Origin: Gammaproteobacteria bacterium
GTDB lineage: Bacteria > Pseudomonadota > Gammaproteobacteria > SG8-11
Direction of reading: 5' to 3'
NCBI GenBank assembly: GCA_024641505.1
Contig: JAHECY010000022.1
Location: forward strand, 1-46,166
Length of the DNA: 46,166 bases
Part shown: piece by piece, positions 1 to 46,166 of the stretch
Numbering within the stretch: position 1 is the stretch's first letter
Layout: every line of letters starts with the position of its first letter
Position numbers and translations under genes: made by a program
The notes under the pieces: model-generated
Told to the model about the DNA's origin: nothing
The model's input: only the letters and a program-made list of their open reading frames with translations
The model's database searches: none

Positions 1-36
1 CCCTACGCAAATTCCGCGTTTTATCGTGACCGCGGT

Positions 37-182
37 GTAGGGTGCGTATTACGCACCGGTTTGCTCTTGTCGGGGTGGCAGCGGTGTAAAAAACGGTGCG
101 TCATACGCACCCTACATCATGCGGTGCCGCAGCTTCATGTTTCAGCATCGGTCGCGCGCCGTACGGCGCGTATGACGCACCG
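37..182. repeat. Cluster of three palindromic GGTGCGTA..TACGCACC repeats
   Basis: Three copies of a short near-palindrome lie here: 41-57 (8-bp arms around one base), 95-111 (7-bp arms around CAT) and a diverged copy at about 165-182. The first carries GTAGG on its left and the second CCTAC on its right, so copies one and two are inverted relative to each other. Position 1-6 reads CCCTAC and 37-42 GTAGGG, so the element may extend to the window edge. Such small palindromes are a common dispersed repeat class in proteobacterial genomes (known). No mobility gene is present. The third copy lies inside the 3' end of the giant gene. Confidence 0.8.
88..111 (-). terminator. Intrinsic terminator of the giant gene, formed by a repeat copy
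   Basis: Read on the minus strand, a GGTGCGT/ACGCACC stem with loop ATG is followed after one G by six T (positions 93-88). It lies about 30 bases past the stop codon of the giant gene. Stem, loop and T-tract fit a rho-independent terminator. The stem is one of the palindromic repeats of this region. Confidence 0.75.
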
Positions 183-3100
183 TGCGGAGCGCGGGCGACA
201 AGCGCACCCCCGGTAACAACATCCCGAGACAAAACATCACCAGCAGCGCCCACAGTCCCAGCGCGCCGCCGCCTTTGGTCTTCAGGTTCAACGTTGAGTA
301 GTTCAACACGCCAACCCCGCCCGGATCGACGATCATGCGATTCACCACGCCGTCCGCGTCATTGGGGCCGCCTTCTTCGATGGTCAACTGCACGCACCAA
401 TCGCCCGGGGTCAGGCCCGGTTGATAATCGGCGCTGCCCGGCGGCGGGCAATATCCCTGCTCGCCGGCGGTGGACCACAGTTTATTGCGCTCATCCTCGA
501 CGAAGGTATACCAGCCGCTAGCGTTCAGCTTGCGATACACCGCAGCCTCGGGAATCGCGTTGCGCTGCGGTAACACGATGTTGACCGACTGGCCGGCATC
601 CGGCACCTGGGTGACGATGAAATCGAAGATGCCGCCGACATTGGTGGCCTCGCTGTCGGGGATCAATGCGTCCGCGCCATTGGCCGCGATGTCACTGTCG
701 GTCAATTCGGCACCACCGGTCTCGCCGACCAGCGCGTAGTTGCCGATGCGCATGCACACGCCGGGATCGCCCTCGATCAGATAGCCGTTGGAGGTCAAGC
801 CATGCTCGATCAACACGTTGCACTCGGGAATACTGTCGAGGTAGTCGGGGATGCCGTCGCGATCGGTATCGGCGAACCCTTCAACATCGTCCGGGATGCC
901 GTCATGGTCGCTGTCGTCGCTGCCCAGGATCGGCAGGGCGGCGACCACATTGATAAACACACGCCCGATATTGGATTCCGCCGGCACCCCGTTGTCGGTA
1001 ACCTCGACCCAGACTTCATAGACCCCAGCGGCCAGCGACGAAGGATCGAAGGTGAAGGTCGTGGGATCGCCGTCCAGATCCACCAGTACGTTGTTACTGA
1101 GGCTCCAGTCGTAACTGTGGGTGTCACCCAGATTCGGGTCGGTGACCGTTGTGGATACCACCACCGGGCCGTCTCCCAGGGCGACGGTCAGTCGATCAAA
1201 GGTGTTTTGCTGCACGTCCATGCTCACACTGGGGGCGATATTGTCCTCGGAGATGATGATGGTGTGCGTGTTATGCACGCCTTGATTCAGGGTGGGATCA
1301 TCCATGGTCAGGATTATCGTTTCATTGCCCTCGGCAATGCCATCGGCAACGGTATTGATGACGATGGTGGTTTCCGTGCCGGAGTCGATCACGGCGACAC
1401 CGGACGTCAGGTCATGGTCCGCCGGGTATTCCGCCAGGCCGCTGACGGTGTAGGAGACGTTCACCGGATACGTAGGCGAGGGTCCATTCAATACCACTTT
1501 GACGCGCACGGTGCTGCCCTCGGCAATGGTCTGGTCTTTGCTGAAGGAGACCAGCGGTCGTACGTTCACCATCTGCGTCGCAAAGCTGGTCTGGCCGTAG
1601 GCGTCGGTGGCTTGCCACACTGCCGCATTTGCACCCGGCCAGAAGAACGTCACACCATCGACCAGGGAAACCGGCAGCGGCTTGCCCTGGTAGTCGTAGG
1701 CGACGGCCGTACCCAGGTCGACTTTGGTAAACAGACCCTTGGCATCCACATAGACGTCCGCGGGCAGGGTGATGGTCGGCAGCGTCATGACCTCGATAAA
1801 CACGATGGCGGTGCTGGTCTGGCCGTCGGCATCCATGACCGTGTAGATAAAGCTGTCGCCCCCGGCAAAACCGGCGTTGGGCGTATAGGTGATGGTGCCA
1901 TCGCCGTTGACGGTCAACGTGCCGTTGGCGGGGGTAGTCGTCATCACCAGTGTCAATACCGTAGCTTCCGGATCGCTGTCGTTGGCCAGTGGGCTGATCA
2001 CGACGCTGTTACCCATGGGGGTCAACACCTGGTCATCCACCGCCACCGGTGCCTCGTTGACTTCCGTCACCGTAATCGCCACCGTGGCCGTTGCGGAATC
2101 CACCACGCCGTCGTTGACCCGGAACGTGAAACTGTCGAGTCCGAAATAGCCGGCATTGGGCGTATAGACCAGAGACGGCGCGCTACCACTCAGGCTGCCA
2201 TGGGCCGGTGCCGCGACGACAGTGTAGATCAAGGTGTCATCGTCGGGATCGCTGCCGGTCAGGGTCAATGACAGCGCGATATCCTCTGCGGTGGTCAGCG
2301 ACTGGTTTAGGGCGGAGGGGGCATCATTGATCGGGGTCACCGTGATCATGACCGTGGCGGTGGTCGAGTCCTGCACGCCGTCATTGACGTTGAATGTGAG
2401 GCTGTCACTGCCGTGGTAATCCGCGTACGGCGTATAAACCAGATTCGGTGCGGTGCCGGTCACGGTACCGTAAGCAGGCTCGCTGACCAGGTTATAGCTG
2501 ATGCTGTCGCCTTCAATATCCACCGCCACCAGGGTGAAAGCCTTGGCGGTATCTTCCGGGGTGGTGATCGAGTTGTCATAGGTCAGCGGCGGATCATTGA
2601 AGGCGGTGACGCCGATGGTTACCGTCGCAGTATTGCTGACCAGTGCCAAATCGTCGTTGACGGTATAAGTGAAACTGTCGGTGCCGTAAAAGTTGGCCGA
2701 GGGGGTATAGGTGACACGGCCGGTCACCGCATCGACGTTCAGGGAACCCATGGTGGTGGGGGTGACGATGGCAACGCTGGTGGTATCCAGGGTGCCATCA
2801 ACATCGCTGTCATTGCCCAGCACGTTGATTTCCAGGGGCAGGGCGTCTTCCAGCATGGTGACATTGTCATTGACCGCGACCGGCGCGTCATTGACCGGAT
2901 TAACGGTGATGGTGACGGAGGCCAGATTGGAATAAATCGGCGGTTCGGCTGGCGACACATTGCCGGTGTCTTTCACGATATAGGTGAACATGTCGCCGCC
3001 AGTGTATTGTGAATCCGGCGTATAGGTGGCGACACCGGTGGTGGCATGCACGCTGAGCGCGCCGTGGGCGGGTTGTTGCACGATGGTGACCGTGGTCGCG

Positions 3101-6100
3101 TTGGGCGTGCCATCTTCGACATCGCTATCGTTAGCCATGATATCGATGGCAACGGTGGTGTCTTCGTCGGTGCTCGCGCTGTCGTCATTGGCCACCGGCG
3201 GATCATTAACGCCGATCACGGTGATATACACGGTAGTCACATTGCTGACGGCACCGGCGCTGTCCTCGACGGTGTACTGCAATTGATCATTGCCCACATA
3301 ATTGGTCGACGGCGTGTAGCTCAGTACGCCGTTGCTGAAGCTGTAACTGTCGGCATGGGCGGGCGGTGTCACCACGAACACGGAGGCGGTATTCAGCGCA
3401 TCGTCAATGTCGGTATCATTGCTCAGGACATTGTAAGGCGTGAGCGCCGTATCTTCATTGGTGGTGACGACATCATTGATACCCACCGGCGCGTCGTTGA
3501 CCGGAGTCACCGCGATCGATACGGTGGCGGTGTTGGAGCTGAGGCCGGCACCGTCGCTTACCTGGTATTGAAAACTGTCGCTGCCAGCATAATTGGCGGA
3601 TGGGGTATACAGTACCGAACCGGTGGCGGTGCTGATCGACAATGTCCCGTGCAACGGCGGAGTTATGATTAACACACTGGCCGGATTAAGGTTGTTTTCC
3701 GCATCGCTGTCGTTCGCGAGAATGGCGATCGCCACTGAGTAGTCTTCATTGACGGCAACGGCATCGTCTACGGCGACCGGCGCGTCATTGACCGGGGTCA
3801 CGGTAATGCTGATGGTCGCCGCAACGGCGTCGCCGCTGCCGTCATTGGCGCTGAACGTAAAGCTGTCGCTGCCGGTATAGTTCGCGTCCGGGGTATAAGT
3901 CAGGTTGGGCGCACTGCCGCTCAGGCTGCCGTTGGCCGGTGACGTCACCACGCTGAAGGTCAACGGATCGTTTTCCGCGTCGCTGGCGGTGAGCGTGATC
4001 GGTAACGCGGTGTCTTCCGCCGTGGTCACCGACTGGGGATCCGCCAGCGGCGCGTCGTTGACTGCCGAGATACTGACGGTCACGGTGGCAAGGTTGCTGG
4101 TCAGTCCGAGATCGTCGTTGACGGTGTAGGTGAAGCTGTCACTGCCGTTAAAATTGGCCGCCGGCGTGTAACTGACCCGACCGGTGGTGGCGTTGACGAT
4201 GACCGTACCGTTGCTCGCGGCGCCGACGATGGTGACGCTGGCCGGATTCAGCGTACCGTCGACATCGCTGTCATTGCCCAGAATGTTGATGGCCAAGGGT
4301 GCTCCGTCCTCCACCATGGTGACATTGTCGTCCACCGCGGCGGGCGCGTCATTGACCGAATTGACGGTAATGGTGACCGTGGCGGCGTTGGAAAAAATCG
4401 CCGGTTCCACCGGGTTACTACCGCCGGTGTCCTGCACCATATAGGTGAAACTGTCGGTGCCGTGGAAATTGCCGTTTGGCGTATAGGTGACGCCACCGGT
4501 CACGGCATTGACGCTCACCGTGCCATGGGCGGGCTGCTGCACGATGGTCACGGTCGTGGCATCAGGGGCGCCATCTTCGACATCGGTATCATTGGCGACG
4601 ACCGCCACCAGCACCGCGCTATCCTCATTGGTGCTGGCGCTGTCGTTGACGGCGACCGGCGCGTCATTGACGCCGATCACAGTGAGATAAACGGTGGTCA
4701 CATTGCTGGTGGCGCCGTTGGTGTCCTTGATGGTGTATTGCAACTGGTCGTTGCCCACATAATTGCTCGCCGGGGTATATTTCAGGGTGCCGCTGCTGAT
4801 GCTGTAGCTCAGGGCATGGGCCGGGGCCTGCACCACGACCAATGAACTCGGATCCAGGGAGTCGCCATCGCTGTCGGTATCGTTGGCCGGCAGGTACAAA
4901 GGCAGAGTCGCGGTATCCTCATTGGTGCTGATGACATCGTTGACGCCCACGGGTGCATCGTTCACGGACGCCACCGTGATACTCACGGTAGCCGTATTGG
5001 AACTCAGGCCATTGGCGTCGCTGACTTGATATTGAAAACTGTCGCTGCCATGGTAGTTGGCCTGCGGCGTATACGTCACGGCGCCGGTCGCGGGATCAAT
5101 CGAAAGAGTACCATGCGCCGGTTGGGTCATGATCAAGATACTGGCGGCGTTGAGGGCATTTTCCGCATCGCTGTCATTGCTGAGGATGTTGATGGTCACG
5201 GCGTTGTCTTCGTTCACACTGGCGCTGTCGTCAACGGCCAGCGGCGCGTCGTTGACCGGAATTACCGTGATCGAAACCGTGGCCACGGCGGAATCCAGGA
5301 GGCCGTCATTGACCTTGAAGGTGAAACTGTCGGCGCCGGCATAATTCGCGGTCGGCGTATAGCTCACATTGGGTGCGCTACCGCCCAGTACGCCGTGGGC
5401 CGGTGACGTCACCACCGTGTAGCTCAGAGGATCGTTGTCCACATCGCCGGCGGTGAGGGTAATGGCTTTTGCCGTATCCTCCAGGGTGGTTACCGACTGA
5501 CCGTGTGCCACGGGGGCCTCATTAACGTTGGTGATCGTAATGGTGACCACGGCGCTGCCGGTCAAACCCCCACCGTCTTGCGCTTGTACGGTGAGCGTGT
5601 AGGATGTGGTGGTTTCATAGTCCAGTCCGCCCACCAGGGTAATTTCACCGGTCACGGCATCGATGCTGAACCGGCCCGCCGCGTTGCCGCCGATGATGCT
5701 CAAGGTCAAGCCGTCACCGTTGGCATCGCCACTGAACAGAGTGATCAATGAGGTGGCCAGAGCGGTATCTTCGGGAATGGTAATGGCTTCCGAACGCACC
5801 CAGGGAGCAACATTCATGTATTTACCGAAATAGACGCTGGTGGTGCCGCCGGCACTCACGACGATGGACTGGCTGGCGTCGGTGGTATTGGTATAGCCCG
5901 CTACCCCGGCGATGGTCGCCGTGTTCGCGCCCGGGATCACATCGTTGATTCGTGCCAGGCCATCACTGCCGGAGCTTCCCGACTCACCGGAGGCCAGATT
6001 GATCGCAACACCGGATAAGGCATTGTCCTCATCGTCTTTTATACCGTTATGGTTGTAGTCGTTGAACACATAGGCCAGGACACTGCCGGAGGGTTGCAGG

Positions 6101-9100
6101 CCGAAATTGGAATTGCCGTCATAACTCGACATGTCAATGGTGGTGGGATTGTTGCCGGTGGTCACGGCATAGCTGGCGGGCACCGTGACACTCAAGCTCA
6201 AACCGTCACCGCTGACACGCACAAACTGGTAGTTGCCGTTGCTGTCGGTAACGACAGCCGTGTGCCCGGTCAGGTTAAGGGTAATGCCGGTCAGGCCGCG
6301 CTCACCGGAATCCTGCGAGGCGTTGCCATCAAGATCGTCGAATACCGTGCCGGACACGATACCTTCGAAGCGATCGGCGAACGACGCGTCGCGATCCGCC
6401 TTGCCATTAGCATCCAGGGACACGCTGATCACGTTGGGGGTAATACTCTTGTAGTTGGCAGGATCGGTTTCGGTGACCGTATAAGCATAACTGGCGGTCA
6501 GGCCGCTGAAACTGAACAGGCCGTTGACCAGAGTGGTGGTGGTGGCCGAAGCGGCGCTGCCGCTCAGGGCGATGGTAACACCACCAATGCCCACTTCGCC
6601 GACATCATGTTGGCCATTGCCGTTGATATCATGATAGACCTCACCGGCAATACTGCCGGAGATCTTGATACCGAAGCGCAGGCCGGTGTTGACCGCCGTA
6701 GTGCTTACCGTTACCGGCAGGGCGGTGGCGGTAGTGGCGACAAATCCGATGGGCACGATGGCGTTTAACGTATAGCTGCCGTCGCCCAAACCGCCGAAGT
6801 AGAAGCTGCCGTCGCTCTCGGTTGCCGTGGTCGGTGCGCCGCCGTCGATGTTCAAGTTCACGCCGTTAACGCCGGGTTCACCGCTGTCCCATTGACCGTT
6901 GCCGTTCAGATCGTTAAATACCATGCCGGTCAGCACGCCTTGTTTCATGTCGGCGAAATTGGCCACGGTCTGGCTGCTCGGCAGGGTGACGGTCAACGAA
7001 TTCGCGCTTACGCTCACGTAGTTGAGCGGGTCCTGTTCCTCGACGCGATAGCGGCCGGGGGGCAGGCTGACGCTGTAATAACCGGTGGTGTCGGTAAGCA
7101 CGGCGGTAATGATTTCCCCGCTGGCGTAGGGCGTGCCGCCGTACATGATATCGCTGTTGCTGTTGTTGTAGAGGGTGATGGTGACATGGCCGATACCTTG
7201 TTCGCCATTGTCGTCATTGCCGTTGCCATTATCGTCGCTGAACACAAAGCCGGAGATCCTGCCTTCGATTACATCGCCAAAGTTAATGATCGCCGTGCTG
7301 CCGGTGCCGAAAGAGACGGGCACCAGGTCGCTGCTGGTGCTGGCGTAACCGACCGGATTGGTTTCTTCAAGATAGTATTTGGTGTTGGGTGACAAGCCGG
7401 TGAAGCGGTAACTGCCGTCGGCGCCGGTGGTCATGGAATCCACCAGGGTGTCGGCTTCATCCTTGATGCTGATCAAGGCGCCCGCCAGCGGGTTTTCGTT
7501 GCCATCTTTCACGGTATCGCCGTCTTTGTCTTCGTAAACGACACCGGACACTTCGCCCAGTTTGGTCACACCGAAATAGACCGAATGGTTGGCGCCGGCA
7601 ACGTGATTGATCGCGACTTCAACGGCGCTCGTGGAAATATAACCGGCAGGCAATGCGTGATGGCTGACCACATGACGGCCAAAGGAATATAAGGTCAGCG
7701 ACAGCGAGCCGTTGGCGGTGATATTGGCGCCGGTGTCGGTACCGTCAAGATAAATGTCCGAGCCATTGACATCCGGTTCGCCTGCGTCATATGCACCGTC
7801 GCCGTCCAGATCTTCGAACACATAGACGGTAAGGCGGTTGACGCCCTGCGTGGGAATGTCGACGATGCTGTTTTCATTGCCGACCACGGTAACGTTCAGG
7901 GTGGTTGTGGTGTAACCGGTATTGACGTTGCGAATACGATAATTCCCGGGCTCAACGCCGGATAACAAATAGGTATTACCCGCGGCGGAGTAGCTGGTCA
8001 CCAAGTTGCCGTTGGCGTCCAGCAATTCGACGGTTTGCATGGCCAGCGCGCTGTCCGGATTGCCCTCGTCATACACACGATTGCCGTCGACATCGTCATA
8101 CACGGTGCCGGTGATATTGCCGGAGGCGGGGAGTATTCTACCGCCACCCAGGCCCACAAAGGTATCGGAAGTGCCGTCTCTGACCCCCATCAAATCCTTT
8201 TGCAGGGGATCGGTATTGGACGCCGAGGTGGAGTAAAACGCGCCGATGGGGACGCTGGCGTTATACGCCGGTGCCGTGAAACTGTCGACGGGAATGGCGA
8301 TATCCAGCCAGAAGTCATGAGACCTGCCACAGGTGACTGACGCGTCTTCGGTAATCGTTACCGCCGATGTGGCTTGCTGGGCGGCACTGGCATTGGTGCC
8401 GGCGACCGGCCACTCGGCGACATATTCACCACCGTCAATTATAAGATTATGATTGTTGTCGGCATAGAGCACGACGCGGTCGAGTCTGTTGGAGGCATAC
8501 CCGCCATCCACATCAATGATGTAATCGTTGCTGCCATCGTTATCGATATCGATCAAAAAGTCCCAGTGATAGCTCACCAGACCGGAACCGTTCCTGCCGT
8601 TTTCCGAGGGATTGGTGTCCAGGCGCATGCGCATGACCAATTGCGCGTCGCCGGTCGTGGTATAGTTTTTATCGGTATCACGATAGGCGATCATGACGCT
8701 GGGTTTGGTCCCCGGACTCGCGCCATTGGCCGAGCAGGAGGCGATATCGATGGCGTCAGGCTGCACCGCCGCGCCGCCATTGGTGGGGTCCGACGATCCC
8801 TCATGGTCGTACACTGGCTTGCCGCCTACGGTGTAGGGAATGAAGCCGCTGACGGCGCCATCCACCATGGGATTAACCGTTACTTTTACGGTGATGCTGT
8901 CGGTGTCCTTGCCGTCGGTGACGACAATTGTGAAGTAATCGGTGCCGGAGTAATCGGCATCCGGTGTGTAGTTAAAGGTGCCGGGGCTGGCGCCGCTACC
9001 GCTGACGCTGGCGCTGCCATGTACCGGGGCATGCAATACCGACCAGCTCAGGATGTCGGCATCGGTGTCGGTCGCGGATACTGTTGGCGCCGACCAGGCC

Positions 9101-12100
9101 GTCGGTGAACCGTCTTCGTCCATGGTTACGGTCAGCGGTGCTGACTGCGCAATGATCGGCGCCGCATTGAGCGGATCGGTACCCTGGGCGATTTCATCGC
9201 TGTCACTGATGCCATCGCCGTCGGTATCGGTGTTTAAAGGATCGGTGCCATAGGTGGCTTCCAGAATATCAGACAGACCGTCGTTGTCGTCATCGTTATC
9301 CAAGGAGTTGACGATGCCGTCTCCGTCGGTATCGATGGTGTCAATGGTGGCCGCCGCGTTGGCGTTGCCCATGTACACCGTAACATTGGTGCCTGCCTGA
9401 TTATTCAATTGCAGATAAAACTTCTTGCCGTTATCCCCGGTGAGATCCGCCAGGGGTACGCTCACGGTTTTTACCTGCTCGCCGGGCGCGAACGTCAGGG
9501 TACCGGAAGTTGCGGTGTATTCACTGCCCGCCAGGGCGTCACCGTTACTGGTGCTGTAATCGACGCTGACGCTTTCCCCGGTGCCCACGACCTTACTGAG
9601 GCTCACGGTGAAGTCCGCGTTGCTATCGCCCAGGGCCGCTACGGTGCCGGTGACTGACACCGCGCTGTAAAGACTGGCGCAACCCGGCGCGAACACCCGC
9701 AGGCGTGTGATTTCATGATTATTGGTCGAGCCACCGGTCGATCCCGCAAATGACAGGCGAAATTCCGCGGGCAGAGCCGCTTGACCGGACGCCGCCAGCA
9801 CATCGGTGGCGCTGATCAGTGTGCCGTAGCCGGCACCGGTATCCCGTTCCACTTTGATCCAGGCCTGAGTGGCGCCACTGTTGGGCACATAATTAATGCG
9901 ATAGCCATGACCGCCGGTTGAATCCTGCACCGTGGGCGACAAGGTGCCGGTACCGGCAATATAGTTGAACGTCGAAGCCGATCCGCGCAGCGCCACGGCA
10001 TTGGCAACACTATTGCTAAAGAGCGAAGGATATTCGGAAATGCCAATGCCCAACCAGCCTCCGGCAAAACCCGTAGTCCCCATGTAGCCGAGCGCGCCCC
10101 CGGAATCGCCGAGTGCGGGCGATACCGCATAATTTGACAGGATCACCGACATGCCATCGGCGCCGGTACCACCGTAGGTGGCCGCCTTGAATTCGATGCG
10201 TAATGGAATGGTGGCGGGAATCGGAAAGCCCTTGCTGACACCGCTCACCAGGCCAGTGCCGGTGGAAGTCAGGCGCAGACGTTTTTCACCATTGTAGGTG
10301 ATGATGTTGGGCGTATAAGTGGTGCCGCTGAGCACCTGCCAACTGCTGTCCAGGGTACCGGCTCCGGAGAAATTTTCAAAAATGCAGACATCGGGCTCCA
10401 CTTGGTTGGGGATGCCGTCGCCATCGCTGTCTTTGTAGTCCGCGCCATCATTCGGGTTGGTGAAGTCGTTATTGGTTTCCACAAAGTCCGGCACATAGTC
10501 GCCATCGCTGTCTTTGTAATCCAGTTTGTTCAGTGGATCGGTGCCATCGATCGCTTCCTGGGCATCCGGTACGCCGTCGTTGTCGTCATCGGGGTCATAG
10601 TAGTCCGGCAAACCGTCTCCGTCACTGTCGGTGGTGTCATCGATATCGGTAACGGCGACGGTGACCGCCGCGGTCACCGTGTCACCGTTGGCGGTGACGG
10701 CAATGACCAGGTTGTAGATATTGTCGGCGCCGGTGTCCACCGGGTTTTCATAGTCGGGCGCGGTGATGAAGCTCAATACGCCGGTTGCCGAATTAATGGT
10801 GAATTTGGCCGCGTCGGCGCCGCTATCGATGCTGAAGCTGAGGGTATCGCCGTCCGCGTCATATGCGTCCACATCAAACACGGCGGTGGTATTTTCCGCG
10901 ACGGGAAGCGTGTGTGCAGTGTTGTTGACCCAGGCCGGTGCATTGGTCAAGGTGCCGACATTGCTGAACATTGAGCCGTCGTCAGTGCTGGTGCCGCTAC
11001 CCTCATTGAAGCGCCAATACGCTCTGAGGGACGCCGCGGAACGATAATCAAGGAAGTTTTGGGTCAGGGTGGATACGTAATGACCGGCATTGTAAATCGC
11101 CGCGATTGCCGCCGCATTCAGTTGCACGTTCCAGATGGCGACGTCATCCAGTCTGCCGTCGAGGTATTGACCAAAGCCGGGAAAATAGCCGAATCCGGGC
11201 GTCGCGGTCACGTTTTTAAGATTGCTGATGGTTGCCGCCTGTGAGGTGCTGCATGCTACGGCAATACCGTCGATATAAATACCGGGAGTGCCGCTGCCGC
11301 CGTAAGTGCCGACAACATGGTGCCAGGCGCCGGTCGCCAATGGTATCTGGCAGTAAGCGTAGTTCGTGCCATCACCCACTTCCATTTTAAGCCCGCTGGC
11401 GCCGGTTCTGAGGGTATAAGATATATCGGCAGAATTGCCGCCACTCGCCTTCATGAAAATCATGCCACCCAGGGCATCGGCCTGGACCCATGCGGCGACG
11501 GTAACTTTATTACCGGCGTTTAGATTCAGTGAGCCGTTGTCTTCGGCGATGGCGAGGTAGCTGTCGGTGCCATTGAAGTCCAATGCGGTTGAATTACTGC
11601 CCAGCAAAAACACAGGCGCATCCGCCGCGCCGGGGAATGCCTCCACATAGTCTGAAATGCCGTCGCCGTCACTGTCGACGGCATCGGGCGCATTAGGATT
11701 TCCGCCGCTGTAAGGCGCGCCTTCATGCGCATCCGGCACACCATCACCGTCGGTGTCCAGCACGCTGTGGTAATCCAGCGGATCGGAGCCGTCGCTGATT
11801 TCCTGAACATCGGACACGCCGTCGTTGTCGTCGTCGCTGTCCTGGTCATCCGGAATACCGTCACTGTCGGTGTCGGGCTTGACCGTCACCAGCACGCGTA
11901 CCGGCACACTGGCGCCATTGGCGGTGGCGGTGACGATCACGTCATAGACATTATCACCGTTGGCGTCACCATAGCTGAGATAGGTGGGTGCGCTGTTGAA
12001 ACTCAGGGCGCCACTGTTGACATTGACGGACATCACGCCACTGTCCGCACCGCCGGTGATGGCATAAGTTACCGGGTCGCCGTTGTCGTCAATCGCCAGT

Positions 12101-14286
12101 AAGGTCCCGACACCGGTGGTGCGTTCCATAAGCGCCAATGCGATATAGTGGCCGGTATTTTCCACCCACGCGGATCGGTCAGAGGCGCTGGTAAAGACAT
12201 CCGCATCACCATCACGGTCAAAGTCGACAAGCACGGCGTTCTTAGCCACGCCGGTGCCACTGTTGACGACTTGTTCGGTGAAGTTACCGTAACCGTCGTT
12301 GACATAAAGATAGTGATTATTGCCGACGCTGACGCCGCTGAGAATATCATTGTCACCGTCACCGTCGGCGTCGCCGACATTCGCTTGGACATAGGATCTG
12401 GCGACCGTGTTCACGCCGTGGGCAGTGAATTTTCCGGCATCGCTCAGGGTTTTTGTGGCATCATTTTCGTACCAGACCAGGCTGCCCACGGCGCTGGTTT
12501 TGCGGGGCACGATGATATCCAGGTCACCGTCGTTGTCCAGGTCGGCCACGCTCACATCCCAGCCCGCGGTACCCGGGGTGGCGACGATATGTTTGGTCCA
12601 AGTGATATAGCCGCTGCCATCCAGGTCATTCTGTTCATAAACCACCAACTGGTTGCCGACATCCAAGATGGCGACCACATCCAGTTTGCCATCGCCGTCC
12701 AGGTCCACCGGGACCACGCCGCGGGCACTGTTTGCCGAGCCCACCTCCGGCTCCGACGCCGGTCCGCGATAACCGGCGCCGCCAGCGGCATTGCCGAAGC
12801 CGAAACCGTTGACGCACGGCGCAGCGGCATTCACGTCCTGACAGTTATAGTGCAGGGCGACATGATCCCCGACTTCATAGGCCAGCACGAAATCCCGCCA
12901 GCCATCACCGTCGATATCCGCCAGGCTGATATCGACCGGATTCTGACCGGTTGCCGTTTGCGTGATACGGCGGGTGAAGTTTTCGCTGCCGTCGTTTTCG
13001 TACCAGGCGAGTTCACTGTCTATCCAGGAAACGCTGGCAATATCCAGATCACCGTCGTTGTCCAAATCCGCCACGTCGATACCATGGGCACCGTCCGCCG
13101 CGCCGGAGGAAATAACAATGCGTTGTATCGTTGAGCCATCGACGTTTTTGAACCAGATGATGCTGTCATTAGCCTCATCGGCGGCGATCACGTCCATAAA
13201 GCCATTTTCATCAAGGTCGACCGCGACCGATTCAGCATTGGTCTGACCGGTCGATGTGTACAGCAATGAGTCGGCTGCCGCAAACGCAGCACTGCGTAAA
13301 CTTAAACCGGTCCACACCAGAGTTTTTTCCGTGACCACAAAACCACGAACTACCTGCGCCGCGGGACTGTAGGTGGCATCTCCGGCCTGATTGGCGGCAA
13401 TACGGCATTGCCCCGAAGCAAGAAAAGTAACGGTGGTGCCGCTGACGGTGCAAATTCCTGCGGTGTTGCTACTGAAGCTGACCGGCAGGCTGGAACTTGC
13501 GGTGGCGGACACTGCAGCGGTGTTACCGCTTAAAAATTTATCTTCGGGACTTGGGAACTCTATGGACTGAGTAATTTTCGCGATTTCAGTTGCGGTTTGC
13601 GCTTCCGGATAAAAAATGAACTCGTCTATGTGGCCAGTAAAATAGTCCCAGCCATTAACCAATCCAGTGCGGGAGCGTCCGTCAACCACGCCGATTTGAT
13701 TAAAAATCATGTCAAGATGATCCACGGTACTGGTCTGCGTGCCGAGTTGCACGCCATCCAGGTACACGGCCAGAGTGCCGGTGGTGGTGCTCGCGGTAAG
13801 GACCACCCGATGCCAGGCCCCGTCATTTACCGGACTCGGTGAGGAAATGATCATGCTACCACCGCCGTTTTTCCAGATTTCGGTGCGCAGGTAACCGGTG
13901 TCGGTGACCACAATTATAGGTATGAAGTTGGTGGCGGTACCGCCGCCCACCGCCACATTCTGATAGCCCAGAATCCCGCCGCGGGAAGTCGTCTTAAACC
14001 AGAGGGCAACGGTGAAGTCTTGATTGTTCACGATAATGCTGTCGGGCAATTTAATGTAACCGGCGCCGGACAAAGACAGGGCCTTGCCGCTATGCCCATT
14101 GATGTCAAAGCTATAACTGCCGGAAAGTATGCCGTGATTGTAATTACCGCTGCTATCCGTGCCGTCGCCTTCAAAGTCGTACATCAGGACCGGTGCGGCT
14201 GCGGCGTGAACATTCGCGATGGAAAACTGGGAAAGTGATGCGACAAGTACCAATACAGGCAGGAATAGTGATCGTATGTTCGACAT
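142..14286 (-). CDS. Giant secreted multidomain surface protein (LamG, seven-blade propeller, SdrD-B, cadherin/Ig-like repeats)
   Basis: About 4,714 residues. I chose the ATG at 14286: it has AAGG nine bases upstream and opens a clean Sec signal peptide (MSNIRSLFLPVL.. to VHA). A GTG 63 bases upstream would add 21 residues before the signal. Domains in order (approximate residues): LamG 29-229; bacterial Ig-like 242-320; seven FG-GAP/VCBS Ca-binding motifs 325-712; type-3 calcium repeats; second LamG 899-1095; cadherin-like; type-3 repeats; L-type-lectin-like 1299-1532; Calx-beta; type-3 repeats; eight SdrD-B-like domains about 2055-2765; cadherin; thirteen NDAP/NEAP Ig-like domains about 2920-4170; Calx-beta; PKD-like; type-3 repeat; a 'choice-of-anchor U'-like domain. 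The C-terminus is GGGALGLWALLVMF plus a basic tail, which resembles a GlyGly-CTERM/rhombosortase signal. Probably a calcium-stabilised adhesin or matrix protein (inference). No dedicated secretion genes are nearby. Confidence 0.9.
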   Translation of the reverse strand: MSNIRSLFLPVLVLVASLSQFSIANVHAAAAPVLMYDFEGDGTDSSGNYNHGILSGSYSFDINGHSGKALSLSGAGYIKLPDSIIVNNQDFTVALWFKTTSRGGILGYQNVAVGGGTATNFIPIIVVTDTGYLRTEIWKNGGGSMIISSPSPVNDGAWHRVVLTASTTTGTLAVYLDGVQLGTQTSTVDHLDMIFNQIGVVDGRSRTGLVNGWDYFTGHIDEFIFYPEAQTATEIAKITQSIEFPSPEDKFLSGNTAAVSATASSSLPVSFSSNTAGICTVSGTTVTFLASGQCRIAANQAGDATYSPAAQVVRGFVVTEKTLVWTGLSLRSAAFAAADSLLYTSTGQTNAESVAVDLDENGFMDVIAADEANDSIIWFKNVDGSTIQRIVISSGAADGAHGIDVADLDNDGDLDIASVSWIDSELAWYENDGSENFTRRITQTATGQNPVDISLADIDGDGWRDFVLAYEVGDHVALHYNCQDVNAAAPCVNGFGFGNAAGGAGYRGPASEPEVGSANSARGVVPVDLDGDGKLDVVAILDVGNQLVVYEQNDLDGSGYITWTKHIVATPGTAGWDVSVADLDNDGDLDIIVPRKTSAVGSLVWYENDATKTLSDAGKFTAHGVNTVARSYVQANVGDADGDGDNDILSGVSVGNNHYLYVNDGYGNFTEQVVNSGTGVAKNAVLVDFDRDGDADVFTSASDRSAWVENTGHYIALALMERTTGVGTLLAIDDNGDPVTYAITGGADSGVMSVNVNSGALSFNSAPTYLSYGDANGDNVYDVIVTATANGASVPVRVLVTVKPDTDSDGIPDDQDSDDDNDGVSDVQEISDGSDPLDYHSVLDTDGDGVPDAHEGAPYSGGNPNAPDAVDSDGDGISDYVEAFPGAADAPVFLLGSNSTALDFNGTDSYLAIAEDNGSLNLNAGNKVTVAAWVQADALGGMIFMKASGGNSADISYTLRTGASGLKMEVGDGTNYAYCQIPLATGAWHHVVGTYGGSGTPGIYIDGIAVACSTSQAATISNLKNVTATPGFGYFPGFGQYLDGRLDDVAIWNVQLNAAAIAAIYNAGHYVSTLTQNFLDYRSAASLRAYWRFNEGSGTSTDDGSMFSNVGTLTNAPAWVNNTAHTLPVAENTTAVFDVDAYDADGDTLSFSIDSGADAAKFTINSATGVLSFITAPDYENPVDTGADNIYNLVIAVTANGDTVTAAVTVAVTDIDDTTDSDGDGLPDYYDPDDDNDGVPDAQEAIDGTDPLNKLDYKDSDGDYVPDFVETNNDFTNPNDGADYKDSDGDGIPNQVEPDVCIFENFSGAGTLDSSWQVLSGTTYTPNIITYNGEKRLRLTSTGTGLVSGVSKGFPIPATIPLRIEFKAATYGGTGADGMSVILSNYAVSPALGDSGGALGYMGTTGFAGGWLGIGISEYPSLFSNSVANAVALRGSASTFNYIAGTGTLSPTVQDSTGGHGYRINYVPNSGATQAWIKVERDTGAGYGTLISATDVLAASGQAALPAEFRLSFAGSTGGSTNNHEITRLRVFAPGCASLYSAVSVTGTVAALGDSNADFTVSLSKVVGTGESVSVDYSTSNGDALAGSEYTATSGTLTFAPGEQVKTVSVPLADLTGDNGKKFYLQLNNQAGTNVTVYMGNANAAATIDTIDTDGDGIVNSLDNDDDNDGLSDILEATYGTDPLNTDTDGDGISDSDEIAQGTDPLNAAPIIAQSAPLTVTMDEDGSPTAWSAPTVSATDTDADILSWSVLHAPVHGSASVSGSGASPGTFNYTPDADYSGTDYFTIVVTDGKDTDSITVKVTVNPMVDGAVSGFIPYTVGGKPVYDHEGSSDPTNGGAAVQPDAIDIASCSANGASPGTKPSVMIAYRDTDKNYTTTGDAQLVMRMRLDTNPSENGRNGSGLVSYHWDFLIDIDNDGSNDYIIDVDGGYASNRLDRVVLYADNNHNLIIDGGEYVAEWPVAGTNASAAQQATSAVTITEDASVTCGRSHDFWLDIAIPVDSFTAPAYNASVPIGAFYSTSASNTDPLQKDLMGVRDGTSDTFVGLGGGRILPASGNITGTVYDDVDGNRVYDEGNPDSALAMQTVELLDANGNLVTSYSAAGNTYLLSGVEPGNYRIRNVNTGYTTTTLNVTVVGNENSIVDIPTQGVNRLTVYVFEDLDGDGAYDAGEPDVNGSDIYLDGTDTGANITANGSLSLTLYSFGRHVVSHHALPAGYISTSAVEVAINHVAGANHSVYFGVTKLGEVSGVVYEDKDGDTVKDGNENPLAGALISIKDEADTLVDSMTTGADGSYRFTGLSPNTKYYLEETNPVGYASTSSDLVPVSFGTGSTAIINFGDVIEGRISGFVFSDDNGNGNDDNGEQGIGHVTITLYNNSNSDIMYGGTPYASGEIITAVLTDTTGYYSVSLPPGRYRVEEQDPLNYVSVSANSLTVTLPSSQTVANFADMKQGVLTGMVFNDLNGNGQWDSGEPGVNGVNLNIDGGAPTTATESDGSFYFGGLGDGSYTLNAIVPIGFVATTATALPVTVSTTAVNTGLRFGIKISGSIAGEVYHDINGNGQHDVGEVGIGGVTIALSGSAASATTTTLVNGLFSFSGLTASYAYTVTETDPANYKSITPNVISVSLDANGKADRDASFADRFEGIVSGTVFDDLDGNASQDSGERGLTGITLNLTGHTAVVTDSNGNYQFVRVSGDGLSLSVTVPASYAVTTGNNPTTIDMSSYDGNSNFGLQPSGSVLAYVFNDYNHNGIKDDEDNALSGVAINLASGESGSSGSDGLARINDVIPGANTATIAGVAGYTNTTDASQSIVVSAGGTTSVYFGKYMNVAPWVRSEAITIPEDTALATSLITLFSGDANGDGLTLSIIGGNAAGRFSIDAVTGEITLVGGLDYETTTSYTLTVQAQDGGGLTGSAVVTITITNVNEAPVAHGQSVTTLEDTAKAITLTAGDVDNDPLSYTVVTSPAHGVLGGSAPNVSYTPTANYAGADSFTFKVNDGLLDSAVATVSITVIPVNDAPLAVDDSASVNEDNAVTINILSNDSDAENALNAASILIMTQPAHGTLSIDPATGAVTYTPQANYHGSDSFQYQVSDANGLSSNTATVSITVASVNDAPVGVNDVISTNEDTATLPLYLPANDTDSDGDSLDPSSLVVVQAPAHALSYSISSGTLKYTPASNYVGNDQLQYTIKDTNGATSNVTTVYLTVIGVNDAPVAVNDSASTNEDSAVLVAVVANDTDVEDGAPDATTVTIVQQPAHGTVSVNAVTGGVTYTPNGNFHGTDSFTYMVQDTGGSNPVEPAIFSNAATVTITVNSVNDAPAAVDDNVTMVEDGAPLAINILGNDSDVDGTLNPASVTIVGAASNGTVIVNATTGRVSYTPAANFNGSDSFTYTVNDDLGLTSNLATVTVSISAVNDAPLADPQSVTTAEDTALPITLTASDAENDPLTFSVVTSPANGSLSGSAPNLTYTPDANYTGSDSFTFSANDGSGDAVAATISITVTPVNDAPVAVDDAVAVNEDYSVAIAILANDSDAENNLNPASVLIITPPLHGTLSISTATGSVLYTPSANYAGSDSFQYQVSDGAGLSSNTATVSIAVTPVNDAPVGINDVVTTNEDTALTPYNVLSNDTDIDDALNTASVFVVTPPAHADSYSFSNGVLSYTPSTNYVGNDQLQYTVEDSAGAVSNVTTVYITVIGVNDPPVANDDSASTDEDTTVAIDIMANDSDVEDGTPNATTVTIVQQPAHGALSVHATTGVATYTPDSQYTGGDMFTYIVKDTGNVSPAEPPIYSNLASVTITVNPVNDAPVAVNDNVTMLEDALPLEINVLGNDSDVDGTLDTTSVAIVTPTTMGSLNVDAVTGRVTYTPSANFYGTDSFTYTVNDDLALVSNTATVTIGVTAFNDPPLTYDNSITTPEDTAKAFTLVAVDIEGDSISYNLVSEPAYGTVTGTAPNLVYTPYADYHGSDSLTFNVNDGVQDSTTATVMITVTPINDAPSALNQSLTTAEDIALSLTLTGSDPDDDTLIYTVVAAPAHGSLSGSAPSLVYTPNAGYFGLDSFTFRVNDGVVDSATATVAITVTEVNEAPVAVDDQVLTPMGNSVVISPLANDSDPEATVLTLVMTTTPANGTLTVNGDGTITYTPNAGFAGGDSFIYTVMDADGQTSTAIVFIEVMTLPTITLPADVYVDAKGLFTKVDLGTAVAYDYQGKPLPVSLVDGVTFFWPGANAAVWQATDAYGQTSFATQMVNVRPLVSFSKDQTIAEGSTVRVKVVLNGPSPTYPVNVSYTVSGLAEYPADHDLTSGVAVIDSGTETTIVINTVADGIAEGNETIILTMDDPTLNQGVHNTHTIIISEDNIAPSVSMDVQQNTFDRLTVALGDGPVVVSTTVTDPNLGDTHSYDWSLSNNVLVDLDGDPTTFTFDPSSLAAGVYEVWVEVTDNGVPAESNIGRVFINVVAALPILGSDDSDHDGIPDDVEGFADTDRDGIPDYLDSIPECNVLIEHGLTSNGYLIEGDPGVCMRIGNYALVGETGGAELTDSDIAANGADALIPDSEATNVGGIFDFIVTQVPDAGQSVNIVLPQRNAIPEAAVYRKLNASGWYTFVEDERNKLWSTAGEQGYCPPPGSADYQPGLTPGDWCVQLTIEEGGPNDADGVVNRMIVDPGGVGVLNYSTLNLKTKGGGALGLWALLVMFCLGMLLPGVRLSPALRTVRHTRRTARDRC
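2610..5525 (-). repeat. Tandem duplication of a five-domain block inside the giant gene
   Basis: The Ig-like domains come in five recognisable types. Types 1-5 occupy about 5525-4059 and recur in the same order at about 4058-2610. Diagnostic features recur in register: type 1 'TLTA..TVVTSPAHG' versus 'TLTA..SVVTSPANG'; type 3 'VGVNDV' versus 'VGINDV'; type 4 'ATTVTIVQQPAHG' in both, with a 'DTG..PAEP..SN' insert only in that type; type 5 'NVTMVED' versus 'NVTMLED'. This indicates duplication of a roughly 1.45-kb unit, followed by divergence. Two further type-1-like domains and one different domain follow. Confidence 0.85.
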
Positions 14287-14832
14287 GAGCTTGAGCCTTA
14301 TTGGTTGTTTTTGCCGACTCCTGCGAAATTCAGGAATTGGAAATCGCACATATCACCCTGTAGCGGCTTGCATAGCAACCAATAACACCGACGATTTGTA
14401 AATCCTTGCGTCACTATTGTGAAAGTTTGTAAACCGTGAGTCACGCTGGAAATCCTCGCCTATCTTTTTCAAAGCTGGTTTTGGTTGCGCCCAATGCACC
14501 TGCAACCCGCTGTCATGTGGCTGGCGGAACATCTGCTGGCGCGCGAGTTTTGTCTGGCATAAAGAGAAAGAGGCTGGCCCACGGCAGAGATTGCAGCTCG
14601 CAAATAATTGTAAATAGCTTGTCGATTAACAAAGGTTTCATGCAAGTTAACCGCAACCCTAGCCACGAGCAGAAGAATTTTCAGTAAGTCCGGCATGAGG
14701 CATCGGGCAGTCCGCGGTAAGTCGCTAAGGATTGCGGACCAAGTCTGATGGGTGTTGTGCGGTTTAGCCGTAATTTTACACGAAACCGGACGGTTCTGGT
14801 TTTCACAATAGAGATCGTAATTCGCTGGGGGC
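14287..14832. other. Divergent intergenic region between the giant gene and the OmpA-like gene
   Basis: No supported gene lies here. The 121-codon and 83-codon frames have no recognisable protein features. The part nearest the giant gene holds the operator-like repeats described separately. A GTCCGC/GCGGAC hairpin with an 18-base loop sits at about 14719-14748, roughly 85-115 bases upstream of the OmpA-like start, and could be part of its leader. Both genes are transcribed away from this region, so shared control is possible. Confidence 0.5.
14395..14444. promoter_or_regulatory. Operator-like direct repeats upstream of the giant gene
   Basis: The octamer TTTGTAAA followed by YC and then GTCAC occurs twice: 14395-14414 and 14426-14444. 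Between and within them are two small dyads, TCAC-TATT-GTGA (14411-14422) and GTGA-G-TCAC (14436-14444). The sites are 109-158 bases upstream of the giant gene's ATG. The regulator is unknown. Confidence 0.4.
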
Positions 14833-16566
14833 ATGATGGCAGGAAGGGACGAATCAAACAGTTGTTGTACGCACTATATACAGCGCACTAACAAGAGCAT
14901 CAGCCGTCTTCTGTGCAGTCTGGTGCTGATGGCGCCGATAGTCTGCGGCGCCGAATCCATGCTGGACGACGCCGTTGCGTTACAGGGAAATACCACTCCG
15001 GAAGCGCATGCTGACAGTGTAACCACCCCCGTCAATACGGAAGTGGTAATTCCGGTGTTGGAAAATGATTTGGATGCCGATGGTGATACGTTGATGGTCA
15101 TTACGGCTGAGGCGAAGCATGGTACGGTAGCGATTGAAGAGGGAAGACGCTTGCGCTACATACCAAGCGCGGATTTCATCGGAGACGACGAAATAGTATA
15201 TACAGTGTTCGACGGCAAGGGGTCGATCACTCCGGAAATGGCTGCGGCGGCAGGTATTGATACGGCGGCATTGTGCGCTGCCAGTCAACAGTGCGGCGGA
15301 GAACAACAGGAGCAAGTGACGTTGCGTCTGCAAATCAACTTCGCCAATAATGACGCAACGGTCAGTGAAAGCTATTATCCGGAAGTCGCCAAGCTGGCGG
15401 CGCTGATGGCGCGTGCGCCCGATGAAGGGGTAACCATCGAAGGTCACACATCCGCGTCCGGTAGCGACTCCTACAATCAGAAGCTGTCCGAACGCCGCGC
15501 CAAGGCGGTGGCTGAAGTTCTGATGAAGCGGCACGACATCGCCGCCGAACGGGTGACGGCTGTTGGTTACGGAGAAAGTCGCTTGCTCGATCCGTCCAAT
15601 ACCGCGGAAGCGGATGCGAAAAACAGGCGCATCGACGCGGTGTTCGACGGCACATTCTCGCATAAGATTCAGCATGCTCCGGGCACCGCATCAGCCGTTG
15701 CTTCAGTAAATATATACGGCGTAAATCAACCACCTGTGGCGCAAGACGATCAGGCGCTGGTCGATGAAGGGAGTCAAGTCACGATTAAGGTGTTAGGCAA
15801 CGATCAGGACGGCGATGGCGATCCGATACAACTCAGTCGGGCGCAAGCGCTACATGGGACAGTCGTGGTCATGAGTGATGGCACGCTGATGTATACTCCT
15901 GATGCCGGTTACCACGGCGCGGACAGTATCTCCTATACCATTGTTGACGATCAGGGGGGCGAAGCGAAGGCCGCGGTTGCCGTGACGGTCAGGCATATAG
16001 AGAAACCGCTGTTATGGTATGTTTGGGGTGATTACGGGTACGCTAAGGGCGCTGGCAACAAACGAGACCTGAATCGGAAGTTATCCAGCGCGGGTGTCGA
16101 TGCCACGATCACCAAGCTGGACAATGAACGCTCCACCTGGCAACTGGGCGGTGGATACCGTTTCAATCAGAATTGGTCGCTAGAGCTTGGCTATGTCGAT
16201 TTGGGAGAAGTGTCCGTTCAGTTGACAGGTACCACAACCAGCGCCAGTCAGTTTTATGGCAGGGCGTCACGTATTCATCCGCAATCGGCGAACGGCTGGT
16301 TGTTAACGAGTCAGTACTATTGGCCGTTCAGTGAAAGTATCGGTGTGCTGGCGCGCGTCGGTGTGTGGTACTGGCAATCGAGCTATACCACCTACGACAA
16401 CGCCGCCGTCGGTAACGACGCGGCCCGTGGCGCCGATCTGGTGTTCGGTTTGGGTGGAGTGTACAAAATCACCGAACCAATCGGCGCACGGCTGCTGTTG
16501 CAGCGCTATTATATCGGCTCTGAAGTTACAAACATGCTGTCGTTTGGGCTGACCTATCGTTTCTAG
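14833..16566 (+). CDS. OmpA-like outer-membrane protein with Ig-like domains and a C-terminal beta-barrel
   Basis: 577 residues. The N-terminus has a basic stretch then a hydrophobic signal (SRLLCSLVLMAPIVCGA). Domains: cadherin/Ig-like about 55-135 (ENDLDADGDTL, SADFIGDDEIVYTVFDG); OmpA C-terminal peptidoglycan-binding fold about 165-275 (VTIEGHTSASGS, KLSERRAKAV, NRRID); second Ig-like about 298-385 (NQPPVAQDD); then an 8-strand-type OmpA barrel about 390-577, ending in YRF, a typical terminal aromatic for BAM insertion. In most OmpA proteins the barrel comes first, so the order is inverted. The usual Asp of the GHTD motif is Ser here, while the Arg of LSERRA is kept. The start ATGATG has only a weak GGGGG upstream. 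It is divergent from the giant gene and shares its Ig-like domain type, which suggests a joint role in surface architecture (inference). Confidence 0.88.
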   Translation: MMAGRDESNSCCTHYIQRTNKSISRLLCSLVLMAPIVCGAESMLDDAVALQGNTTPEAHADSVTTPVNTEVVIPVLENDLDADGDTLMVITAEAKHGTVAIEEGRRLRYIPSADFIGDDEIVYTVFDGKGSITPEMAAAAGIDTAALCAASQQCGGEQQEQVTLRLQINFANNDATVSESYYPEVAKLAALMARAPDEGVTIEGHTSASGSDSYNQKLSERRAKAVAEVLMKRHDIAAERVTAVGYGESRLLDPSNTAEADAKNRRIDAVFDGTFSHKIQHAPGTASAVASVNIYGVNQPPVAQDDQALVDEGSQVTIKVLGNDQDGDGDPIQLSRAQALHGTVVVMSDGTLMYTPDAGYHGADSISYTIVDDQGGEAKAAVAVTVRHIEKPLLWYVWGDYGYAKGAGNKRDLNRKLSSAGVDATITKLDNERSTWQLGGGYRFNQNWSLELGYVDLGEVSVQLTGTTTSASQFYGRASRIHPQSANGWLLTSQYYWPFSESIGVLARVGVWYWQSSYTTYDNAAVGNDAARGADLVFGLGGVYKITEPIGARLLLQRYYIGSEVTNMLSFGLTYRF

Positions 16567-17158
16567 CTGCCGTTTCGCATATCAATCGTATTGACGCGAG
16601 TAGCGTACATCTCCCAAGCAAGTCTCTCGGAAGGCGGCTTCGCCGTTGATTCCCCCATCGCTTTCCGTGGCAGGGGTTAACCCTTTCCAGACTCGCTGTG
16701 AATACCTCCTTGTAAAATTCTTTGATACCATTCATGGCGGTGGTTGATCAGGAAACACTTGCCCACGACACCGCAAGCAAAAATGCGTTATAGCGCGTTG
16801 ATTTATGCATGGGCACAGAGTTAGGTAAGGTATGTAACACTATGGGTACCGCGGATTTATATCCGTAGTTTTACTTAGAATTACCGCTTGAAAAGAGCAA
16901 AGCGTGCAATATATGAAGCCGATAAAGCACCTAAATGTTACAGGTATATGCCCATCTATTTCGCTTAAAGCAAATATTGTATTTACAAGTGTCTGAACAT
17001 GTCATTTAATTACTCCCAATGGAATGCAATTGTAGGTACTGTCGATAGCATGGCTCCTCGCATTTATGTTTGCGGGTCAGGGAAAACAGTCAACTAAAAA
17101 TCAGTCTGATGATTGTCATGCTATCCTTTCCATCACCTTACTGTACGGGGAGGTAGTC
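16567..17158. other. 592-base intergenic region with unidentified structured segment
   Basis: No supported gene. Around 16600-16715 several short dyads crowd together (GGTTAACC, a GGCG/CGCC hairpin, an AAGGAGGT string on the minus strand). A 69-codon minus frame covers it, but it runs into the OmpA-like gene and has no recognisable domain. A small CGGAT/ATCCG hairpin followed by AGTTTT lies at 16852-16865. The last 100 bases should hold the promoter of the symporter operon, but I cannot place convincing -35/-10 boxes. Confidence 0.4.
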
Positions 17159-17416
17159 ATGAGTAAAAGTAACGCCGACGCCTATTGGCAGGCGAACATT
17201 CGGTTGGTTCTCATTCTGCTCGCAATCTGGTTTCTCGTTTCCTATGTCTTCGGCATTATGCTGGTCGAGCCGCTCAATCACATTAGATTGGGGGGTATGG
17301 GGCTGGGATTGTGGTTTGCTCAGCAGGGATCCATTTACGTGTTTCTGATTCTGATCTTCGTTTATGCCAAGCGTATGAACGCTCTTGATCGTCGGTTTGA
17401 CGTACACGAAGATTGA
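17159..17416 (+). CDS. Sodium/substrate symporter small subunit (DUF4212)
   Basis: 85 residues. I chose the ATG at 17159 because GGGGAGGT sits four bases upstream; the reading frame opens earlier, but that extension lacks family features. Two membrane segments are visible (LVLILLAIWFLVSYVFGIML and GSIYVFLILIFVYA), preceded by the conserved-looking YWQANIR and followed by a short charged tail (MNALDRRFDVHED). This is the DUF4212 small subunit, which accompanies VC_2705-type sodium:solute symporters in many proteobacteria (known). The large subunit starts 12 bases downstream. It probably assists assembly or function of the large subunit in the inner membrane. Confidence 0.92.
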   Translation: MSKSNADAYWQANIRLVLILLAIWFLVSYVFGIMLVEPLNHIRLGGMGLGLWFAQQGSIYVFLILIFVYAKRMNALDRRFDVHED

Positions 17417-17428
17417 GGAGAATCAACC

Positions 17429-19210
17429 ATGGATCTGCAAACCTTGACATATTTGATCGTCGGTTCGACTTTCGCATTGTATATTGGCATCGCCGTTTGG
17501 GCGCGCGCCTCCAGCACCGGTGAATTTTATGTTGCCGGCAAAGGCGTCCATCCTGTGGCCAACGGCATGGCGACTGCCGCTGACTGGATGTCGGCCGCCT
17601 CGTTTATATCGATGGCGGGCTTGATTGCCTTCAATGGCTACGATGCCTCGGTGTACTTGATGGGCTGGACTGGCGGCTATGTGCTGTTAGCCATGCTGTT
17701 GGCGCCCTATTTGCGTAAATTCGGCAAGTTCACCGTGCCGGAATTCATTGGCGAACGCTATTACTCGCAAGCCGCGCGCATTGTCGCCGTTGTCTGCCTG
17801 ATTGTCGCCTCCATCACCTATGTAATAGGCCAGATGAAAGGGGTCGGCGTTGCCTTCGGTCGGTTTCTGGAAGTCGATTTTTCCACCGGCGTTATGGTTG
17901 GTATGGGCATTGTGTTCGTATACGCGGTGTTGGGAGGCATGAAAGGTATTACTTATACCCAAATCGCCCAGTATTGTGTCCTGATCTTCGCCTACACCGT
18001 CCCGGCGATTTTCATATCTCTGCACCTCACCGGAAATCCTTTGCCGCAACTGGGGTTGGGCAGCACCATGGCCGACGGCAGCGGTACCTATATGCTGGAC
18101 AAGCTCGACCAAGTGTTGGTTGAGCTGGGGTTTGCAGAGTACACGGCACAGAAGGGTACGTCATTTAATATGATATTACTGACCCTGTCATTGATGATCG
18201 GCACGGCCGGATTGCCACATGTCATCATCCGGTTCTTCACCGTGCCCAAGGTAAAGGATGCACGTTCATCGGCAGGATGGGCGCTGGTGTTTATTGCGAT
18301 TCTTTATACCACTGCACCGGCGGTCGGCTCGATGGCACGTTTAAACTTGACCGAGACCATACAGACCGGTCCGGTGGGTGACGCCAATGCGAATCTGGTC
18401 TATGAAAATCGACCCCAGTGGTTCAAGAACTGGGAAAAAACCGGATTGCTCGCCTTTGAGGATAAAAATGGTGACGGCCGCATCCAGTATTACAACGACC
18501 AAAATGCCGAATTCAATACCAAGGCGGACGCGTGGGGATGGAAAGGCAATGAAATGACCAAGGTGGACCGGGACATCATGGTGTTGGCAAATCCGGAAAT
18601 CGCCGGCTTACCCAACTGGGTGATTGCGTTGGTCGCTGCCGGTGGTTTGGCAGCAGCCCTGTCCACCGCCGCGGGTTTGTTACTGGCCATATCGTCGGCC
18701 ATATCACATGACCTGCTGAAAGGCGTTTTTATGCCTCAGATTTCGGAAAAGAATGAACTCATGGCCGGGCGCGTTGCCATGGGGGGAGCTATTCTTGTTG
18801 CGGGCTATCTGGGCATGAACCCACCGGGCTTTGCGGCGCAGGTGGTGGCGTTGGCGTTTGGGCTGGCCGCATCCTCGATCTTCCCGGCATTGATGATGGG
18901 CATTTTTTACAAGAAAATGAACCGGGCTGGAGCAGTGGCCGGAATGCTGGCGGGCCTGTTATCCACGCTGATCTACATCTTCGTGTACAAGGGCTGGTTT
19001 TTCATGCCAGGCACCAATAATCTGCCTAACACCGCGGACAACTGGCTGTTCGGCATTCAACCGGAATCGATCGGCGCGGTCGGCGCCCTGATCAATTTCG
19101 CGGTAGCCTTTGCCGTTGCCAAATTTACCACCGAACCACCGGAACATATCCAACATCTGGTGGAAGATATTCGCGTGCCCAAAGGCGCGGGTGCCGCTAG
19201 CGGCCATTAA
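17429..19210 (+). CDS. Sodium:solute symporter, VC_2705 subfamily large subunit
   Basis: 593 residues with about 13 membrane segments, a member of the SSS family (LeuT fold), close to acetate permease ActP. Start ATG 17429 has GAGGAGA seven bases upstream. Visible family features include FYVAGKGVHPVANGMATAADWMS-type text near 30-55, YVIGQMKGVGVAFGRF near 130-147 and AALSTAAGLLLAISSAISHD near 405-425. A soluble loop about 300-380 contains DKNGDGRIQY (about 345-354), resembling an EF-hand calcium loop. Relatives import short organic acids such as acetate, so the substrate here is probably a small monocarboxylate, though the sequence cannot fix it. It is co-transcribed with the DUF4212 subunit; the cNMP/CBS gene downstream is probably regulatory. 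Confidence 0.92.
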   Translation: MDLQTLTYLIVGSTFALYIGIAVWARASSTGEFYVAGKGVHPVANGMATAADWMSAASFISMAGLIAFNGYDASVYLMGWTGGYVLLAMLLAPYLRKFGKFTVPEFIGERYYSQAARIVAVVCLIVASITYVIGQMKGVGVAFGRFLEVDFSTGVMVGMGIVFVYAVLGGMKGITYTQIAQYCVLIFAYTVPAIFISLHLTGNPLPQLGLGSTMADGSGTYMLDKLDQVLVELGFAEYTAQKGTSFNMILLTLSLMIGTAGLPHVIIRFFTVPKVKDARSSAGWALVFIAILYTTAPAVGSMARLNLTETIQTGPVGDANANLVYENRPQWFKNWEKTGLLAFEDKNGDGRIQYYNDQNAEFNTKADAWGWKGNEMTKVDRDIMVLANPEIAGLPNWVIALVAAGGLAAALSTAAGLLLAISSAISHDLLKGVFMPQISEKNELMAGRVAMGGAILVAGYLGMNPPGFAAQVVALAFGLAASSIFPALMMGIFYKKMNRAGAVAGMLAGLLSTLIYIFVYKGWFFMPGTNNLPNTADNWLFGIQPESIGAVGALINFAVAFAVAKFTTEPPEHIQHLVEDIRVPKGAGAASGH

Positions 19211-19234
19211 TGCGCAACCTATAAGCGCCCACAA

Positions 19235-19262
19235 GATAAACCCCGCGCATGCGGGGTTTATC
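19235..19262 (+). terminator. 12-bp GC/AT hairpin between symporter and DUF294 gene
   Basis: GATAAACCCCGC (19235-19246) pairs perfectly with GCGGGGTTTATC (19251-19262) around a GCAT loop. The stem is 25 bases past the symporter stop and ends 15 bases before the next ATG. There is no long T-run, so termination may be partial. It could lower expression of the two downstream genes or define the 3' end of the transporter mRNA. Confidence 0.6.
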
Positions 19263-19277
19263 CTTACGCCCGATACC

Positions 19278-21146
19278 ATGGAAATAGAGCTGATCGAAAT
19301 TCGCGATTTTCTGGCGCGGCATCCGCCCTTCGAGGTGCTGCCCGACGCCGTGCTCGACCACCTGCCTGGAAATCTCAGCATACGTTACCTGCGTCGTGGC
19401 GGCGCTTTCCCTCCGCCAACCTCTGATGACCGCCAATATCTGTATATCATACGCAGCGGCGCCATCGAATTTCGCGGTAGTGATGGCAATTTGTGTGAAA
19501 AACTGGGGGAGGGGGATTTTTACAGTTCCGATTGCCGATTGATGGATATTCCCGAGGACTGGCATGCGCTCGGCAGCGAGGATACGCTGCTTTATTTGCT
19601 GGACTGTGAAAAATTGCAGCAACTGCGGCAGAACAATGAAGACTTCAGCAGGCACTTCAGCCGTTCCCTGAACGAGCGCCTCAAGCATGCGGTCAGCACC
19701 ATCAACCGAGCCTATATGCAGGACGTGTCGGTGATGGGCACCAAAGTAATGAATATCGTCAAACGCGCTCCGGTCACCATCGCTGCCGGCAGCAATATCA
19801 AACAGGCCGCGCAGGCCATGACCGAGAACAAAATATCCTCCATCATGATCATGGAAGGCGACAAACTGGTGGGCCTGCTGACCGACAGCACTCTGCGCAA
19901 ACGCTGCATCGTCGAGGGGGTACCTGCCGATGCGCCTGTCACCAGCATCGTGAAACCCAAAGTAACCACCATCGATCGTCATGCCAGTCTGTTCGAGGCG
20001 CTCATGATCATGACTCAATTGCAGGTGTATCATTTACCGGTAATGGATGGGGATAAACTCGTCGGCATTGTTACCTCCAGCGACTTGGCGCGTCACCAGA
20101 GCATCAATGCGGCTTTTCTTGCCTCCGATATCCGAAAAGCGGCAACGTTGGACGACCTTGTGCGTACCAGCCGTACCTTGCCCGAGTTGCAACTGCAATT
20201 GTCAAATGCCAGTGCCAGTGCCTTTCATGTCGGGGATGCGGTATCGAGTATTACCGATGCAATTACCTGTAAGCTGCTGGCGCTGGCGGAAGTCGAGCTC
20301 GGCGCACCACCGGTACCCTACGCCTGGGTGGCCGGTGGTTCCCAGGCCCGACATGAGCAAACCTCGCATTCGGACCAGGACAATGCGTTGATTCTGGCGG
20401 ATTCCGTGGCACCCGCGCATGAAACCTATTTTAGCACGCTGGCCAAACGAGTCAGCGATGGTCTAAGCGCTTGTGGTTATAGCTATTGCCCGGGCAATGC
20501 CATGGCCACCAACGGGCAATGGCGGCAACCGTTACGCAAGTGGCGCCAGTATTTTCATGCATGGATCGACCAGCCGGAACCCAAGGCATTGATGCTGGCC
20601 TGCATATTTTTCGACTTGCGCACCATCTATGGCGACGCGTCGCTACTCGATGGCTTGAAGCAGGAAGTCCTGCGAAAAACCCGAGGCAACCGTATTTTCA
20701 TCGCTTACATGGCAGCCAATGCGCTGAGCCGTCGTCCGCCACTGGGTTTTTTCAGGAATTTCGTCTTGATCCATGACGGCAAGCATAATGATACCTTTGA
20801 TATCAAACACCGCGGTATCATCCCCATCACCGACCTGGCACGGGTATTCGCGCTGTCGGACGGGTTGACCGCGGTGGGCACGGTGGATCGTCTGCGCAAT
20901 GCCGCCCGTTCCGGCGCCGTGAGTAAAGAGATGGGCGAAAACCTGGTCGATGCATTCGAATATATTGCCACGATACGCCTGCAGCATCAGGCACAACAGA
21001 TCCGGCAGGGACGTACCATAGACAATTATGTGTCTCCCGGTGAGTTGTCGGAACTGGAACGCACCCATCTCAAGGATGCGTTCGCGGTAATCAAGGATAT
21101 GCAGGAGGCCCTGGATAACCGCTACCAGTTGGCGCGTTTCCGCTAG
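19278..21146 (+). CDS. cNMP-binding/CBS/DUF294 nucleotidyltransferase-like signalling protein
   Basis: 622 residues. Start ATG 19278 (MEIELIEIRDFLARHPPF) marks the family N-terminus; an upstream extension overlapping the symporter gene lacks similarity. No clear Shine-Dalgarno precedes it. Domains: cyclic-nucleotide-binding fold about 20-130 (YLYIIRSGAIEFRG); CBS pair about 157-280 (KLVGLLTDSTLRKR, KLVGIVTSSDLAR); DUF294 nucleotidyltransferase about 292-445 with GGSQARHEQTSHSDQDN (about 353-369), the GlnD-like GS..R.E....SD.D metal/nucleotide motif; DUF294 C-terminal domain about 480-620. It has the domain set of PII-uridylyltransferase-like regulators. Its constant position beside VC_2705-type symporters in other bacteria suggests it adjusts uptake to energy state (inference). 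Target unknown. Confidence 0.9.
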   Translation: MEIELIEIRDFLARHPPFEVLPDAVLDHLPGNLSIRYLRRGGAFPPPTSDDRQYLYIIRSGAIEFRGSDGNLCEKLGEGDFYSSDCRLMDIPEDWHALGSEDTLLYLLDCEKLQQLRQNNEDFSRHFSRSLNERLKHAVSTINRAYMQDVSVMGTKVMNIVKRAPVTIAAGSNIKQAAQAMTENKISSIMIMEGDKLVGLLTDSTLRKRCIVEGVPADAPVTSIVKPKVTTIDRHASLFEALMIMTQLQVYHLPVMDGDKLVGIVTSSDLARHQSINAAFLASDIRKAATLDDLVRTSRTLPELQLQLSNASASAFHVGDAVSSITDAITCKLLALAEVELGAPPVPYAWVAGGSQARHEQTSHSDQDNALILADSVAPAHETYFSTLAKRVSDGLSACGYSYCPGNAMATNGQWRQPLRKWRQYFHAWIDQPEPKALMLACIFFDLRTIYGDASLLDGLKQEVLRKTRGNRIFIAYMAANALSRRPPLGFFRNFVLIHDGKHNDTFDIKHRGIIPITDLARVFALSDGLTAVGTVDRLRNAARSGAVSKEMGENLVDAFEYIATIRLQHQAQQIRQGRTIDNYVSPGELSELERTHLKDAFAVIKDMQEALDNRYQLARFR

Positions 21147-21149
21147 CGC

Positions 21150-21839
21150 ATGTGGCGACGACTGTTCAGCCAGGAATATCTGCGCCGCGTCGCATTGCGC
21201 AAGGTGACGTCGGGGGTAATGCGGGATTTTCTGTCAGCGCCTTTACCGCGGAGTAAAACTTCCTGTCAGGAGGTGGAGATCGTCGCTCTGGACATGGAAA
21301 CCACGGGGCTGGATCCCGAGCGGGATGCAATCTTGAGCATCGGACTGGTATTGATCAGTGGTATGAGTATCAAACTGAACAGCGCCTGGCAAGTCTATGT
21401 GCGCAGCGCGCGCCGCCTGCCGGAGGAAACCGTGGTGATCCATGGCATCACCGACGACCAGTCGGCCCGAGGCCAGCCACTGGCGTCCGTGCTGCCGGTG
21501 CTGTTGAATGCGTTGGCTGGCAGAATCCTGCTGGCACACAATGCCTCGCTGGAACAGCGTTTCCTGGAACGCGCCTGTCAGGACGCCTATCATGCGCCGT
21601 TTCTCGTGCCGACCATCGATACCCAGGCGCTTGCCAGGCGCAGCTTCGAGCGACGCAACGAACCGATAAAATCCGGTGACCTGCGCTTGTTTAATTTACG
21701 CGCGCGTTATCATTTACCACGGTACCAGGCACATCAAGCGCTCAGTGACGCGCTGGCCACGGCGGAATTGTTCTTGGCCATGGCGGCGGAGATTTCTCCG
21801 GATAAAGCGTGCCGATTAAAAGACGTGTTAACCCGGTAA
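21150..21839 (+). CDS. 3'-5' exonuclease of the DNA polymerase III epsilon (DEDDh) type
   Basis: 229 residues. The exonuclease core spans about 45-215. ExoI motif: ALDMETTGLDPERD (Asp and Glu of DxE). ExoII region: LAHNASLEQRFLER. ExoIII: HQALSDALATAELF, giving the His and Asp of a DEDDh active site. The N-terminal ~40 residues are basic (MWRRLFSQEYLRRVALRK) and family-typical for DnaQ-like proteins beside DUF294 genes. It starts three bases after the DUF294 gene and so is probably translated from the same mRNA, though no good ribosome site is visible. It is not the replicative DnaQ by length or context. Its link to the transporter is recurrent but unexplained. Confidence 0.88.
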   Translation: MWRRLFSQEYLRRVALRKVTSGVMRDFLSAPLPRSKTSCQEVEIVALDMETTGLDPERDAILSIGLVLISGMSIKLNSAWQVYVRSARRLPEETVVIHGITDDQSARGQPLASVLPVLLNALAGRILLAHNASLEQRFLERACQDAYHAPFLVPTIDTQALARRSFERRNEPIKSGDLRLFNLRARYHLPRYQAHQALSDALATAELFLAMAAEISPDKACRLKDVLTR

Positions 21840-22261
21840 CTGGGCCGGTAAACGGATTTGTGAACCGCCCAAGGTCGGATGCCCCCGGTAGCAGGTTTTA
21901 AGGGTATCGGGTTATTGACGGTAAGTTGTCCGCACACATCATGGCAAAAACAGGGATATCAGCTATTGCCGACAGTGTTATAATTACGCGAAAGGCGATG
22001 GCAGTGCCATATTCGGCGCATTATAAACGTACCCTCTCGATTGGCTACGCGTAACGGAAAGCACAGATATCGGCCTATGGATACGCTAAACACCAAATTA
22101 CCGGCTTTTTCAACCATTGACTGGTGGCGAATTCCTGCGCCTGTCGGCGTGGGGCATCGGCAATGGCCGCAGGTGTTGGTATGCGTCGATGACGCCCCAC
22201 TACGCGCTGGCGTCAAGCACGTTTCCGACCGATCAACTCGCCTCCTGACAGGTCTGGTGCG
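21840..22261. other. 422-base intergenic region upstream of the metallopeptidase gene
   Basis: The region holds an extended -10 promoter candidate, described separately. A TTG-started frame 22041-22265 (74 codons) ends in TGA that overlaps the next ATG as ATGA. That layout would allow coupling, but the peptide has no ribosome site and no recognisable domain, so I do not call it a gene. Nothing else is recognised. Confidence 0.4.
21976..21984 (+). promoter_or_regulatory. Extended -10 promoter candidate (TGTTATAAT)
   Basis: TG-T-TATAAT is a perfect extended -10 element on the plus strand. No good -35 hexamer sits 16-18 bases upstream, as is common for extended -10 promoters. It would start a leader of about 270 bases ahead of the metallopeptidase gene. 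Confidence 0.4.
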
Positions 22262-23284
22262 ATGAAACGACTTTACTGCAGTTGCGGCCAGGAAGTGTAT
22301 TTTGAAAATACCTATTGCACCGTCTGCAGTCGCAGCCTGGGCTACGATTACGCTCGCGCCCGCATGGTGACGGTGGATGCGTTGCCCGATGGCCGATGGC
22401 AGGACGGTATTGATGGCAGATACTACCAGTTTTGCGGCAATCGCCTGGAATATGGTGTCTGTAACGGCATTGTGGACAGCGATGAAAACCAGTTCTTTTG
22501 TCTTGCCTGTCGCCTGAATCGCACCATTCCCGATATTTCCCGACCAGGCAATCTGCAGCGCTGGATCAGTATCGAGCAGGCGAAACGCCGTCTTGTCTAT
22601 GGCTTGTTGTCTCTGCGCCTGCCGCTGGATGCGCCGGTCACCGGCTATCCCAAGGGACTCAAGTTCGATTTTCTGGAAGATCAGCGTTCCAATCCGGAGA
22701 TTACCGAGGAATTTATCGGCACTGGTCATCACAACGGCATTATTACCCTTAATATCCTCGAAGCCGACGAAATGCAACGAGTTTGGCAAAAAGAAATGAG
22801 CAGCGAGCGCTATCGCACCATACTGGGACATTTTCGCCACGAGGCCGGACACTATTACTACGAATTACTGGTGCAGGAGTATACGCGTTTCACTGAACTG
22901 TTCGGCGATCCCAGCCAGTCCTACGACAAGGCACTGAAGAATTATTATCGTCATGGCCCGTTGGCGGGCTGGGAGCGCCAGTTCATCAGTGCTTACGCCA
23001 CATCCCATCCCTGGGAAGACTGGGCGGAGACTTTTGCCCATTATCTGCATGTGCAGGACGCCCTGGAAACCGCCGCTGTCCGGGGGGTGATTACCACATT
23101 ACCGGGACAGGTCAGCTTCGATGAGCAATTGAGACACTGGGACCTGTTGGCCGCAACCCTCAATGAACTGAATCGTTGCCTGGGATTGGCGGATGCTTAC
23201 CCGTTCGTGGTTACGCCCGGTATCGTGGCAAAGCTGCATTTTGTTAACGATACCATTCACGATTACCGGCCGGCGGACAGTTGA
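22262..23284 (+). CDS. Putative zinc-binding metallopeptidase (zinc-ribbon plus Peptidase_Mx)
   Basis: 340 residues. The N-terminus is a zinc ribbon with Cys pairs YCSCG and CTVC (about 6-22), and a second pair-rich segment with CLAC near 81-84. The protease motif HEAGH is at 193-197 in HFRHEAGHYYYELL. A downstream acidic helix WEDWAETFAHYLH (about 250-263) supplies the probable third ligand and matches the family pattern. AGGT lies about ten bases before ATG. No signal peptide is seen, so it is cytoplasmic. This family is often encoded beside transglutaminase-DUF2126, alpha-E and ATP-grasp genes (known neighbourhood); here it converges on the DUF2126 gene with an 11-base gap. It may process peptides made or cross-linked by that system (inference). 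Confidence 0.88.
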   Translation: MKRLYCSCGQEVYFENTYCTVCSRSLGYDYARARMVTVDALPDGRWQDGIDGRYYQFCGNRLEYGVCNGIVDSDENQFFCLACRLNRTIPDISRPGNLQRWISIEQAKRRLVYGLLSLRLPLDAPVTGYPKGLKFDFLEDQRSNPEITEEFIGTGHHNGIITLNILEADEMQRVWQKEMSSERYRTILGHFRHEAGHYYYELLVQEYTRFTELFGDPSQSYDKALKNYYRHGPLAGWERQFISAYATSHPWEDWAETFAHYLHVQDALETAAVRGVITTLPGQVSFDEQLRHWDLLAATLNELNRCLGLADAYPFVVTPGIVAKLHFVNDTIHDYRPADS

Positions 23285-23295
23285 CCAATGTCCGA

Positions 23296-26200
23296 TCATC
23301 CCGGGCGATAACGCAAATCCAGGGTACAGGGAAAGAATGGGTTGACCGGTTCAGCGGCCGGTCGCAAGTCACCGGCAGTGTGCCCATGATCCCAGAAGCG
23401 GGCAATACGGCGCGCCTCGGCTTCATTGGCATTGACCGGCAGATGCTCATAGTTGCGGCCACTGGGATGGGCCACATGATAAGTGCAACCACCGATACTT
23501 TTACCGTTGGCAAGATCGACAATGTCAAAGATCAGGGGGCCATCCGCCGGTAAGCGTGGATGCAAGCCAAAGGTGGGCTGCCACGCCTTGAACCGGACAC
23601 CGGCCACGAATTCTCCCGTGACACCGGCTTCCTGCAAAGGCAGCCGTCGACCGTTGCAGGTTACACAGTAACGATCTGCGTTAAATCGAGTCACCTTTAC
23701 CTGCAGACGCTCGACGGCGGAGTCCACGAACCGGGCGGTGCCCTGCGAGGTCACTTCTTCACCCAGTACGTGCCACGGCTCAATGGCGCCGTGCAAGGCC
23801 AGTTCCATACCCTGTCGCTGGACCACGCCATAATGGGGAAAGCGGAATTCGAAAAACGGAGCGAACCAGGCGCTATCGAAACGAAACCCGGCGGCGGCCA
23901 GATCATCAAGCACCAGTTGTAAATCCGTTTGCAGATAGTGCGGCAGCATGAACCGATCATGGAGCGTGGTACCCCAACGCACGGGACGGGATCGAAAAGG
24001 CTGGTTCCAGAAATTGGCAACCAGGGCGCGCAGCAATAACATTTGTACGGCACTCATTTGCCAGTGGGGCGGCATCTCAAACGCACGAAATTCCAGTAAT
24101 CCCAGGCGACCGGTGGGACCCGTGGGACTGTATAGCTTATCAATACAGAATTCTGCGCGATGGGTGTTACCGGTAATATCAACCAGGATATTACGGAACA
24201 GTCGGTCTACCAGCCAAGGTTCGGTAACTTCGCCTGGGCTTAATTGTTGCACCGCGATTTCCAATTCATACAGGGCGTCGTCACGCGCCTCATCCACCCG
24301 GGGTGCTTGCGAGGTGGGACCGATGAACATGCCGGAAAACAAGTAGGATAACGCGGGGTGATGTTGCCAGTACAACACCAGGCTGGCCAGCAGATCAGGT
24401 CGACGCAGGAACGGACTGTCAGCCGGACGGGTGGCGCCCAGAGTGACATGATTACCACCGCCGGTACCGGTATGGCGGCCGTCCAGCATGAATTTCTCGG
24501 TGCCCAGACGGGTAATGCGCGCGGTTTCATAGAGCACACGGGTATTTTCGACCAGCTCCGGCCAACTGGCGGCCGGGTGAATATTCACTTCGATAACACC
24601 GGGATCCGGTGTCACCGCCAGTTTATTCAGCCGGGGATCGGCGGGTGGTTCATAGCCCTCCAGATCGATGGCCAGTTTGCACTCCCGGGCCGTCAACTCC
24701 AAAGCGCCCAGTAACTCGGTCCACTGTTCCAGATGGGTGATGGGCGGCAGGAAGATCCACAAGCGCCCTTCTCGCGGTTGGATACACAGGGCGGTATGGG
24801 GAATTTCATCGTCCGCATCATCATCCACAGTTCCATGTTGCTGGAGCTGCTGGGATGCCGGCGAGGGCGCTGCCAACAGTGAATAACGTTTGGCAATTTC
24901 GGTGGCGGAAACCAGCGGTTGCAGGTCTTCGAAACTGTCCCGTTCGGGTTGATTGCGTTTGTCGCGCAGTTTCCAGGGCAGGGAGTCCAGCGGCAATCGA
25001 TATCCAATGGGCGAATCACCGGGCAGCAGCACCAGTTTTCCCCGACGCAGCGGCCACAGGGCGGAATACCAGCCTTGTTTGTCACTGGACCAACCCAGAG
25101 GGATGGCGTAACCGCTTACCGTATTCAGGCCACGGTCGAGCAGTCGGGCGAGGCGCCGCCGGGCCAGTGGATCTTTAACATCCGCTTGTCGGGGATCGAT
25201 ATCTTCCGGCATGGCGTCTTCTTGTAGCAGGTAGTAGACGCTATCTTCGTACGCTGGCGCGATCATGGTTTCGTCCAGACCCAGGGTACGGACCAGTCGC
25301 TGGGCAAAACGGCGTGCTTCCGCAATCCCATAGTCGGCAGCCTGTGCCGGCGCCAATAATTCCTTGTCATGCCAAAGGGATTGGCCATCGCGTCGGAAAT
25401 AGCAGTTATACGCCCAGCGGGGCAGTTCTTCGCCGGGGTACCACTTGCCCTGGCCATGGTGCAACAGGCCCTGGGGAGCGAATTTCTGGGAAAGTCTTTG
25501 CAGCAGTTCCCGGGACAGGCTCGCCTTGTGGGCGCCCAATGCCTGGGTATTCCACTGCGCGCTGTCTAGGTCATCGATGGAAACGAAGGTCGGTTCACCG
25601 CCTTGGGTCAAGCGCACGTCCTGGGCCAGCAGGGCTTCATCCACGTGATCACCAAGGATATCAATCGCCTGCCACTGGGTCTCCGTATAAGGTTTGGTGA
25701 CACGCGGGTCTTCGTGAATGCGGACAACTTTATTTTCAAAATGAAAAATGGTTTTACCGGGTTCCACCGAGCCGGTGACCGGAGCTGCGGATGACGGCTC
25801 CGGGGCACAGGCTAGCGGAATATGTCCTTCCCCGGCAAATAATCCGGAGGTCGGGTCCAATCCCAGCCAGCCGGCACCGGGCACAAAGACTTCGGCCCAG
25901 GCATGGAGGTCGGTAAAATCCTCTACTGCACCCGAAGGGCCGTCCAGAGATTTTTGATCTGACTTGAGTTGAATGAGATAGCCGGATACGAAGCGTGCCG
26001 CCAGCTTCAAATGCCGCAAAATCTGCACCAGCAACCAGGCGCTGTCGCGGCAGGAACCGCTGGCTTGTTGCAGGGTTTGTTCGCAACTCTGCACCCCGGG
26101 TTCCATGCGTACATTGTAAGCAATTTGCTGCTGTAAACGCTGATTCAGCGCCACCAGAAAGGATACGATATCCTGATGGGTGCGGGATACGGTGGCCACA

Positions 26201-26589
26201 TAGTCCTGCAATCGCGGTCCGTTCTCATGGATGTGTAAATAGGGCGCGAGTTCCTGGGCCAGCTCAGGGCTGTAACTAAAAGGCCAGGAATGGGCATAAT
26301 CTTCGACAAAAAAATCGAAGGGATTAATCACGGTCATTTCCGCAATCAGTTCCACATCGATGGTGAGTTGCCGTATCTTTTCCGGGAATACATAGCGGGC
26401 GACGAAATTACCGAACGGGTCCTGCTGCCAGTTTACAAAATGCTTGCTCGGAAAGACTTGCAAACTGTAGCTATGAATCGGTGTGCGGCAGTGCGCCGCG
26501 GGGCGCAAACGAATCAGATGCGGAGTCAGAGACACCGGTTTGTCATAGTCGTAGATGGTTTTATGCCGAACCGCAACGCGTATGGACAT
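23296..26589 (-). CDS. Transglutaminase family protein with C-terminal DUF2126
   Basis: 1,097 residues. ATG 26589 is preceded by GAGG six bases upstream. The N-terminal bacterial transglutaminase N-domain (about 1-110, HKTIYDYDKPVSLTPH) is followed by a papain-like core: Cys in QASGSCRDSAWLL (about 177), His in DLHAWAEVF (about 230) and Asp in WLGLDPTSG (about 246). This keeps the full Cys-His-Asp triad. The rest (about 300-1090) is DUF2126, with motifs such as QGGEPTFVSIDD and GTGGGNHVTLG that are typical of this family. No signal peptide is visible. Such proteins cluster with circularly permuted ATP-grasp and alpha-E genes in predicted peptide-tagging systems (known from comparative genomics). 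Those partners are absent within this window. Confidence 0.92.
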   Translation of the reverse strand: MSIRVAVRHKTIYDYDKPVSLTPHLIRLRPAAHCRTPIHSYSLQVFPSKHFVNWQQDPFGNFVARYVFPEKIRQLTIDVELIAEMTVINPFDFFVEDYAHSWPFSYSPELAQELAPYLHIHENGPRLQDYVATVSRTHQDIVSFLVALNQRLQQQIAYNVRMEPGVQSCEQTLQQASGSCRDSAWLLVQILRHLKLAARFVSGYLIQLKSDQKSLDGPSGAVEDFTDLHAWAEVFVPGAGWLGLDPTSGLFAGEGHIPLACAPEPSSAAPVTGSVEPGKTIFHFENKVVRIHEDPRVTKPYTETQWQAIDILGDHVDEALLAQDVRLTQGGEPTFVSIDDLDSAQWNTQALGAHKASLSRELLQRLSQKFAPQGLLHHGQGKWYPGEELPRWAYNCYFRRDGQSLWHDKELLAPAQAADYGIAEARRFAQRLVRTLGLDETMIAPAYEDSVYYLLQEDAMPEDIDPRQADVKDPLARRRLARLLDRGLNTVSGYAIPLGWSSDKQGWYSALWPLRRGKLVLLPGDSPIGYRLPLDSLPWKLRDKRNQPERDSFEDLQPLVSATEIAKRYSLLAAPSPASQQLQQHGTVDDDADDEIPHTALCIQPREGRLWIFLPPITHLEQWTELLGALELTARECKLAIDLEGYEPPADPRLNKLAVTPDPGVIEVNIHPAASWPELVENTRVLYETARITRLGTEKFMLDGRHTGTGGGNHVTLGATRPADSPFLRRPDLLASLVLYWQHHPALSYLFSGMFIGPTSQAPRVDEARDDALYELEIAVQQLSPGEVTEPWLVDRLFRNILVDITGNTHRAEFCIDKLYSPTGPTGRLGLLEFRAFEMPPHWQMSAVQMLLLRALVANFWNQPFRSRPVRWGTTLHDRFMLPHYLQTDLQLVLDDLAAAGFRFDSAWFAPFFEFRFPHYGVVQRQGMELALHGAIEPWHVLGEEVTSQGTARFVDSAVERLQVKVTRFNADRYCVTCNGRRLPLQEAGVTGEFVAGVRFKAWQPTFGLHPRLPADGPLIFDIVDLANGKSIGGCTYHVAHPSGRNYEHLPVNANEAEARRIARFWDHGHTAGDLRPAAEPVNPFFPCTLDLRYRPG

Positions 26590-26920
26590 AGACTGCCTCG
26601 ATTACCATTGGTGGAGAATTCCGCACCCAGTATACCTTAATGGTGCCGACAATGGAGCATCAATGATCAGTTACCGATACGTACGAACATGTAGATTGGG
26701 TATGGACGTTCCTTCATAGCGTGGGACTCTGCGTGGATAACATTACGGGCACTGCCATTGCCAATATGTACCATATTGTGGTGCGTGCAGTTCGTGCATA
26801 ACCCGATCCGCAAGCTTGCGCATGGTGGAACAAAGTACGCTGATCGTCGCCCGGAATTTCGCAATTCAATCGCAATGTGATGTGCCGGTCGTTAACCGGC
26901 GAATGCTGCGAGGCATGTGT
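26590..26920. other. Intergenic region between two minus-strand genes, no gene supported
   Basis: A GCCGGT/ACCGGC hairpin with a five-base loop (26884-26900) lies 20 bases past the dacB stop and could stabilise or end that transcript, but no T-run follows. A 65-codon minus-strand frame here shows no domain or ribosome site. Nothing else is recognised. Confidence 0.4.
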
Positions 26921-28354
26921 TCACAAATGATAAACCCATCGGATCACCTCGTCTTGCAGTCGTTCACCGGCCTTGGTATGGGCCTTGGGGTCGTTATGCA
27001 GCAACACCACGACATAACGTTTTCCTGACGCAGTAGTTACGTAGCCCGCCATGGTTTGCACAAAATCCAGCAGTCCGGTTTTGATGTGTGCGTGTCCAAT
27101 GACAGGTTCATTTTCAAAGCGATGAGCCATTGTGCCATCGTAACCGGTGACCGGTAACGATGCCATGAACTCCGGCATATACGCTTGCTGGAAGTTGTAA
27201 TATAACAAACGGCCCAGCAGGGCAGGGCTGATACGGGTATCCCGGGACAAACCCGCGCCATTATCCAGTTGCAAAGCGGGGTCATCAAGTTGTTTCTCGG
27301 CCAACCATTTCTTGATTGCGATCAGGCCCTTGGCCGTCGTTCCCGGCGGTCCTGAACTACGCGCACCCAATGACAATAAAAGCTGACGGGTCATCACATT
27401 GTTGCTGAATTTGTTGATAAAACGCACGGCTTCCGCCAGTGAAATGGAAGGGTCGGCCAGAAATTCATGGGCACCCGCCGGCACGGTTCCTTGATGAACG
27501 CTTCCCTCTACGCTGCCTCCCAACTGTTGCCACAATGGCAGCAGAAAATGCCGGAAGTGGTCATCGGTATCCATAACCCGACGATACAGTGTCTTCTTGT
27601 CGCAATCACGCGCGTATTGTCCGCTGAATGTCACTTGCAGCATTTCGGCCACCAGACGCGAATCCAGATTCACCCGCTTTTGCCAAGGTCCGCAGCCACC
27701 ATCGATCAACTTGATGTTGTTAACGATGCGCATGCGAGGAGAATCGGGAAACGGCGTGATATGCAATTCGGATTCGGCCCGAAAATAGTCAATGGACAGA
27801 TGAAACTCCGTCGCCTGAAAACCCACCAATATCGCATTAGGACCCACATTGTAGCTGCGATATGGCTGACCGTCGAAAGCGCCATAGTCGATCGGGTCGG
27901 GTTTAAAATAACTGTCATCGAAGATCACGTTACCCGATATATGGCGGATACCGAAGATCGCGACGCGGTTCAGCAACAACCAGAAACGTTCGGGTGTCAG
28001 GTAAGGATCGCCGTTCCCGTGAAAATACAAATCGCCTTTTAACGTGTCACCTTCGATCGTCCCCGTGTAAGAGACCTCCGTGCTCCATTGATATCCCACG
28101 CCCAGCCGGTCCAGGGCAGCGGACGTGGTAACCAGTTTTATTACTGACGCGGGATTGAAAAAGCGGTCTGCATTGAAAGTTACCAACGGTTTGCCGGAGG
28201 CGACATCTTGTATGTAAATACCTATGCCATCGTCTTTGAAACCATTGTTCTGGATGGCGGCAGCAAGGGATTGGGGTAAGCGGTTATCCGCAATGGCCGT
28301 GGTGGGACCCAAGACGCAGAAAAATACAACCCAAACGCAAGACATATAATTCAT
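26921..28354 (-). CDS. dacB: D-alanyl-D-alanine carboxypeptidase/endopeptidase (PBP4, peptidase S13)
   Basis: 477 residues, the usual length for DacB. A Sec signal peptide ends near IADN (about 1-23). The three penicillin-binding motifs are intact: SVIK at 70-73 (Ser70 nucleophile), SNN at 317-319 and KTG at 425-427. Between SxxK and SxN lies the long insertion typical of class C low-mass PBPs. It acts in the periplasm, cleaving D-Ala-D-Ala and cross-links in peptidoglycan. It has its own promoter candidate upstream and is separated by 216 bases from the kinase gene, so it is probably monocistronic. The gene symbol follows the family; nothing here suggests loss of function. Confidence 0.94.
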   Translation of the reverse strand: MNYMSCVWVVFFCVLGPTTAIADNRLPQSLAAAIQNNGFKDDGIGIYIQDVASGKPLVTFNADRFFNPASVIKLVTTSAALDRLGVGYQWSTEVSYTGTIEGDTLKGDLYFHGNGDPYLTPERFWLLLNRVAIFGIRHISGNVIFDDSYFKPDPIDYGAFDGQPYRSYNVGPNAILVGFQATEFHLSIDYFRAESELHITPFPDSPRMRIVNNIKLIDGGCGPWQKRVNLDSRLVAEMLQVTFSGQYARDCDKKTLYRRVMDTDDHFRHFLLPLWQQLGGSVEGSVHQGTVPAGAHEFLADPSISLAEAVRFINKFSNNVMTRQLLLSLGARSSGPPGTTAKGLIAIKKWLAEKQLDDPALQLDNGAGLSRDTRISPALLGRLLYYNFQQAYMPEFMASLPVTGYDGTMAHRFENEPVIGHAHIKTGLLDFVQTMAGYVTTASGKRYVVVLLHNDPKAHTKAGERLQDEVIRWVYHL

Positions 28355-28498
28355 TTGGCGGTCCAGTATGTGGTGAGAGTAGGCGAAGGCATGGTGACAA
28401 TTGTCCAGACCAACGTCTAGCGAATTTCATACCAACCTCAATTGCACGGGGCGTATTCCTTTCGTAATATGATGTTAAAAAGGGGTTCGTGCGATTAG

Positions 28499-28526
28499 CA
28501 TATAGGTATCGAATCGATCGTGCCAA
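28499..28526 (-). promoter_or_regulatory. Sigma70-type promoter candidate for dacB
   Basis: On the minus strand TTGGCA (28526-28521) and TATATG (28504-28499) are separated by 16 bases. They lie about 145 bases ahead of the dacB ATG, in the only gap between dacB and the upstream kinase gene. The match is moderate. Confidence 0.35.
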
Positions 28527-28570
28527 AGCGCATTAACAGTGTGACCATGAAAGTCTACTGCGGCTGACGA

Positions 28571-30520
28571 TCAGAAATTATCGGCTTTTTGAAAGTGCAC
28601 GATCCGCGTCGGGATGCGGATGGTAAATTGGACGCCATGACCTTCCGTGCTTTCCGCTGCAATATTACCGCACAATGTTTGATTTACCAAGTTAAACACG
28701 ATATGCATGCCTAATCCGGTGCCACCACGGCCGCGTTTTGAGGTAAAAAATGGGTTAAAGACTTTTTCGACCTGGATAGGCGTCATGCCTTTTCCGTTGT
28801 CAGTATAAATCAATGTTACTTCTCCATTGGCTTCCTGGAGTTCAATCGTAATATTACCTTCTGCGATTTCTTCGAAACCGTGGATGAGGGAATTCATGAC
28901 CAGATTGGAGATTACTTGCGAGATAGCGCCCGGGTAGCTGTCGATCATGAGGCCGTCAGAGCCGATTAAATCAACAGTAATCAGGGTCTTTTTTAATTTT
29001 GGCTGCAAGCTGAGCAACACATCGCGAATGTATTGTTTCAGGTCAAATTCGCGTTGTTGTTCGCTGGTTTGGTCTACCGCCACTTTTTTGAAACTGCGGA
29101 TTAAATCAGCCGCTCGAAGCAGGTTTGACAGGATAATTCCGGCGGACTCGGTCGATCTTTTTAGCATGGACTCAAAATCCATGCGCGTGAGCTGACCGCT
29201 ATCGTAACGCTGTTGATAGATGTCGAGGTTGTCTTTAAAATGGGATATCGCCGTGACGCCGATACCCAGAGGCGTGTTTATTTCATGTGCGACACCCGCC
29301 ACGAGCTCCCCTAATGCGGCCATTTTTTCCGACTGCACCAATTGGTCTCGGGTTTTATTCAGTAACTCCAATGATTCCACTAACTTTTCATTACTCTTCC
29401 GCAATTCAACAGTGCGGGATTCAACCCGTTGCTCCAATTGCTCATTGAGTTCCTTAATGTCTTTTTCTCGTTGCTTGCGTTCACTAATGTCCAGGTAGGA
29501 GATTACCTTACCGATGGTGACGCCATCGCGCACGATGGCACGTGACCAATATTCAACGGGAATCAGGGAGCCGTCACGGCGTTGAAACATCCCATCACTG
29601 GAATGCGCCTCAAAACAATTCGCGCAATTCCGGTCCCCGATATGCTTGCCCATAATCATGCGACCGATGTTATTGCCAAGTAACGCGCCGGCATCTTCAT
29701 AATCCAGTATGGCGAGACTGGAAGGGTTGACGAAAGTGCAGTTGCCATTGGCATCGATGCCGATGATTCCCTCCTCGGTGGAATTCAATAGCAAATTTAC
29801 CCGTTCCTCGCTGTCTTTGAGTTCCTGGTTTATCCTGCTTTGTTTCGCCATTATTGTGCTTATTTTCCTGACGATTATCGCACCGATGACGAAGCCGAAA
29901 GTGAGCATCGCGCCGACGAATGCTATTACCAGTCTGGTATTGCGTGCCTGCTGCTTTTGCGCGAACACTTCAAGCTCTTGGTATTCATTTTCATGAAGGC
30001 GCTGCAATTGATGGAGTGTGATTGACATAGGCTCCAGCGTGGCCGAGAATATCTCATGATCAATGATGGTGTTTGACGGGAGTCCGGCAATTGCTTTTTT
30101 TAATTGGAGTTGATTTTCCTTCAGGCGCCGTTGAGATTTCAGATATGGGTCTTCTTGATAGATATTGTCAAGCCGATAGATATTGTCAAGCTGTGTGTCA
30201 AGATCATAAATAAGGCTGGTAACTTTGTTATTTTGTTGCACAATGATATCGCTGTGAATTTCGCCGGTACTGCCGCGTTGGATAGTGTTGTTTTGCTCAC
30301 TGAACCACAGATACGTTGCGTAAAGGTCATTCCGTATTCTCAGTATGTAGACATCCACCTTCATGTGGTAGTTATCCATTTCCGATACCAGTTCCGCATG
30401 TTGTTCGCTCTGGAAATTCAGAATTCCCAGGAGAATGAACACATTAATGGTCTCTGCGCCAATAAGAAAATAGACGTAAGTTAGAACCGAATAGCCAATA
30501 TTTTTTGTGTTACTAGCCAT
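28571..30520 (-). CDS. Membrane PAS sensor histidine kinase
   Basis: 649 residues from ATG 30520. A TTG at 30535 would instead overlap the stop of the PhnD-like gene by four bases; neither start has a clear ribosome site. Two membrane segments (about 8-36 and 193-215) bracket a helical periplasmic sensor region with an in-frame LDNIY duplication. Then come a PAS domain (about 235-350, NSTEEGIIGID, ending in ISYLDISERKQRE), a coiled coil, a HisKA region with His412 in VAHEINTPLG, and HATPase_c with DNGKGM (about 573) and a GGTGLGMHI loop. No receiver is fused. The direct pairing with a PhnD-like lipoprotein suggests that protein delivers the signal, as in other periplasmic-binding-protein/kinase pairs. 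The response regulator is probably one of the nearby REC proteins (inference). Confidence 0.9.
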   Translation of the reverse strand: MASNTKNIGYSVLTYVYFLIGAETINVFILLGILNFQSEQHAELVSEMDNYHMKVDVYILRIRNDLYATYLWFSEQNNTIQRGSTGEIHSDIIVQQNNKVTSLIYDLDTQLDNIYRLDNIYQEDPYLKSQRRLKENQLQLKKAIAGLPSNTIIDHEIFSATLEPMSITLHQLQRLHENEYQELEVFAQKQQARNTRLVIAFVGAMLTFGFVIGAIIVRKISTIMAKQSRINQELKDSEERVNLLLNSTEEGIIGIDANGNCTFVNPSSLAILDYEDAGALLGNNIGRMIMGKHIGDRNCANCFEAHSSDGMFQRRDGSLIPVEYWSRAIVRDGVTIGKVISYLDISERKQREKDIKELNEQLEQRVESRTVELRKSNEKLVESLELLNKTRDQLVQSEKMAALGELVAGVAHEINTPLGIGVTAISHFKDNLDIYQQRYDSGQLTRMDFESMLKRSTESAGIILSNLLRAADLIRSFKKVAVDQTSEQQREFDLKQYIRDVLLSLQPKLKKTLITVDLIGSDGLMIDSYPGAISQVISNLVMNSLIHGFEEIAEGNITIELQEANGEVTLIYTDNGKGMTPIQVEKVFNPFFTSKRGRGGTGLGMHIVFNLVNQTLCGNIAAESTEGHGVQFTIRIPTRIVHFQKADNF

Positions 30521-30531
30521 ATGGTATACAG

Positions 30532-31422
30532 TCAATCGATCATTTTGCGTTGTTTCATGATATCTGACAGATGCTGAAAATCTTCTAAACTGCCGGGAAC
30601 AAAGTAGTTCGCGTTCAAAGATTCAAGTATTAATTTATCCTGTGCCTTGTCTTTCGACAGATCCATAAAGGCATCACGAACCATAGCTCCATATTTTTCA
30701 AATATCTGTTCCTGCATTGCCCATACATAATCGGCAAAAGGAGGAGATTCCCAAATAACCTTGATGTCCCTGGCGGGTATACGACCATCAGTGATCATGT
30801 CTTTTAAAATATCCTGATTTACGGCGCCGGCGAAAATCTCGCCGTTGTGCACTTTAAGCACGGTTTTGTCGTGGGCTCCGGAATACGTAACAGCCGAGAA
30901 GAACGATTCCGGATCAATACCTGCCTGCTGAAAGAAATATCGTGGCATAAGATGGCCTGACGTCGACAGCTCCGAGCCAAAGCTGAATGATTTTCCTCTA
31001 AGATCCGAAAGCGAAGCTACGTCACTATGACTGTTGGTGATAACAACAGAGTGAAACGCGATGTCCACATCGCGCGATACCACCGGGATTGCATTCGCTT
31101 TGGAATGCGCCAGGACAAAGGTCACGCCGCCAAATAATGCGAGATCAATTTTTTTTTCGATAAACAAGTTAAGCAGTTGCCTGTAGTCGTCGGGAATAAT
31201 TAGATCCGTTTTCCGGCCTGTAGACGCTTCGATGTAGGTCATTAGCGCCGCGAAATTTTTCCGCATCATATCCCGATTTTGATGGGGAACTATGCCGATC
31301 CTAAGCGTGTCACCGGCAGTTGCCTGTGGCCCGGTGGAGGTTTCACATGCTGCCAGTGCGAAAAACGTTACCAGTAAGCTGAGAACAACCAGACCTGTTC
31401 GTGCACGGTATTGACTGATCAT
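30532..31422 (-). CDS. PhnD-like periplasmic binding lipoprotein
   Basis: 296 residues. A lipoprotein signal ends at Cys26 in FFALAAC. The mature part has the PhnD/phosphate-phosphonate binding fold: TLRIGIVPHQNRDMM near the start, then DDYRQLLNLFIEKKIDLALFG-type text and a SGAHDKTVLKVHNGEIFAG segment, typical of family ligand-binding lobes. No ABC permease or ATPase gene follows; instead the next gene is a membrane kinase. The protein is therefore more likely a sensor subunit than a transporter subunit (inference). The ligand may be a phosphonate or another small anion; the sequence cannot decide. No strong ribosome site precedes ATG 31422. Confidence 0.88.
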   Translation of the reverse strand: MISQYRARTGLVVLSLLVTFFALAACETSTGPQATAGDTLRIGIVPHQNRDMMRKNFAALMTYIEASTGRKTDLIIPDDYRQLLNLFIEKKIDLALFGGVTFVLAHSKANAIPVVSRDVDIAFHSVVITNSHSDVASLSDLRGKSFSFGSELSTSGHLMPRYFFQQAGIDPESFFSAVTYSGAHDKTVLKVHNGEIFAGAVNQDILKDMITDGRIPARDIKVIWESPPFADYVWAMQEQIFEKYGAMVRDAFMDLSKDKAQDKLILESLNANYFVPGSLEDFQHLSDIMKQRKMID

Positions 31423-31553
31423 GATACAAATCGCTGGTATGATGCGGGTACGTTCGACATAATGAAATTGATTCCCCGGTTTGAGTTAAAAGCAATAAAA
31501 GTCGTCGTGGATTTAATAAATCATTCTTGACGAATCAATATGATTGACTATCG

Positions 31554-32564
31554 TCATATTGTTACTTCGTGCAATATCTCCGCAGCAACGCCACAAATAG
31601 CGGAGAAATTTCCCGACGAGTCGTAAAGTGGAAACTTCAACACATAAAATCGATGATAAATCTCGTTGAAATGGATGATCTCTTCCTGCTGTGCACGAGT
31701 CGATGCTGACAATACCCGCATGTCACTTTTCATGATTTGTTCCGCCAAGGGGGCAGGCAGAAAGTCTTGATCCCTCTTGCCGATGATATTGGAACATTGT
31801 ATGGCAAAAAACTCCTCGAATTTTCGATTAACCAATCGATAGCAGGCAGACAAATCCTTTATGTAAATGATGAACTCTGATTTATTGATCACCTCAAGAA
31901 ACGTATTTGAGTCAAAGCCCGTGGATTGCGTATTGGCTGAAACCCGATGGAAGTCATTTTTAATAATTTCTTTTGTACTGCGCATTTGCTCGGTCGTTTC
32001 CCGCAGTAAGCTATCGATGGAGTTACCGTCTTTTGCCAAGGCTTGAATTGCTTTCATGTCCTGAAAAGCACGCAGCGAAATGATCAAGGAAGAGTGCAAC
32101 TTTCCCGACGTTAAGTCAGATTTTTCACGGTAGTCGTTGATTTCATATTGGGAAACGATTTCGGTTTCTGACTTGTTGCCGGGTTGCCCGGTACGTAAAA
32201 TAATTCGTACCTGATGATTACGAAGTTTTTTACGGATATATTGCACTACTTCGAAGCCGGCATTATCGGTTTCCATGACGACATCGAGCAGGATAACAGC
32301 GGTATCGGGATGTTCCTCCATCAATCGGCAAGCCTCGTCGCCGGAGTAACCATGAATAATATTCAGCTTCTTGTCATGGAATGTGAAATCTTCCAATACC
32401 GCATCGGTTAAACGGTGAATCATTTCGTCATCGTCGATTACCAGCAATTTCCATGTACCGGAACTGTCTGATACGCGAGTATTGGCTTTGTTCATCGGAT
32501 CGGCCACGCCGTTCTCGAACAAGAGGCTGTTGGTTTCTTGGTTTATGTCAGTTCGTGGGGGCAT
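31554..32564 (-). CDS. Response regulator with receiver and PAS domains
   Basis: 336 residues from ATG 32564, which has GGAGA about six bases upstream; an ATG four codons earlier lacks one. The receiver domain spans about 38-165, with the acidic pocket IDDDE (44-48) and phospho-acceptor Asp94 in ILLDVVM. A linker follows, then a PAS domain about 225-330 (FIIYIKDLSACYRLVNRKFEEFF). There is no DNA-binding, kinase or cyclic-di-GMP domain. The receiver resembles those fused to DUF3369 or HD-GYP outputs, but the C-terminus stops after PAS. It is transcribed ahead of the PhnD-like lipoprotein and kinase genes with a 131-base gap, so it probably belongs to the same pathway. Confidence 0.88.
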   Translation of the reverse strand: MPPRTDINQETNSLLFENGVADPMNKANTRVSDSSGTWKLLVIDDDEMIHRLTDAVLEDFTFHDKKLNIIHGYSGDEACRLMEEHPDTAVILLDVVMETDNAGFEVVQYIRKKLRNHQVRIILRTGQPGNKSETEIVSQYEINDYREKSDLTSGKLHSSLIISLRAFQDMKAIQALAKDGNSIDSLLRETTEQMRSTKEIIKNDFHRVSANTQSTGFDSNTFLEVINKSEFIIYIKDLSACYRLVNRKFEEFFAIQCSNIIGKRDQDFLPAPLAEQIMKSDMRVLSASTRAQQEEIIHFNEIYHRFYVLKFPLYDSSGNFSAICGVAAEILHEVTI

Positions 32565-33009
32565 GCTAGTCTCCATTTAACCAGAAATGACATGGGCAAC
32601 GTGTCCTGGACAACACAATAGTTGCTCAACCGGTCCGGTTTACCATGGCTTTATCGGCAACAGCAAGCGAAGATTGTGCAAATTATTGTATCAATGGCAA
32701 TGTGTCTGATGACAATCGGAAAGCGAAATGATTGCAGAGGCGATGGCAAGCCCAATTCCTCGATCAACACATGGAGTAATGCAGGGAATGACAAAAATTC
32801 ACACTTTATAATTGTACTTCAGATAAATATAGCCGCTGTACCATTGGGTAAATGGTGCGTGGTTTGTTGACTTGGATACTGTAGTGCTCGTTAAATCGAT
32901 ACCTGGTGGAAATTAGTCGTCAGTAGTATGTCCAGGTTTTATTCGGGTACCGTGCAGTGGCACCAGTGTAACGGAAGTCAATTTCAAGTCAGGACGGCGA
33001 TAACTATTC
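32565..33009. other. Divergent intergenic region of 445 bases
   Basis: The region separates the minus-strand REC-PAS/PhnD/kinase set from plus-strand receiver genes. No gene is supported; an 82-codon plus frame has no features. GGCGATAA at 32996-33003 resembles the -10 of flagellar sigma28 promoters (GCCGATAA), but its -35 region is weak. Confidence 0.4.
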
Positions 33010-33057
33010 ATGTCTGATGGGATGTGGATTACGTATTACAAGGCAGATTTTGGTAAC

Positions 33058-33444
33058 ATGCAAAAAGTCAAAGTACTGGTTGTTGATGACGATGCGACAA
33101 TAGTGAACCTCTTGTCGGAAATGCTTGTTTTGGCCGGAAATGTGGAAATTGATATGACCACGGATCCCCACGAGGCCATCAATATCTACAGGGAAAAAGA
33201 CTTCAATGTGGTATTACTGGATGTCAATATGCCGGAACTCAGTGGATTTAAAGTGCTGAAGACATTCAGTGAAATCGAAAAAGCCAACAGACCGAAGGTG
33301 ATTTTTCTCACCGGTCACCAGGAAGTCGATATAGAACAACAAGTCGTTGATAGTGGTGCGGATGGCATTCTAACCAAACCATTCCGCTTGGACACGCTTA
33401 GAAAACTTATAAACAGTTGTGAACCCAGCGCCATTGATGGCTAG
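33058..33444 (+). CDS. Stand-alone receiver-domain protein
   Basis: 128 residues from ATG 33058, where the receiver fold starts at once (MQKVKVLVVDDD). An ATG at 33010 would add 16 residues without domain features; neither has a strong ribosome site. The acidic pocket is DDD (10-12), the phospho-acceptor is Asp55 in VVLLDVNMPELSG, Thr lies in IFLTGH and Lys in LTKPF. There is no output domain, so it acts as a CheY-like or phosphorelay intermediate. It is followed 56 bases later by another receiver gene. Confidence 0.85.
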   Translation: MQKVKVLVVDDDATIVNLLSEMLVLAGNVEIDMTTDPHEAINIYREKDFNVVLLDVNMPELSGFKVLKTFSEIEKANRPKVIFLTGHQEVDIEQQVVDSGADGILTKPFRLDTLRKLINSCEPSAIDG

Positions 33445-33500
33445 CATTTCCTGCGTGGAGAGCATATTGAACTATTGTCGAACAGGCGGAAGTTTTGATA

Positions 33501-33893
33501 ATGAAATATATATTGATTGCCGATGATGAACCTGTGAATCAGTGTGTGTACGAGGAAATGCTGAAAGACGAATATATTATTCGCACCATCGACAATGGCA
33601 AGGAATGTCTGGAAAGTATTGATCAATTGATACCGGATCTTGTGTTGCTGGATGTTGCAATGCCGGAGATGGATGGAATCGAGGTCTGTCGAAGGTTACG
33701 CGCCAGTAAAAAGACACGCTTTTTACCCATTATATTGATTTCAGCTTACGCCTCGGAAAGAGATGTCGAGGCTGGCATGCAGGCGGGTGCCGATTTGTAT
33801 GTCTCAAAGCCGTTTAATTTCGGCAAGTTCAGGTTGGAAATAGCCGAAATATTGCACTCGACAGATATGCAAACGGTACACCTGGAAGACTAG
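33501..33893 (+). CDS. Stand-alone receiver-domain protein
   Basis: 130 residues from ATG 33501, with GGAAG about nine bases upstream; a TTG two codons earlier is less likely. The receiver fold fills the protein: acidic pair DDE (8-10), Asp51 in LVLLDVAMPEMDGIEVCRR, Ser in ILISAY and Lys in VSKPFNFG. There is no output domain. It probably shares a transcript with the preceding receiver gene and may exchange phosphate with one of the local kinases (inference). Confidence 0.88.
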   Translation: MKYILIADDEPVNQCVYEEMLKDEYIIRTIDNGKECLESIDQLIPDLVLLDVAMPEMDGIEVCRRLRASKKTRFLPIILISAYASERDVEAGMQAGADLYVSKPFNFGKFRLEIAEILHSTDMQTVHLED

Positions 33894-33903
33894 GCTAAGT
33901 TCA

Positions 33904-33953
33904 GCCATCGATATCCCGGCAAAATTATTTTCGGATGGCAGAATAATATTTTT
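33904..33953 (+). terminator. Possible terminator after the receiver pair
   Basis: GCCATC (33904-33909) can pair with GATGGC (33934-33939), with an AAAA/TTTT inner stem. A run of five T follows at 33949-33953. It starts ten bases past the stop codon. The long loop and delayed T-run keep confidence low. Confidence 0.3.
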
Positions 33954-34470
33954 CTCTCCAAACGCGCACCATGGTCCGGACGATAACAAAGGTTTGATGG
34001 ACCCCTACCCAACATTACCGCTCAGCGGTCACAGATACTCCAGGAAATTTCGGGTGAGTGGCAATCCATAGGTGGGGACTCCTGCAGAAATAGCCGAAAA
34101 TTTATCAGGCACTGCCACTTTTCGATCCTCAATTCGGATTCTCGCCCTTGCAAATTGGACTATTGTTACGATCAGCCGTGGCTGACACGCACCTTAAATG
34201 TCCGCCAGAGATGTGCCAGCAGCTTCCTTTGGCCAAAATAATGGCAATAAAAATAACAAGATACAATAAACATAAGGTTCTAATTTCTTTTACGGGTATC
34301 GCTTAAATTAGCGGAAAAAGCGAAATAATCGTATAATACAGCATAACCGCATAATTGCCCTGAACTGATCGCTGTCGGGGATACCGTGAATTAAAAGATT
34401 CAAACCCTAGCTTGTCCCGAGACTACGAAATGTCTCGCGGCGGACAAGGGAAAGGCAGGAAGGGAGAGTT
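33954..34470. other. Intergenic region upstream of the third receiver gene
   Basis: No gene is supported. A TATAAT at 34332-34337 could be a -10 box, but I see no good -35. The last 60 bases hold a strong leader hairpin, described separately. Confidence 0.4.
34411..34448 (+). promoter_or_regulatory. Two-tier stem-loop in the leader of the receiver gene
   Basis: CTTGTCC (34411-34417) pairs with GGACAAG (34442-34448), and directly inside it CGAGAC (34418-34423) pairs with GTCTCG (34432-34437). The loop is TACGAAAT and one side has a CGGC bulge. The hairpin ends 22 bases before the ATG. The spacer to the ATG holds several GGA motifs (GGGAAA, AGGAAG, GGGAGAG), the last being the ribosome site. 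Such an arrangement could be an RNA control point, for example for a CsrA-type protein. Confidence 0.45.
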
Positions 34471-34842
34471 ATGGCACACGTGCTTGTGGTTGACGATGAG
34501 GTATCTATTCGATTTATGGTGAGAGAAATACTCGAACAGGACGGTCATGAGATAACGGAAGCGACTGATGGTGAGAATGCATTGAAATTGATAGGTGCCG
34601 TGGCATACGATCTGGTAATTACGGATCTGGTGATGCCAAAGAAAAGCGGAATAGATCTCATAATAGAATATAAACGCGTAAATCCACAATGCAAAGTATT
34701 AGCCATGTCCGGTGGCGGAGGTATGACGGGGCGTTTTGATTATTTGCCGGTGGCGCAGATGATAGGCGCGAGCGCCATTATTAGCAAACCCTTTCAAATA
34801 TCGCACTTGAAAGACACGGTTAAAAATTTATTAAATGCCTGA
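34471..34842 (+). CDS. Stand-alone receiver-domain protein, paralogue of the 38744-39118 gene
   Basis: 123 residues; ATG 34471 has GGGAGAG just upstream. The receiver has DDE (8-10), Asp52 in LVITDLVMPKKSG, and Lys in ISKPF. Its beta4-alpha4 loop is SGGGGMTGRFDYLP, a glycine-rich variant. By my count it is about 63% identical to the protein at 38744-39118, including the whole of that loop, so the two arose by duplication. There is no output domain. It is convergent with the HTH-REC gene, 87 bases away. Confidence 0.9.
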   Translation: MAHVLVVDDEVSIRFMVREILEQDGHEITEATDGENALKLIGAVAYDLVITDLVMPKKSGIDLIIEYKRVNPQCKVLAMSGGGGMTGRFDYLPVAQMIGASAIISKPFQISHLKDTVKNLLNA

Positions 34843-34929
34843 TTCGCACCGCAGGCTAACAGCGTGAAATAATAAAGTGATCTGCGCCATGAATGTTAGA
34901 AGTTAAACCATTATTGCGTGGCAAGTAAT

Positions 34930-35517
34930 TTAATTTACTATCCCTATGGTGCTAAGCAAGCTGTCGCTGTCAATGGGTTTTGACAGGCAGGCATTGGCGC
35001 CGGCTTTCAGGATGCTCTCGACATTTTCCGGCGTGTAGTAACCGGTCATGGCGATTATTTTACAGTGTTGCGTCAGGGGATTGTCCCGCAGATGACGACA
35101 TACTTCAAAACCGCTCAACCCCGGCATCATCAGATCTAATAAAACAATTTGTGGTTTAAATTGCATCACTTTCTGGCCGGCATCGAAACCATCGTGCGCG
35201 GTAATTATCTTTACTTTTTCAGATCTGGTCTCCAACAGAGTGGCCAGGAAACGCACCAATTGCTGATCGTTGTCGACGATTAAAATACGGATTTCCGCGG
35301 TGGTATCGACCAGCGGCGGTAAAGTCATATTGCGATTTTTAGCAAACTGCTCGATGTCGCGGTAGAGAAAACGACGATGGCCTCCAGGTGTGGTAAGAGA
35401 CCTGAGGTCTCCTTTGACGGTCCATTGACGCACCGTTGCGGGAGAGACCATTAATAAATCGGCTACCTCATTGGGTGTCAAGTAAGTTTTATTATTATGT
35501 TTTTTAGGTTTCAACAT
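34930..35517 (-). CDS. HTH-REC response regulator (excisionase/MerR-like helix-turn-helix first)
   Basis: 195 residues. ATG 35517 has GGGAGA just upstream. Residues 10-62 form a MerR/excisionase-type winged helix (YLTPNEVADLLMVSPATVRQW, then TTPGGHRRFLYRDIEQF). Residues 76-195 are a receiver with VDND (81-84), Asp128 in IVLLDLMMPGLSGFE, Thr in AMTGYY and Lys in LSKPID. In most response regulators the receiver comes first, so the order is reversed. It probably binds DNA and may control the signalling genes around it. A possible 52-residue reading frame ends inside its first codons, so translation of the two may be coupled. Confidence 0.9.
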   Translation of the reverse strand: MLKPKKHNNKTYLTPNEVADLLMVSPATVRQWTVKGDLRSLTTPGGHRRFLYRDIEQFAKNRNMTLPPLVDTTAEIRILIVDNDQQLVRFLATLLETRSEKVKIITAHDGFDAGQKVMQFKPQIVLLDLMMPGLSGFEVCRHLRDNPLTQHCKIIAMTGYYTPENVESILKAGANACLSKPIDSDSLLSTIGIVN

Positions 35518-35669
35518 CGTCTCCCAACCGCATATAGTCGAACATAAACCAAAAACATGCCACCGATTAATCCTACCGGCGCAGTGAGTTGCTCCTTGGC
35601 TTCGCCAATGATGAAGTGACTACCTTTCAATGCCTCGATACGTCGATCAGCGCTGTTAGATATCACCAA
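35511..35669 (-). CDS. Possible small membrane protein overlapping the HTH-REC start
   Basis: A 52-codon frame starts at TTG 35669, six bases after AAAGGG. A GTG follows as the next codon. It ends in TGA inside ATGTTGA at the start of the HTH-REC gene, a seven-base overlap that would allow coupled translation. The N-terminal half is charged (SADRRIEALKG, GEAKEQ), and the C-terminal half is a hydrophobic span (APVGLIGGMFLVYVRLYA) followed by VGRR, as in a single-pass membrane peptide with positive-inside end. The frame stays open without a stop for 14 codons further upstream but has no ATG, so it might also be the tail of a decayed gene. I recognise no family. Confidence 0.3.
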   Translation of the reverse strand: MVISNSADRRIEALKGSHFIIGEAKEQLTAPVGLIGGMFLVYVRLYAVGRRC

Positions 35670-36120
35670 TTCGCGCCCTTTGTTCCGCGGACCATCAACG
35701 TAAGATGAGTTCAGAGTTTGGAACTATTCCATGGCGTTCGTTTCATCCAGGGTTATCGGCAAACCATTCCTGGCCACCACCCATATCGGATTCAATTGAT
35801 TATAAAAGAAGTAACAAATTATTTCACAATGGAATTGTTCTCATTAGCTATTGTATAGGAATGACGCAATTCCTGCGCCTATCACCCTCCACTCTGCAGG
35901 AACAATACACGAGGTTAGGGGGCTTATGTCCGTACACCGATTAACCATGGCCGACTCTCAAGGCCGCATGTCTCGACTGGCGTAGATTGCACAGCGTTGA
36001 CAATAGTTTGCACCTGAAAAATTTGTTAACAGCGAGGTTAAATTATTATTCTTAAATGTAGAAAACGTCTTTTTCGCCGATAGTGTAACTATTAACACTG
36101 TGCCAGCGAGGCCTGAAAAT
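35670..36120. other. Divergent intergenic region upstream of the hemerythrin gene
   Basis: A TTGACA at 35994-35999 on the plus strand could be a -35 box, but the -10 at 17-18 bases is poor. An operator-like dyad just before the hemerythrin start is described separately. The 79-codon plus frame at 35705-35944 has no recognisable features. Confidence 0.4.
36082..36099 (+). promoter_or_regulatory. Operator-like dyad before the hemerythrin gene
   Basis: AGTGT (36082-36086) and ACACT (36095-36099) form perfect arms around AACTATTA. The dyad ends 21 bases before the ATG, where a repressor or activator could act. The factor is unknown. Confidence 0.35.
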
Positions 36121-36564
36121 ATGACATCTGGAGTGACTCAAACCTCATCTGATGCTAAAAAGAATGATAATGATACCGGGGAGCACTTACACTGGAACGA
36201 TTCTTATAACACGGGGGATGAAAAAACCGATGCGGAGCACCACCGGTTGTTTGCGTTAATCAATGAGTTCCAGGATGCCATCCAAGACCACCTTGAAAGC
36301 GACAATTTGGCGATTCTGTTCAGTGTTATCGTCGACACCTTCAATGTGCATTTTTCCAAGGAAGAGGTCAAGACAAAAATATTGTCTTACCCCAATTTCG
36401 AATCTTATATCAAGAATCACTGCAATTTGTTATCCGCTGCCGGACGCGTCAAGCTGAATCTGGAAGAAAAGGTCGCGGGTGCACCAGGTACCGCCTTCAT
36501 GTTTCTAAAGAACTGGGTGAAGATACATATTGCCAGTGGTCACCAGGGTAAATCTCACGTGTAA
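36121..36564 (+). CDS. Bacteriohemerythrin-like protein with altered iron ligands
   Basis: 147 residues. ATG 36121 has GAGG about nine bases upstream; a GTG seven codons earlier is less likely. The four-helix hemerythrin fold is clear: HWNDSYNTGDEKTDAEHHRLF (positions 24-44, here split as HWND..G..D..HHRLF), HFSKEE, YIKNH and WVKIHIASGH. Aligned to the seven canonical ligands, His40, His77, Glu81, His100 and His136 are kept. The position of the fifth (second His of the HxxxH pair) is Tyr96, and the bridging Asp is His141. Oxygen or NO sensing, or iron storage, is normal for the family, but the changed ligands make plain oxygen binding uncertain. It lies between two-component genes and overlaps the hybrid kinase gene by ten bases at the 3' ends. 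Confidence 0.85.
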   Translation: MTSGVTQTSSDAKKNDNDTGEHLHWNDSYNTGDEKTDAEHHRLFALINEFQDAIQDHLESDNLAILFSVIVDTFNVHFSKEEVKTKILSYPNFESYIKNHCNLLSAAGRVKLNLEEKVAGAPGTAFMFLKNWVKIHIASGHQGKSHV

Positions 36565-38729
36565 GAGGTAAGCCGTGAGATTTGTTCCATCAACAGGTTC
36601 GTTTCGATCGGTTTTGTACAGTAACCTTGGATACCGAGTTCTCGGGCGTAGGATTCCGAAACCACGTCGCTATTTCCGGTACAGATGATCACCGGGCAAT
36701 CCTGACGGATTTTGCTTATGTTTTCGAACAGTTCGATGCCGCATATGCCTGGCATTATTTGGTCGGTTATCACCAGATCGTAATCGCCTGGAGCGTCCTG
36801 AAAGGCGGCCAGGGCTTCTTGGCTATTGGTTTCGATATGGACATCGTAGCCGTGTTCTTGAATTAACTCGCGCAGAAATTTACCAACGGAAACCTCGTCA
36901 TCGACCACCATTATCCTCGGTTTTTTCGACGCGGATGCGCGTGCAGTGACTTGCGTCGGCAAATTATTTTCAGGACATACCGAAGAGTTCAAGCTGTGCG
37001 CCAAGGGGAACAGCAGAGTAAACATAGTGCCTTCGGCGCTGGATGTTTTAAGCAAGATATGTCCGTGATGCTCATGCATAATGCCGTGCACCATGGACAA
37101 GCCCATGCCGGTGCCACGTCCGACTTCCTTGGTGGTGAAAAAAGGATCGAATACACGGTGTACTATATCCGTTGGAATGCCGCTGCCGTTATCTTTGACG
37201 TCGATAGCAAGAAACTCCCCGGTGAAATGCTGACTGCAGGCACTACACACGTGATTGTTGGCCGAAAATAACCGGGAGCTGATGATCACCGTACCTGTGC
37301 CGTTGGTGGCGTCTTTCGCGTTGATACATAAATTCATGAAAATCTGGTTGAGCTTGACGACATCACTCTTGATGTGCGGCATATTCTGTTCGAGATCAGC
37401 ATGGATTTGGAAACTGGAAGGTAGCGATGAACGCAACATTTTGATGGTTTCCTTGATCACCGTTTCCACGCCGATCATACTCCATTCACTGTTGGCACCA
37501 CGGCTGAAGGCCAGCATTTGGGCGATCAAATCACGTGCGCGCGTACCGGCGTTCATCACCTCACTGAGATAATTTTTCAACTTGTCGATGGAGATGACCG
37601 TGCTATTCGCGGTAAAAGCCGCCAGCTCGGTAAATCCCATAATGGAAGCGAGAATATTATTGAAGTCGTGGGCAATACCACCAGTAAGCTGTCCAATCGC
37701 TTCCATCTTTTGCGACTGTTGCAGCTTTTTCTCCAGATCCAGTTGTTTTATTTGATTATTGCGCGTTTCATCAACAAACTTTATGCGTTCGATAGCCGCA
37801 GAAATGTGGCCAGTCATGCTGACGATGTATTCCAGCTCGGATTCGGTGGGGATTTTACAACCCTCGTCACCAAAAGTTCCTATACCCAACGAACCTCGTT
37901 TTTCACCGAGAAAGTACAAGGGGATCATGATCAGGGTACGATTCTGCAGCTGTTCAACGATTTCTTTATTGGTACGCGGATCGGTACGGGCATCGTCGAT
38001 GATCAGGGGTGCCTCGCTCGCGACCATTTCTTCGAGAAATCTGTCGCCCTCTACCCTCAGTGTCGTGAAATTCGTTTTTACATTGTGTTCATTATTGCTG
38101 CCAATCGATAAAATCTGAATATATTTTGAGCGATTGTAATCAAATGTATAAATCCACACATTTCCATAGCCGGTACTGGTACGCATTTCATCGCGTACCA
38201 TGTGCAGCAAGTTATCGTAGTCCGTGGCTTGTTGCAGGGTACGGGACCAATTCAGAAGATTATTACTGCGAGTCTGGTGGGAGAGATAGACTTTCTCCAG
38301 TCTATTCTGTTCAGAGGTATCTTGGGCAACCATGAACAATTGGCGTACTTGATCGCTGCCTGGAAGCCATAGAGGTGATATGGTAACTCGTATGATTACC
38401 TCAGTCTTGTGACTGTGGCTCAGGGTTATTTCAGTGCTGATAAAGGCACATTGGCCACCTACCAGGCGCTTTATGTTGCTCAAAAACATCTGATGGTCGG
38501 CCGCGGACATTAACCCGGCGATATTCAAATTCTGCAATTCACTCGCCGAGTAACCCAACATTTGTACAAGTTTATTATTGGCATATAGAAACCCACCATC
38601 AACCGACAGTTTGGCAATACCCAGCACTTCATCGTCAACAGCGTTAATGGAAAAGTTTGCAGGATCGCCGGAAGGCGTTAACGAGGTGTCAATGGAGTCT
38701 CTTGCACTGATTTCCCCAGAATTCTTCAT
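36555..38729 (-). CDS. Soluble hybrid histidine kinase (PAS-GAF-HisKA-HATPase-REC)
   Basis: 724 residues, no membrane segment. PAS about 28-145 (LGIAKLSVDGGFLYANNKL); GAF about 165-310 (IMIPLYFLGEKRGSLGIG); HisKA with His354 in GGIAHDFNNILAS; HATPase_c with DNGSGIP and GRGTGMGLSMVHG; and a C-terminal receiver with Asp656 in LVITDQIMPG and Lys in CTKPIE. Just before the DNGSGI box is a CSACSQHFTGE segment, a CxxC insert. The REC gene at 38744-39118 lies 14 bases upstream in the same direction, so the pair is an operon. The 3' end overlaps the hemerythrin gene by ten bases. The ATG at 38729 has only a weak ribosome site. Confidence 0.9.
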   Translation of the reverse strand: MKNSGEISARDSIDTSLTPSGDPANFSINAVDDEVLGIAKLSVDGGFLYANNKLVQMLGYSASELQNLNIAGLMSAADHQMFLSNIKRLVGGQCAFISTEITLSHSHKTEVIIRVTISPLWLPGSDQVRQLFMVAQDTSEQNRLEKVYLSHQTRSNNLLNWSRTLQQATDYDNLLHMVRDEMRTSTGYGNVWIYTFDYNRSKYIQILSIGSNNEHNVKTNFTTLRVEGDRFLEEMVASEAPLIIDDARTDPRTNKEIVEQLQNRTLIMIPLYFLGEKRGSLGIGTFGDEGCKIPTESELEYIVSMTGHISAAIERIKFVDETRNNQIKQLDLEKKLQQSQKMEAIGQLTGGIAHDFNNILASIMGFTELAAFTANSTVISIDKLKNYLSEVMNAGTRARDLIAQMLAFSRGANSEWSMIGVETVIKETIKMLRSSLPSSFQIHADLEQNMPHIKSDVVKLNQIFMNLCINAKDATNGTGTVIISSRLFSANNHVCSACSQHFTGEFLAIDVKDNGSGIPTDIVHRVFDPFFTTKEVGRGTGMGLSMVHGIMHEHHGHILLKTSSAEGTMFTLLFPLAHSLNSSVCPENNLPTQVTARASASKKPRIMVVDDEVSVGKFLRELIQEHGYDVHIETNSQEALAAFQDAPGDYDLVITDQIMPGICGIELFENISKIRQDCPVIICTGNSDVVSESYARELGIQGYCTKPIETNLLMEQISRLTSYT

Positions 38730-38743
38730 GCTTGATATCTGAA

Positions 38744-39118
38744 TTAATTGATGGATAAGATGCTGGTTACTTTATCTTTTAAGTCCTGCATTCCAAATGG
38801 TTTATTTAATATAGCGTTGGCGCCTACTAATTCAGCAATAGGTAAATAATCGAACCGACCGGTCATGCCACCGCCACCGGAAATCGCAATGATTCTGCTC
38901 TCAGGGAATTTATGCTTGATTTCCATAATCAGGTCAATACCACTCTTCTTGGGCATTACCAGATCTGTGATAACCAGGTCAAAAGGGTCGTTGGTGTACA
39001 GTTTGAGCGCTTCCTCACCATTGAAAGCTTCAACAATACTGTGCCCATCCTGTTCAAGCATTTCCCTCAGCATCTCCCGGATCGAGGTTTCATCGTCGAT
39101 GACCAATACTCGTGCCAT
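38744..39118 (-). CDS. Stand-alone receiver-domain protein, first gene of the hybrid-kinase operon
   Basis: 124 residues. ATG 39118 has AGGAG seven to eight bases upstream; a longer frame back to 39376 lacks domain features. It has DDE (8-10), Asp52 in LVITDLVMPKKSG, the glycine-rich SGGGGMTGRFDYLP loop and Lys in LNKPF. It is the closest relative of the receiver at 34471-34842 (about 63% identical by my count). Fourteen bases separate it from the hybrid kinase, so it is probably that kinase's partner or phosphate sink (inference). Confidence 0.9.
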   Translation of the reverse strand: MARVLVIDDETSIREMLREMLEQDGHSIVEAFNGEEALKLYTNDPFDLVITDLVMPKKSGIDLIMEIKHKFPESRIIAISGGGGMTGRFDYLPIAELVGANAILNKPFGMQDLKDKVTSILSIN

Positions 39119-39689
39119 GGTGGATCTCCTAAGAAAAATATCAAAATTCAAGTTTGAGTCATGGTGCCTGGCATTTCGAACTGGAAATCGGAGGCAAAAT
39201 GATGACTGGTGCCGAAATTGCCGATTTCGTCGGGACACTGTCACAATTCGTAAAGTGATGTAGTGAATAACCATGCCCCGAAGTAATGTGTAAGCAATCT
39301 GTTGATTGAAGCTTGCACTTGATTCGTCAATTTCTATAGGAGAGATGTCGTCTCCCCAGAAGTAATCTGAACTCAAATATTGTAAATTTAAATAACGTTT
39401 AAAGTCGCATTAATAAATCGTGACGATGGATGCTGTAACAATGTTTAACTGTTGCGTTCTTGTGTCTGATTCATCAGGTCCTGGGGGAGGTGATTAGACT
39501 CACTCTAGATCGATAAAATGCAGCCGCGAGGTGGCCGCATTCTGACGGGTATGAAAAGTATGCGTAGTGACTCAAATACCAGTTTATAAATTTTCTGTAA
39601 TCGTTTATCGAAGACTCAGCGTGTACTCTCAACAGCCTGATGCGAACAGGCATTTGTCGTCTGGCAAGATTGTCTGCCGCCTTGACCCA
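39119..39689. other. Intergenic region between two minus-strand operons
   Basis: No gene is supported. It holds a terminator for the upstream ThDP/citrate-synthase-like operon, described separately, and a small GCCTG/CAGGC hairpin at 39635-39651. The promoter of the REC/hybrid-kinase operon should lie in 39130-39400, which is AT-rich, but I cannot place boxes with confidence. Confidence 0.45.
39515..39539 (-). terminator. Intrinsic terminator of the ThDP/citrate-synthase-like operon
   Basis: Read on the minus strand, TGCGGCC and GGCTGCA form a seven-pair stem (one G-U) around ACCTCGC, followed by TTTTA. The G-U pair would be an A-C mismatch on the other strand, so the element is oriented with the minus-strand operon, about 150 bases past its last stop. 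Confidence 0.55.
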
Positions 39690-40565
39690 TTAAACAGGGT
39701 TTCCTCTGTAGGAGCGCGAAGATGTGCCCACGTAGTTTATGGCAGAGCAGGGTATCGGAAAGAACGAGCCCGGGTCATGGTTCAGTGCGTCGATATAGCA
39801 ACACATAAATCCGCTACTGAAACACAGGGTGACATAGTGACAAAACTCCCGTGTACTCATATGCTGGTCCGCTGCCAGAGCCGCCATATAGATTCCCGCG
39901 TTGGCAGCGAGTTCCAGACCTAATCCGGGTAGATTTTTTTCGATTTCAGCAACAAGGGAGAGATACCTGCCGCCGCCAAATCCCAGTTCTTGCGCCAGTC
40001 CCAGCAACACGTCGATACGCTCGTCCCGGCGCACCAGCGGGCGACCGTATCCTGGGAACACGGCGACGGCGCGTTGCTTGCCTGCGCCGGGATGTCCTTG
40101 TTTGCGACATCGGGCTTCGCGCAGGATATTACGTAGAATTTTCGGTAACGCCAAACCCGCGTCTTGTTGGGTCGCGACCCGCCGCAATAAATGCATGGCA
40201 CCAGTCAGCGGCCGGTGTCCATAGATTGTCGCTTCGGAAACCGCGGTTGCGGCGGCAATCGCCAGACTCGCTGTGGAACGAGCGCTGCCGGCCAGGGCCG
40301 ACACGCCATTGTTCCAGATGCGGGGGTCCGGATAACTCGTGGCGATGACCCAAATACCGTTGAATAACCGCAGCTGTCGCGGGTCATGACGCCGGTTAGT
40401 GATGCCGAGCAGCAATAGCTCCATCCATGACATATCACGCAGCTCAGTAAAAAGATCCCTTCCGCGTAACACGACCCGCTCACCGGGGAACCAAGCCCCC
40501 ATGTCGGTAATCCAGACTGCTTCGCCATCCCTGACTTGTGGTGGAGGTTGTGGGGTAACGGTCAT
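39690..40565 (-). CDS. Divergent citrate-synthase/citryl-CoA-lyase-fold protein (second copy)
   Basis: 291 residues from ATG 40565, which overlaps the previous stop as ATGA. The protein keeps the order of citrate-synthase-fold segments: an N-terminal helical part (MSWMELLLLGI), a YGHRPLTGAMHLL segment at the HGGA position, VFPGYGRPLVRRDERID (170-184) at the GFGH..DPR position, and LAANAGIYMAAL at the N-V-D position. The catalytic His of GFGH is Arg175, the Asp of NVD is replaced (Asn222-Ala-Gly), and no HGGA is present. It is therefore probably not an active citrate synthase alone. It may form a heteromer with the next protein (inference). Confidence 0.8.
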   Translation of the reverse strand: MTVTPQPPPQVRDGEAVWITDMGAWFPGERVVLRGRDLFTELRDMSWMELLLLGITNRRHDPRQLRLFNGIWVIATSYPDPRIWNNGVSALAGSARSTASLAIAAATAVSEATIYGHRPLTGAMHLLRRVATQQDAGLALPKILRNILREARCRKQGHPGAGKQRAVAVFPGYGRPLVRRDERIDVLLGLAQELGFGGGRYLSLVAEIEKNLPGLGLELAANAGIYMAALAADQHMSTREFCHYVTLCFSSGFMCCYIDALNHDPGSFFPIPCSAINYVGTSSRSYRGNPV

Positions 40566-41383
40566 GATTTTCGCCTGCTTCGGGGTTGCAGTCCCGGATC
40601 GTTGCTGAGTTGGATGCCCGTGGCGTGGAAAGGCATTGCACGCCATCCCAGTTCACTTTGTTCCAATGCGTGGGCGCTGGCGCCGGGCAGACGCAATAAC
40701 AAAAACAGGGCTTCGCCCGCATCGGGTGAAAATCCGAGATCCGCAAGTGCGGCGGCGGCAACGGCGCTTTGGGCCAGAGCCAAGCCGGTAATGCTTTCCA
40801 GTGTTGTACGATGGCGTCGCAACCACGCCAGCTTACCTTCGCCAAATGTTGCCGCGAGGTAGTCGAGAGTGTGCTTGATCGGGGCTGGGCAAACTGTTGT
40901 AGTTGCCATGAATCCAGGGGCAGTCTTGACTTCCGGCCAACTGTCCGGAGGGTCATCCCGGGGCGCCGTCAGAAAAGTCCGCCAATGTTCCAGATTATCG
41001 CCCCAGTGTTCGAATGCAACCATTACATGGTAGACATCCCGTGCGCCTCCGTGGTAACCCGCAGCTACCGCCAGAGCGGCCATCAAACAGGATGCCGCTG
41101 TTGAGCCACCGGCGCCACCATTCATCGCGGCACGCACACTAAGATCTCGGGGGCCGGGGTTGGCAAGTGCCACCGCCAAGCCTTCCAATAACGCGCGCTG
41201 CCGGGAGCACGGCAATTCCCGCCGAAATAGCAGAAAAAGGTATTCAATCCAGGTGATTTTTCCCAACAGATCCTGGTAAACATCATATCCGGCGCAATAA
41301 CAGACGCCAGCTTGCATCGGATCTTCGGTATCGGGAATCTCCTGCCAAATTGCCGTAGTAATTGTCGCATCGCTAAACTTCAT
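40562..41383 (-). CDS. Divergent citrate-synthase/citryl-CoA-lyase-fold protein (first copy)
   Basis: 273 residues, close to the size of citryl-CoA-lyase-like proteins. AAGYHGGARDVYHVM holds the HGGA motif (His111), the first catalytic His position of the fold. The GFGH segment is GFMATTTVCPAP (157-168), with no His, and the N-V-D segment is LAQSAVAA, with Gln205 at the Asp position. The C-terminal LGFSPDAGEALFLLLRLPGASAHALEQ matches the dimer/CoA region of the family (usual pattern pG..aHa.E). Start ATG 41383 overlaps the ThDP enzyme's stop, and its own stop overlaps the next start. One canonical His is kept here and none in the partner. Confidence 0.82.
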   Translation of the reverse strand: MKFSDATITTAIWQEIPDTEDPMQAGVCYCAGYDVYQDLLGKITWIEYLFLLFRRELPCSRQRALLEGLAVALANPGPRDLSVRAAMNGGAGGSTAASCLMAALAVAAGYHGGARDVYHVMVAFEHWGDNLEHWRTFLTAPRDDPPDSWPEVKTAPGFMATTTVCPAPIKHTLDYLAATFGEGKLAWLRRHRTTLESITGLALAQSAVAAAALADLGFSPDAGEALFLLLRLPGASAHALEQSELGWRAMPFHATGIQLSNDPGLQPRSRRKS

Positions 41384-43188
41384 CTTGCAGCGTCACCCAG
41401 TATTTTCATGCGGGTACCGATCGGTGGTACTTCTTCGGTATCGATATATACGTCCAGAAGTGTTGGCAGGGTTCTTTCCAAAATCGCTGTCATGTCCAGA
41501 GCGCGCAGGTCGGACAAAGAATGAATGGTATGGGCATGCGCGCCCATGGCGCGCGCATAGGCACTGAAATCCACGACCGGTAAGCGATAGCCGATAGCTT
41601 CCGCTCCGGCCAATCGTTGCCCGTGCTTTACCATGCCCAGGGCGGAATCATTCAGCACGATGAAGATAACGGGCAGGCGCTCCTGCACGGCGACACTGAG
41701 TTCCTGGCCGCTCATCAGCAGACTACCGTCACCGGTAATGCAAACCACCGTATCGGAAATCGCGCCCAGGGCCATGCCGACGGCGGCGCCGATGGCCCAA
41801 CCCATGGAGGCGAATTCGAAGGCGCCGAAAAATAGCCCGGGTTCCCGGTCCCGGCGTGGACTCAGGCGTCGATCGTGAGGATGCAGGTAATGCACTGCCC
41901 AAGCCATGCTGTTGCCGGAATCCACCAGATAGCGCGTGCCCGGAGGTAACAGCCGTGGTAATTCACGCATTAGTGACTGGGGTTTGATCGGCGCTTTATT
42001 GCCAACGATTGCACCAAATGAATGGAGTTGCGATTGATCCTGGAGCTGACTTTGGGCCGCGAATTGTTTTACGGCCAAGGGCACGACGACGGCATCCTTC
42101 GTCTGGGGAACAACATTGGCAAGTAAATGCTCAAAAATTGTCGTTAATTCCCCGAAAACATGTAGCGCGGCCATTGGCGAACGCGTGAAATTCTGACGGA
42201 TGTCATCGATGTGTACCAATCTGTCATTGAGTAAAATCTGATCCCAGCCATTGGTTGACCATTCGCCAAGATTGGTACCAACAGCGATTATCGTATCAAG
42301 TTGCGGATCCAATAGCGCCATTTTTGCGTGATCGTGTCCGGCGAACCCTAAGGTACCGCCGTATTGCGGATGCTGTGAGTTAATGAACCCTTTACCATGG
42401 GGAGTGGTGAGTACAGTGGCTTGCAAACGACTTGCCAGGGCCAGCAGCAGCCCGGCGATTGGTGCGCAGGACTCACCTACCAGGAAAACCAGTTTGCGCG
42501 CTGTAATGATGCGTTGAACGAGTTTGTTGACCGATGGCATATCCATGGTTTTTGGTTGATTAAGCAGGTGGTTGATGTTGTAAGAAGGTTTCATCACCGG
42601 GCTTGCGGTGCGTAACAGGTCAAGGGGGATGGTTAAGTGTGCGGGTCCGGGTGCGGGCCCAAATGCGGATATGAGAGCGGATACCAGCTTATGCTCGAAT
42701 TGTTCGATATTGGACACCAGGCTGTTGTAGCGCGTGCAGTGTTGGAACATTCCAAGGGTATTAATGCCCGTACACGACGACTCCTGCAGCGCACCCCGGC
42801 CGAAGTTGCGCAAACTGGTCTGTGCGGTAATGACCAGCATCGGAATATGATTTTCGTAGGCGGAAGCAGCACCGGTGATGAGGTTGGTGGCTCCTGGACC
42901 GGTAGTGGCGCAACACACGCCGAGTTTTCCCGTGCGCCGATAATAACCATCCGCCATGAACGCCGCACCGCACTCGTGCCGCGCCACGATCGCCCGGGTG
43001 CCATGCCGGCGCTCACTGCGTGCCAACGCATTGTATAAAGGTTCAATGGCGCCACCGGGAACGCCGAAAATATAGGCAACGCCGAGGTCCGTCAAGTATT
43101 GTATAAGGATGTCACCGAGCTCTGGGGTATTGCCTGAGTGTACTGCGGTTTCTTTATCAGCATGAGAAGCTGCTACATTGGAGGACAT
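41380..43188 (-). CDS. ThDP-dependent enzyme of the acetolactate synthase family
   Basis: 602 residues from ATG 43188, with AAAGGT about six bases upstream; the frame opens 38 codons earlier without family features. The N-terminal PYR domain has FGVPGGAIEPLYNAL and Glu72 in RHECGAAFMADGY, the Glu that activates the cofactor. Then come the central domain and a PP domain with GDGSLLMSGQEL about 483-494 and NDSALGM about 512, the Mg/ThDP motif. All cofactor residues look intact. The family includes acetolactate synthase, carboligases and 2-oxoacid decarboxylases; the substrate cannot be told. No acetolactate synthase small subunit or ilvC lies nearby, so a branched-chain amino acid role is unlikely. 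It is the first gene of a three-gene operon with two citrate-synthase-fold proteins. Confidence 0.88.
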   Translation of the reverse strand: MSSNVAASHADKETAVHSGNTPELGDILIQYLTDLGVAYIFGVPGGAIEPLYNALARSERRHGTRAIVARHECGAAFMADGYYRRTGKLGVCCATTGPGATNLITGAASAYENHIPMLVITAQTSLRNFGRGALQESSCTGINTLGMFQHCTRYNSLVSNIEQFEHKLVSALISAFGPAPGPAHLTIPLDLLRTASPVMKPSYNINHLLNQPKTMDMPSVNKLVQRIITARKLVFLVGESCAPIAGLLLALASRLQATVLTTPHGKGFINSQHPQYGGTLGFAGHDHAKMALLDPQLDTIIAVGTNLGEWSTNGWDQILLNDRLVHIDDIRQNFTRSPMAALHVFGELTTIFEHLLANVVPQTKDAVVVPLAVKQFAAQSQLQDQSQLHSFGAIVGNKAPIKPQSLMRELPRLLPPGTRYLVDSGNSMAWAVHYLHPHDRRLSPRRDREPGLFFGAFEFASMGWAIGAAVGMALGAISDTVVCITGDGSLLMSGQELSVAVQERLPVIFIVLNDSALGMVKHGQRLAGAEAIGYRLPVVDFSAYARAMGAHAHTIHSLSDLRALDMTAILERTLPTLLDVYIDTEEVPPIGTRMKILGDAAR

Positions 43189-43275
43189 TATATTACCTTT
43201 TGTTATGGGTGTTTCATGGCGGTGCGCCAACACTTTCCTAATAAACGGCGATACATTTCCAGAAATAATTAAGTG

Positions 43276-43291
43276 ATTAACGCGTGTTAAT
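43276..43291. promoter_or_regulatory. Perfect palindrome upstream of the ThDP enzyme
   Basis: ATTAAC (43276-43281) and GTTAAT (43286-43291) flank GCGT. The site is 88-103 bases upstream of the ATG. A dimeric repressor such as LacI- or TetR-type could bind; none is encoded nearby. Confidence 0.4.
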
Positions 43292-43310
43292 ACCTCGAGC
43301 ATATATGATA

Positions 43311-43337
43311 ATTGCGAATATTGCGATTATTACGAAT
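43311..43337. repeat. Three tandem 9-bp repeats upstream of the ThDP enzyme
   Basis: ATTGCGAAT, ATTGCGATT and ATTACGAAT follow one another without spacers. They lie 123-149 bases upstream of the ATG and next to the palindrome at 43276. They could be a multi-copy activator or repressor site. Confidence 0.5.
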
Positions 43338-43475
43338 TGTAAACTATGTTCTGTTGTTGTGTTCAACCATTAATTAATTAATGTATAGAATACGCTGCTG
43401 GTTAAAATTCATTGCTGAAAATAGCAGATGGGGCCGGATGCGTAAGGATAGCAATTGACGTGGGATAACTGGAAA

Positions 43476-45815
43476 CTAACGGCAACCAGTCAATAGACTG
43501 CTTATGGTGGCGCAAAATTGTCGCACGTTGATGGGTTTTTCGTGGTAGCTCTTAATGCCTAAAGCAAGCGCTCTTTCTCTGGACACTTGTTCGCTGTAAC
43601 CCGTACACAGAACAATGGGCAAATCAGGCCGTACCTTAAGAAATTTATCTGCCAGTTCATAACCGGATAAATTTGGCATGGTCTGGTCCGTTACCACAAG
43701 ATCAAAATAGTCAGGTTCTTCAATAAATCGCTCGTAGGCTGCAACGCTGCTGGTTTCCATGGATGTCGCGTAGCCGTTGAGTGCCAATAACTCGTAGAGA
43801 AATTTGGCGACTGATTCCTCATCGTCAATTACTAAGATATGCGGGGGTTGTTGATGTGCATATTTGGCGTTGGTAGATATTGGGTGAGTAACGTTTGGGG
43901 CAACTGGGTTGGTAAATACCGCGTGATTGAGCGGCAGTAATAACTCAAACTCTGTACCGTGTCCGGGTGTGGAATGGACTTTAATATGCCCATGATTCTT
44001 GTGCACCAGGCCATGTACCATGGACAAACCCATACCGGTGCCTTTACCTGCCGCTTTGGTGGTAAAGAACGGATCGAATATTTTGCCAATTACCTGAGAC
44101 TCGATACCGCTGCCATTGTCAATGAATCTGATCGACGCATATTCACCAGTTATCGCTGCATGGCATGCGGAACATTGTTCATTGGCAATGACACGCAAGT
44201 CCGCAATAACATCAAGACGACCTTTTCCTTGAAGCGCATCGCTGGCGTTTAGACACAGGTTCATGAGTATCTGTTGTAAATGAATTGGGTCGGCCAATAC
44301 GCTGATATGAGAATTTACAGACACTACTTGAAAATTTATGCTTGATGGAATTATCGGTTTTATCATTCGGGCGCAATCCTGAATGGCAGTAATCAGGCTG
44401 AGGGCTTCGGGAGAGCCGGCGCTGGTACGGCCAAAAGCCAGCATTTGCTTTACCAAACCGGTAGCACGTTCGGAACCGGCAAGTATTTCCGCCAAATATG
44501 ATTGCTGTTTGTCATCTGCTTGAGTATCGGCGCGCTGTTTAGCGAGAATTGTATAACCCATAATCGCCGCCAGAATATTATTGAAGTCATGAGCGATGCC
44601 GCCTGTCAACTGCCCAATGGCTTGCATCTTCTGGGAGTGCTGAAGCTGTCGTTCAAGGAACGATTTTTGTTCTTCGGCCGCAATGCGATCACTAATATCC
44701 ACAAACGAAACTATCTGTCCAATAATTTCATTGTGCCTGATTATTGGATGGGACCAATATTCGCAGGGGGCCTGGGTTCCGTCTATCTTGAAATAAACTG
44801 TCTCTCCGTGTTGCGGTTGCGACGAAATTTCGATCTCTAATTGAATGCTATTTTCTATGGTTTGCAGGTTATCGATGCAAGGCGGGTGAAATATTAACTC
44901 TATTATTTTCTTTCCAATATAAGGCCTGTCCTCTAAACGGCCGCATATTTTCGTGCATTGCGGATTATGGAATATACAAACACCTTCAAGATCGACGCCA
45001 AAGACAGCGACCGGTATGGAGTTTAAAAGCAGTTCGATATGTTTTTGATCCTCCAGAATCTTGGAATTCTGCTGGTAAAGTTCGATAGATGCACGATTAA
45101 TCGCCATTGTAAGCGAGTGAATTTCGGGTGATAAGTAATTTACCGGCACCAGAGGGAAAGGGGATTTCCCCATGGATTGAGCAATGCGCGCGGTTTCAGA
45201 AATAATGGATATCCTGGGCTTTAAAAAGTAGTGGGTGGTCAGAAGAATCAATAGCAGAACGAATAGACCGCTACTGATACCTTCCTGTAACGCCGAAGAT
45301 AGTGATTTTTCAATCCGGGCAAGTGAATACTCGAGTCGAATCCAGCCCAGATGAGAACTTCCCATCATGGGCGACCACGTTACGAAATTTTCACCTGTAA
45401 TTTCTTCGCTATAAGCCAACACGGACGGGGTCCTGATCTGTTGGCGAAGGTAGTCAACTTTGATATTTCCCAGGTCATCCCGTATTACTTCGCTGACCAG
45501 TACACCTTGATGGCTGATGACTTGGACTTTTTTCATGTCGACATCCGAAGCAGCATGAATTGCTAACTGCTCCAATGATGTCATGTCATCTAAAGAGAAA
45601 TAGGTTGCGCCTTGTGAGGCAAGTGAATTTCCTGTTTCTTCACCTTGGGTATGGAGATGTCGAATCAAAAAATCTCGGCGTTCATAATAATTAGAAACTA
45701 CCAATACGGATATTGTTATGAACAGAAATAGTACAAAGATCAGTACAATCTGATGGCCGAGGGTCAGTTGACGAACCACTCCAAATGGCGTTCCTTGGTC
45801 TGATCTTTGAGTCAT
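43476..45815 (-). CDS. Membrane hybrid histidine kinase (PAS-HisKA-HATPase-REC)
   Basis: 779 residues. Two membrane segments (about 20-45 and 180-200) bracket a periplasmic sensor (LASQGATYFSLDDMTSLEQL). PAS about 260-370 (LLLNSIPVAVFGVDLEGVCI, ending in VSFVDISDRIAAEEQ); HisKA with His409 in GGIAHDFNNILAAIM; HATPase_c with DNGSGIE and GKGTGMGLSMVHG; receiver with Asp710 in LVVTDQTMPNLSGYE and Lys in HEKPIN. Just ahead of DNGSGI is CSACHAAITGEY, again a CxxC insert as in the 36555-38729 kinase. The core of the two proteins is clearly related. ATG 45815 has only a distant GGGAAA upstream. It is upstream of, and in the same direction as, the ThDP operon, with a 287-base spacer to that operon's ATG. 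Confidence 0.9.
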   Translation of the reverse strand: MTQRSDQGTPFGVVRQLTLGHQIVLIFVLFLFITISVLVVSNYYERRDFLIRHLHTQGEETGNSLASQGATYFSLDDMTSLEQLAIHAASDVDMKKVQVISHQGVLVSEVIRDDLGNIKVDYLRQQIRTPSVLAYSEEITGENFVTWSPMMGSSHLGWIRLEYSLARIEKSLSSALQEGISSGLFVLLLILLTTHYFLKPRISIISETARIAQSMGKSPFPLVPVNYLSPEIHSLTMAINRASIELYQQNSKILEDQKHIELLLNSIPVAVFGVDLEGVCIFHNPQCTKICGRLEDRPYIGKKIIELIFHPPCIDNLQTIENSIQLEIEISSQPQHGETVYFKIDGTQAPCEYWSHPIIRHNEIIGQIVSFVDISDRIAAEEQKSFLERQLQHSQKMQAIGQLTGGIAHDFNNILAAIMGYTILAKQRADTQADDKQQSYLAEILAGSERATGLVKQMLAFGRTSAGSPEALSLITAIQDCARMIKPIIPSSINFQVVSVNSHISVLADPIHLQQILMNLCLNASDALQGKGRLDVIADLRVIANEQCSACHAAITGEYASIRFIDNGSGIESQVIGKIFDPFFTTKAAGKGTGMGLSMVHGLVHKNHGHIKVHSTPGHGTEFELLLPLNHAVFTNPVAPNVTHPISTNAKYAHQQPPHILVIDDEESVAKFLYELLALNGYATSMETSSVAAYERFIEEPDYFDLVVTDQTMPNLSGYELADKFLKVRPDLPIVLCTGYSEQVSRERALALGIKSYHEKPINVRQFCATISSLLTGCR

Positions 45816-46166
45816 GTGTTCGTATTATTTCCCATCAATAACCTGTTGCGACCACAAATAGAGAGATTCATGGCCAGTGTTTCGGCGTTCTGTAAAGAAT
45901 TGGTGAAGATGCAAAGGTTGTTTATACACTTGTTTACATTGTTGGACGTAAGCCCCGGGGTGCTCGTCCAAAACGCAGATGCGGAATACTTGTTTAACAA
46001 TCTTTTGTGGAATTTGACCGATAACGTGATGAATGAAATGAAATTTCCGGGTTTATCGCTTTATGGTGATAGTTAGCAACAACAACGGGATAAGTCGTTT
46101 CCCGAAATTCTTGTACTGTGCGGTACATGTGTCGTTGTGGTGCTTGCTGATATTGGCGCAAGCAAC
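45816..46166. other. Window edge, no gene supported
   Basis: An 89-codon plus frame overlaps the kinase start and shows no ribosome site or family. The promoter of the hybrid kinase should lie here on the minus strand. I see no clear boxes. Confidence 0.35.

Follow-up and report, generated by a model that had tools for sequence, protein, structure and literature searches.

A conserved module of a ThDP-dependent enzyme and two citrate-synthase-fold proteins, with a possible role in small-molecule signalling

Genes for a ThDP-dependent enzyme and two citrate-synthase-fold (CS-fold) proteins, CS1 and CS2, lie together in a gammaproteobacterial genome, and in most relatives, although not in this genome, these synthase genes are linked with a dedicated receptor and sensor. 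It is nearly certain that the module is real, conserved and, judged by the open literature, undescribed; no description of this trio and its receptor system was found in openly licensed publications, and subscription papers could differ. The chances are roughly even that the trio constitutes the biosynthetic core of a small-molecule system with its own means of sensing. The window, meaning the whole 46,166 nt stretch of DNA that was analysed, carries the trio as follows:

41380..43188, minus strand: predicted ThDP-dependent carboligase of the acyloin-synthase type, 602 aa; TPP_enzyme_N/M/C over cut-off; nearest PDB relatives BbmA/CsmA
40562..41383, minus strand: CS1, 273 aa, a protein of the citryl-CoA-lyase fold that lacks the canonical catalytic residues; AF2 pLDDT 90.6; Foldseek match to 6hxp, E 2e-8
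39690..40565, minus strand: CS2, second citryl-CoA-lyase-fold protein, 291 aa; AF2 pLDDT 91.2; Foldseek match to 6hxp, E 7e-8; second catalytic His replaced by an invariant Arg

A preliminary description had read this region as three overlapping minus-strand genes for an intact-looking ThDP enzyme and two divergent proteins with the citrate-synthase/citryl-CoA-lyase fold, situated between two hybrid-kinase loci. Each of these elements was recovered. The ThDP/CS1 and CS1/CS2 junctions both show a 4-base ATGA overlap, with gene limits as first given; all three TPP domains of the ThDP protein exceed their Pfam cut-offs; the AF2 models of CS1 and CS2 both have the citryl-CoA lyase 6hxp as their best Foldseek match; and Pfam places hybrid kinases at 43476-45815 and 36555-38729. 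The trio is a predicted co-transcribed gene set. Among relatives, when starts are taken from the longest frames, the 4-base overlap is present at the CS1/CS2 junction in 35 of 79 measured loci and at the ThDP/CS1 junction in 17. The operator-like repeats that had also been proposed found no support, the best direct pair being one of 21 nt at 71%, accompanied by short AT palindromes. The region upstream of the trio is poorly conserved within the genus, and scans of the locus for promoters, terminators and operator repeats produced signals that were weak, that did not clearly exceed chance or that lacked conservation.

A named scan of GTDB species genomes yielded 173 loci encoding CS1 relatives, and the best 80 of these were analysed. 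The presence of CS1 follows from the construction of the scan, whereas that of the other components does not, and each component was counted only in loci whose flanks permit the test. Within these best 80 of 173 loci, the ThDP gene is found in 72 of 72 testable cases and CS2 in 78 of 78. They are accompanied by a TonB receptor (60/65), a PF04392 periplasmic binding protein (45/58), an sCache-type sensor (51/58) and the c-di-GMP domains GGDEF and EAL (43/58). Unlabelled clustering of all neighbours in the same best 80 of 173 loci returned these same families, and no further family recurs in more than seven loci. Neither IlvN nor IlvC is encoded near the trio in any of the best 80 of 173 loci. 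The preliminary description had recognised no pathway of this composition and had suggested a neighbourhood search across genomes. That search reveals a trio that co-occurs in many genomes without ilvN or ilvC, which supports the view that the unfamiliar composition is a real system; with 173 loci carrying CS1 relatives, the association is not confined to one genome.

Most of the carriers among the best 80 loci belong to the Gammaproteobacteria, broadly understood (Cycloclasticus, Methylococcaceae, Porticoccaceae/SAR92, Marinobacter, Hahella, Colwellia relatives and Gallionella/Nitrosomonadales), joined by cultured Pelotalea and one Desulfuromonadaceae MAG. The Pelotalea locus, which lies outside the class, has every component. 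Among cultured carriers are Cognaticolwellia mytili KCTC 52417, whose locus combines the trio with a TonB receptor, binding protein, kinase and GGDEF-EAL protein, and also Marinobacter sp. C7 and Hahella sp. CCB-MM4. Several Marinobacter/Hahella-type loci have no binding protein near the trio, and elsewhere in those genomes there are weak matches or none.

Genome-wide counts also associate the components. Across 369 genomes of the class, CS1 relatives occur in 42, ThDP proteins of this subfamily (E<=1e-140) in 47 and TonB receptors of this family (E<=1e-120) in 51. CS1 and ThDP are found together in 38 genomes (Fisher p about 1e-38) and CS1 and the receptor in 36 (Fisher p about 1e-31), p values that are not true probabilities because the genomes are related. 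Six CS1-positive genomes have no receptor match. In two of them (G193 and G358) the CS1 match is distant and was rejected as a different, unrelated CS-like gene beside a CoA-transferase-like gene; in G265 the receptor gene is in two pieces within the trio locus; G000 and G001 represent the genus of the window; and G139 has the trio, although of CS2 no more than a fragment is visible. The receptor occurs without CS1 in 15 class genomes, and in several of these it adjoins a kinase or a GGDEF-EAL protein. Over 19 loci, the pairwise distances measured for the five proteins are correlated (r 0.43-0.70, species phylogeny not separated out), as is expected of genes inherited together.

The closest solved relatives of the ThDP protein are BbmA (E 1.8e-82; about 33% identity) and CsmA (E 4e-73), while acetohydroxyacid synthase (AHAS) matches at 1e-49. 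Catalytic Glu72, the GDG motif at 486-488 and Asn513 are invariant in 34 relatives, and so is Gly523, which aligns with G484 of BbmA and with the corresponding Gly of CsmA. The IlvB protein of the same genome has Trp at this position, which corresponds to Trp464 of the AHAS acceptor pocket. Kinship with BbmA and CsmA, together with the intact ThDP site and Gly523, indicates that the protein is, as predicted from its residues, a carboligase of a non-AHAS type. Although TIGR00118 (acetolactate synthase large subunit) is the best NCBIfam model by score, the protein reaches only 293.1 bits against a cut-off of 538.35. This shortfall, the Gly in place of the AHAS Trp, the canonical ilvB/ilvN genes of the window's genome on another contig (C47) and the lack of IlvN and IlvC near the trio in the best 80 loci contradict the reading of the locus as an ordinary AHAS operon that serves branched-chain amino acid synthesis and whose neighbours are mis-annotated; we consider this reading extremely improbable. 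The protein also scores below the cut-offs for ScyA (219.5 of 1020 bits) and for a ScyA-related family (245.6 of 1000 bits), so a likeness to the CybE/ScyA group in mode of action is the most that can be claimed, and we do not assign the protein to ScyA. According to a 2025 paper, CsmA and a companion (printed as BpmA) are CybE homologues that give alpha-hydroxy-beta-keto acids (PMC12395478). By analogy, the enzyme of the trio may carry out a coupling with two alpha-keto acids as substrates and an alpha-hydroxy-beta-keto acid as product.

CS1 and CS2 fall below every curated cut-off, and their sequence similarity to citryl-CoA lyase is weak and sub-threshold (PRK06224 scores of 58.4 of 261 for CS1 and 36.4 of 193 for CS2). 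Catalytic positions were read from alignments of 76 sequences each to 6hxp. For CS1, only 2 of 76 sequences keep His at the first catalytic position, and 71 of 76 have Ser or Thr where the Asp would be; for CS2, every one of the 76 has Arg in place of the second His, and the Asp is absent. As aligned, both proteins therefore lack the His/His/Asp catalytic residues of citrate synthase and citryl-CoA lyase, and these residues together with the cut-offs rule out an ordinary enzyme of either kind. Each protein has invariant polar residues of its own (His238, Glu241 and Gln242 in CS1; Arg175, Asp181-Glu182-Arg183 and Asn222 in CS2), which suggests that both are probably functional. Since the pair has no known catalytic residues, any chemical step assigned to it is a guess. 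The preliminary description had considered both a heteromeric complex and a carboligation coupled to acyl-CoA chemistry. The latter is possible, and the former gains support from one genome in which ThDP and CS1 are fused in a single 886-aa frame (L011:16275-18935), an arrangement that argues for a physical complex.

The same fusion is consistent with CS1 and CS2 acting as a non-catalytic scaffold or regulatory pair, much as IlvN does for AHAS, with the ThDP enzyme alone making the product. Loss of the catalytic residues from both proteins points in this direction, as do the 9 of 47 genomes that have a ThDP protein of the subfamily with no CS1 detected; the invariant polar residues of both proteins, on the other hand, exceed the needs of a scaffold. 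We judge this possibility to come not far short of an even chance, and it is compatible with the explanation that we prefer.

Variant loci bear on the chemistry. One genome (G037, locus L160) combines the receptor cassette and ThDP gene with genes for a 131-aa protein and a KAS III-type enzyme that replaces CS1 and CS2, and another (G135, locus L158) combines cassette and ThDP gene with a methyltransferase gene; each arrangement is known from that single genome. SDR genes are added in several loci (for example L093, L109, L112, L122 and L159). When further KAS III variants were sought through the 131-aa companion gene, G037 alone was convincing; G097 has a distant copy of the companion without the cassette. 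The receptor cassette thus remains constant while the biosynthetic partner changes. In cyanobacteria, furanolides are made by this combination of a ThDP enzyme and KAS III (PMC12395478, PMC8777810). Its occurrence in G037 suggests that the product derives from an acyloin and that, at least there, its elaboration depends on acyl-CoA.

We infer that the trio makes a molecule that is sensed by the adjacent cassette, since a receptor and a c-di-GMP sensor next to the synthase genes are what a chemical signalling system would lead one to expect. TonB receptors from different loci share 37-59% identity. No ABC permease or ATPase, or other inner-membrane transporter, recurs beside the binding protein in the neighbour clustering of the best 80 loci, and for this reason the binding protein looks like part of a sensor. 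Several of the sensors have sCache/HAMP input. Their outputs include plain kinases at one extreme and, at the other, long hybrids that carry REC, Hpt, GGDEF and EAL domains; Gallionella-type loci have GGDEF-EAL attached directly to the sensor region. A comparable relay is known from the NspS-MbaA system of Vibrio, in which a polyamine signal reaches a c-di-GMP enzyme by way of a periplasmic binding protein (PMC5646818).

Two other functions could bring a TonB receptor next to such a trio. The cassette might detect and import an external compound that the trio breaks down, by a ThDP lyase step followed by CoA-dependent cleavage. Genes for sensing and degradation are commonly arranged together, and the CS fold is closest to that of a lyase. 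Nevertheless, the lyase catalytic residues are lost, no inner-membrane transporter or additional catabolic enzyme recurs in the loci, the exchange for KAS III, a condensing enzyme class, points to synthesis, and c-di-GMP output domains accompany 43 of 58 loci; we regard a catabolic or scavenging module as unlikely. Less probable still is metallophore or cofactor acquisition, in which the trio would make a metal-binding acyloin or hydroxy acid and the metal complex would be retaken through the TonB receptor. Receptors of this kind beside biosynthetic genes are typical of siderophores, and the 37-59% receptor identity suggests one ligand class. Against this, the loci show no recurrent exporter, inner-membrane importer, reductase or Fur-type partner; what constantly accompanies the trio is a sensor whose output is c-di-GMP.

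The genus of the window departs from the common arrangement. At the thresholds used, searches across the window's genome found no TonB receptor of this family and no PF04392 protein; the trio is kept, and a response regulator and hybrid kinase stand in place of the TonB/binding-protein cassette. The genes that surround the trio are:

43476..45815, minus strand: PAS-HisKA-HATPase-REC hybrid histidine kinase, 5' of the trio (Pfam)
38744..39118, minus strand: CheY-like response regulator, 3' of the trio (PF00072; start at ATG 39118; same order in L008)
36555..38729, minus strand: PAS-GAF-HisKA-HATPase-REC hybrid histidine kinase (Pfam), starting 15 bases past the response regulator; homologue at L008:11600-13777
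34930..35517, minus strand: regulator with MerR-type HTH and receiver domain, a member of the syntenic block (Pfam); homologue at L008:14293-14898

The order of trio, response regulator, PAS-GAF hybrid kinase and MerR-type receiver regulator is common to the window and L008, which represents the one other genome of the genus. A functional link of the upstream PAS hybrid kinase to the trio is uncertain.

These features lead us to propose a signalling model. The ThDP enzyme would join two alpha-keto acids into an acyloin (an alpha-hydroxy-beta-keto acid), and the CS1/CS2 pair, bound to the enzyme, would receive this labile acyloin and elaborate or release it; an acyl-CoA might be used at this step to give a butenolide-like compound. 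The product would then exit the cell, return to the periplasm via the TonB receptor and be captured by the periplasmic binding protein, with sensor output as a phosphorelay and a change in c-di-GMP. In the window's genus, where the receptor cassette is missing, a response regulator and hybrid kinase follow the trio. Extended to its full scope, the model describes a new class of bacterial signalling, in which a ThDP acyloin synthase and a rewired CS-fold heteropair make a possibly butenolide-like autoinducer that has its own TonB uptake and acts through a binding protein and sCache sensor on c-di-GMP, in Gammaproteobacteria (Gallionella-type lineages included) and some Geobacter-like bacteria. 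We offer this full version tentatively, as clearly short of an even bet. Several points count against the signalling model. One would not expect a TonB receptor for a signal that is very small and diffusible; the window's genome has neither receptor nor binding protein; the CS pair lacks known catalytic residues; the KAS III and methyltransferase variants are single genomes; and several Marinobacter/Hahella-type loci have no binding protein close to the trio.

If the model is true, widespread aquatic and sediment bacteria possess both a type of signal synthase and a receptor route that are new. Among the carriers are degraders of methane and of hydrocarbons, iron oxidisers, Marinobacter, Hahella and Colwellia relatives, and cultured strains within this range allow signal, receptor and c-di-GMP output to be tested directly. 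Even if the system is not one of signalling, an apparently obligate association of a ThDP carboligase with two CS-fold proteins that lack known catalytic residues would be new enzymology.

Known systems share individual parts of this module. IlvB/IlvN AHAS has the ThDP domain order, catalytic Glu and GDG motif in common with the enzyme of the trio, which differs by the absence of IlvN and IlvC, the change of Trp to Gly and a score below the cut-off. Citryl-CoA lyase (PRK06224, 6hxp) and the C-terminal module of ATP-citrate lyase resemble CS1 and CS2 in fold and length, whereas CS1 and CS2 lack His/His/Asp, score far under the curated cut-offs and form a fixed heterologous pair. The NspS-MbaA system of Vibrio, which responds to norspermidine, likewise places a stand-alone periplasmic binding protein beside a GGDEF-EAL membrane sensor (PMC5646818); the cassette described here differs in its PF04392-type binding protein, its sCache sensor that is often a hybrid kinase, its TonB receptor and its linked synthase operon. 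The acyloin enzymes of the CybE type (CybE of cyanobacterin, BbmA and CsmA, with ScyA of scytonemin) share the ThDP carboligase fold with the trio enzyme, and BbmA and CsmA likewise have Gly where AHAS has Trp464. The ThDP enzyme of CybE/CybF clusters acts together with a partner that uses acyl-CoA (PMC12395478, PMC8777810), and the G037 variant locus has the same pairing of ThDP enzyme and KAS III. In contrast, the partner in the trio is a CS-fold pair rather than KAS III, and the trio is tied to a receptor and sensor cassette rather than to an aromatic natural-product cluster.

Clusters related to the window's trio vary in composition. Short-chain dehydrogenase genes lie within or adjoin the cluster at loci L093, L109, L112, L122 and L159, where the enzyme likely tailors the product in part of the family. 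In the variant of genome G037, in which a KAS III-type enzyme replaces CS1 and CS2, a further small protein is encoded. The G038 genome is a single contig in which the ThDP and CS2 frames are interrupted, reflecting either sequencing errors or a copy in decay.

L160:5665-6060, 131-aa protein between ThDP and KAS III (G037)
L013:10806-13398, ThDP and CS2 genes broken across several frames (G038)

The 131-aa protein matched nothing in Pfam or NCBIfam and is rare (2 of 369 genomes of the class).

Individual components also occur in other settings. Two genomes share a gene order in which a CS1-like gene immediately follows a CoA-transferase-like gene; these proteins form a CS-fold family separate from the trio's CS1, and perhaps are genuine lyases within a CoA pathway. 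Some genomes lacking the trio carry TonB receptors of the trio-linked family, each adjacent to a hybrid kinase or GGDEF-EAL protein, which could possibly receive a signal produced by other bacteria.

L164:7100-7912, CS1-like gene
L165:7430-8299, CS1-like gene
L177:7979-15657, L183:4359-9454 and L184:4637-9778, TonB receptor loci

The window itself encodes a giant surface protein adjoined by an OmpA-like protein with similar repeats, and two overlapping genes that constitute a further binding-protein/kinase sensor pair.

142-14349 (-), repeat-rich 4735-aa surface protein, signal-peptide-like
14833-16566 (+), OmpA-like outer-membrane protein
28571-30535 (-), PAS histidine kinase
30532-31422 (-), phosphonate-type periplasmic binding protein, PF12974

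In contrast to the PF04392 protein in the cassette of the trio's relatives, this PF12974 binding protein belongs to another family.
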